Shown here one piece after another: positions 1 to 34,642 of a stretch of DNA of 34,642 bases. The notes under the pieces were generated by a model. The model was not told the DNA's origin, made no database searches, and saw only the letters and a list, made by a program, of their open reading frames with translations. This stretch comes from a virus. Position 1 is the first letter of the stretch; each line of letters starts with the position of its first letter. The stretch lies in the IMG/VR virus record IMGVR_UViG_3300045922_000130, positions 1 to 34,642 of that record, one strand, 5' to 3'. Both the position numbers and the translations under genes were made by a program.

Positions 1-20
1 ATCGGGTCATTGAAAAACAT
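1..20 (-). CDS. Start of an unknown gene, cut by the window edge
   Basis: An ATG at 20-18 on the minus strand opens a frame that leaves the window after six codons (MFFNDP). It is preceded by a purine-rich stretch, AGGTAGG, about 9 nt upstream, lying inside the end of the 24-aa frame at 26-100. Nothing can be said of its function. It is listed because the spacing and ribosome site look like the next gene of the leftward operon. Confidence 0.35.
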
Positions 21-25
21 ATTTA

Positions 26-100
26 TTACCTACCTAACATTATAATTATAACTAAAAACATAACTGTTATCGCTGAAAATAAATCTATATTGTCTAACAT
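26..100 (-). CDS. Possible 24-aa single-pass membrane peptide
   Basis: A short frame, too small for usual ORF calling, begins only three bases after the stop of the LPD29-like gene and ends just before the next possible start. The peptide is MLDNIDLFSAITVMFLVIII followed by four more residues: a short acidic head and then about 15 hydrophobic residues, which looks like one transmembrane helix. Its ribosome site is weak, so expression would depend on coupling to the upstream gene. I do not recognise a family. Tiny membrane peptides in early phage operons often act on host membrane processes, but that is only context. It could also be chance, given the AT-rich base composition. Confidence 0.4.
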   Translation of the reverse strand: MLDNIDLFSAITVMFLVIIIMLGR

Positions 101-103
101 AAT

Positions 104-520
104 TTATATACTTACGTTTGAATAGTAATTTCTGTAAAAATAATCTGTTTGAGTGTCACTACCATCATAATTATAAGCGTCTATTAACTCCTCTAACTGT
201 TTCTTAATATATTTACCATTTTCATTTAATGTTTGATACCCTAATTCTTCATTATACTCATGTAATACTACTGGGGATTCTTTAACTCTTAGATTAATTG
301 AACTACCCCCTGAGAAGTATTCACTTGTAATTGAAAACTTCCAACCTTCTTTTTTATTGAAAACTTTTGCAACATCTTGACGAATTAATTTTGCAATTTC
401 TGTTGTACTTAACTTATTTATTTTATTGTTCCATTTATCTCCTACAGTTGGGCAATTACCATTATATTCCAAACTTTTTATTTTTTTTCGTTGTTCAAAA
501 TTGATAACATCTGCTACCAT
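104..520 (-). CDS. LPD29-like small phage protein
   Basis: This 138-aa protein is read leftward. I place the start at the ATG at 520 (MVADVINFEQ), not the possible start 18 codons further up, because a purine-rich site (AGAGGGAAAA) lies just before it and the longer form would overlap the 79-aa gene. The core, with LSTTEIAKLIRQDVAKVF and then a KFSI..EYFSGGSSINLRV stretch, and a C-terminal YNYDGSDTQTDYFYRNYY, matches my memory of the large polyvalent protein-associated domain LPD29, found in phage and plasmid polyvalent proteins and as small stand-alone genes. No enzymatic motif is visible and the biochemical role of this domain is not established. It is the second main gene of a leftward operon whose promoter is at 795-823. 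Family assignment is from pattern memory. Confidence 0.75.
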   Translation of the reverse strand: MVADVINFEQRKKIKSLEYNGNCPTVGDKWNNKINKLSTTEIAKLIRQDVAKVFNKKEGWKFSITSEYFSGGSSINLRVKESPVVLHEYNEELGYQTLNENGKYIKKQLEELIDAYNYDGSDTQTDYFYRNYYSNVSI

Positions 521-522
521 GA

Positions 523-762
523 TTATTTTCCCTCTGAGTTTTCGTTTACTGCGCTGATGGTACACAACGCGCACCTTGCTAATAAACCTATAACAATTTT
601 GTTTCTTGGAGATATGAATAAACTTAATCCCTCTACAATTTCATGCTCAACCCATGCTCCATAACCATATTTATGGTTATCGTCATTACTTAATAAAAGA
701 TTATCTAAAGGTGTAAAACCTTCATGTGATGATCCATAAAGTTGAGTGATTACGTTTGTCAT
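523..762 (-). CDS. Hypothetical protein, 79 aa
   Basis: First gene of the leftward operon. The start ATG at 762 has a good ribosome site (AAAGGA, 8 nt upstream) and lies about 33 nt below the -10 box of the promoter at 795-823. The protein is mixed: a polar N-terminal half (SSHEGFTPLDNLLLSNDDNH), then an aliphatic segment (NKIVIGLLARCALCTISAV) that may be a buried strand-helix or a weak membrane segment with two cysteines. I recognise no family. The stop is two bases before the start of the LPD29-like gene, so the two are probably translationally coupled. Early-type expression is inferred from the host-like promoter. Confidence 0.7.
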   Translation of the reverse strand: MTNVITQLYGSSHEGFTPLDNLLLSNDDNHKYGYGAWVEHEIVEGLSLFISPRNKIVIGLLARCALCTISAVNENSEGK

Positions 763-794
763 AGTCTTATCCTTTGTTTGTCTGCTACACTGTT

Positions 795-823
795 ATTATA
801 AGTGATTTAACAGGTTGATACAA
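795..823 (-). promoter_or_regulatory. Sigma70-like promoter for the leftward early operon
   Basis: On the minus strand a perfect -10 box TATAAT (800-795) lies 17 bp downstream of TTGTAT (823-818), a partial -35 box. The first gene starts 33 bp later. No late-type motif is present here, consistent with host polymerase use. Confidence 0.6.
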
Positions 824-880
824 GGCTTTGTAAACAAATCGTTACGTTGTTACCACTTCATACCCTAGCTAGAGAGGTAT

Positions 881-910
881 AAAAAAAGCCCTTAGCTATT
901 AACTAAGGGC
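881..910 (-). terminator. Rho-independent terminator, leftward
   Basis: An 8-bp perfect stem (GCCCTTAG / CTAAGGGC at 888-895 and 903-910) with a 7-nt loop is followed, in the minus-strand sense, by seven T residues (887-881). It closes transcription from the tRNA and TnpB-remnant side before the promoter at 795-823. In the rightward sense there is no T tract, so it works in one direction only. Confidence 0.87.
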
Positions 911-993
911 AAAGAAGGAACAAGTTACATAAGTAACTATATATTTATATTAACATACTTATTGTTATTTGTCAAGTGTCTTTCTAACTATTC

Positions 994-1022
994 TTGACCC
1001 ATATCTAAAATAAACTTATAAA
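994..1022 (+). promoter_or_regulatory. Promoter-like sequence with no obvious target gene
   Basis: TTGACC (994-999), a 17-bp spacer and TATAAA (1017-1022) form a plausible rightward sigma70 promoter in the gene-free AT-rich stretch 911-1075. No rightward gene follows; a transcript would run antisense to the leftward frames at 1076-1590. The rest of 911-1075 shows only a short dyad (GTTAC/GTAAC near 924-937) and nothing else I can support. Confidence 0.25.
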
Positions 1023-1075
1023 TATCTAAATAATGGTGTATAAGTATATAATTTTTTCATGTTTATATTGACCTT

Positions 1076-1315
1076 CTATTCTATTGACTTAAATCCTGTA
1101 ATATCTCCTGTATAACTTAAGTCTATACCTCCAAAGGGATTAACCTCAGTTACTCCAATAGGTTGAGCCTTCTCAATGACGCAAGTACCTGGGGTGTACC
1201 CACTAGCTTTTAAGTTTGCACAAAGTTTATTTTTTGTCACCATAACAAGCCCTAAAGCTTTATGATGAACATAGTAATCGGAGTCGCTTTGCAAGTGGCT
1301 GGCATGTAGGGTCAT
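1076..1315 (-). CDS. Doubtful 79-aa hypothetical protein below the TnpB remnant
   Basis: A leftward frame that begins inside the hairpin at 1309-1329 and overlaps the stop of the TnpB-like frame by four bases. The C-terminal part (PIGVTEVNPFGGIDLSYTGD) has ordinary protein-like composition and the frame lies in AT-rich phage-like DNA, while its first ten codons lie in the transposon-like DNA. It could be the 3' part of a phage gene cut by the insertion, given a new start. I recognise no family, and there is no convincing ribosome site at the first ATG. An internal ATG (the MVTKNKL segment) is an alternative start. Confidence 0.35.
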   Translation of the reverse strand: MTLHASHLQSDSDYYVHHKALGLVMVTKNKLCANLKASGYTPGTCVIEKAQPIGVTEVNPFGGIDLSYTGDITGFKSIE

Positions 1316-1329
1316 CGTCCTAATGACCC
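1309..1329. repeat. Hairpin over the tnpB stop codon
   Basis: GGGTCAT (1309-1315) and ATGACCC (1323-1329) form a perfect 7-bp stem with a 7-nt loop. Its place at the 3' end of a tnpB frame fits a transposon right-end hairpin or the 3' part of an omega-RNA scaffold. No run of T follows in either direction, so it is not a rho-independent terminator. Confidence 0.55.
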
Positions 1330-1590
1330 CTCATCATGCTCAGCCTGCTTGCCTTGCGGCGACGCATCCGCCAAAGGCTTGACGTGGACACACATATATA
1401 ATGTGCTGCCCTCCGTCTCGCCCTTGGCTTGTTCATCGTTGCAGATGGACTTGACCCTCTGCGGACGCACTCCTTGCGCCCTCTGCATCGCAAACGCTTT
1501 CACGTTTTGCGCTGCGTTTATATCTCGATCATGGGTGGTTCCGCAAGCGTCGCACACCCATTCACGAACACTCTGTGTTAAAATCGCCAT
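1312..1590 (-). CDS. TnpB C-terminal remnant with half of a zinc ribbon (92 aa)
   Basis: The N-terminal third carries REWVCDACGTTHDRDINAAQ, the last part of the OrfB/TnpB zinc ribbon (second CxxC) joined to the final RuvC acid motif (RDxNAA). Full TnpB is about 350-450 aa; here everything before this motif is missing, including the first CxxC and the earlier RuvC acids, so it cannot be a nuclease alone. Two points argue that it is still expressed: GAAGGA lies 6 nt before the ATG at 1590, and a TTGACA-17-TAACAT promoter lies at 1623-1651. The C-terminal half is polar and not recognisable. It is either a domesticated fragment or the decayed core of an internally deleted element. Confidence 0.6.
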   Translation of the reverse strand: MAILTQSVREWVCDACGTTHDRDINAAQNVKAFAMQRAQGVRPQRVKSICNDEQAKGETEGSTLYMCVHVKPLADASPQGKQAEHDEGSLGR

Positions 1591-1607
1591 GAGGCATCCT
1601 TCACGTC

Positions 1608-1666
1608 AAATATGCTACATATATGTTAGCATATTTTGTTATTATTGTCAAGCATAAGTGCTTGAC
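1608..1666. repeat. Two perfect palindromes over the TnpB-remnant promoter
   Basis: The first has 10-bp arms (AAATATGCTA at 1608-1617, TAGCATATTT at 1627-1636) around 9 nt and covers the -10 box. The second has 8-bp arms (GTCAAGCA at 1647-1654, TGCTTGAC at 1659-1666) around 4 nt and covers the -35 box. They may be operators for a repressor or the subterminal hairpins of an IS200/IS605-type left end. Confidence 0.6.
1623..1651 (-). promoter_or_regulatory. Strong sigma70-like promoter reading into the TnpB remnant
   Basis: On the minus strand a perfect -35 box TTGACA (1651-1646), a 17-bp spacer and TAACAT (1628-1623) stand 32 bp before the ATG at 1590. Both boxes fall inside palindromes, so occupancy may be controlled by a DNA-binding protein. 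Confidence 0.6.
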
Positions 1667-1693
1667 TTAATTTATGCTAGCTTGCAAAGCGAC

Positions 1694-1815
1694 AAAGCTC
1701 TCTATTCCCCGCCCATCAGTGCAAAGCACTTCTTATTAGAGGGCGAGGGGTCGCAAGCATCCGTGCTTGCTCCGTAGTACCCATCCCACAAGTGGGACGG
1801 AAAGTGGCGGTACTC
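1694..1815. other. Non-coding array of hairpins
   Basis: The gene-free stretch between the TnpB remnant and the tRNAs folds densely. CCCCGCCC (1707-1714) pairs with GGGC/GGGG (1741-1750, with a GA bulge) around an inner AGTGC-AAA-GCACT hairpin (1718-1730). GCAAGCA/TGCTTGC form a 7-bp hairpin (1753-1770). AGTACC (1776-1781) and GGTACT (1809-1814) enclose TCCCAC-AA-GTGGGA (1784-1797). Stems of this density suggest a structured RNA or transposon-end DNA. No promoter specific to it is evident. From 1816 to 1922 I see nothing further. Confidence 0.4.
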
Positions 1816-1931
1816 ACACACATCTTTTGGGGTCTTGTTAACCAAACGCACTTCGTAAAGTCAAGGCATGTCTTTTCTTTACTGAGGTTTTATGCTACAC
1901 CCACCGATGGACACTATAAAATAAAAAAAAA

Positions 1932-2003
1932 TAGGGAAGATGGGATTCGAACCCACGATCATCGGGAGAAAACCGATTGCCTTAACCGCTTGGCTACATC
2001 CCC
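1932..2003 (-). tRNA. tRNA-Glu(TTC), tentative isotype
   Basis: A cloverleaf is formed by a 7-bp acceptor (GGGGATG with CTTCCCT, one T-T mismatch and one G-T pair), D arm GCC/GGC, a 5-bp anticodon stem ATCGG/CCGAT and a T arm GTGGG-TTCGAAT-CCCAT. The seven-base loop TTTTCTC gives anticodon TTC. Base 37 is a pyrimidine (T), which is unusual and lowers confidence in the isotype and in full function. CCA is not encoded. It is last in the four-tRNA transcript, and nine T residues follow directly (1931-1923, minus sense), which may help end it. Confidence 0.75.
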
Positions 2004-2008
2004 AAGTA

Positions 2009-2080
2009 TGCACCAAGTAAGACTCGAACTTACAACCTAGCGATTATGAGTCGCTTGCTCTGCCATTGAGCTATTGGTAC
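2009..2080 (-). tRNA. tRNA-Met(CAT)
   Basis: Acceptor GTACCAA/TTGGTGC pairs fully with one wobble, D arm GCTC/GAGC, anticodon stem AGCGA/TCGCT with loop CTCATAA (anticodon CAT), and T arm GTAAG/CTTAC. The fully paired G1-C72 end argues for an elongator Met tRNA rather than an initiator. A CAT tRNA could also be the lysidine-modified Ile2 type, which cannot be excluded. CCA is not encoded. It lies 5 nt from tRNA-Glu and 4 nt from tRNA-Asn. Confidence 0.87.
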
Positions 2081-2084
2081 AAAA

Positions 2085-2156
2085 CTCCTAGTACAAGATT
2101 CGAACTTGTGACGACCCGATTAACAGTCGGAGGCTCTACCGCTGAGCTAACTAGGA
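2085..2156 (-). tRNA. tRNA-Asn(GTT)
   Basis: Acceptor TCCTAGT/ACTAGGA pairs perfectly, the D arm is GCTC/GAGC, the anticodon stem TCCGA/TCGGG closes a CTGTTAA loop (anticodon GTT), and the T arm is ACAAG/CTTGT. The discriminator base is G, as usual for Asn tRNAs. CCA is not encoded. Confidence 0.9.
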
Positions 2157-2163
2157 TTAAATA

Positions 2164-2236
2164 TGCGAGTGGTAGGACTTGAACCTACGATCTCCTGTAC
2201 CCAAAACAGGTACCTTACCACCTTGGCTACACTTAC
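2164..2236 (-). tRNA. tRNA-Pro(TGG)
   Basis: Acceptor GTAAGTG/CACTCGC pairs with one A-C mismatch and one T-G pair. The anticodon stem CCTGT/ACAGG closes a TTTGGGT loop, giving anticodon TGG with the G37 typical of Pro tRNAs. T arm GTAGG/CCTAC. CCA is not encoded. It is the first tRNA behind the promoter at 2280-2308. Confidence 0.87.
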
Positions 2237-2279
2237 ATGGGTAAATATCTGATTTTCAAAAAACTTTGTTTATACTCTA

Positions 2280-2308
2280 AGTATACACTAGTTTTTTATG
2301 CTAGTCAA
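2280..2308 (-). promoter_or_regulatory. Strong sigma70-like promoter for the tRNA operon
   Basis: On the minus strand TTGACT (2308-2303), a 17-bp spacer and TATACT (2285-2280) are nearly consensus and lie 44 bp before the first tRNA. It is divergent from the late-type motif at 2346-2361, so this 110-bp gap separates host-type leftward from late rightward transcription. Confidence 0.8.
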
Positions 2309-2345
2309 GACTTTTTATCTAGAATATCTATTCCGAACTTACAGG

Positions 2346-2361
2346 GTAAACTTATATTAGA
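2346..2361 (+). promoter_or_regulatory. Candidate late promoter, copy 1 (divergent form)
   Basis: GTAAACTTATATTAGA matches the recurring GTAAACTTTAAATAGA at 13 of 16 positions and lies 8 bp before the ATG of the first tail-region gene. Such closeness leaves a very short leader, so the true start site may differ, or the gene may be read from upstream as well. Confidence 0.5.
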
Positions 2362-2369
2362 GGTGCTAT

Positions 2370-3062
2370 ATGCAAAATACTTATAAACATTTTCAGTCTG
2401 GGCTTTATGACTACGCAAAGGTATCCACTACGTCCAACCTCGCTATCCCCTTAGACGTGGCGAGGCAGCATTTATTTTTGCCAGCTAGTGATAGTTTGGA
2501 AGACCCTGTTTTAACTCTTATGATTAAGGGTATAATGGACTACGTACAAAAACTTACTTATAGAACCTTGTTAACCACTCGTTATAAGTGCTACTTAGAT
2601 TATTTACCAAGACAGCCTTTGTTACTTAAAAAAGCTCCCTTTAGAAGTTTAGTTTCTTTTGAGTATTATAAAGATAATGTGTTAACGCCTTTAAATCTAG
2701 CTGATGTTTATACCACCGATAGTAACAGCTACTCAATGATTGACACGGTAAATGGCAAGGATTGGCCTGTTATCGATTATAGAAAGCAAGCTGTTAAGAT
2801 AACATTTGATGCTGGTTATGGAGATACTCACTCAAGTGTACCAGATGACTTAAAAATGGCAATGATCCACCATTTGGCAAAATGGTATGAGCAACGTGGG
2901 GATATGGATGATTTCACCGCACGGAATGAGGGTTTAAAATACTCGCCTCAAACTGCTATACCACATACCTCCAAAATGATATACGCACAATATAAAATAA
3001 ATCAAATGAAGCAAAGAGATAGATATGTATCGGTCCAAGCGGGCTTTCCCATCTCATGGTGA
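2370..3062 (+). CDS. Head-tail connector (phiE125 gp8-like)
   Basis: This 230-aa protein has the plan of the head-tail connector/adaptor family that includes phiE125 gp8 and HK97 gp6. There is an N-terminal LDVARQHL motif (about residues 28-35), a helical bundle with a DYVQKLTYRTLLTTRY-type segment, a central beta stretch (PFRSLVSFEYYKDN), AGYGDT near residue 150, and a helix ending AKWYEQRG. Members form a ring between the portal and the tail stopper. The start has a clear ribosome site (AGAGGTG) and follows the late motif at 2346. It overlaps the next gene by 38 bases. Capsid and portal genes are not upstream, which is unusual: the head module must lie elsewhere in the genome. Family recognition is by motif order. 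Confidence 0.8.
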   Translation: MQNTYKHFQSGLYDYAKVSTTSNLAIPLDVARQHLFLPASDSLEDPVLTLMIKGIMDYVQKLTYRTLLTTRYKCYLDYLPRQPLLLKKAPFRSLVSFEYYKDNVLTPLNLADVYTTDSNSYSMIDTVNGKDWPVIDYRKQAVKITFDAGYGDTHSSVPDDLKMAMIHHLAKWYEQRGDMDDFTARNEGLKYSPQTAIPHTSKMIYAQYKINQMKQRDRYVSVQAGFPISW

Positions 3063-3408
3063 GCTTAAATATCGTATAGATGTTTTCAATAGATATGTAT
3101 CAGGTAACAGTGGGTTGTCTGGTTCAGCGGATTACGGCGACGCAATTAAAGTTTCTAGTATACCATGTAAGTTAGTTACCTTTCAACCTTCGGCGTACTT
3201 TGATGGGGCGCAGGTAAGTAGTGCTGTTACTCATAGATTTTATTTTAGACGTATTTTCTGTCCAGATATAAATATAAGTAATGTAATAAAATATGACGGA
3301 CGGTGGTTTGATATAAAAGATGTTGAACACATTGAAGAAATCGAGCGTTGGTTGATGGTCAACTGCACTGAACGTGGTCCAGAAGAACTTGAAAGTACAA
3401 GCTGGTAA
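3025..3408 (+). CDS. Head-closure / head-tail adaptor (SPP1 gp16-like)
   Basis: A 127-aa protein with the short beta-rich layout of the head-tail joining family: GELKYRIDVF near residues 12-21, a middle with HRFYFRR and a KYDGRWFDIKDVEHIEEIER segment, then a short tail. The family plugs the connector ring and gives the docking surface for the tail. It starts inside the end of the connector gene, with a weak GAG-type ribosome site, which suggests translational coupling; there is no later in-frame start before the conserved GELKYR. Assignment rests on pattern and on gene position between connector and neck genes. Confidence 0.7.
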   Translation: MYRSKRAFPSHGELKYRIDVFNRYVSGNSGLSGSADYGDAIKVSSIPCKLVTFQPSAYFDGAQVSSAVTHRFYFRRIFCPDINISNVIKYDGRWFDIKDVEHIEEIERWLMVNCTERGPEELESTSW

Positions 3409-3413
3409 GTAAA

Positions 3414-4181
3414 ATGGTTGGTCTATATAAATTCACTTTAGCGAAGCCTGGTTGGAGAGCTTATCAGTTCACCAAAACATTTTCCCGTAACCTTACATCA
3501 TCGTTATTTGGATTACATCAACAAGCAAAAGAAGTTTTGAAAGATGGGGTGTATACCTACATAAGTACATCCGTGCCTGCTGGGCGCACATATGAGGTGG
3601 TGAGTAGATTTGTAGGACGCACCACTCGTAAGATGTCAGCTTCGCATAAAGCTAGATACCCTTATCAACAAGAGAGTTCTGTAAGGTCAATGACCAATAA
3701 CTACGTATCTAAGGGACAAGTAAAAACTCGTAAAGTCACACAGTATGAAAGAAACGATGTCTTCTATAATCATACAGCCTCGGCACCAGGTCAACCCCCG
3801 GCTATTATGAGTGGCGATCTGGTGAAAAGTATTTACACTAAAGGTAACAACTCGGAAAGTTTTAGTATTGGGTCAACCTCGTTTTACGGTTCAATTTTTG
3901 AGGGTCACCCTTCACAGCATAACTTAACTGGTGGTGGGGTAGCTGTTGGCGGTCAGTTTGGTGGTTTAAGTGCTGGCAGATACGTATCAGCAATGATGAT
4001 TCACAATTTTGGGGGTGGTGGGGGCAACACTAGTTTGTTGAAAAAACATATTAGTAAAACAAAAGCTTTATATGGCACACGTCCCTTTATTGCCCCCGTC
4101 TTAAAATCTAAAAGAGCCTTTTTAAGAGATTTATATACAACTGCAATTGGTAAGTTTATTGGTAGGTATGGATTTAGATGA
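3414..4181 (+). CDS. Tail completion / neck protein (HK97 gp10-like)
   Basis: The recognisable signature is ASAPGQPPAIMSGDLVKSI near residues 121-139, the proline-glycine motif and following helix of HK97 gp10-type neck proteins, followed by a SIGSTSFYGSIFEGH strand region and a C-terminal TRPFIAPVL motif also typical of the family. At 255 aa it is longer than usual (about 110-180 aa), with an extra basic N-terminal region and a glycine-rich loop (HNFGGGGGN) near residue 197. Its role would be to finish the tail end that joins the head. The stop overlaps the next ATG (ATGA), which shows tight coupling. Confidence 0.7.
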   Translation: MVGLYKFTLAKPGWRAYQFTKTFSRNLTSSLFGLHQQAKEVLKDGVYTYISTSVPAGRTYEVVSRFVGRTTRKMSASHKARYPYQQESSVRSMTNNYVSKGQVKTRKVTQYERNDVFYNHTASAPGQPPAIMSGDLVKSIYTKGNNSESFSIGSTSFYGSIFEGHPSQHNLTGGGVAVGGQFGGLSAGRYVSAMMIHNFGGGGGNTSLLKKHISKTKALYGTRPFIAPVLKSKRAFLRDLYTTAIGKFIGRYGFR

Positions 4182-5278
4182 TATTAACTAGCTTTGTAAA
4201 TTATTTGAAAAATGACGTTCCAAGACACACTAATGCTTTTACAGATCAACTAAGTATTTCTAGTATTAGTGCTACTAATAATGTGGTTACTGTTGTAACC
4301 AACTCGGCACATAAGTTGATTACAGGTCATTATGTTACAATGACTGGGGCGAAAAAATTACGTGCTGTCGCATCGCTAACTCGTGTGGGTAATTTAGTCA
4401 CACTAACGACAGTTGGTCAACATAATTATACTCAAGGGTATAACAAGTGTCAATATATTACAGTTAAAGGAGCTACACCTAGTGCTTACAACGGTACTTT
4501 TTTGGTTAAAGAAGTATTGAGTGGAACTAGAATAACTTACGAAATACCTACAACTGACCCTATGCCTATAACTCCAGCTACTGGAACAATAACAATAGAT
4601 GAGGAGCGTAAAAGCATTAACGGTAGTTATCAAGTTACTGTAACGAATGGGACTACATTTGCATTTAATTCACCTAATGCGGCAAGTGATGTTATATCAG
4701 GTGAACCTGTTGTGCATGTCAGACATAGGATAACTGGTTATTTAAAAGACTTGGATACTTTTTTGGAGTATCTAAGAACTTTTGATAATGGAAACCCTTT
4801 TTATTCTTATGAAAAACCTTGGTTATTAGTTATACCCGAGGGTACTAGAACAAATAAAAATAAAAATAGTCGTATTGATACATCCGATGTAGTAATGACC
4901 GGGGAAACTATCCGTATTGGGCAAATCCACGGTGCGAGTATTATGACTTTATACAATACAAAGCTAGAACATGCGTTTAGTGTCAGTGTGCATGACGTAG
5001 CTGTTGCCGATATTTCGAAAATATCAAGAAGTGTGTTGGGGTATAAACCCCCAGCAAGTGAGATGGGAGAATCAATATCAGGCTTCAGTATCAACTCTCA
5101 TGGCCCAGCGGTTGTTGGTTCAAACAGGTACGTACATGCTATGAGTATTGACTATGTATCACATATTGTATTTGCCGATACGTCTAGAGCATTTAAACAA
5201 GATTACGCTATAAATGAGTTTGATTTTGACTTAACAAAAGGTGACCCAACTATTACGGCAGCAGGTTATATACCATAA
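4178..5278 (+). CDS. Tail terminator (Mu gp37-like) with nested beta-sandwich insert
   Basis: The N-terminal 27 residues and the C-terminal part (about 180-366, with LEYLRTFDNGNPFYSYEKPW and SVSVHDVAVAD) look like the tail terminator/gp37-type protein expected between the neck gene and the sheath. Between them is an insert of about 150 aa made of beta-sandwich repeats. One complete copy (residues 63-139, VASLTRVGN to TPATGTITI) seems to sit inside another copy whose halves are residues 28-59 and 146-178. The same domain is inserted in the baseplate J protein at 30183-31496. Terminator proteins normally have about 140-190 aa, so the insert explains the length of 366. It could add a decoration to the tail neck. 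The function call is by position and partial motif. Confidence 0.6.
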   Translation: MILTSFVNYLKNDVPRHTNAFTDQLSISSISATNNVVTVVTNSAHKLITGHYVTMTGAKKLRAVASLTRVGNLVTLTTVGQHNYTQGYNKCQYITVKGATPSAYNGTFLVKEVLSGTRITYEIPTTDPMPITPATGTITIDEERKSINGSYQVTVTNGTTFAFNSPNAASDVISGEPVVHVRHRITGYLKDLDTFLEYLRTFDNGNPFYSYEKPWLLVIPEGTRTNKNKNSRIDTSDVVMTGETIRIGQIHGASIMTLYNTKLEHAFSVSVHDVAVADISKISRSVLGYKPPASEMGESISGFSINSHGPAVVGSNRYVHAMSIDYVSHIVFADTSRAFKQDYAINEFDFDLTKGDPTITAAGYIP

Positions 5279-5299
5279 ATTAAGTTAAAAACTTTCCGA

Positions 5300-5315
5300 G
5301 TATACTTTAAATAGA
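5300..5315 (+). promoter_or_regulatory. Candidate late promoter, copy 2
   Basis: GTATACTTTAAATAGA differs at one base from the recurring form and lies 29 bp before the sheath gene. It would boost the most abundant tail proteins, sheath and tube. Confidence 0.65.
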
Positions 5316-5344
5316 GAACATTGTTTATCTAAAAAGGTTTTATA

Positions 5345-6895
5345 ATGACAACAGTATCTTTCCCTAAAACAACTGTTAATATCCAGTCCAATAGCCCTTC
5401 TGTGTCTATTTATCCACACAAAGTGTTATTTATTGGCCAAAAAACTTCCGCAGGAACAGCTACTGCTGGAAACTTAATAGAGGATATTCAAGACGACAAT
5501 AGCTGGGACACTTTATTTGGCAAGCGTTCTATGTTGGCTGGTATGCTCCGTGCTGCCCGGGCAATAAACAAACAAACACGTTTTGACGCTATAGCCTTGA
5601 CTGATGCCTCTGGTGGAGGGTCTGCCGCTGCCACTTCTAGTGTTGTATTTAGTGGAACTGCGACTGCTGCTGGTCAACTTATTTTTGATGTAGGCTCCGA
5701 GACTAACCATCGTTACACAGTGGATGTTGCTGTAGGGGACACTGCTGCTGGTATCGCAACCAAGTTAGAGACACTAGCTGACGCTGATGATTATGCCCCA
5801 TTTACCGCTGCGGTTAACTCTGCCACGGTTACGTTTACAGTTAGTCATGTAGGAACTGTAGGCAACACGTTTGGCATTAAATACAGTGGTTCTATTCCCG
5901 GCATAACTATTACTCTTAACGGTTTTGCGTCGGGCGCAACACCCCCAACGCTAACTAATTTATTTAACGTTATCGGGGAAGAACAATATCAAACTATTGT
6001 ATGGCCTAGTGATTATGGTTTAGCTACAGTTAAAAACTTTTTAGATGCGCGTTTTAACGTAACCGATAAAATTCAAAGCGGTGTGGCGATTTCTAGTAGA
6101 GTTTCCTCATATGCTGACCATCTGACGGAGCTAAATACACATAATAGTCGCTCATTAACAGTGTTATGTTTTAACTTAGTTAATACCAGCACACATAAAG
6201 GTTTAGACCAAGTGGAACTTCCTTATGTGCATAGTGCAAAACACGCTGCAATACGCTCTTTGCGTCTAACTGAAGGTACAAACATTACAGCTTACAATGC
6301 AAGTAATAATGCTGCTCTCGATAATGAGGGTGGTCCACGCCAAGCTACCAAGCCTTATGCGAACACTCCTATTCCGTTGAACCCACTACCTCCTGTAGGT
6401 AAAGGATTTACCTCGGTTCAGATTGCTGGATTAAACGCTGCTGGTGGAAGTGTTATTGGCGCAAATAGACCCCGCACGGCTGTATTAATGGGTGAAATGG
6501 TTACGACCTATAAGACTGATGCCGCTGGTAATGTAGATAAAACTTTTAAGTTTTTAAACTCTATCGATTCATCCACGATTGCACGTGAGTATATTTTTAA
6601 TAATATTAAAAATGACTTGGCGCAAGCTAGATTAACTACAGGTGATTTAATACCTAACGTATCTATGCACAACGCTGTAAGTATCAAAGGATTATTAGTT
6701 AAATACTACGAAGATCTAAGCACTGATCAATGGTGCATTACTCAAGCTAGCGATCGTGCGATCCAATTCTTTAAAGATAATCTTGAAGTCACTGTAGATG
6801 CTGATAACGGTATCGTAAGAGCTGTTATGGTTGTACCTTTGGTTACACAACTTCGTGAGTTTATCGCCACAATGAAGGTTGACTTTAGTCTATAG
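5345..6895 (+). CDS. Tail sheath protein (Mu gpL-like)
   Basis: At 516 aa this has the size and plan of Mu-type contractile sheath proteins. The N-terminus (FPKTTVNIQSNSPS, then HKVLFIGQK) is the extended arm and first strand. A beta-rich insertion domain lies at about residues 95-200 (with FSGTATAAGQL). A conserved central region (QVELPYVHSAKHAAIRSLRL; later PLNPLPPVGKGFT) follows, and a C-terminal helical part with KTFKFLNSIDSSTIAREYIF makes the inter-subunit contacts. It polymerises around the tube and contracts on infection. It is directly followed by the tube gene and has its own late-type promoter and ribosome site (AAAGG). Alanine-glycine-rich, GC-richer codons in the insertion domain are the only oddity. 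Confidence 0.9.
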   Translation: MTTVSFPKTTVNIQSNSPSVSIYPHKVLFIGQKTSAGTATAGNLIEDIQDDNSWDTLFGKRSMLAGMLRAARAINKQTRFDAIALTDASGGGSAAATSSVVFSGTATAAGQLIFDVGSETNHRYTVDVAVGDTAAGIATKLETLADADDYAPFTAAVNSATVTFTVSHVGTVGNTFGIKYSGSIPGITITLNGFASGATPPTLTNLFNVIGEEQYQTIVWPSDYGLATVKNFLDARFNVTDKIQSGVAISSRVSSYADHLTELNTHNSRSLTVLCFNLVNTSTHKGLDQVELPYVHSAKHAAIRSLRLTEGTNITAYNASNNAALDNEGGPRQATKPYANTPIPLNPLPPVGKGFTSVQIAGLNAAGGSVIGANRPRTAVLMGEMVTTYKTDAAGNVDKTFKFLNSIDSSTIAREYIFNNIKNDLAQARLTTGDLIPNVSMHNAVSIKGLLVKYYEDLSTDQWCITQASDRAIQFFKDNLEVTVDADNGIVRAVMVVPLVTQLREFIATMKVDFSL

Positions 6896-6914
6896 GATAG
6901 GTTAGGACGAGAAA

Positions 6915-7313
6915 ATGGCTCTCAATTCTGAAAAATTATTATCTAATATAACTTTACATGTTAATGGTGTTGTTGTGCTGTATGTACCTAATACACTCAC
7001 CTCTGTGAATGGTCGTGGTGAACGTAAGATTATAACACTTACTGGCGGTGGAACTTCTTTGAAGCATGTCTTCTGTGAAGATATTACTACTCGCATGGGC
7101 AAGATTTCCTTTCAAGTCGTATCAACGGCTTTTGGTATACAAAACGTGAACGCTTGGCAAGATAATGGTTTTAACAATGTAATTGTTTTATCCGATCCTG
7201 AAACGGGTTATTCTTTGACCATGCAAAAAGCAACTGTTGTTAACGATCCAGAGTTTTCTTATAGCTCTGATGGAGTCATTAGTGTTGAGTTTCAAGGCAC
7301 ACCTTTAAGATAA
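6915..7313 (+). CDS. Tail tube protein
   Basis: A 132-aa beta-rich protein placed between sheath and chaperone, as Mu gpM and P2 FII are. Features are an NSEKLLSNITLHVNGVVV start, a loop with NTLTSVNGRGERK, a helix region around GISFQVVST.. to NVNAW, and a closing EFSYSSDGVISVEFQG hairpin, the alternating pattern seen in tube barrels. It stacks in hexamers to make the inner conduit for DNA. Start chosen from AGGACGAG upstream of the ATG. It shares the sheath's transcript (19-bp gap). Sequence is less diagnostic than position. Confidence 0.82.
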   Translation: MALNSEKLLSNITLHVNGVVVLYVPNTLTSVNGRGERKIITLTGGGTSLKHVFCEDITTRMGKISFQVVSTAFGIQNVNAWQDNGFNNVIVLSDPETGYSLTMQKATVVNDPEFSYSSDGVISVEFQGTPLR

Positions 7314-7359
7314 TTTTTAATTAGTTATTTGTTAGTTTGTTTATTTTTTGTTTGTGAGT

Positions 7360-7365
7360 TATAAT
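7360..7365 (+). promoter_or_regulatory. Possible promoter before the tail chaperone
   Basis: In the 66-bp gap between tube and chaperone a perfect TATAAT stands 14 bp before the ATG, with TTGTTT 17 bp further up (7337-7342). The -35 box is poor and the distance to the start is short, so it may be chance in an AT-rich gap. No late-type motif is present. Confidence 0.3.
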
Positions 7366-7379
7366 AAGGACAATACAAT

Positions 7380-7973
7380 ATGATTTTACCTGTACAAGAG
7401 TTTGTATTTAAGTTTGAAAAAGGATCTTTTTTAAACCCTAAATGGCCTGGTGGCGATGGGTTGGTATTTTTACCAAAGAGCGTAACTTGTTATAGTCCAA
7501 CTTTTCGTCAACGGCAGTATACATCAGTTATCAAAAAAGAACTTTCTAATGGTTTGATGGCCGTTCAGGATGATATGATCAAGATGTTTAAAACATATCA
7601 AGAAGCTATGTCACTTAACAAAGAAAATACTGAAGCGATATCATCAGTCAAAGATAGTGACTTGCAAAAAGGTAAAGATAATAACGACCAAGAGCAAACA
7701 GAAGAAGGTTTAAAGAGTCAAGTCAGCCTTATTTTAGCTCATCCTAAATGTAATTTGGAATTGATACAAGAAGCTGTTTTAGGTTTATTGTTTGATACAA
7801 ACGGTACTCGCAAGCCTACCTTAAATGATGGTAAGGTATCGGCTATTTTAAAATCTGCGCAACAGAGTTTGTTTGAAGATAGTATCGACGATAACGAAAT
7901 GGGACGGTTTATTGTGGAATACCTTTGCGCTTTTTTTCCTTCTTCGTTGCAGAATCAGTTATTGAACGGATAG
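7380..7973 (+). CDS. Tail assembly chaperone, short form (gpG type)
   Basis: This 197-aa protein sits between tube and tape measure and begins the two-frame chaperone region conserved in long-tailed phages (lambda G/GT, P2 E/E', Mu 41/42). It has an N-terminal beta region (QEFVFKFEKGSF, then YSPTFRQRQYTSVIKKE), a charged, disordered-looking middle (about residues 88-115) and a helical end. Near the 3' end the codons GCT TTT TTT CCT contain the slippery heptamer T-TTT-TTT in the correct phase for a -1 shift. Normal termination gives this form; slippage gives a fusion of about 279 aa. The protein coats the tape measure during tail assembly and is not in the virion. Ribosome site AAGGA. Confidence 0.85.
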   Translation: MILPVQEFVFKFEKGSFLNPKWPGGDGLVFLPKSVTCYSPTFRQRQYTSVIKKELSNGLMAVQDDMIKMFKTYQEAMSLNKENTEAISSVKDSDLQKGKDNNDQEQTEEGLKSQVSLILAHPKCNLELIQEAVLGLLFDTNGTRKPTLNDGKVSAILKSAQQSLFEDSIDDNEMGRFIVEYLCAFFPSSLQNQLLNG

Positions 7974-8218
7974 AATCCAAATCTAAAATACCTTATACTG
8001 ATGAAGATATAAGGAAAGAAATGGATACGGCACTAAGCCAAGTTGTAGAGATGATGTTTGGAACTAATCTTCTACAAAAGGGGGCTTTTTTTACGGCTGA
8101 TAGTTATTTAGATATACCAATAGCTGAAATAATCTTTTTAGCAAGTGTCTCTGAAAAAATGGCTGGTAAACTTAGTATAGAAGTCGATAAAGAAATGCAA
8201 CGAAGGCCGAAAAAATAG
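7925..8218 (+). CDS. Tail assembly chaperone, -1 frameshift extension (gpT part)
   Basis: This frame is in the -1 phase relative to the upstream chaperone and overlaps its last 49 bases. Its only possible own start near the front is a TTG with no ribosome site, so I take it as the part added by frameshifting at 7931-7937. After the slip the protein continues SFFVAESVIERIESKSK and adds 93 codons, mostly helical, ending KEMQRRPKK. By analogy to lambda GT the added part would recruit the tube protein to the tape measure complex. It stops exactly where the tape measure gene begins. The frameshift efficiency cannot be read from sequence. Confidence 0.75.
   Translation: MRFFSFFVAESVIERIESKSKIPYTDEDIRKEMDTALSQVVEMMFGTNLLQKGAFFTADSYLDIPIAEIIFLASVSEKMAGKLSIEVDKEMQRRPKK
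7931..7937 (+). other. Programmed -1 frameshift site (T-TTT-TTT)
   Basis: Seven consecutive T residues are read in the zero frame as (GC)T TTT TTT, an ideal X-XXY-YYZ heptamer. Slipping one base back places ribosomes in the open frame that runs to 8218. No obvious strong stem-loop follows within 15 nt, so stimulation, if any, is from elsewhere. Confidence 0.85.
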
Positions 8219-11050
8219 ATGGTTGGCGGATTTTTTGAAGTAGAATATCAGTTCAAGCTAAGGGACATGTTTAGCAAAGAAGCTGATAAGATAATTGCTA
8301 AGTTCGACAAGGTTCGAGATGCTGCAACTAACGCAAATGCTAGGTTTACTGATCTTGCAAAAAATATAAAAACTAGTAGCCAAAACTTAAAACAGTTAAG
8401 TCATGGTATAGCCCCTGTTAATCAAGGGTTAAAAACGATGAACCAATCTACAAAAGCAGTGACGGCATCTGTCAAAGCACAAAACCAAGCCTTAGCTGCA
8501 CAAGCAAGAGCTTTAAGGATGGCGCAAAGGTCTATGGTTGACTATAACCGTATGGCAGGAGTTATGATGCAAGCTGGCCAAGGGTTGTTTAGAACTGGTA
8601 ACATTCTTGGCTTGACTGTCACCGCACCTATTATAGCGTCTGTGTTTAAGGGCGGTAAAGTACTCATGGAAAGAGAAGAGGGAGTCGCCCAGCTTCGTAA
8701 GACAGCGGGTTTAACAAAAGCTAATGCCCCTTATTTTCTAAAAAAAGTTAATGAGTATAGTTCTAAGAATCCAACTTCTACTGAAGAGTTGTTAAGTATT
8801 GCTGGTATACTTGGTCAAGGTGGATTTAGGGCTGGAACAAAAAAAGAAATTGATAATATATTAGTTAAATCTCAAACTGTAGCTAAAATGATGACTGCCT
8901 TTGATATGAACGCAGAACAAGCTGGAACAACTTATTCTAGGTTTTATAACAACACTGCAGAACTTATGAATAAAAATCCTAAAGGTAGGCTTTATGGTAA
9001 GTTCAATGATTATTATATGGATAGACTTATTGACTTTGTCGACTATCAAGAGAACAACAATACAGTTAATGCCTCTCAAATATTTGAAGCCATGAAAACA
9101 AGGACATTGGCTAGTGGTCTGATGATACCTGGCGGAATGGATCCTTTTGAATCTGCCGTGTTTACTACGCAAATGTTGAATTATAAATCCGCAAGTCGTG
9201 GATCGAACATTGTTACACAGTTAATGAAAGATATGGCCGACCCTAAGAAAGTTGGAAAAAAGTTATCCGAGCAATTTTTAGCTAATCCTATGGAAACGCT
9301 TATAAATTTATCTCAGCAAATGAAAACTAAAACTCCAATGGATCAGTATAAAACAGCACTACAAGTGTCGAAAAGTTACGGCGGGGAGTTTACGACAGTA
9401 ATGGCTGGCGTTGATAAAATGGCCTCTGCGCTAAAAATAGCTAAATACCTACAGGATTTAGCTGAAGAAGAAGCGAAAACGGGTAAGAAAAAAAATATAC
9501 CATTATTTGATGAACAAGGTAATGCGTATGGTCTAACAGCTTCGTATGAAATAAAACGTAATACCTTTAAAGCTAAATTAGATACTCTAGGTAATAATAT
9601 AAGAAACTTATTAGCCTCTTTTTTCACTAGAATAGAGCCTATTTTATCTAAGTTTATAGATAAACTAATTCCTAAAATTGCCAAAATGGCTAAAGCAATT
9701 GAAAATATGCCTGAAGAACAACTGATGGCTATTGTAGGGGGTTTAACTTCTTTAGCTTTATTAGGACCAGCTTTAATGCTTGTTGGTACCTTATTAAACA
9801 CAATATCGGCAATTATGAAGTCTATTGCTACAGTAAGATCTGGTGTATTTTTAGATATATTTAGAGAATTTGAGACCTTTATATTTAAGATGCTTGGCTT
9901 AGGTTCACTATTAGGTGTAACTGTTGGAGGTTCGGCCGCAGGATCTGGAGCTAAAGGTATCATTGGTATTGGTAGTTCTGGGGTTAGGGCACTTGGAATT
10001 GGTGGAGCATCTAGGTTGGTTGGAGCTGGGGCATTAGGACTAGGTGTTAGAGGAATAGGCTCTTTCAAATCTGGCTTTGGAGGCATAGGAGCAATTCATC
10101 CTTCATTACTGGCCGCAGCTCAAGTTTCAAAAATTGGTAAGAACCCGTTTGCGTCATCCTTGGGTAATAGTGGTGGTATGTGGAAAGGTTTTAAAAGTAA
10201 TTTAAGAAGTATATTTGAAGTCCCCAAAGCTCATGCTGGTGCAATATTAGGTAATATGGGTGGAGGTAAATTTCTTAATACTTTTAAAGCTATTGGTAAA
10301 AGTTTTGCTGGGGTTAATATAATTAGTTCATTACTTGAAGGTGCTATAAGTGGTAAATGGATGGAAGCATTGTTCAGCGGTGGTGGAGGTATGCTTGGTG
10401 GAGCTTTAGGTGGCGCTGTTATGGGAACGATGGGAGGTGGTCCAACAGGAACTTTACTCGGTGCTTTGGGGGGGGGTATTCTCGGATCAGGTATGGGTGC
10501 AGATATGGGTAAGACCATGAAAAATCTTTTCCCTGACATAGATAAAGTTTTCATCGAATCCTTAAAAATAGTATATAATCTTCTGAAAACAATTTGGAAT
10601 ATAGTATCTGGATTATGGAAAGATATTATTGGATTGCTAAATGATTTAAATAAAGGTGCGCCTGGTTCAAATAAGACATTGCAAGACATAAACTGGTGGG
10701 TTACAGGCACTTATAAAAACTTAAAGTTGATTAACGATCAGTTCGATAAGTTAACAGCTAGATTTGTAGCTAAAGAAAAAGAGCGTAAAGATAAAGAAGC
10801 TTTTGATAAAGATACTAAAGCTGCGCGGGAAGAATACGAGAAAGAGCAGGCTGACAGAAAAAGAAATAAAGAAAACTTAGAAAAGGGTTTGGGCGATGGT
10901 TTTAGAGGCGTAGACCACAATTTAAAAATAATGGTAACTAATGCTAAGGGGGACCCCATACCCGCCAACTTAAATAAAGGCTCGTCATCAGTTACTAAGG
11001 ATTTTAGTAACGCACCCCTTAGCATACAATTATGGCCAGGGGTTAGATAA
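8219..11050 (+). CDS. Tape measure protein
   Basis: The largest single structural gene in the early tail block (943 aa) immediately follows the chaperone with no gap. Residues 1-110 are predicted coiled coil rich in Gln, Asn and Ala. A TMP-type conserved region follows (about 120-320, with GLFRTGNILGLTVTAPII and MEREEGVAQLRKTAGLTK), typical of phage tape measures. A hydrophobic segment lies at about residues 502-530 and a long glycine-rich, gly-zipper-like region at about 560-640 and 720-765, likely the part that enters the membrane at DNA ejection. The charged helix at about 845-890 is again coiled coil. By the usual rule its helix length sets tail length. Ribosome site GAAGG. Confidence 0.9.
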   Translation: MVGGFFEVEYQFKLRDMFSKEADKIIAKFDKVRDAATNANARFTDLAKNIKTSSQNLKQLSHGIAPVNQGLKTMNQSTKAVTASVKAQNQALAAQARALRMAQRSMVDYNRMAGVMMQAGQGLFRTGNILGLTVTAPIIASVFKGGKVLMEREEGVAQLRKTAGLTKANAPYFLKKVNEYSSKNPTSTEELLSIAGILGQGGFRAGTKKEIDNILVKSQTVAKMMTAFDMNAEQAGTTYSRFYNNTAELMNKNPKGRLYGKFNDYYMDRLIDFVDYQENNNTVNASQIFEAMKTRTLASGLMIPGGMDPFESAVFTTQMLNYKSASRGSNIVTQLMKDMADPKKVGKKLSEQFLANPMETLINLSQQMKTKTPMDQYKTALQVSKSYGGEFTTVMAGVDKMASALKIAKYLQDLAEEEAKTGKKKNIPLFDEQGNAYGLTASYEIKRNTFKAKLDTLGNNIRNLLASFFTRIEPILSKFIDKLIPKIAKMAKAIENMPEEQLMAIVGGLTSLALLGPALMLVGTLLNTISAIMKSIATVRSGVFLDIFREFETFIFKMLGLGSLLGVTVGGSAAGSGAKGIIGIGSSGVRALGIGGASRLVGAGALGLGVRGIGSFKSGFGGIGAIHPSLLAAAQVSKIGKNPFASSLGNSGGMWKGFKSNLRSIFEVPKAHAGAILGNMGGGKFLNTFKAIGKSFAGVNIISSLLEGAISGKWMEALFSGGGGMLGGALGGAVMGTMGGGPTGTLLGALGGGILGSGMGADMGKTMKNLFPDIDKVFIESLKIVYNLLKTIWNIVSGLWKDIIGLLNDLNKGAPGSNKTLQDINWWVTGTYKNLKLINDQFDKLTARFVAKEKERKDKEAFDKDTKAAREEYEKEQADRKRNKENLEKGLGDGFRGVDHNLKIMVTNAKGDPIPANLNKGSSSVTKDFSNAPLSIQLWPGVR

Positions 11051-12315
11051 TGGCTGATTTAATTGTAAGTAATTTATTTGAAGCTTCGTTTCGGGGGCAA
11101 AAGTTCTATCTCAATACCTCTTCTACTGTTTCTGGTGGACAAAAATTAGCTATATATGATTATGCTAATAGTGATCGTCGCGACATTTTTTATATGGGCG
11201 ATAAACCTAATGAATATAGCCTAAAGGCTTTAGTTTACCCAGAATCAGAGGTAGTTGCTGAAGTTGGGGCGTCATTGATTACTGATCCTAATTTTGCTAT
11301 ACCTACTATTGCATCTAATGTACAGTCTGCTGCTAGAAGTGGCGACTATTTTAGATATCGCAATGCTTTCATAAATGCGTTAAAAGAAAAAGGTAAAGGT
11401 AGATTAGTACACCCTTTTTACGGTAATATAGATTGTTATGTTGAATCATGGTCCGCCACAGAAGATATAACCAACTTAGGTGTTATTGAATTTGATATAA
11501 CATTTAAAGTAGATGTACTACCTTTACAAGAACAATTTGGAGCTTCCACTAGAGAAGCTATAGATGAGATTATTGAAAGAGACTTACTACCCACATTGAA
11601 GTCTGAATTATCATTACCCCCAAAAAGCCCTGTCTATTTAAATAAACTACTTGGTTTCATAAACGTAATACAGACAGCTATTACATTTGTCAAGAATGTT
11701 GATATTTTAGGTTTTGCAAGTTTAATAGCTGGTAGAAACTTACGCCCTTTCTTTGTTACACCTATAGCTATATATAATTTATTACGTGGTATATTTAGAA
11801 CAATAGGGCGTAATAAAACTCTACCTTCTGACACTAAAACATTCGCAGTAGAAGTAAGAAGCTTTAACGATGCTTTGCAACCACAATTTGTTAATTACAC
11901 TACACAAAATGCGTTGGAATATAATAGAAACTTACAAATATTTAAAAGTACAACAGAAATACTCACACTAGATACATTATACCAGTATGCTATTGAAAAT
12001 GGGTTTGAAAGTATTTCGGATTTAGAAGACTATAAAAGTGTTACAGATGATATTTTTAAAAACTTTAGAAATAATTGCCCATCTGAGGGTTTAATTAAAA
12101 TAGGAGAAGCGATTAAAGAAAAGTTTACTTTATTTTTGCAGGAACAAGCTTTAACAACTTTACGAGTTGTTGAAGTTAATATACCTGGTGAACCTTTAGA
12201 TGTTTTATTGTATAGGTACTATGAAGATTTTAGTTTTAGAAATAGAATAATTAGGCTTAATAATATAAAAGATACTTCTTGGGTTGAAGGTAAAGTGAGG
12301 TTATTAACAAAATAA
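11050..12315 (+). CDS. Tail/DNA-circulation protein (Mu gpN gp43-like)
   Basis: The N-terminal 160 residues fit the DNA_circ_N family: ASFRGQKFYLNTSSTVSGGQ, then DRRDIFYMGDKP, YPESEVVAEVGASLI, GRLVHPFYGNIDCYVESW and a closing FDITFKVD strand. In Mu and its relatives this protein is part of the baseplate-proximal tail and is needed for tail assembly. The C-terminal 250 residues are helical and not diagnostic. Its ATG overlaps the stop of the tape measure (TAATG) and its stop overlaps the next start in the same way, so three genes are coupled. Length 421 aa is normal for the family. Confidence 0.85.
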   Translation: MADLIVSNLFEASFRGQKFYLNTSSTVSGGQKLAIYDYANSDRRDIFYMGDKPNEYSLKALVYPESEVVAEVGASLITDPNFAIPTIASNVQSAARSGDYFRYRNAFINALKEKGKGRLVHPFYGNIDCYVESWSATEDITNLGVIEFDITFKVDVLPLQEQFGASTREAIDEIIERDLLPTLKSELSLPPKSPVYLNKLLGFINVIQTAITFVKNVDILGFASLIAGRNLRPFFVTPIAIYNLLRGIFRTIGRNKTLPSDTKTFAVEVRSFNDALQPQFVNYTTQNALEYNRNLQIFKSTTEILTLDTLYQYAIENGFESISDLEDYKSVTDDIFKNFRNNCPSEGLIKIGEAIKEKFTLFLQEQALTTLRVVEVNIPGEPLDVLLYRYYEDFSFRNRIIRLNNIKDTSWVEGKVRLLTK

Positions 12316-13574
12316 TGTCACGTGATAAAGATAATATAGAAGTATTTCTTAACGGTAGAAAATATGTCGATTTTTTATCAGTTAGTATTGATCATTCTTT
12401 GGAGTCATTAGTTGCTGATTTTAATATGTCAACCTATTTCAATGTGCCTGAAAGTGGTTTCCCTTTCCCTTCTGGAACAATGGTACAAATTAAGTGTAAC
12501 AGCATACCAGTTTTTACAGGATTTGTTGAGAGTATAAACGTAAGTATATCTGACGATAGTTATACAATGGATTTATCTGGTCGTGGTATTTGTTGCGACT
12601 TTATTGATAGCACGGTTGGCGCAAAAGGTAATATAAAAACACCTATAGCATTGAAACAAATTGTTAGGAACTTATTAGATAGTCTTGGTATGACTTATAT
12701 TAAAGTTATTGATAGATTAAATGTTGACCCATTTAACTCTGCTGATGCGATACAATCAAATCCTACTGATACCGCTTATGGTGTAGCCGAGAGGTATGCT
12801 AAAAAGCGCCAAGTATTTTTAATGACAGATGGTAATGGGGATATTATAATTGATCGTCCTAATGATAATCCCTATACTTATATAGGGCGAGTCCGTGAAG
12901 ATGGTTTTACTGAAGTTTTTCCAGAGGGAGGCACATTCATACCAAAAATTAGTATCAAAGCCGATGGTTATAATAGAAACTCAGTAAAACAAGCAACTAT
13001 TGCGCTAACGGAAGGTAACAGATTTCATACTTATAGGTCAAGAAATCAATACAATCCTATGACTGGGCAAAATCGTAAGAAAGATTTGCAAGGTACAGTA
13101 CCAGGCGTAAATTATACTGTTGTAGATGATGAAATACGTAATACAAGAGTTTTAGATGTTATTTATGATAGCGTCAACTTAGCAGAAGATACTAAAAAGC
13201 ACTTAGATTGGGAAAAAGCTTTTAGAAACGCAAACTCCGAAGTGTATACTTGTGTGTTGCCAAACTGGAGCCCAGAAGAGACGGCCGAACCTTGGCGCAT
13301 AAACTCTTTAGTTGATGTAGAAGACGAGTTATTAGGGGTGTCCGACACACTTTTGATTGGGTCAGTACAGTTTACACTTACTGAAAATCAAATAGAGACC
13401 AGTTTAACTTTAAAGCCTGCTGATGCTTATGAGGTAGATATACCTAAGTCCAAGGTTAAGAAAAAAGCAAAGGCTCGTAAGAAAAAGGGTAAACGTACGA
13501 AAAAAGGTATCGACCCAGAGATATTGGCAATTTTTGATAAAGTAGCAACTGAAGTTGCTTTAAAAAATAGGTAA
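12315..13574 (+). CDS. Baseplate hub protein (Mu gp44-like)
   Basis: This 419-aa protein follows the gp44/late-control-D plan: an N-terminal barrel (IEVFLNGRKYVDFLSVSI, then FTGFVESINVSI), a central region with RNLLDSLGMTY and VAERYAKKRQVFLM, and a beta domain with DIIIDRP. It forms the trimeric ring that holds the spike. The C-terminus is odd: residues 378-398 hold 14 Lys or Arg in 21, followed by a 21-residue helix. Such a basic tail is not part of the core fold and may touch DNA, the tape measure or spike. Gene order between gpN-like and gp45-like proteins supports the call. Confidence 0.87.
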   Translation: MSRDKDNIEVFLNGRKYVDFLSVSIDHSLESLVADFNMSTYFNVPESGFPFPSGTMVQIKCNSIPVFTGFVESINVSISDDSYTMDLSGRGICCDFIDSTVGAKGNIKTPIALKQIVRNLLDSLGMTYIKVIDRLNVDPFNSADAIQSNPTDTAYGVAERYAKKRQVFLMTDGNGDIIIDRPNDNPYTYIGRVREDGFTEVFPEGGTFIPKISIKADGYNRNSVKQATIALTEGNRFHTYRSRNQYNPMTGQNRKKDLQGTVPGVNYTVVDDEIRNTRVLDVIYDSVNLAEDTKKHLDWEKAFRNANSEVYTCVLPNWSPEETAEPWRINSLVDVEDELLGVSDTLLIGSVQFTLTENQIETSLTLKPADAYEVDIPKSKVKKKAKARKKKGKRTKKGIDPEILAIFDKVATEVALKNR

Positions 13575-13581
13575 ATAAAAC

Positions 13582-14133
13582 ATGCAATTTTTCGCACAAT
13601 ATTCTGATTTAGCTAACCCTGAAGATAACGATTCAATTCAGGTGGCACAAGCTAACACACATAACGATATTAAAAAAGATATTATGCTACTTACGCCTTA
13701 TGGATTTTGGCATAGGCCCATGCCTAATGCCTTAATTATAGCCCAAAATATGTTAAATGATCAAAGTACCATAACGGGCATGGCTTCTGATTCTAACATT
13801 AGAATGAAACAATTACGACCTAGTGAGGTTGTTGTAGGTAATGGATATGCGGCAGCCTTAATTTACTTTAAAGACGATGGTACCATAGAAGTGACTTCTC
13901 CATGGGAAGTAAGTGTCATTGCTCCTACTGTAAATGTCAACTGCACGACGCTAGATGCCACGTGTACAGACGCTACGGTTACGGCTACTACTATTACCCT
14001 AACTTCGCCCAACATAGCTTTAAATGGCAACGTGAGCATCAATGGATCGCTTGAGATAGAGGGGGTTGATTTTGGAACACACGTTCACGGTAATGTACAA
14101 AACGGAGTTGGAACAACTGGGGTACCTGAATAA
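13582..14133 (+). CDS. Baseplate spike protein (gpV / Mu gp45-like)
   Basis: A 183-aa protein with an N-terminal OB-type barrel (ending about residue 95 with AALIYFKDDGTIEV) and then a repetitive beta-helical stalk, NCTTLDATCTDATVTATTIT and onward, closing with GTHVHGNVQNG. The HVH motif matches the HxH iron-binding site seen at the apex of P2 gpV and related spikes. A trimer would form the membrane-piercing needle at the centre of the baseplate. Its stop overlaps the next ATG. The GTTGVPE end is also typical of the family. Confidence 0.9.
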   Translation: MQFFAQYSDLANPEDNDSIQVAQANTHNDIKKDIMLLTPYGFWHRPMPNALIIAQNMLNDQSTITGMASDSNIRMKQLRPSEVVVGNGYAAALIYFKDDGTIEVTSPWEVSVIAPTVNVNCTTLDATCTDATVTATTITLTSPNIALNGNVSINGSLEIEGVDFGTHVHGNVQNGVGTTGVPE

Positions 14134-14879
14134 TGATAGATTTCTGCATATCACCACATATTAACGGGTTGTATGACTTACATGTTAAAAATGGTAATAT
14201 TGAAGAAACAGATACTTTTTTGACTGCTATTCTAATGACTTTATATGGTGAACAACGTGCTTTACAGTCAGAAGTATTAGCTCCTGAAAACCGTAGGGGA
14301 TGGTGGGGAGATTTATTAAACACATCAGGACATCAGCAAGGTTCCAAACTTTGGTTTTTAACACAAACTAGAAGTACAGATAACTTATTATTATTTTTAA
14401 CTTCTCATTTAGAAGAAAGACTTAAAGCTAATTTCTTATCCGATAACTTCGTGCGGAATGTAGAAGTTACAGGTACAAGAAACTCTGATATTATAAGAAT
14501 GAATATACGATTCCTATTGAACGATAACGTGGAGGCGGTTGTTTATAATGCTTGGCTTAACTTAGAAACAAGTCAATGTTTATTGGTGCAACGTGGCCAA
14601 TTATTTACTATTTTATTTACAAACCCAGCTTTTGAAAACGAAGATGAACTAACCTTTTTAGTAGATAAAAAAGATCCTGTAGAAGACGATTTTAAAAAAT
14701 TACTCTTATTGGCATTACCTAGTGGGCAATTTACATATATAGCAGCAAGTTCTACTATAGGAGAAGCTATTGCTGGATCAGGTGAACATGATATCTTAAG
14801 TGGAAATATAGTACCTAGTTTTGAAGAAAACTTCTACTTAGTAACTGAGGGCAGTAATAATATAATTAGTTACGAATAA
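14133..14879 (+). CDS. Baseplate wedge protein (Mu gp46-like) with extra C-terminal domain
   Basis: The first 150 residues fit the GP46 family: LMTLYGEQRALQSEV, the conserved GWWGDLL motif near residues 52-58, and GSKLWFLTQTRSTDN, followed by a helix and strands. Mu gp46 has about 145 aa and belongs to the baseplate wedge with gp47. Here another 100 residues follow (after LNLETSQ), beginning with a beta-rich GQLFTILFTNPAFENEDELT and of unknown role. In Mu the next gene is gp47; here gp47 is about 15 kb away. This gene ends the operon started at or before 7380. Confidence 0.83.
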   Translation: MIDFCISPHINGLYDLHVKNGNIEETDTFLTAILMTLYGEQRALQSEVLAPENRRGWWGDLLNTSGHQQGSKLWFLTQTRSTDNLLLFLTSHLEERLKANFLSDNFVRNVEVTGTRNSDIIRMNIRFLLNDNVEAVVYNAWLNLETSQCLLVQRGQLFTILFTNPAFENEDELTFLVDKKDPVEDDFKKLLLLALPSGQFTYIAASSTIGEAIAGSGEHDILSGNIVPSFEENFYLVTEGSNNIISYE

Positions 14880-14890
14880 ATCAGTTAAGT

Positions 14891-14906
14891 GTAAACTTTA
14901 AATAGA
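14891..14906 (+). promoter_or_regulatory. Candidate late promoter, copy 3
   Basis: GTAAACTTTAAATAGA, the consensus form, in the 53-bp gap between the gp46-like gene and the first spike gene. No other copy lies before 27520, so it would drive about 12.5 kb of spike and lysis genes. Confidence 0.7.
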
Positions 14907-14932
14907 AGTAATTTTGATTTTGGATAGAGTAG

Positions 14933-17900
14933 ATGCCTGACGAATTAACTAGGATAGAGCCTAAAGATTTAGATACTATTAACGTCGTTGACAATATGGT
15001 ATTAGTAGGGCAACGTACTGATACAGATGCCATCGGCAAGTTTACAAATCAGGCCTATAAAAACCATTTAGGCATCCCTACAATAAACTCATCGTTATCT
15101 ACCTTATCTAATAATATTGATAGTATAGAAGAGTCTATAGTAGCCTTAGAAACTGTAACTTCAAGTATTGTAAATGTAAAACAATATGGGGCTGTAGGCG
15201 ACGGTGTTACTGATGATACAGAAGCTATACAAGATGCATTGGATGCTAATGCAGGAAGGGTTATTTTATTTCCAGTTGGCACCTACCTTATAACTGATAC
15301 CATTTATGTTCCACCAGCTACAATTATTAGGGGGGAAGGACCAGGGGATCCTTTCAATATTGGTGGAACTTACCCAAAAACTACAATTCAACTAAGTGTG
15401 ACTTCCGAGGGGATAAAAAGAATATGGACAGACGTTGGTTTGCCCAACACACCAGCAGGGACCTTGGTTGATGACCCTATTAGTGTTGGGGTTGTTCTCA
15501 CTGGTGGCGGTATAGGTGTTGAGGATATTAGGTTTAGAAGTAACACTGATGTGACCGATAGTGTTAACACTTGGGATGTCATCTTAATGGCTGCAGGTGC
15601 CTTCAGGTTACACATGAAAAATGTGGAAACTCAAGGTAGTGCAAGATATTGTGGCTTCCTATTGGATGCCACATGGTCTAATGCGAATACAGCTTTACAG
15701 AACTTACACACGTCTACCTATGGCAGGACTGTACCAAGCTCGGGCTCCAGCAATGAAATACACTTTCAAGATTGTTACTTCTTTGGAGGTGAATGGGGAT
15801 TTATTTGTCAAGGTACTAAGAGAACAGATACTAGTGCTAACATTTGGTCAACTGGTGGTGTTTCTGACTTAACAGCTATCGGTTGCAGGGTCGGCAACCA
15901 GCCAATTCGTCTAGGTACACAAGGTAATGGTCAACCTATATATTCATTAAATAGTGGTGGTTACAAAAGAGACCTCCACAACAGCTTCCAAAACAGATAT
16001 TGGTTTGGGTGCAGCTTTAGGGCAACATCTGGGTGTAGTGTTTACTTGGACAGAGGTAGGTTTGAGCAATTCATTGGAGTGTACGGGGAGCAACGTGGGG
16101 ACAGAGTACCATCAACTTTAGTGACTAAAACTATAGATGACCTAGGTTTGGTTAATGAAGCCTACACTGGCAACTGGGTAGGTACTCCTGCATTAGTACC
16201 AAGAGAAGTCAAAATCTACCTAACTGATACTTCAAGAATAGACCCTATTACCAACGGCATAAAACCCAGAACCTTATGGACCACGGCAACTGGTAGCTTT
16301 ATATTACAAGCTGTGGGGTACGACGACAGCGTTGGGCGGGTGTTTGTCACTGTAAATGAGTCAGATGTGACTGGAACAATAACGGCTGGACAAACTGTAA
16401 CACAGGCGGCTGGGCAAACCATTGGTACTTATGGTTTTTATTGCACAGACAGAGCAGAGACAACCTACACTCAAGGGCAGTCTGCCTTCAGAGGGCCAGA
16501 ACGAAACAGGATATCTTTTATTGGGGCTAATGGGGCTTTGATAGGTGGGAACTTTAGAACTGTTGGCCTTGTAAGTACTAAGGCGAACTTAGGTTTGGGA
16601 GCAAACGATAGTGTTAGTATAAATTGTGAGAGCGGGTCTCAAATTAACTTTAGGATTAACCAGTTCGGCACAAGTAGCCTGCCACAATCTAGGTTGCGGT
16701 ACTTAGGCACAAGCTTAGAGTCATACGACCTAGCAGATTTGGGTTCGACAACTAGACGCTGGGGAACTTTTTTTGGTACAAATTTAGACTTAACTAGTCC
16801 ATTGCCGATTACACAAGGCGGAACATCTTCAACTACGCCTGCAGCAGCTAGGGCAAGCTTGGGGGTTCGTTTCGACTCGACAAGGGAAATTATTAGGCAT
16901 GCTACTCTAGATATCGACCCAAACGGTGCTGGCTATATAAAACGAAATAATCAAGCTCAAATTAGAGAAAAAGGAATTACCGACAGTGGTTTTGCATCGT
17001 TAACTCGTGCTACAAGTGTAATGGCTACTAATGCTAGTGGTGTTTTATATACCGCTTCTTCAGGACAACCTACGTTGAATTACCCCAGAACTACCCTACC
17101 TGGCGGGCTTGGCATTTGGCGACAAGCTTCCAACTTAGTTTTGTGGAGCCAAGATACCAGCAATGCTTGGTGGATAAAAACAGGATTAGGCACACCTACA
17201 GTAAATCTATCTAATGCCCCAGATACTACCAGTACAGGTAATAGGTTAACTTGCGATACCTCTACAGGGTTACACGCACTTGCTTCATCATCTATGACTA
17301 GTTTAACCACTACTGATCATTATTCATTAGGGTTTTATATCCGTAGAAATAATCATAATAGATTTCGTTGTAATATTAAAAACAGCGCCACAACTGTTAT
17401 AGCTACGTTTGATATTAACTTATCGACAGGTATCCCTGTCATTAGTGGTACGAACGCTAGCTCTGTATTGGTAACAAACGCTAATGCTTCTCATGGGTAT
17501 CATAATATTCAAGTTTATACCCCAGTAACAATTGCGGCTACTGGAGCCACTATTGAGTTACTAATGTTAGATTCAAATGGTAATGAAAGTTGGACTTCTG
17601 TTGGCACTGAAGCAGTAGATGTTTGGGGCTTCCAATTTGAAAGGTGGCGACCAACTCCTTATGTAGGCGCAACCACCGGGAGTGCAGTCACAAGAAACGC
17701 TGATATTTATACAATACCTTTGTCTGAACAATGGTACAGCTCACCAGCAAGTATTTCTTGGTATATAGAAACAGTAATTGATTTTACAGAAGGATCAACT
17801 GCAGCTGAGTATAGACGTTATTTACCTGGTTTTAGGTTATCTACTACAGATTATATAATACCCTATATATCTGGGACAGGACTTTGGCTCGAAGCAAGAA

Positions 17901-18178
17901 ATGCTAGCGACACCGCTACAGCAACTCAATTTAGTGGGTTAACAATCCCTTCTGGAGCCTTATTAAAAATTGCATTAAGTTACACGAATGGAGTTACGAC
18001 TTGTGCCTTAAATGGATCTACCGCAACTATATCAAGAACTGTGACCCCTTCATCATTTACCACTTTAACTTTTGGCCAAAATACTGGGGACGGCCGAAAT
18101 TTAAATAGTAGGTTAGGTAGATTGTTGTTTTTCCCTTTATCATTAACAGCAACACAATTACAGGATATGACTAGATAA
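14933..18178 (+). CDS. Tailspike with beta-helix and lectin-like C-terminus
   Basis: The 1081-aa protein has three parts. Residues 1-48 are a short adaptor (LDTINVVDNMVLVGQR...GKF) also seen at the start of the products at 19166 and 27577, so it probably binds the baseplate. From about residue 83 (VKQYGAVGDGVTDDTEAIQ) to 650 runs a pectate-lyase-3 type right-handed beta-helix, the usual fold of phage polysaccharide depolymerases; the catalytic acids cannot be placed by eye. The last 430 residues, from LGVRFDSTREI, hold a carbohydrate-binding-like domain (NLVLWSQDTSNAWWIKTGLG) and a concanavalin/LamG-like domain (AEYRRYLPGF). This end is shared with the spike at 20998. First gene behind the late motif at 14891; its TAA overlaps the next ATG. 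Confidence 0.82.
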   Translation: MPDELTRIEPKDLDTINVVDNMVLVGQRTDTDAIGKFTNQAYKNHLGIPTINSSLSTLSNNIDSIEESIVALETVTSSIVNVKQYGAVGDGVTDDTEAIQDALDANAGRVILFPVGTYLITDTIYVPPATIIRGEGPGDPFNIGGTYPKTTIQLSVTSEGIKRIWTDVGLPNTPAGTLVDDPISVGVVLTGGGIGVEDIRFRSNTDVTDSVNTWDVILMAAGAFRLHMKNVETQGSARYCGFLLDATWSNANTALQNLHTSTYGRTVPSSGSSNEIHFQDCYFFGGEWGFICQGTKRTDTSANIWSTGGVSDLTAIGCRVGNQPIRLGTQGNGQPIYSLNSGGYKRDLHNSFQNRYWFGCSFRATSGCSVYLDRGRFEQFIGVYGEQRGDRVPSTLVTKTIDDLGLVNEAYTGNWVGTPALVPREVKIYLTDTSRIDPITNGIKPRTLWTTATGSFILQAVGYDDSVGRVFVTVNESDVTGTITAGQTVTQAAGQTIGTYGFYCTDRAETTYTQGQSAFRGPERNRISFIGANGALIGGNFRTVGLVSTKANLGLGANDSVSINCESGSQINFRINQFGTSSLPQSRLRYLGTSLESYDLADLGSTTRRWGTFFGTNLDLTSPLPITQGGTSSTTPAAARASLGVRFDSTREIIRHATLDIDPNGAGYIKRNNQAQIREKGITDSGFASLTRATSVMATNASGVLYTASSGQPTLNYPRTTLPGGLGIWRQASNLVLWSQDTSNAWWIKTGLGTPTVNLSNAPDTTSTGNRLTCDTSTGLHALASSSMTSLTTTDHYSLGFYIRRNNHNRFRCNIKNSATTVIATFDINLSTGIPVISGTNASSVLVTNANASHGYHNIQVYTPVTIAATGATIELLMLDSNGNESWTSVGTEAVDVWGFQFERWRPTPYVGATTGSAVTRNADIYTIPLSEQWYSSPASISWYIETVIDFTEGSTAAEYRRYLPGFRLSTTDYIIPYISGTGLWLEARNASDTATATQFSGLTIPSGALLKIALSYTNGVTTCALNGSTATISRTVTPSSFTTLTFGQNTGDGRNLNSRLGRLLFFPLSLTATQLQDMTR

Positions 18179-18450
18179 TGAATACCTTTACAGTAGATAT
18201 TATTGGCAGACGACAATTTGATGATGGTACTTTTAGCAATGAATTATATGTCAATGCCTTGGGAGATTTACCAGATGACGTTATACAATATAAAGTACCT
18301 AGCCCAGCTACCCCAATAAGGGTCTATGCAGGTGTTCCCCTTGAAAACACACATTTTTTGGTAATACCAGATTATGACACTGCAATGAGTTTAGCTACTA
18401 AATATAATATAACAATTCCTGGTTATGACGATAACGAAGAGGGTGTATAG
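18178..18450 (+). CDS. Small spike-associated protein, cassette 1 copy
   Basis: A 90-aa protein coupled to the spike gene by a TAATG overlap. It resembles the 82-aa product at 25686, which follows another spike in the same way: both carry GDLPxDVxxY, PPATP or SPATP and an aliphatic C-terminal stretch ending before an acidic tail. The family is unknown to me. The constant place after a spike suggests a chaperone, cap or structural partner of the spike. Confidence 0.75.
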   Translation: MNTFTVDIIGRRQFDDGTFSNELYVNALGDLPDDVIQYKVPSPATPIRVYAGVPLENTHFLVIPDYDTAMSLATKYNITIPGYDDNEEGV

Positions 18451-18453
18451 AAA

Positions 18454-18768
18454 ATGGATATTTTATCAAATCCTTCCTTATGGGAAACATTAAATGGGGC
18501 TAATGGGGGGTTAGTTCTTTTTATACTTTTTGTATGTGCAATAAGTTGGGGTAGTTGGCATGTTATACACTTTTGTGTTGTAACCGCTAAAGAATTAGCT
18601 ATGACTGTTAATTCAACTTTACAAGAAATTAAAACAGAAATTCACAATTTATCAGGTAAGGTAGAGAAATTGACTGAACTACCTAAAAAAGTAGAAATAC
18701 TATCGGATAGATTAGAAGCTATTGAAAGTGTGGCGGGCATACAGGAAGCAAAAAGGATTAAGCGGTAA
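18454..18768 (+). CDS. Holin-like small membrane protein with coiled coil, cassette 1 copy
   Basis: A 104-aa protein with one clear membrane helix at about residues 19-43 (GGLVLFILFVCAISWGSW) followed by a long amphipathic helix (LQEIKTEIHNLSGKVEKLTE) and a basic end. This layout fits XhlA-like or other holin-accessory proteins, or a membrane-anchored spike partner. It starts just after the previous stop, with GAGGG as ribosome site. The gene at 25939 holds the same position in cassette 2 but does not resemble it clearly in sequence. The amidase is 8 kb away, so a lysis role is unproven. Confidence 0.6.
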   Translation: MDILSNPSLWETLNGANGGLVLFILFVCAISWGSWHVIHFCVVTAKELAMTVNSTLQEIKTEIHNLSGKVEKLTELPKKVEILSDRLEAIESVAGIQEAKRIKR

Positions 18769-18770
18769 CT

Positions 18771-19151
18771 ATGACACTGTACAAATATACGAAAACTATT
18801 ACAGTTGATGCTAGCGGTGATGCTAGTGTAGACTTTGCGCCAATGAATGGGAAACTACTCTCTATACAGTACCGTAAGGCTAGTAGTGGCGGTTATGCTA
18901 ACGGTGTTGACTTCGTTGTAACTAATAAACGAAGTGGTGAGGTAGTCTGGCAAGAAGCTAACGTAAATGCCTCTAAAATAGTTTACCCGAATCGCCCGTC
19001 AAATAATAGTGATGGCACACCTTTGGCAAACGGGGTAGGTACTACAGGTATTTTTGATTATTTCTTTTTAATTGATGATATTATTAATATTGTGGTCGAT
19101 GAAGGTGGAAACGCTACCACAGGTGATTTTACTATAGTTTATGAAAGTTAA
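18771..19151 (+). CDS. Hypothetical beta-rich virion-type protein, 126 aa
   Basis: Placed 2 bases after the holin-like gene. The protein is strand-rich (YKYTKTITVDASGDASVDF, then KRSGEVVWQEANVNASKIVY) and ends with FDYFFLIDDIINIVVDEGGN and a short strand, a pattern seen in several small phage tail-region proteins of unknown role. No signal peptide or membrane segment is present. I do not recognise a named family; the neighbourhood points to a structural or spike-decorating part. Confidence 0.65.
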   Translation: MTLYKYTKTITVDASGDASVDFAPMNGKLLSIQYRKASSGGYANGVDFVVTNKRSGEVVWQEANVNASKIVYPNRPSNNSDGTPLANGVGTTGIFDYFFLIDDIINIVVDEGGNATTGDFTIVYES

Positions 19152-19165
19152 GTAGATTTATAATT

Positions 19166-20998
19166 ATGATGGCAGAGTCTTTTATAAGAATACATGAGTT
19201 AGATGATATTAACTTATCTAACAATACTTTTTTAGTTGGCTCTGAAAATAATGCAGCAGGTAGATTTACTGTCGAATCTTTGCGCAACTTTATTAGTACA
19301 ATAACTGGGTCTATTACGTTAAATCAAGTAACATCAAATGAAATTACATTTGGTAAAGGGGCTGACTTAATAGTTACGGCCAACCAAATTACAGTAACGC
19401 ATAGTCGTCATCTAGTTGATACTTTTAACTTGGCTACAAACGCTGATTTGCACAGTATTTTTGGAACTTTAGACACTAATAGTGTTTTGTTATTAAGTCC
19501 TTTAAACGCTAGTAGAAGTATAACTATAAAGCATAGTATAGGAAATATTTATACCCAATCAGGCACTGATATACTATTAAGTAATGATAAAAGTTATGCT
19601 CTTTTATATAATGTTGGATCTTCTCAAAATCCAATATGGCATGTAATAGCAACAAATGTAGCACAAGTAGCAATTGAAAGTGGTGAAGATTTTGTAGAGC
19701 CGATCGAACCCACTCTATCTTTAGACTTTAGTAAAAGAATATATCGACAATTAAGTGCTATAGATGAAAGTATTGTATCTAGTTTCATTAATGATATTTT
19801 AACTATAGATAGAAATAGTTTAGGAGCTTACCAACTATCAGGGGGCAAATTACAATTCGCACCAGTTGATAAAGTTGGTTATTGCTATTTCCCAAAAGAT
19901 ACAAATTCTGGAATACCTATTTATTCTGAAACAACTAACTTATTGTTGCATAGTGAAGATTTTGAAAACGCTTCATGGATTAAGACTGGTATACAGCAAG
20001 TAACAAATAATTTTGATATAGCTCCAGACGGAACAAATACACTAAACTTTATCTTGCCGAGCACGACAACATCGCAACATAGTATTCGTAGGAACATTAC
20101 TACTGTTGTTGGACAAGTTTATACTACAAGTATATATGCGAAAACATCTACTAGTAACTACCAACTAAGAATTCGTCACGGTTCTGGAGCTGGAGGTGAC
20201 TTTATGAGTGATGTCAACTTTAACTTATCAAACGGAAATAGGACACGTGGGGATGTTAATGGTAGATCATTTGAAATACCTTATTTAGGTTTTTATAGAT
20301 TTACTTTACCTTTTGTTGCTACTAGTACGACAACTAGAGTAGAATTTGCTATACATGGAGATGCTACCACTGCCGCTTGGTTGCCTAATGGAACAAGTGG
20401 TATTCTGTTGTGGGGAGCACAAACCAACGATGGGCGTATGACTGGATATACCAAATCCACCGGGACTGCTGGCGTATCTAATTTAACGGATATTCAAATA
20501 CCTTTAACAGAATCATGGTATCAAGATAGTTCTACGAAATGGACGTTATATTTAGAATATTATTTGCCAGAATTAACTGAAACATTATTTACATCTGCCA
20601 ATTATCGTCGACATCTATTCGACATAGGAAGCGACAGTGCTACTAGACTTTTAGTTTATTCATCAATTACTAGTGGAACCCCTCGAATATGTTTTGTGCA
20701 TACTGGAACAGGTGTAACAACACAAACCATAGCTAATACGTCTGTCCCTATATCAGAACTAAATAAAGTTTGTAAACTAGCGTTATCTTGGGATGGGGCG
20801 AATCTTTTACTTGGGTATAACGGACAGGTTTCTACTGTAGCTATAAATGAACCTTTAATATCTAACACGTATAATAGAATTAAGATTGGTCAACAGACAG
20901 GGTCAACCTCACGAGGGATGAACGGTAAAGCGATTAAGTTAAGTCATTATCCAAAAGCTTTTAATGCAGCGGAATTAGTAGGAGTTACAACTTTATAA
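19166..20998 (+). CDS. Tail fibre/adaptor protein with lectin-like C-terminus, no beta-helix
   Basis: The 610-aa product begins with the same adaptor as two spikes (IRIHELDDINLSNNTFLVGS, ...GRFTVESLRNF) and ends with two modules also found in them: a TNLLLHSEDFENASWIKTGI carbohydrate-binding-like segment (about 254-420) and a LamG-like domain (about 440-610). The central stretch is a short beta region; the pectate-lyase motif GAxGDGVTDDT is absent. Its TAA overlaps the ATG of the 20998 spike, which in turn has a beta-helix but no adaptor. The two may form one complex, this one serving as anchor. Start could be either of two adjacent ATG codons. Confidence 0.7.
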   Translation: MMAESFIRIHELDDINLSNNTFLVGSENNAAGRFTVESLRNFISTITGSITLNQVTSNEITFGKGADLIVTANQITVTHSRHLVDTFNLATNADLHSIFGTLDTNSVLLLSPLNASRSITIKHSIGNIYTQSGTDILLSNDKSYALLYNVGSSQNPIWHVIATNVAQVAIESGEDFVEPIEPTLSLDFSKRIYRQLSAIDESIVSSFINDILTIDRNSLGAYQLSGGKLQFAPVDKVGYCYFPKDTNSGIPIYSETTNLLLHSEDFENASWIKTGIQQVTNNFDIAPDGTNTLNFILPSTTTSQHSIRRNITTVVGQVYTTSIYAKTSTSNYQLRIRHGSGAGGDFMSDVNFNLSNGNRTRGDVNGRSFEIPYLGFYRFTLPFVATSTTTRVEFAIHGDATTAAWLPNGTSGILLWGAQTNDGRMTGYTKSTGTAGVSNLTDIQIPLTESWYQDSSTKWTLYLEYYLPELTETLFTSANYRRHLFDIGSDSATRLLVYSSITSGTPRICFVHTGTGVTTQTIANTSVPISELNKVCKLALSWDGANLLLGYNGQVSTVAINEPLISNTYNRIKIGQQTGSTSRGMNGKAIKLSHYPKAFNAAELVGVTTL

Positions 20999-21025
20999 TG
21001 TCAAAAGATTTTACAAAAAATATAA
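20993..21025 (+). repeat. Start repeat S1 (33 bp, identical to 27464-27496)
   Basis: The 33 bases from TTATAATGTCAAAAG onward are identical to 27464-27496. Here they hold the true start of the spike gene; at the second site they form a relic start. The GC-rich spike DNA begins directly after. Confidence 0.9.
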
Positions 21026-24000
21026 AAGATTACGTTGTTAGTGTAAAAGATTTTGGTGCAAAGGGTGACGGCGTTACGGATGACACCGTGGCCATACAAT
21101 CAGCTTTAGATAGTTCACAAGGTACGATAGTTACTTTCCCCAAGGGTGTCTACCGATGCACTTCCACACTATACGTGCCAAGTGGCACCACACTAGAAGG
21201 CATGGGCGTTGGTGGATGGAGAGCTAACCCGTTTAGTAGTCAGGCAGATGTAACCCTGTATGACTTAACTACAGGCAGTAACTTGTTATTTACAGGTGAT
21301 GGGGCGAAAGTTCACTACTTAGACTTTGTTACCAAGAACGATGAAGCTGGATTTAGCCGAAGCAACATAAACAGGTTACATAACAACGCAAACGATGAGA
21401 AGTTTGAGCTGTACGATTATACAAATGAAGATGCCAGCGGAACCACCAAGGCAACCCTAAAGCCATTCAGCGTATGTGTAATGTTGGGGGACGGGATTAA
21501 ACAGCACAGGACTATATTAAGAAACCTACGTGTTGTGACTAGCTGTCCTTCTGGGTCCGAGGTATACGGAACAGCTGGGTATGCAGTGCAGAATGAAATA
21601 CTGCCTTGGGCAAGGTGGGATATAGGTGTTTGGTCTAGGAGTGGATGGGATAACGCCATTTATGACAGCCAAGTGGTAGGCTACTACGGCATTAATGGGC
21701 TTTTAATAACCACCATGGCTAACACGACCCCTTACGAAGGTACCAGTCCAAACTTGGGGTTTGCTGAGAACTTTAGTATGCAAAACACAAGGATTCAATC
21801 GGGGCTTGCTATAAGGTCAGGCGATGTAATCCCAGTTCTTAGCAAAACGTCAAATAGCATTACTGTCGAGTGGAGTGCCTCACACAGATTTAACACTAGC
21901 GGAAGCTTAACCACTGATGATGGAACCTTAGTCTACACTGGGCTAACATACACCGCAGGATCCCCAAACACCCTAACCTTTACAGGCATAGCTAATACCT
22001 CCAACGTGTCGTCAACGGCTGGTGGCACATTAATACGCAGGACCCACAACGGAGGCCTTGCAAACACAAGCTTTATAAACTGTGAAATTAGTGACTTTGG
22101 CCATTCAAGCAGGACAGACAGGGCAAGCGACAGTTACCCCACAGGTTACAAGAGTAAGTACCGCCCAGCACTTGAGATGAGCGGGCACCCCTTGAGGGGG
22201 GTTAGCTTTATAGACTGCTTGTATGACTCTACAAGCTACGCCCACATCCACCTTGGCTTAGCAAGGGATATAGAGTTTAACAACTGTTACGGGGAGCCTA
22301 AGGCTTACAAGCTTACCCCAACAAGCAATTCATTGAGTGGTGGTGGGCTATTTATTTGTGGTCCCCGCAGCACAAAGGATTATGGCAGAATTTACAAAGG
22401 CGTTATTACTAATTATGGCATTACTTTTGTTGGTAATGTAAACCGGGAACCTTTAGTACCTGTCATTACAGGGACGAGAGTGTCTGGGTTTACCGATGTT
22501 TTTAACCCAGCTCAATACTTTGACAACAGATGGTTTCATCAGCTAGGAACTAGCGCCGCCGGGCAAAAAGATATAAATATGCTCCCCCTAAAAGGCGGCA
22601 GGCTTGTTATGAAAGACGCAAGCGGTAATGAACGTTGGGCACTTGATGATACCACCGACACCATTACTGACTCCACGCAAAGCACAACTTATGCTTTTGG
22701 TGCACAGCTAATCGTCCCTAATGACAGAGAGTTTGAAATAAAAAACGCAACAGGGTTAAAGTTTCTTGAAAAACCTAGCAACGATAACAATGTTATTCAT
22801 CGCAACTTGGCTTTTAATGCTTCTGACAGCACCCTTACTATATCATCTGGAGCTATTACTGTAACAAATAACTTCACTAGAATAGACACTGAAGGCTCTG
22901 CTGCTTTAGATGAGCTTACAACCATCAACAAGGCCAACAGTGGGGGGACGTTTCCGCTTTGGTTGCGTACAGTTTCATCTAGTCGAGATGTGCTGATTAA
23001 ACATCAGCAAGCTGGCAATATCCGCACCTTTAACGGTCAAGATATACTACTAGACCACACAAATAAAGTGGCTTTCTTGTTTTGGAATGGGGTTTTCTGG
23101 CACGCCATATCGCTAGATAGTGCTACGACACAACTAATAAATGCTCACGGCGATACTGACTGGATGCACATGCTGCTTTATGGGCAGTCGTTAAGTTATG
23201 GTGCAAGCTCTACCCCTGTTATATCCACAACACAGCCCTACAATAATGTGAAGATGAATGGCACGGTAATCACTGATAATTTTATTGGGACGAGAACCAG
23301 CTTTGATGCCTTGGTAGAAACCAGCCGAGAGACCCCTACAAGTGGCATGCTCAACAAACTAAAGCAGAGACTTGGGAACACTGCGTTTACTAATACCAGA
23401 TTTATAGGTACTGCCGCTGGTGATGGTGGGCAAACCTTAGAGCAATTGGGGAAGGGAAGCTTTAACTTTAACAGAATGATTGGCGAGATACAGTCGGCTA
23501 AAAACATAGCCACTGGGCTAGGGGACACCTATCAAGTTGGGGCTATGGGCTTTGTTCATGGTGAATCCGCTTACAGAGATGCGCTTAGCTCTGCTGAGTA
23601 CCAACGCCAATTCCTTAATTTCAAGCGTGACTTTGCTGATGCTGTAAGCAATGTTACCAGACAAAACAATGTGCCTGTTATGATAACTGCGCAGACGGCT
23701 TCTAGTCGATATTATGCTGGGTCAACAAAGTTACCTACTATTGCTCTGATACAAGCAGCTATGGCTAAGGACTACAAGGATATAACAATAGCCTGCCCCA
23801 TCTATTGCTTGGAGCATGCGGAGGACAACCTGCACCTTTCCGCTGAAGGTAGTCGGATGCTTGGCTATTATCTGGGTTTGGCGGCAAAAAGAACTGTGTT
23901 TGACAAGGTGGATTGGCGACCTTTAGAAATGATTGCGCTAAACGTCCAGCCTACTTTTGTAGATGTGAAGCACAACGTCCCTTACGGAAAGATACAATTT

Positions 24001-25689
24001 AAAACAGGTATTGTTGCGGATACAACGAACAAAGGCTTTGATATTTATGATGAGACCAACACACTAAGGGATATAATAACTGCTGTACAAATTATAAACT
24101 TTGACACAGTAAGGCTCACGTTGTCGTCCCCCTTGGCAATAGGCGACAGTGTATGCTATGCGTGGGGCAGAAGCTCTCAAAACGGTTCCAGCTTTGGAGG
24201 TAACGCTACAGGACCCAGAGGCAACCTCTGCGACCAGCAAGGCGATATAGAAAACTACACAGGTGTTGACAACAATACTCGTTATTTGGATAATTACGCT
24301 TTAGTAGGAAAAATGACCATCGGCGAGTCTTCATTTGGGGGGACTGACGCGGATACGGCTGCTAAAGCAAGAGCAAACTTAGGCATCCGCCCCGAGGCTA
24401 CAAGGGAGCTGATGCGCCGCCCCACCCTAACGATTGATGGTGTTAATGGCGTGTTTTTTAAGCGAAACAGGGCGGTATCTATCAGCCAAGGCGACCTGTT
24501 AGCCTCCAGCTTTGCCACCTTTACCCGAGCCACGGCTTCGCTTTACACTGACGTAAGCGGGACAATACGATCCGCTGCTAGTGGCGTGCCTACCTACAAC
24601 TACCCACGCAACAGCCAAAGTGGAGGCTTGGGCATATTTAGGGCTGCTACCAACCTAATCGAGTGGAGCCAAGACTTTGGCAACGCATGGTGGACAAAAA
24701 CTAACGCAACAGTACCCTCAACCACTGGGGCTGGCGCACCCGATGGTACGGCTACCGTCAACACTATTCAAGCCAGTGCGGGGGCTGGCATACACGGCGT
24801 GCAATCTACATCAATGGGGAGCCTTACCACCACGGATAACTATGGCTACAGCGTGTACCTTGCAGCAGGCACGGCCAGTAAGGCAAGGATTAAGGTAGTC
24901 AACTCATCTAGCATGGTAATAGGCCAAGTGGATATTGACTTAACCACCTTTGTTGCCTCGGGCGTGGACGCTCTCAATTGTGCTATCTTCCCCCCTGTGG
25001 GCAATAGCAACTTAGGCAGGGTGGAGCTTTACCCTAGTGCTGCTATTGGCACAACAAGCGCAACCGTTGAGATACTGATACTAGACGGCAGCGGGAACGA
25101 AAGCTACACCGCAGCAGGCACAGAGACAATCCTTGCTTGGGGCGCACAGTTTGAGCGTTACAGGCCGACCCCATACTTGCTAAGTGCTGGTAGCAGTGGC
25201 GCACGCAACGCAGACACTTTGACTTTGGCTACAACAGAGGAGTGGTACGGCACGCCAAGGGGCATCACCTTGGCGATGGATACCGTGCTTGAACACTTTA
25301 ACGGCCCAACTACTGCCGAGTACAGGCGTTACCTGTTTACCACGCGCCTTGGTATAACTGATTTTATAAAGGCATATGTGGTTGGCAATCAAATAGTTAT
25401 TGGAGCAAAAAACAACAACGACACCGTAACGCTTACAACGGTTGCAGGCGTAACACTTACCCCCAACACGCAAATACGCTTAGCTGTCTCTACTAATGGT
25501 GCAAACGTGAATGTAGGAGTAAACGGCACAACCTTTAGCTTTGCCCGCACCTTACGCCCCAACGTTTTTACTCAACTCTCAGTGGGGGCAAACGAAAGTG
25601 ACCTAAGGCAACTCAACGCCCGCCTAGGGAAGCTAGACTTTTGGCCATTGGCCATGACGGCCAACCAGCTTGGAGACCTAACACGATGA
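20998..25689 (+). CDS. Giant tailspike: beta-helix, SGNH esterase, lectin-like end
   Basis: At 1563 aa this is the longest gene. KDFGAKGDGVTDDTVAIQ (residues 17-34) opens a pectate-lyase-3 beta-helix without an N-terminal adaptor. After about residue 640 there is a mid domain, then an SGNH/sialate-O-acetylesterase-like domain at about 715-970: GQS with Ser731, an AGDGGQT loop, HGES (854-857) and DNLH (Asp943, His946) match the SGNH blocks. From LGIRPEATREL (about 1130) to the end it is related to the end of the 14933 spike. So it may both cleave and deacetylate a surface glycan. It is GC-richer than its neighbours: I count 34 G or C in 24961-25020 but 17 in 26821-26880. The first 9 codons are AT-rich and come from repeat S1. 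Overlaps the genes on both sides by a few bases. Confidence 0.83.
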   Translation: MSKDFTKNIKDYVVSVKDFGAKGDGVTDDTVAIQSALDSSQGTIVTFPKGVYRCTSTLYVPSGTTLEGMGVGGWRANPFSSQADVTLYDLTTGSNLLFTGDGAKVHYLDFVTKNDEAGFSRSNINRLHNNANDEKFELYDYTNEDASGTTKATLKPFSVCVMLGDGIKQHRTILRNLRVVTSCPSGSEVYGTAGYAVQNEILPWARWDIGVWSRSGWDNAIYDSQVVGYYGINGLLITTMANTTPYEGTSPNLGFAENFSMQNTRIQSGLAIRSGDVIPVLSKTSNSITVEWSASHRFNTSGSLTTDDGTLVYTGLTYTAGSPNTLTFTGIANTSNVSSTAGGTLIRRTHNGGLANTSFINCEISDFGHSSRTDRASDSYPTGYKSKYRPALEMSGHPLRGVSFIDCLYDSTSYAHIHLGLARDIEFNNCYGEPKAYKLTPTSNSLSGGGLFICGPRSTKDYGRIYKGVITNYGITFVGNVNREPLVPVITGTRVSGFTDVFNPAQYFDNRWFHQLGTSAAGQKDINMLPLKGGRLVMKDASGNERWALDDTTDTITDSTQSTTYAFGAQLIVPNDREFEIKNATGLKFLEKPSNDNNVIHRNLAFNASDSTLTISSGAITVTNNFTRIDTEGSAALDELTTINKANSGGTFPLWLRTVSSSRDVLIKHQQAGNIRTFNGQDILLDHTNKVAFLFWNGVFWHAISLDSATTQLINAHGDTDWMHMLLYGQSLSYGASSTPVISTTQPYNNVKMNGTVITDNFIGTRTSFDALVETSRETPTSGMLNKLKQRLGNTAFTNTRFIGTAAGDGGQTLEQLGKGSFNFNRMIGEIQSAKNIATGLGDTYQVGAMGFVHGESAYRDALSSAEYQRQFLNFKRDFADAVSNVTRQNNVPVMITAQTASSRYYAGSTKLPTIALIQAAMAKDYKDITIACPIYCLEHAEDNLHLSAEGSRMLGYYLGLAAKRTVFDKVDWRPLEMIALNVQPTFVDVKHNVPYGKIQFKTGIVADTTNKGFDIYDETNTLRDIITAVQIINFDTVRLTLSSPLAIGDSVCYAWGRSSQNGSSFGGNATGPRGNLCDQQGDIENYTGVDNNTRYLDNYALVGKMTIGESSFGGTDADTAAKARANLGIRPEATRELMRRPTLTIDGVNGVFFKRNRAVSISQGDLLASSFATFTRATASLYTDVSGTIRSAASGVPTYNYPRNSQSGGLGIFRAATNLIEWSQDFGNAWWTKTNATVPSTTGAGAPDGTATVNTIQASAGAGIHGVQSTSMGSLTTTDNYGYSVYLAAGTASKARIKVVNSSSMVIGQVDIDLTTFVASGVDALNCAIFPPVGNSNLGRVELYPSAAIGTTSATVEILILDGSGNESYTAAGTETILAWGAQFERYRPTPYLLSAGSSGARNADTLTLATTEEWYGTPRGITLAMDTVLEHFNGPTTAEYRRYLFTTRLGITDFIKAYVVGNQIVIGAKNNNDTVTLTTVAGVTLTPNTQIRLAVSTNGANVNVGVNGTTFSFARTLRPNVFTQLSVGANESDLRQLNARLGKLDFWPLAMTANQLGDLTR

Positions 25690-25934
25690 GCTATCACCCC
25701 AACAACTACTTTTTGGTAGGAAACCTTGAAGGGGAGCAAGGGTATTACGTCAACGCCCCTGTAACCCCCTTAACAGGCGACTTGCCCGCCGATGTGTTGG
25801 CTTACAGTATTGCCCCGCCTGCCACGCCCAAGGTAAGCCTGCTAGGGGTGGATGCGGCCGATGTTGTCTACCTAAAGTTTGCTGACGAAGCCGAAGCCCG
25901 CACCGTGCTTGGCTTGCCACAAGACGAGGAGTAA
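25686..25934 (+). CDS. Small spike-associated protein, cassette 2 copy
   Basis: An 82-aa protein started by the ATG that overlaps the stop of the spike gene (ATGA). An upstream in-frame start inside the spike gene is less likely. It shares with the 18178 product the GDLPADVLAY motif, PPATP and an aliphatic end with acidic tail, and takes the same place after a spike, so the two are homologous parts of duplicated cassettes. Codon use is GC-rich, like the spike before it. Function unknown. Confidence 0.75.
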   Translation: MSYHPNNYFLVGNLEGEQGYYVNAPVTPLTGDLPADVLAYSIAPPATPKVSLLGVDAADVVYLKFADEAEARTVLGLPQDEE

Positions 25935-25938
25935 TTCC

Positions 25939-26226
25939 ATGACAGAAGTGGAACTTATTAAACTAACCGTTGCAGTGCTTGGCAATAGCCCTGTTGCAGC
26001 TGGCATGGTGGCCTCTGCCATGATCCTTAAAAGCGTGATAACCCGCTGGCTTGATTTGCGAGACAGGGAGCTGGAAAAAGAGCCACGGGAAAACAAAGAG
26101 GGGATTATTACAGGCCTCAAGGGTGTGACTAAGCAGATTGCAGAAGCAGTAGATACAACCAAGGCAGGGGCTAGCACCTTGCTTGACCAAGGCTTACTAA
26201 GGGGAGGACACATCATTTTATGTTAA
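25939..26226 (+). CDS. Holin-like small membrane protein, cassette 2, with a junction-made C-terminus
   Basis: Start chosen at the ATG at 25939 because GAGGAG lies 6 nt upstream; longer forms begin inside the previous gene. The 95-aa product has one hydrophobic helix at about residues 10-33 (VAVLGNSPVAAGMVASAMI), then a charged region (DLRDRELEKEPRENKE) and an amphipathic end, resembling a phage holin or holin-like accessory protein. The last five codons (HIILC) and the stop are read out of frame from the spike-end relic E1 at 26210-26267, so the original C-terminus was probably lost when this block was joined. Confidence 0.6.
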   Translation: MTEVELIKLTVAVLGNSPVAAGMVASAMILKSVITRWLDLRDRELEKEPRENKEGIITGLKGVTKQIAEAVDTTKAGASTLLDQGLLRGGHIILC

Positions 26227-26267
26227 AGAGTCTGGAGCAGGTAACACTGGATGGGTTGCGAAATAAT
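26210..26267 (+). pseudogene. Relic of a spike gene 3' end (E1, 57 of 58 bp as in 30058-30115)
   Basis: These 58 bases are the same, but for one base, as the last 58 around the stop of the spike gene at 27577-30114. In the old frame they still encode SFYVKESGAGNTGWVAK and a TAA, with nothing of that gene in front. They mark the right edge of the GC-rich block and lie directly before the hydrolase gene, so a whole spike gene once ended here. Confidence 0.9.
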
Positions 26268-26921
26268 ATGAATAAAGATACTGTTTTAATTGTTCACGGT
26301 GTTGGCGAAGGATTTTCAACTGAAGTCACGGTTGATGCTATTTCAAAAGTTTTGAAAATTGACCATAATCGCATTAGACTATTTGATTATGCGAAATATC
26401 TCGATTCTATTATTTGGCCTAGGTATACTTTATTCCCTATAACTATGTGGGCTAAAAAAAATAAGTTTGCAGATCAAGTTGGCGATGTTACAGCATGGGT
26501 CGGCTCTGGAGGAGCTAGAGAAAGAATAGTTTCAAATCTATTAAAAACTATATTATATGAAAAACCCAAATATATTGTAGCACATAGTTTAGGTAGTGTT
26601 ATAGGTTATCAAGCATTACTAAAATGTAATGACTTTAAAGGGGTACCTGAGCTTGATTATAACCCTATTTATGTTGGACTAGGTAGTCCTTTACATCTTT
26701 GGACGTTGAGGCAACTTAGTGGCTTGAATAATGAACATAATACACATATAAGTGAAAATAGTGTTTTTATTCAGGGTAAAAAAGATCCAATAGCTAAGTG
26801 GGGTAAAAACCCTTGGAAGTTTTTAGATAATAATGTTAATAATTTAGGGGTGCTTACCCCTAATATTGATCACGACTTAATAGGTTATTTAAATTATATT
26901 GCAGAGGAAGTTAAGTTATGA
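26268..26921 (+). CDS. Alpha/beta-hydrolase (lipase/esterase type)
   Basis: The 217-aa protein begins with a strand and oxyanion-type loop (TVLIVHGVGEG, residues 5-15). It carries the nucleophile elbow AHSLGS with Ser107, and likely acid and base at Asp173 (GKKDP) and His202 (DHDLIGYL). This is the alpha/beta-hydrolase triad order. It stands just before the amidase, their frames overlapping by four bases, so a role in lysis or in cutting a lipid or ester bond in the envelope is reasonable, as LysB does in mycobacteriophages; that host type is not implied. I start it at ATG 26268. A longer form from 26220 would be read out of frame through the spike relic, and although GGGGAGG lies 12 nt before that ATG, its 16 extra residues look accidental. 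AT-rich again. Confidence 0.75.
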   Translation: MNKDTVLIVHGVGEGFSTEVTVDAISKVLKIDHNRIRLFDYAKYLDSIIWPRYTLFPITMWAKKNKFADQVGDVTAWVGSGGARERIVSNLLKTILYEKPKYIVAHSLGSVIGYQALLKCNDFKGVPELDYNPIYVGLGSPLHLWTLRQLSGLNNEHNTHISENSVFIQGKKDPIAKWGKNPWKFLDNNVNNLGVLTPNIDHDLIGYLNYIAEEVKL

Positions 26922-27460
26922 GCAAACCTAAAAGAATAATTATTCATTGGACTGCAGGAGGGTTAAAAGCTAATTCAACTGATTTAAGCCATTACCACTA
27001 TATTTTTGAGGGGGATGGTACTATAAGAAACGGTCGGCATAGTGTATTATCTAATTGCCCTATTGTTAAAGATAGGGAATATGCCATGCACTGTGGTGGA
27101 GGTAACTCTTGGTCGGCGGGATATGCGTTATGTGGAGGTCCCCGTGGTTATAGGTTGGGGGAGATAACTCGTTTGTCGTATGAAAGAATGTGTCTTCGTA
27201 TAGCTCAAGATATACATAAATGGGGTATCACTTTAGGTAAAGATACCGTTATGACCCACTATGAGTTTGGGTTAGCTAACCCTAGAACATCTAGCGCTGG
27301 GAAGCCGGATATTAGTAGCTTGCCTTGGGCACCTGAAATACATGCTAAGGATGTCGGCGATCATATTAGAAGTTCAATAAATTGGTATTTAAAAAATCAA
27401 GTATTGAAAAAAGTTGTGAAAGAAAAATCACCAATCCCTGATAATGGTTCAGAGGATTAG
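26918..27460 (+). CDS. Endolysin: N-acetylmuramoyl-L-alanine amidase (PGRP/amidase-2 type)
   Basis: A 180-aa enzyme expected to cut the bond between N-acetylmuramic acid and the L-alanine of the peptide stem at the end of infection. The fold signature is RIIIHWTAGG at the start (zinc ligand His10), SHYHYIFEGDGTI, the AGYALCGG region, and THYEFG (His114), with Asp131 in GKPD at the place of the third ligand. T7 lysozyme has Cys there and many amidases Asp or Cys. No signal peptide or cell-wall-binding domain is present; the last 30 residues are charged. It overlaps the hydrolase by four bases. It therefore needs a holin, perhaps one of the membrane proteins at 18454 or 25939. Confidence 0.87.
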   Translation: MSKPKRIIIHWTAGGLKANSTDLSHYHYIFEGDGTIRNGRHSVLSNCPIVKDREYAMHCGGGNSWSAGYALCGGPRGYRLGEITRLSYERMCLRIAQDIHKWGITLGKDTVMTHYEFGLANPRTSSAGKPDISSLPWAPEIHAKDVGDHIRSSINWYLKNQVLKKVVKEKSPIPDNGSED

Positions 27461-27463
27461 GTG

Positions 27464-27496
27464 TTATAATGTCAAAAGATTTTACAAAAAATATAA
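27464..27496 (+). repeat. Start repeat S2 (33 bp, identical to 20993-21025)
   Basis: Second copy of the spike start repeat, three bases after the amidase stop. After base 27496 the two copies diverge. Confidence 0.9.
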
Positions 27497-27516
27497 TAAA
27501 ATACGAAACCTTCTAA
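27469..27516 (+). pseudogene. Relic spike start, 15-codon frame
   Basis: ATG 27469 opens the frame MSKDFTKNIIKYETF and a stop. The first nine residues equal those of the 20998 spike; then the frame is lost. It is the orphan 5' end of a spike gene whose body has been replaced by the promoter and gene that follow. Confidence 0.85.
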
Positions 27517-27519
27517 AGA

Positions 27520-27535
27520 GTAAACTTTAAGTAGA
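27520..27535 (+). promoter_or_regulatory. Candidate late promoter, copy 4
   Basis: GTAAACTTTAAGTAGA, one base from the consensus form, 41 bp before the fourth spike gene and just after the relic start. It would give this spike gene its own late transcript. Confidence 0.65.
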
Positions 27536-27576
27536 GTGTGCCTATTTGGCATTAAATAAGTTTGCGAGAATTTTAA

Positions 27577-30114
27577 ATGTCAGAAATCCAAAAAGTATAT
27601 TCACCAAAAAAATTAAGTGACCTTGTTAGCTTACCTAACTTAAGTGATGACACTGTTGTATTAGCGAGTAATAATAATCAAACGGGCAAACTAACTTTAT
27701 TAGGTTTACGTCAATACTTAAATGTGGATTCAATTGATACTGACTTTGCCGGTGTTTTGGCAAGTATTGGCACTTTAAATGAAAACGTTGCTCAAAATAC
27801 TGCTGATATTGAAGGTTTAGAAACAGTTAGTGCTACAAAACTGGGTTATAGTATTGTAACTGGAAATACTGTAGTTAATAGTCCTGCTGGTGATATAGCA
27901 TTTAATGTGAATGGAAATCAAGCACTTAATGTTACTTCTAGTGGTGTTGGATATGGTATAAATAATGTTAAAGACTTAGTTGGTGATGTAAACCCTGAAG
28001 GTGTTATATCAGCTAATAAAGGTAGTACCTATAGAAATTATAATGGTAGTGGTGGTCAAACACTTTGGCATAAAGTTCAAGGAAATGATGCTAACGGATG
28101 GTTGCCTGTTTCATCTAGTGTTGGCGTTAATGTAAAAGACTTTGGCGCAAAAGGTGATGGGGTTACGGACGATACCGTAGCTATTCAAGCTGCCTTAACC
28201 TTTGGGGCTGGAAATACAATATATTTTCCTAAGGGTAATTATATATGTTCCAACACACTAATTCTTCCAGACGCAACGACTCTAATTGGAGCAGGGGTTG
28301 GTCATTGGAGACCAGGAACCTTTAATGACTTAGATGAATATACGTTAGATCATGGAACTAACTTAGTTTTTGTGGGCACTGGGCCAAAGACCTATACAAT
28401 GGACTTTGTGACAGATATGCGCTGTTCTGGGCATGTTTTTACAAATCCAGAAATAGAATACACCCTTGATAGTGAGTTTTCATTAACTAACTTTACAAAT
28501 AATGATGCCTCCGAGGTTACATCTGCAACTTTAAAACCTTTTAGTGTCGCTATATTTTCTAACTCTCGTAATGGTAACATATTAAAAAATATGAGAGTTG
28601 TGCTTAACAACCCTAGTGTTGGGGAACAATATGGGGTAGGTAACTACAGAAGTGTGTCATCTTTATCATGGGGGGATAATTGGGATGTTGGCATATTCTC
28701 ATCATCTACAAGAGCATTTGAAACCCACAATGTTCAAGTTGTTGGTTACTGGAGAATTGCGGCTTTACTGCTATCCCCAGTAGACTATGGGTCAGAGGGG
28801 TTATCCGGGCTATCAGAGATGTGTAAATTTTACGATAGTATTTTCCAAGGGTTACGTGGAGTTTCCTTAAGATCTGGTGATCAATGGCCTATTGTAAGTA
28901 AAACGAGTAATAGTGTTACGACTAGATGGACAGGTAGCCATACTTTCCCATTGTCTGGTAATATAAGAATAGATGGTTCTATTTATTCTTACACTGGACT
29001 AACTTATAGTGCTGCTGGACCAATTTTAACTTTCACTGGGATATCAGACACTTCCTCTGTAGTTGCTGGCCAAAGTTTAATTGAGCGGACTTCCACACAA
29101 GGTTTAGCTAATACCACATTTTATGGGTGTGATATTACAGACTTAAGTCATAGTTCACGAATCCTTGAATATAATCCAGAATTCACTTTGGATGCTCGCC
29201 AGCCAGGTTCTGCACTAGAAATATCTGGTCAAGACTTAAGGGGTATTAATTTTATAGGGTGTTCTTTTTATGTTAATGGACCAGTATTAGGACACTTGGG
29301 GCGTGCTAGAAATATTAATTTCATAAGTTGTCATTTTGAAACAAAAACTAACAATAGTGCCGTATCTACAAACAGTGGTATCCTAGGTTCCGCATGGCTT
29401 GCCGGTGGGGATCAAAGTAATTCAGATAATTACCCCCTTACTAGAACTGACGATGTTAGGTTTATTGACACGATTGCTGATGACCCAAGGATTGATCGAT
29501 CTCCATTAATACCCTCTTCTAGTGGTAGTCGTCTAAAAGATTGTGGTTTTTTTAGACCAAATCAATACGTAGATACCTCCTATCCCACCAATTCTTACCC
29601 TAATCAATGGCAAAAAAATTATAGTACGGGAACATGGGGTGTCCAAAGTTCAACTGGGGTGCCACGCCTCGTTGTTCATGATACGCATGTGCAATCAGCA
29701 TCGGATTTTAGAGTAAGCAATTCAGCTAATAGATTACAACTAGAGCAAACAGACGCTCCAGTTAATGAGAAAGTCTGGGAGTTCACCAATACAAACTCTA
29801 GTGATGGGACTTTAATTCTACGAACAGCTTTAGATAACTTTAGTCCTGGAAATAATGCTTATACCATTTTACGGGATACTAGCAATGTGGTGGGGCAAAC
29901 TTGGAACTTGAATAGTGGGTTGTTTAGTTTTGAGGGTGGACCTATCCGTCTTGGATCTAGTGGTGCGCCAACGGTATTCACTGGATCAGGGACACCCGAA
30001 GGTGTTATAACCGCCCCTATCGGTTCCACGTATCATCGTACCGATGGAGGGGCGGGTACATCATTTTATGTTAAAGAGTCTGGAGCAGGCAACACTGGAT
30101 GGGTTGCGAAATAA
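27577..30114 (+). CDS. Tailspike with adaptor, beta-helix and short end module
   Basis: The 845-aa protein starts with the adaptor (LPNLSDDTVVLASNNNQTGK, residues 18-37) and a short helix with heptads. A module at about residues 132-172 carries NPEGVISANKGSTYRNYNG and ends in GNDANGWLPV. KDFGAKGDGVTDDTVAIQ (about 189-206) opens a pectate-lyase-3 beta-helix clearly related to that of the 20998 spike (shared LKPFSV, SKTSNS, LANT.F..C, RG..FI.C blocks). It ends with a second copy of the module, TPEGVITAPIGSTYHRTDGG, closing SGAGNTGWVAK. It lacks the lectin-like end and esterase. This is the gene whose 3' end matches relic E1. It probably degrades or binds a host surface glycan different from that of the other spikes. 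Confidence 0.82.
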   Translation: MSEIQKVYSPKKLSDLVSLPNLSDDTVVLASNNNQTGKLTLLGLRQYLNVDSIDTDFAGVLASIGTLNENVAQNTADIEGLETVSATKLGYSIVTGNTVVNSPAGDIAFNVNGNQALNVTSSGVGYGINNVKDLVGDVNPEGVISANKGSTYRNYNGSGGQTLWHKVQGNDANGWLPVSSSVGVNVKDFGAKGDGVTDDTVAIQAALTFGAGNTIYFPKGNYICSNTLILPDATTLIGAGVGHWRPGTFNDLDEYTLDHGTNLVFVGTGPKTYTMDFVTDMRCSGHVFTNPEIEYTLDSEFSLTNFTNNDASEVTSATLKPFSVAIFSNSRNGNILKNMRVVLNNPSVGEQYGVGNYRSVSSLSWGDNWDVGIFSSSTRAFETHNVQVVGYWRIAALLLSPVDYGSEGLSGLSEMCKFYDSIFQGLRGVSLRSGDQWPIVSKTSNSVTTRWTGSHTFPLSGNIRIDGSIYSYTGLTYSAAGPILTFTGISDTSSVVAGQSLIERTSTQGLANTTFYGCDITDLSHSSRILEYNPEFTLDARQPGSALEISGQDLRGINFIGCSFYVNGPVLGHLGRARNINFISCHFETKTNNSAVSTNSGILGSAWLAGGDQSNSDNYPLTRTDDVRFIDTIADDPRIDRSPLIPSSSGSRLKDCGFFRPNQYVDTSYPTNSYPNQWQKNYSTGTWGVQSSTGVPRLVVHDTHVQSASDFRVSNSANRLQLEQTDAPVNEKVWEFTNTNSSDGTLILRTALDNFSPGNNAYTILRDTSNVVGQTWNLNSGLFSFEGGPIRLGSSGAPTVFTGSGTPEGVITAPIGSTYHRTDGGAGTSFYVKESGAGNTGWVAK

Positions 30115-30115
30115 T
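30058..30115 (+). repeat. End repeat E2 (in-frame copy of 26210-26267)
   Basis: The 58 bases covering the last 18 codons and stop of the spike gene plus one base; one difference from E1 (C here, T there, silent in the spike frame: GGC-AAC against GGT-AAC). Confidence 0.9.
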
Positions 30116-30130
30116 TTATTAAATCTTTTT

Positions 30131-30157
30131 GTTTACCGTAGGTAAACTTTAAATAGA
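30131..30157 (+). promoter_or_regulatory. Candidate late promoter, copy 5, overlapping a palindrome
   Basis: GTAAACTTTAAATAGA (30142-30157) is the consensus form, 25 bp before the baseplate J gene. The palindrome GTTTACC-GTA-GGTAAAC (30131-30147) overlaps its 5' half. The dyad is absent at the other four copies and could be an operator or a weak terminator stem for the spike gene. Confidence 0.65.
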
Positions 30158-30182
30158 AAGCTCTTGAGATTTTTAAAATAAA

Positions 30183-31496
30183 ATGGCACTAAATATACCG
30201 TCTACTGTACAATTAATTTTTGATAGGTTAAGGTCTGATGCACAACAGGAATTAACTAATGTTAACGTGTGGACACGTAATAACTTTTTCAGTGCTTTAC
30301 TTGCCGCGTGTGCTGGACGGTTTAGGGCCTTATATCAAGTATTCGTAACAGGTATCAATGAAGCTGCAATACCTATAACGGCAAGAGATGAATACTTAGA
30401 CCAGTGGGCTGAATTACGAGGTATCACAAGGCTTCCAGCTAGCTCATCTAAAGGTTATGTAAACTTTCCTTGTATTGATAATGTTACTATTACAGAAGAT
30501 ACAGTTTTACGAGATGATACTGGGTTAGAATATATAGTTCAATCAGACTCTACTGATACCACACAAGTATTAAGCTTAGCTAGTTTAACAAGGGTTGGTA
30601 ATACTGCAACAGCAACTACATCCGAGCCTCATGGTTTTGCTACTGGACAAACTGTCACTATTAGTGGAGCTTCACAATCAGCTTATAATAAGAATTTTGT
30701 AATTACAGCAACAAGTAATTTTACTTTTACATTTACTGTATCAGGAAACCCAACAACCCCTGCAACTGGAACGATTTTAGCCACTAGTCGTTTTATTACC
30801 GTTGAGGTAGAATCTGCCGAAAATGGTGTTATTTATAATAAAGAGAATGGAGCAACCATAAGTATATCAACCCCACTACCATTTTTGAATGATACTGGAT
30901 ATGTTGTTTTTGACGGTCTTAATGGTGGAGCAGACGAAGAAACAGATAGCAGACTACAATTTAGAAATAAATTAGCTTGGCAAAATCCTATAGCTTTATT
31001 TAGTAAAACTTTTTTAGAACAGAAGGCATTAGAACTTTCTTTTGTTGAGCGTGTTTTTGTGCAAGAAATAACACCTGGTATTGGCGATACCACTATATAT
31101 TTCACTTCCAATACAACGGCTAACGCTCAACCTACGGCTACCGAAATATCCGCTTTTCAAAAGCATATGTCAAAGTTTAAGCCAGCGCATATGTCAAGTA
31201 ATGACTATGTATTAAATGCTGCTAGTGCTGTACCAGTTAATATAACAATATCATCTCTAGTGCCTAATAACGGTACATTGAAAACTGCTATAAATGAAAC
31301 TTTGAGGGAATGGTTTAATTTAGAGGTGGAACCTGGTCAAGATATTTTGGTTTCTCAACTATATGGAGTTATTTATAGAACTACTGATGTTGAACGTGGG
31401 GAAAATCCAAGAACATTCATAATATCTTTGCCCTCTGGCTCTGTTTCAATAGCTTTAAATCAGAAGGCCGTTCTTGGGAGTGTAACATACACCTAA
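30183..31496 (+). CDS. Baseplate J-like wedge protein (Mu gp47-like) with inserted domain
   Basis: The 437-aa protein shows the baseplate J plan: N-terminal helices (about 1-60, with WTRNNFFSALLAACAGRFRA), the EYLDQWAELRGITRLPAS motif near residues 70-87, a barrel, GGADEETDSRLQFRNKLAW near 245-265, and a C-terminal PVNITISSLVPNNGT and VEPGQDILVSQLY region. It is the core wedge protein that triggers sheath contraction. Residues about 130-200 (LASLTRVGN to TPATGTI) are an inserted beta-sandwich, which breaks the barrel and closely matches the insert in the 4178 protein. In Mu this gene follows gp46 directly. The stop overlaps the gp48 start. Confidence 0.88.
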   Translation: MALNIPSTVQLIFDRLRSDAQQELTNVNVWTRNNFFSALLAACAGRFRALYQVFVTGINEAAIPITARDEYLDQWAELRGITRLPASSSKGYVNFPCIDNVTITEDTVLRDDTGLEYIVQSDSTDTTQVLSLASLTRVGNTATATTSEPHGFATGQTVTISGASQSAYNKNFVITATSNFTFTFTVSGNPTTPATGTILATSRFITVEVESAENGVIYNKENGATISISTPLPFLNDTGYVVFDGLNGGADEETDSRLQFRNKLAWQNPIALFSKTFLEQKALELSFVERVFVQEITPGIGDTTIYFTSNTTANAQPTATEISAFQKHMSKFKPAHMSSNDYVLNAASAVPVNITISSLVPNNGTLKTAINETLREWFNLEVEPGQDILVSQLYGVIYRTTDVERGENPRTFIISLPSGSVSIALNQKAVLGSVTYT

Positions 31497-32104
31497 TGCC
31501 TATTGTAACTACTAGAGACTTAATACACCAAACAAATGTATTGGCAGGGTTTTTACCTAATGATAGATTATTTGAGGCTAAATATATTCCTGATACAGTT
31601 TTGAGAACTGTTTTAAGGGTATTGGCCAGAGAATACTTTAGAGCTTGCTTGTATATAGAGACTATTATTAATAATTTTTTACCTAGTAAGACATCTTTGT
31701 TTATTAAACAATGGGAAGAAACTGTTGGAATACCTGATAGTTGTTTTAATGGAGCTGGAGACTTAGAGACACGTAGATTACATATACTATGTAAGCTTAT
31801 CTATATGAATTGCACTACCTTAGAAGACTTTGTTAGGTTAGCTAGTTTATTGGGATATAGAATTGAAATAGTAACTGGAGGGTCTTCGGGAACATTTCAA
31901 TATACTTTTCCAATGGTATTTTATGAAAGTGTTAAAACAGCTAAGTTTACCATGTATATAAAAATTTATGGTTTAAAGCAAAATGTGTTTCCACTTACTT
32001 TCCCCGTAGAATTTAAGACTATTAGGGCAGAATTGTTGGAATGTGTTATAAATAAAATAAAACCCGCAAATGTAAATGTAATTATGGAATATATAGAGGA
32101 ATAA
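31496..32104 (+). CDS. Baseplate/tail protein (Mu gp48-like, DUF2313)
   Basis: A 202-aa protein in the gp48 place, with helices bearing LARGEYFRAC-like LAREYFRACLYIET, a LFIKQWEETVGIPDSCF motif (about residues 65-84), ETRRLHILCKLIYM and a C-terminal beta domain starting GYRIEIVTGG. The family joins wedge and fibres in Mu-like baseplates. Coupled to the J-like gene by a one-base overlap of stop and ATG. Length is close to the family norm. Confidence 0.85.
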   Translation: MPIVTTRDLIHQTNVLAGFLPNDRLFEAKYIPDTVLRTVLRVLAREYFRACLYIETIINNFLPSKTSLFIKQWEETVGIPDSCFNGAGDLETRRLHILCKLIYMNCTTLEDFVRLASLLGYRIEIVTGGSSGTFQYTFPMVFYESVKTAKFTMYIKIYGLKQNVFPLTFPVEFKTIRAELLECVINKIKPANVNVIMEYIEE

Positions 32105-32108
32105 TTAA

Positions 32109-33347
32109 ATGAGAGACTTTAATACCAAAGTTAATGCTCCTACACCTGGAAACCAAACTTTTAGTGCGGAAGAAGCTAACAATTTATTTACAGAAAATGA
32201 AAATGCTGTTTTAGCGGGCGGATTAGCCTTAGATAATACAGGTGTTAATGTTAATCAATTAGCTTTATCTATGGCGAGGCATTCACAGGGCGCAAAATAC
32301 TTTGTAGATAGTGGTTCAGCTAATGCTAAAATATTAACTAAACAAAATAACTTTAGGCCAGTCACAACTTACTTTGCTGGAATGGAGGTTAGTTTTTATG
32401 TTCTAGTAAGTAATACAGGGTCTACTACTGTTAATATAGATGGTGCAGGTGTCGTAGGTGTGCGTAACGAGTTTGGCCGTGTCCTAGGCGCTAATGACCT
32501 TACAATGGGTAATATGGTTACACTCATTTATGATGGTACAAACTTTAGAATTAAAGATCGTGGTGTAAATTACCCCTGGCTAGATACAGGTTCACCGAGG
32601 AACTTTACAATGTCTAATGCAAGTGGAGATACAGATCATGATATTGCATTATCAAGCGGCTGTGTTTTTGCTCAAAATGGCAAAACATTTATTTACTCTG
32701 ACTCTACTATTATTAAACGTATTGACGCTTCTTGGGCTTCTGGGACAGGGTTGGGGGGAAGATTTAGCTCGGTTTCGTTGTCTCCAAATACAACGTATCA
32801 CTTTTTTGTAATACGCCAAGATAGCACGGGTATTGTAGACGCGGGCTTCGATACTTCTATAAATGCTGTTAACCGCCCCTCTGGCTGGACACACTACGCG
32901 AGAATTGGAAGCGTTATAACAGATGGATCATCAAATATTGTTAATTTTACACAATATGGCCGATACTTTTTATTTAAAAAACCTTTTACATATGGAGTTA
33001 TTTCTTTTGGTACTACGGCCTTAACTTTAACTTTAAACGTGCCTAGTGGCATTAAAGTAGCTGCTAAATTATCCTGCGCTTACATTACTGGAGCTAGCGG
33101 TACAACTGCACTTTATTTAAGTAGTTTAGATACTGATGATATGACAGTTGGCTATAGCTCTGGTCAAGCCTTTAACGTACTAGGCGGTAACTCTACTGGA
33201 GCTAGTGATGGTAACGGTAGTGACTATATATTAACAAACACTTCTCGACAAATACGTTATAGAGCTAATAGAGCATCCGGAGGTGGCGCAAACCAAATTG
33301 CTAACGGTATACACTTTATTCTTCATGGGTATATAGATGAAATTTAA
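32109..33347 (+). CDS. Tail fibre or baseplate-attached fibre protein
   Basis: The 412-aa product follows the gp48-like gene, where Mu-like phages carry their fibre gene. It starts with a helix-breaking, polar stretch (NAPTPGNQTFSAEEANNLFT), then a beta module (FAGMEVSFYVLVSNTGSTTV... to LIYDGTNFRI, about 95-150) seen in many phage fibre stems. The C-terminal 250 residues are rich in beta strands, Gly, Ser and Thr and end in NGIHFILHGYIDEI. No pectate-lyase or esterase motif is present. Likely a primary host-contact fibre. Ribosome site GAGGA. It is the last gene of the late operon from 30142. Confidence 0.75.
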   Translation: MRDFNTKVNAPTPGNQTFSAEEANNLFTENENAVLAGGLALDNTGVNVNQLALSMARHSQGAKYFVDSGSANAKILTKQNNFRPVTTYFAGMEVSFYVLVSNTGSTTVNIDGAGVVGVRNEFGRVLGANDLTMGNMVTLIYDGTNFRIKDRGVNYPWLDTGSPRNFTMSNASGDTDHDIALSSGCVFAQNGKTFIYSDSTIIKRIDASWASGTGLGGRFSSVSLSPNTTYHFFVIRQDSTGIVDAGFDTSINAVNRPSGWTHYARIGSVITDGSSNIVNFTQYGRYFLFKKPFTYGVISFGTTALTLTLNVPSGIKVAAKLSCAYITGASGTTALYLSSLDTDDMTVGYSSGQAFNVLGGNSTGASDGNGSDYILTNTSRQIRYRANRASGGGANQIANGIHFILHGYIDEI

Positions 33348-33350
33348 ATT

Positions 33351-33379
33351 GTGACAAAATAATTAAGTTGTGGTATAGT
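33351..33379 (+). promoter_or_regulatory. Sigma70-like promoter before the sigma-factor operon
   Basis: GTGACA (33351-33356), a 17-bp spacer and TATAGT (33374-33379), 17 bp before the next ATG. It lacks the late motif, so the phage sigma factor behind it can be made by host polymerase before late genes turn on. Confidence 0.65.
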
Positions 33380-33396
33380 AAGATAGGGTAGGTAAA

Positions 33397-33876
33397 ATGT
33401 ATATATCTATAGATAAATCGTTAGAGTTAATAAATCAACAAGAGTTTAATCTTTTAAAAACTTTTGAAATAAATGATACAGTTACTTGGGACGACTTTTT
33501 GTATTGTTTTAATTTTATTGACTTGTTAAAGTTAAAGGATAATAAAGTTTTAATTACTGATTTATTTAAATTAGCTGATTTGGTTTATACTTTAAAATGT
33601 TTTTGTGGTGGATTTAAAATAAAGGCTAGATCTGGATTTATTGAAAATGGAGATGAACTAGGGTTTCAGTTTATACCTAGAGGTATTTTAACCTATAAAT
33701 TAAAAAATAGTGTAGAGGCATTCGCAAAAAGGTATAATTGTGAATATGAAGTCTGTGATAGTTATATTTATTTAGGTATTAAAAGGGATAAAGTTGCCGA
33801 TACCGAAGAAAAAGGAGATATCTGTGAGTCAAGAAAAGTTGAAATCAAAGCGAAAAAAGAACCAAGACGAAGATAA
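33397..33876 (+). CDS. Hypothetical protein, 159 aa, upstream of the sigma factor
   Basis: First gene behind the promoter at 33351-33379. The protein has an N-terminal helical half rich in Leu and Asp (TWDDFLYCFNFIDLLKLKDN), a cysteine-containing middle (LKCFCGGFKI) and a basic end (KKEPRRR). No family is evident. Its last 53 bases overlap the sigma-factor gene in another frame, which explains the biased C-terminus and suggests coupled expression. Placed as it is, it could be a partner or regulator of the sigma factor, but that is only context. Confidence 0.7.
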   Translation: MYISIDKSLELINQQEFNLLKTFEINDTVTWDDFLYCFNFIDLLKLKDNKVLITDLFKLADLVYTLKCFCGGFKIKARSGFIENGDELGFQFIPRGILTYKLKNSVEAFAKRYNCEYEVCDSYIYLGIKRDKVADTEEKGDICESRKVEIKAKKEPRRR

Positions 33877-34642
33877 CGAATGCTTGGGAGAAAGTTACGA
33901 TAAGTCAGATAAAAAAGTTAATGAAGATAAATTATCTGCAAGTTGTTTTAACGACTTTATAAAAAAACTTCGTTCACCTAGATATAAACCGTTTACTAAA
34001 GAAGAAGAATACTTTTATATATCAGGGTTTAAGAACGGACGAGCTGAATATAAGAAAAAGATCCTAGAAAAAAACTTACCTTTAGTAGTTAAAATCTCTA
34101 TGAAAGCCCGTGATAGAGGTGTTCCTGTTGAAGATTTAATTAACGAGGGATGTATTGGATTAAATACGGCCCTTGAGAAATTTGACTTATCAAAAGGTTT
34201 TCGTTTTTCTACTTACGCTGTCAGTTGGATTTATAAGTATGTAAATATGGCTGTTATGAATGGTCGTAATTCATTAAAAATACCTATGACAACTCAAGGT
34301 AATATAACAAAAGTTTTAAATGTATTTAATAATGATGAAGATATGACTTCAATGAATTATAATGTACAAGGCTTGTCTAAAAAAACTGGTTTATCTGAAA
34401 GGGTTGTTGACACAATTTTGGCAAGTCTTAATTTATATAGTGTTGAAAACCTTGAGGATTTGTTAAGTAAAGACTGTACCGAAGGTTTAAATATAACTAC
34501 TTTAAATAATATAGACCCATCAATATCAAATAAACCTTATGAAATAAATGGTATCGATAGGAAATTATATGTTACTTACCAAGAATTAAAAACATTATCC
34601 GACGATGACTTTTCAATAATTGAAGATTTCTATGGATTAAAT
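33824..34642 (+). CDS. Phage RNA polymerase sigma factor, cut by the window end
   Basis: GTG 33824 has an excellent ribosome site (AAGGAG, 7 nt upstream) and opens a frame of 273 codons without a stop to the window end. Residues 1-45 are charged. About 57-88 fit region 1.2 (FTKEEEYFYISGFKNGRAEY, NLPLVV). EDLINEGCIGLNTALEKFDL (103-122) and FRFSTYAVSWIYKYV (126-140) are region 2, for core binding and -10 melting and recognition. LSKKTGLSERVVDTIL near 185-200 suits region 3, and region 4 would lie at or past the edge. Phage sigma factors of this group direct middle or late transcription. It is the natural candidate to read the GTAAACTTTAAATAGA motif found before five tail operons; this is inference. 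Confidence 0.88.
   Translation, partial: MSQEKLKSKRKKNQDEDNECLGESYDKSDKKVNEDKLSASCFNDFIKKLRSPRYKPFTKEEEYFYISGFKNGRAEYKKKILEKNLPLVVKISMKARDRGVPVEDLINEGCIGLNTALEKFDLSKGFRFSTYAVSWIYKYVNMAVMNGRNSLKIPMTTQGNITKVLNVFNNDEDMTSMNYNVQGLSKKTGLSERVVDTILASLNLYSVENLEDLLSKDCTEGLNITTLNNIDPSISNKPYEINGIDRKLYVTYQELKTLSDDDFSIIEDFYGLN

Follow-up and report, generated by a model that had tools for sequence, protein, structure and literature searches.

We describe a tail terminator-like protein in which one β-barrel is predicted to be nested inside a second, homologous β-barrel. The protein, P0001, has 366 amino acids and is encoded at 4178..5278 on the plus strand of a 34.6 kb virus record, the whole of which is referred to here as the window. 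Taken together, the evidence makes it very probable that P0001 is the terminator of a contractile-tailed phage and that an FCCH-like barrel within it hosts a homologous barrel; six such rods would likely serve as arms, and the protein would have grown by the landing of a module.

The genes around P0001 follow a contractile-tail order, running from a head-tail adaptor and a head closure gene through a gene with a weak tail completion/Neck1 match to the 4178-5278 gene and the tail sheath gene (5345..6895 (+); phrog_165 tail sheath, E 7e-49). This position, with neck genes upstream and the sheath downstream, is that expected of a tail terminator. After the sheath come a tape measure gene, two baseplate hub genes, a GP46-like gene, pectate-lyase-fold proteins and a baseplate J-like gene, and four tRNA genes lie near one end of the window. 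A pectate-lyase-like segment (PF12708) recurs in three large proteins (14933-18178, 20998-25689 and 27577-30114, all (+)), one of which also gives a weak match to a SASA esterase; they are probably several tail spikes of a single phage. Small ORFs at 18178-18450 and 25641-25934 (+), downstream of two long pectate-lyase-fold genes, are 33% identical and perhaps encode a duplicated accessory or chaperone protein. On the opposite strand, residues 8-30 of a 92-residue ORF (1312-1590 (-)) correspond to the final part of the Cas12f1-like TNB domain (PF07282; 33.5 bits, which exceeds the cut-off), a domain also present in TnpB; the ORF is likely left over from an IS200/IS605-type element in the phage record. 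By eye, the open-ended ORF at the end of the window (33794-34642 (+)) resembles a sigma-70-like factor (FDLSKGFRFSTYAVSWI).

Sequence comparison confirmed that residues 25-59 and 143-181 of P0001 (4250..4354 and 4604..4720 (+)) each represent one half of a second copy of the domain at residues 62-141 (4361..4600 (+)), which is itself complete and matches phrog_9998, 19630 and 529. When the two outer pieces were spliced and aligned locally to the inner copy (BLOSUM62), the score was 68, compared with 26.6 +/- 4.8 for shuffled sequences (0 of 2,000 as high) and a maximum of 39 for 2,000 random pairs of pieces from residues 185-366, none of which reached 68. Each half taken by itself also aligned to the inner copy, with scores of 53 for half 1 (0/2000 as high) and 42 for half 2 (1/2000). 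Against a profile of 35 inner copies that contains no outer sequence, the spliced outer copy of the window scored 34.1 bits in one piece over profile positions 2-74 (best of 350 shuffles, 14.0); with a profile of eight copies from other proteins it scored 35.4 bits (best shuffle, 8.5), although half 2 alone collected just 9.3 bits with that profile.

The same correspondence was found across the family. In an alignment of 35 relatives, window included (A3), the inner and spliced-outer profiles aligned over 70 columns (P 8.3e-17), with half 1 alone reaching inner columns 1-35 only (P 3.8e-9; 23.0 bits) and half 2 alone reaching columns 39-74 only (P 2.6e-9; 12.9 bits for the window copy alone). 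The 35 spliced outer copies had a median of 31.2 bits with the inner profile, 29 of them at E <1e-3, compared with at most 3.4 bits for pieces of the terminator core. The profile-profile P value, the profile bits and the shuffle and random-piece tests together rule out a chance resemblance. The initial annotation had described this arrangement at 4259-4711, that is, residues 28-178; the peptides it quoted lie in P0001 where it placed them, and its reading of the flanking pieces as the first and second halves of the inner domain agrees with both the profile comparison and the alignment of the joined halves. Its nested layout stands, with the domain limits refined to those given above.

A direct search of viral contigs with P0001 returned no relatives, so these were gathered through the neighbouring sheath gene, a collection that is blind to the barrels (62 loci; the best 80 of 341 relatives; 6 more). 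Against cultured phages, P0001 and the terminator of one relative (L022) gave isolated barrel matches only; the window sheath led to 17 distant records and the L022 sheath to none. One of the 17, Curvibacter phage TJ1, carries an ORF of 200 residues in the corresponding position, and its locus gave no match to the terminator profile. Across the collected loci the terminator profile matched 122 ORFs, 104 of them end to end, and 85 of these were distinct. The 18 partial ORFs, mostly cut by contig ends, were left out, as were 19 duplicates; the proteins set aside include L042 (a frameshift relative to L041), L092 (match beginning at profile position 12) and L080 (a barrel-only match). Matches in the 85 distinct full-length relatives spanned 341-453 residues, too long for any of them to be missing a piece the size of a barrel, and single-barrel intermediates, when sought, numbered 0 of 85.

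With the inner profile, 68 of the 85 proteins gave the complete half-full-half pattern, 11 gave the first half and a full copy, 2 a full copy and the second half and 4 a full copy only; as this profile was partly built from the same 85 proteins, its full matches are partly there by construction, which does not apply to the half matches. A profile built outside the family gave the half-full-half pattern in 45, first half and full copy in 22, full copy and second half in 5, full copy only in 7 and no full match in 6. Parts of the barrels gave a weak profile signal in the L014/L069 and L034 proteins. Rather than a singular event, the nested layout is, judged from these sequences, an old and conserved feature of the protein family. 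The terminator genes of L014 (L014:3820-4908) and L069 have an apparent ATC start after a good ribosome site, with no in-frame ATG, GTG or TTG before residue 136. Sheath loci without a terminator match mostly have less than 1 kb of sequence upstream of the sheath; L131, L163 and L055 have more and carry other genes there, L131 (upstream of 4001) being a sheath relative without a recognisable terminator gene.

Nesting extends to a third level. In L030 the inner copy is itself divided: its left part (48.1 bits over profile positions 1-48) and its right part (18.4 bits over 51-77) lie on either side of a complete third copy (57.1 bits), a pattern that clearly points to a third copy inside the inner one; the protein of L065, from another metagenome record, is identical. 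L041 probably also carries a third nested copy. Here a complete further copy (58.8 bits) follows the apparent first strand of the inner copy, and adding that strand lifts the score of the host copy from 72.4 bits to 78.6, in favour of nesting. The third copy of L041 may instead stand in tandem, as the predicted structure is unsure in this region (pLDDT <50).

The barrel also occurs well outside the terminator family. At E <=1e-3, 36 of 50,697 phage records contain it, the proteins that carry it being hydrolases, spikes, fibres and hypothetical proteins, and a stabilization protein of an EBPR podovirus has two un-nested copies. In the window, the baseplate J-like protein P0002, which also has a Baseplate_J domain match, carries a single un-nested barrel at residues ~131-200 (30573..30782 (+)) that is matched by both the inner (E 4.8e-17) and the outer (E 8.1e-17) profile. 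In L131 and L105, ORFs located downstream of the sheath likewise carry single FCCH-like barrels, around residues 130-200 and at about the same location as in the window J protein, and insertion of the barrel into J proteins may be recurrent.

A tree of copies from 39 chosen loci, from which L036 and L069 dropped out (no rows appear under those names), grouped 36 of 37 inner copies and left outer and free copies intermixed; it is built on 91 rows and 73 columns, with few firm branches and a bootstrap that had not settled. The exception is the inner copy of the window itself, which falls among the free copies. The third copy of L041 is nearest to free copies, and that of L030 lies weakly beside the inner ones. 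The simplest reading of these sequences would be one old nesting event, with a later replacement in the window possible. That the window inner copy was in fact replaced from the circulating pool by a relative of the J-protein copy, and is not the ancestral inner copy, seems possible but somewhat unlikely: the J copy is its nearest neighbour in the tree (44% identical) and scores 129 against the inner copy compared with 92 against the spliced outer one, but the data do not reject a clade that unites all 37 inner copies (AU test, p 0.33), few branches are firm over the 73 columns and the window inner copy belongs to no starred set. Under the simplest reading of a single old event, as under replacement, the nesting proposed in the initial annotation holds, and the insert may derive from the outer copy or from another circulating copy. 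We tentatively consider, at a little short of an even chance, that the barrel is a recursive module, a circulating domain that inserts into exposed loops, among them those of other copies of itself, and lengthens the neck arms level by level.

The identification of P0001 as a terminator is also supported by its predicted fold. An AlphaFold2 model made from A3 (35-row alignment) had a mean pLDDT of 82.4 and a pTM of 0.76, with blocks across residues 1-180 at 75-97 and with residues 228-241 and the C terminus at low confidence. The Mu terminator superposed on model residues 1-360 (Z 13.2, 5.8 Å, 154 aligned), 2gjv on 1-336 (Z 13.1, 2.8 Å, 130 aligned; Foldseek E 1.4e-5) and the T5 terminator with Z 12.2, in support of the label terminator-like that the initial annotation had used. 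The core fold common to tail terminators (Mu gp37, T5 p142, lambda gpU, T4 gp15 and the pyocin R2 collar) is found in residues 1-20 and 184-336 of P0001, and its gene likewise lies upstream of the sheath gene. In the protein, this core corresponds to an N-terminal helix region (residues 1-22, 4178..4243 (+); model helix 3-16), from the start of which the terminator matches extend to about residue 336, and to residues 184-366 (4727..5275 (+)), which include the C-terminal tail and match the folds of Mu, 2gjv, T5 and lambda gpU. Mu, T5 and lambda terminator chains have ~130-176 residues, whereas P0001 has ~160 extra after the first helix, which are the two nested barrels. At the sequence level, the Pfam family PF23840 matched 3 of 35 relatives at E <=0.1 (best 0.0029), P0001 itself not being among them, and a search of solved structures gave weak E1 matches only (E >=0.56). 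In BFVD, an uncharacterised 342-residue phage protein, modelled by others, matches end to end (363 columns, TM 0.73/0.77, E 6e-27, 20% identity).

The closest solved folds of the inner copy are the barrels of the phi92 and K1F endosialidases (PF12195), which match it over 76-78 residues at 2.0-2.2 Å. The phi92 barrel (256-337) aligned 78 residues on model 59-142 (2.0 Å, Z 9.5), and the K1F barrel lay on the same range (Z 9.0); unlike the P0001 arrangement, the endosialidase barrel is contiguous and present once within the ranges that matched. PF12195 gave no sequence match to P0001 at E <=1 and matched 3 of 35 relatives at E <=0.1, and the match to phrog_9998 spans the barrel alone (profile 40-112 of 401) rather than the full length. 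Both the endosialidase likeness and the free copies in annotated tail spikes and fibres would suit a receptor- or glycan-binding neck decoration in place of structural braces. We regard this as improbable, as fold and gene position put P0001 at the end of the tail nearest the head, remote from the tip that usually binds receptors, and as copies of the barrel are also present in the podovirus 'stabilization protein' and the baseplate J protein. By analogy with known terminators, the barrels would more likely be integral arms or a collar on the terminator ring.

The outer barrel has the six-stranded fold of the E1 FCCH domain (UBA1, UBA6; PF16190). The FCCH of UBA6 (chain 212-292, 81 contiguous residues) aligned 78 residues across model 21-183 (2.2 Å, Z 10.8); as the 78 aligned residues stretch over 163 residues of the model and 81 of the template, the insert must be skipped in this match. 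On the L041 model the same template covers residues 22-257 (75 aligned, 2.0 Å), with the same split and a longer gap. E1_FCCH scored 15.1 bits against P0001 (residues 34-57), below the gathering score of 29.5, and we therefore call the outer barrel FCCH-like rather than a family member; 12 of 35 relatives matched at E <=0.1 (best 0.00048). In the model, the outer barrel is made of strands 23-33, 36-41 and 52-60 and, after the insert, 149-152, 160-164 and 173-181, and the inner barrel of strands 61-70, 73-78 and 93-97 followed by 106-113, 118-122 and 139-143. Residues 52-70 form a single unbroken strand (DSSP) that runs from the outer barrel into the inner one, as in the L041 model; the 60/61 split is our own division of this strand, and packing was judged from the secondary structure and from where each alignment starts and stops, as ranges on the model rather than coordinates. 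These models support a homologous barrel nested between strands 3 and 4 of its host, a self-nested insertion in which the halves of a discontinuous host domain match the two halves of the insert. Two sequential or half-swapped barrels, with a tandem repeat misread as nesting, are highly improbable: the reversed order of the outer halves still collects bits (median 26.6, compared with 31.2 in the right order), but the inner copy is complete, contiguous and matched by single-domain structures, and the P0001 and L041 overlays with a contiguous template reject such arrangements. Structure prediction thus recovered the one-inside-another arrangement of the initial annotation, with neither sequential domains nor an unrelated outer fold; its term β-sandwich gives way to a six-stranded β-barrel.

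The nested reading suggests how the arms might be built. The FCCH-like barrel would follow the first helix and precede the remainder of the terminator core, with the second barrel in its strand 3-4 loop and with outer strand 3 continuing as inner strand 1 (52-70); because this strand is shared and unbroken, the two barrels should form one stiff rod rather than beads on a string. According to passages of PMC11915804, terminators cap the tail as hexamers, and those of myophages (Mu) bind the last sheath ring through their C terminus. Six rods would then project from the hexameric ring as arms and might brace the junction of the neck and the last sheath ring, or make a collar. A comparable case, described in parts of PMC12886913, is the Staphylococcus phage 812 terminator gp99, which shares with P0001 an additional β domain and forms a six-armed clamp that binds the sheath; it has one extra domain, called a β-sandwich, and those parts do not mention nesting. 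In the same source, neck decoration proteins of phage 812 are thought to reinforce the neck. Growth would occur when a loose copy of the shared phage module inserts into a loop of a structural protein, including the loop of its own copy.

Domain insertion as such is common. Sections of PMC13114784 report insertions in 20% of multidomain proteins, with nesting in a minority and with inserts that tend to be small and to have close ends, and assign 65.8% of insertion events to pairs of different homology groups; from this figure we infer that domains inserted into related domains are not unknown as such. P0001 shares the layout and small inserts of the nested architectures recorded in ECOD (A1-B1-C-B2-A2, same source), but that example uses three different letters (A, B and C), whereas host and insert are of the same kind in P0001 and all three levels are of one kind in L030. 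The E1 FCCH is likewise inserted into another domain, the inactive adenylation domain (PMC12355090), and the relevant section there does not mention one FCCH nested in another. The literature that we searched on self-nested insertion, phage FCCH-type domains and terminator insertion domains does not describe this layout, nor do the pertinent parts of PMC12886913, PMC11915804, PMC11948020, PMC12355090 and PMC13114784. In that literature we found no account of a tail terminator with this domain nested in itself, of the conservation of the layout or of its third level.

Tail terminator becomes a probable name for this family of uncharacterised proteins from uncultured phages, to which sequence searches assign labels based mainly on the barrel. 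If the barrel is indeed a recursive module, two levels would be the family norm and three would have been reached in at least one lineage, with the same domain as host and insert at successive levels. An insertion of a domain into its own homologue that is conserved in a large set of phages, and repeated to a third level, offers a clean natural setting in which to test how proteins are built by insertion, through which one could ask which loops accept inserts, whether an insert must fold first and how nested rods compare mechanically with tandem repeats.

What the first reader, a model, noticed from the sequence alone, without database searches (positions are those of the whole stretch)
20993..30115. 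Alternating start and end repeats show two spike loci with complementary relics
A 33-bp start repeat occurs at 20993 and 27464 (identical) and a 58-bp end repeat at 26210 and 30058 (57 of 58). Their order is S1-E1-S2-E2. At locus 1 the start is in use (first codons of the 1563-aa spike) and the end is a relic. At locus 2 the start is a 15-codon relic and the end is in use. So each locus keeps the opposite end of one ancestral gene. This pattern is expected when a receptor-binding gene is duplicated and each copy has part of its body replaced, or when cassettes are exchanged between fixed homologous borders. The near identity of the repeats implies a recent event and leaves sites for further exchange.
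Basis: partly seen in the sequence, partly recalled or inferred. Interest (0 to 1): 0.85.

Follow-up and report, generated by a model that had tools for sequence, protein, structure and literature searches.

The report
Swapped phage tailspike leaving relics
In this bacterial virus a foreign tailspike gene was pasted between the preserved start and end of an older spike gene, and a second spike locus nearby keeps another copy of the same start and end, a clear but ordinary example of how phages change the part that recognises their host.

Summary
The repeats are real. S1 and S2 (20993, 27464) match at 33/33 bases and E1 and E2 (26210, 30058) at 57/58. They are the only long direct repeats in the window; simulated sequences reach 14-18 bases. 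The window is a myovirus contig.

Base composition switches from native to foreign at about 21055 and back at about 26212, where S1 ends and E1 lies. Codon usage between them is foreign; p610, hydrolase, amidase and spike 2 are native. So a foreign cassette (spike body, C-terminal fibre domain, c1, c2) replaced the body of a native gene that ran from S1 to E1.

Two corrections. The E peptide is a common C-terminal cap of unrelated tailspikes (260 phage records, once each; directly before the stop in 24/24 metagenomic hits). S is a short leader of the kind that starts anchor-less spikes; leader + beta-helix + cap genes exist elsewhere, and Vibrio phage D148 re-uses one leader in three spikes. 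So S2 and E2 need not come from one duplicated gene, although DNA near-identity favours recent copying.

No intact MSKDFTKN...GWVAK gene was found. S1-S2 or E1-E2 deletion would remove the amidase, so such recombinants may be unfit.

The parts
14933..18178 (+). spike 0, 1081 aa: adaptor, beta-helix, fibre C-terminal domain
   Evidence: Pect-lyase_RHGA_epim; C-terminal 453 aa 42% identical to spike 1 C-terminus
19166..20998 (+). p610, 610-aa fibre with N-terminal adaptor; stop overlaps the spike 1 start (TAATG)
   Evidence: phrog_5939 tail protein; matches RcGTA head spike fibre 6tb9; native codon usage
20993..21034 (+). S1: leader of spike 1 (MSKDFTKNIKDY), native composition
20998..25689 (+). 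spike 1, 1563 aa: short leader, beta-helix, esterase-like (SASA) domain, fibre C-terminal domain
   Evidence: the SASA match is just below the Pfam cut-off, phrog_4201 tail fibre is strong
21037..21096 (+). conserved beta-helix start (VSVKDFGAKGDGVTDDT), 82% identical in DNA to spike 2; likely left crossover zone
21055..26212 (+). foreign cassette (spike 1 body, esterase-like part, C-terminal domain, c1, c2); end points approximate
   Evidence: composition change-points; codon-usage correlation with core genes 0.19-0.62 against 0.89-0.96 for p610, hyd, ami and spike 2
25686..25934 (+). c1, 82 aa, small gene travelling with the fibre C-terminal domain
   Evidence: homologous to p18178 (after spike 0) and to a 77-aa gene after the L021 fibre
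25939..26226 (+). c2, 95 aa, small protein with a moderately hydrophobic segment; its last codons lie in the E1 region
   Evidence: no family match
26200..26267 (+). E1: relic of the native C-terminal cap (GEDTSFYVKESGAGNTGWVAK*), now read in other frames
26268..26921 (+). hyd, 217-aa putative alpha/beta hydrolase (VHGVG, AHSLGS); longest ORF starts at 26220 inside E1
   Evidence: sequence motifs; weak Abhydrolase match below cut-off
26918..27460 (+). ami, amidase, predicted endolysin
   Evidence: Amidase_2, phrog_5867 endolysin
27464..27505 (+). S2: leader relic, 15-codon ORF 27469-27516
27520..27535 (+). promoter-like motif GTAAACTTTAAGTAGA upstream of spike 2
27577..30114 (+). spike 2, 845 aa: N-terminal adaptor, beta-helix (phrog_33794), C-terminal cap
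   Evidence: body 39% identical to spike 1 residues 14-540
30048..30115 (+). E2: cap in use, last codons of spike 2

Best explanation
This is a receptor-binding-protein block remodelled by modular recombination. The phage had two neighbouring anchor-less secondary spikes (or one, recently copied) built as a short leader (S), a beta-helix body and a common C-terminal cap (E). At locus 1 a foreign cassette (beta-helix, esterase-like part, fibre C-terminal domain, c1, c2) recombined in. It joined the native leader at or near the conserved beta-helix start (VKDFGAKGDGVTDD) and ended at the native cap, so leader S1 still starts the new spike and E1 is left as a 21-codon relic. At locus 2 a native promoter and adaptor segment, or a whole adaptor-bearing spike, took over downstream of leader S2, leaving S2 as a 15-codon relic and keeping cap E2. 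Shown: the repeats, the foreign cassette with its borders at S1 and E1, and the leader and cap architecture in other phages. Inferred: that two S-to-E genes existed, that S is a docking leader, and the events at locus 2.
For: Repeats real and unique in the window. Foreign composition and codon usage bounded at S1 and E1. The fibre C-terminal domain with c1 is a recurrent unit, seen in the window after spike 0 and in L021/L022. E is always terminal on unrelated bodies. Short leader + beta-helix + cap genes exist (L167, L318, variant in L189). One leader type is shared by three nearby spikes in Vibrio phage D148. E1-E2 identity is far above between-phage identity. Papers: short conserved peptides start secondary RBPs, and truncated RBPs occur (PMC6872550); adding a tailspike gene that shared an end with a resident one gave tsp4-tsp5 recombinants, or tsp3 deletion with tsp4 truncation, in the laboratory (PMC11414711).
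Against: No other copy of S, and so no intact MSKDFTKN...GWVAK gene, was found in 2.9 million viral contigs. The donor was not found. Between S1 and the spike 2 body only the 60-base conserved beta-helix start is alike, at 82%, so the recent shared DNA is limited to S and E. No T4 gp10-like docking domain was found by Pfam. The locus 2 steps rest on anatomy alone.
Confidence: 0.6

Rival explanations
1. Strict reader model: one S-to-E gene was tandemly duplicated, hyd-ami came to lie between the copies, then copy 1 lost its body and copy 2 lost its start.
For: S is 100% and E 98% identical, in the order S-E-S-E. Both spike bodies are of one family, 39% identical. E1-E2 identity exceeds all between-phage values.
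Against: Needs at least four events. The cap and the leader type are re-used modules in other phages. No unduplicated or intact relative found.
Confidence: 0.2
2. Independent re-use of modules: S and E were copied separately (recombination or gene conversion at leaders and caps) and never belonged to the same gene at locus 2. S2 is the remnant of a different, lost spike.
For: E caps sit on unrelated bodies. A leader type is shared by nearby spikes with different bodies in D148. Spike 2 has its own promoter-like motif and adaptor.
Against: E occurs only once per genome in 260 named records, so caps are not commonly multiplied. Both repeats are nearly identical, which suits one episode.
Confidence: 0.15
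3. Fixed-border cassette locus: S and E are maintained as recombination borders so that spike bodies are swapped repeatedly between co-infecting phages.
For: Foreign/native borders coincide with S1 and E1. Tailspike genes of Ackermannviridae are swapped by recombination at conserved ends (PMC11414711).
Against: Only one swap is visible. S and E are 33 and 58 bases, short for homologous recombination. No other S-E locus was found.
Confidence: 0.05

Closest known systems
Anchor-branched receptor-binding protein systems (Klebsiella KP32/KP34 viruses, K1-5; Latka et al. 2019, PMC6872550)
   Same: Anchor-less secondary spike with a short N-terminal leader, beta-helix body, truncated RBPs, bodies exchanged horizontally
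   Different: Conservation of the leader across relatives and a T4 gp10-like docking domain were not shown here; two leader copies in one genome, one of them a relic
Ackermannviridae tailspike recombination (PMC11414711)
   Same: Shared ends between spike genes in one genome give chimeras, deletions and truncated spikes
   Different: There the shared end is an N-terminal XD domain; here the shared stretches are 33 and 58 bases, and the foreign piece also brings c1 and c2
Vibrio phage D148 spikes with one leader type
   Same: Several spikes in one genome start with the same short leader before a beta-helix
   Different: All three D148 genes are intact and the leader stretch is only 72-78% alike in DNA; different leader sequence
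C-terminal cap ...TDGGAGTTLYVKESGAGNTGWVAK of tailspikes (phrog_21909 and phrog_32123 match it in spike 2)
   Same: E2 is this cap, directly before the stop
   Different: Here a second, out-of-use copy persists as E1

Membership tests
Anchor-less secondary receptor-binding protein (branched RBP system) | No N-terminal anchor; short peptide directly before the enzymatic body | tested here: met
   Spike 1 body starts at residue 14; spike 0, p610 and spike 2 carry longer N-terminal parts resembling each other
Anchor-less secondary receptor-binding protein (branched RBP system) | Short peptide conserved across related phages | tested here: inconclusive
   Only the copy S2 in the same genome; none in viral contigs; no close relatives held
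Anchor-less secondary receptor-binding protein (branched RBP system) | T4 gp10-like docking domain in a partner RBP | tested here: inconclusive
   No Pfam match in p610, spike 0 or spike 2 even at E up to 1, but in PMC6872550 that domain was found by HHpred, which is not available here
Anchor-less secondary receptor-binding protein (branched RBP system) | Beta-helical polysaccharide-acting body | tested here: met
   Pect-lyase_RHGA_epim above cut-off, phrog_33794; enzymatic activity itself not testable
Horizontally replaced tailspike module | Foreign composition between native borders | tested here: met
Horizontally replaced tailspike module | Donor or sister copy in another phage | tested here: inconclusive
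   Only distant relatives: L021/L022 48-49% over the C-terminal domain plus c1
Invertible fibre cassette | Inverted repeats flanking the exchanged segment | tested here: not met
   Repeats are direct; no strong inverted repeat in 18000-31500
Diversity-generating retroelement | Template/variable repeat pair differing at adenines | tested here: not met
   S pair identical, E pair differs by one T/C; no other long repeat in the window

The most novel reading that the evidence does not exclude
The leader and the widespread C-terminal cap act together as standing borders of an acceptor site, at which whole spike-body cassettes are repeatedly exchanged between phages, leaving opposite relics at neighbouring loci.
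Probability: 0.12. Interest if true: 0.6.

Novelty: new member of a known kind. Interest (0 to 1): 0.38.

Why it matters
It gives a readable case of tailspike replacement, with the native head in use, the native tail left as a relic, and the foreign piece delimited to within tens of bases on both sides. It also shows that a C-terminal end, VKESGAGNTGWVAK, is an interchangeable cap shared by otherwise unrelated tailspikes of many phages, which suggests a common folding or capping role that could be tested.

Tried and rejected
Invertible cassette and diversity-generating retroelement: no fitting repeats. Near DNA matches to named phages: none. Spike 2 as single query in viral contigs gave one weak locus. 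S as a degenerate DNA pattern gave no hit. c1 and c2 in named phages: no match. c2 against the 97-aa gene of L021: no detectable homology. Relatives of a virus record cannot be drawn in the genome search. Bodies of the phrog_33794 family in genomes and viral contigs: six full-length relatives at 31-36%, none with S or E ends. AlphaFold model of the cap (80 aa, 19 sequences) had mean pLDDT 61.9, too low for a fold search. A literal search for the cap peptide in papers gave nothing.

Full report
Setting. The window is a 34,642-base virus record of a phage with a contractile tail: sheath, tape measure, baseplate hub, baseplate J and wedge proteins are recognised. Its nearest held sheath relatives are metagenomic contigs at up to about 50% identity; named phages are far away.

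Observation. The four repeats are as described. S1/S2 match at 33 of 33 bases and E1/E2 at 57 of 58, in the order S1-E1-S2-E2. They are the only exact direct repeats of 18 bases or more in the window; the longest in simulated sequences is 14-18.

Locus 1. Between S1 and E1 lies foreign DNA. G+C rises from about 0.35 to 0.44-0.55. The correlation of codon usage with core genes is 0.60, 0.62 and 0.29 for the three parts of spike 1 and 0.19 for c1, against 0.96 for p610, 0.89 for hyd, 0.91 for ami and 0.92 for spike 2. A likelihood change-point on base composition, which knows nothing of the repeats, falls at 21055 (21028-21071) on the left and 26212 (26183-26266) on the right; S1 ends at 21034 and E1 spans 26200-26267. 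So the native head and tail of one gene flank the foreign piece. The left joint lies in or next to the conserved beta-helix start, where spike 1 and spike 2 are 82% identical in DNA over 60 bases and then drop to 43-62%. This is a plausible crossover site; the exact joint is inferred. E1 keeps 21 codons of the cap frame, with a stop just upstream.

Anatomy of the cassette. Spike 1 has a leader of 13 residues, a beta-helix of the phrog_33794 family shared with spike 2 (39% over 543 columns), an esterase-like part and a fibre C-terminal domain shared with spike 0 (42%) and p610 (26%). The C-terminal domain and the small gene c1 recur together: in the window as spike 0 with p18178, and in L021/L022 as a fibre with a 77-aa homologue. 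The cassette thus looks like a travelling unit.

What E is. The E peptide is a common C-terminal cap. It is matched in 260 named phage records, once in each. Five of these were translated (L010-L013, L015) and in all five the cap is directly before the stop. In viral contigs an exact degenerate pattern found 24 stretches, and in all 24 the cap is directly before the stop, on bodies that differ widely. DNA identity of these to E2 is 39-48 of 58, so 57 of 58 between E1 and E2 shows recent shared ancestry within this lineage even though the peptide itself is ordinary.

What S is. No other contig carries S. Its architecture is familiar: of 122 beta-helix stretches examined, 17 have a start codon within 25 residues of the beta-helix motif, many with the leader M-x-LTK-x-x-x-x-MI-x-G; L167 and L318 combine such a leader with the E cap, and L189 with a variant of it. 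Vibrio phage D148 uses one leader type for three nearby spikes. Secondary receptor-binding proteins of Klebsiella phages start with short conserved peptides thought to dock them to a first spike (PMC6872550). A docking role for S is therefore plausible but untested here.

Locus 2. S2 is a 15-codon relic directly after the amidase stop. It is followed by a promoter-like motif (27520) and spike 2, which has an adaptor of about 180 residues, a native body and the cap in use. Either the promoter and adaptor were inserted between S2 and the spike 2 body, or spike 2 replaced an S2 gene. Everything here has native codon usage, so composition cannot decide.

The replacement at locus 1 is well supported. 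That S and E are opposite ends of one duplicated gene is possible but not needed, because both are re-usable modules. The suggested recombinants S1-S2 and E1-E2 within one genome would delete the amidase (26918-27460), the only endolysin recognised among the proteins examined, so exchange between genomes is the likelier use (inference). A laboratory precedent for chimeras and truncations caused by shared ends of spike genes is phage S117 (PMC11414711).

Limits. No close relative and no donor were found; the record may be a fragment; Pfam did not show a docking domain; the cap model is too poor to interpret.

Noticed in passing
14879-30183: In 24 distinct relative contigs the gpV-like gene and the baseplate J gene are adjacent (gap -72 to 261 bases by match ends); here they are 15.3 kb apart, so the whole spike and lysis block sits between them.
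   Followed up: partly
5300, 14891, 27520, 30142 (weaker 2346, 8166): Promoter-like motif GTAAACTTTAAATAGA 41-57 bases upstream of the sheath, spike 0, spike 2 and baseplate J genes; exact at both borders of the spike block; 7 matches against 1.9 expected.
   Followed up: partly
30048-30115 and L159-L182: C-terminal cap VKESGAGNTGWVAK is shared by unrelated tailspikes of many phages, always terminal; in several named phages the next small gene starts at or overlapping its stop. Function unknown.
   Followed up: partly
19166-20998: p610 residues 207-443 match the head spike fibre of the Rhodobacter capsulatus gene transfer agent (6tb9).
   Followed up: no
26268-26921: Putative alpha/beta hydrolase next to the amidase, possibly a lysis esterase; no family above cut-off.
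   Followed up: no
27995-28120: Spike 2 carries a second, diverged cap-like motif (PEGVISANKGSTYRNYNGSGGQTLWHKVQGNDANGWL) just before its beta-helix.
   Followed up: no
1931-2237: Cluster of four tRNA genes (Glu, Met, Asn, Pro) on the minus strand.
   Followed up: no
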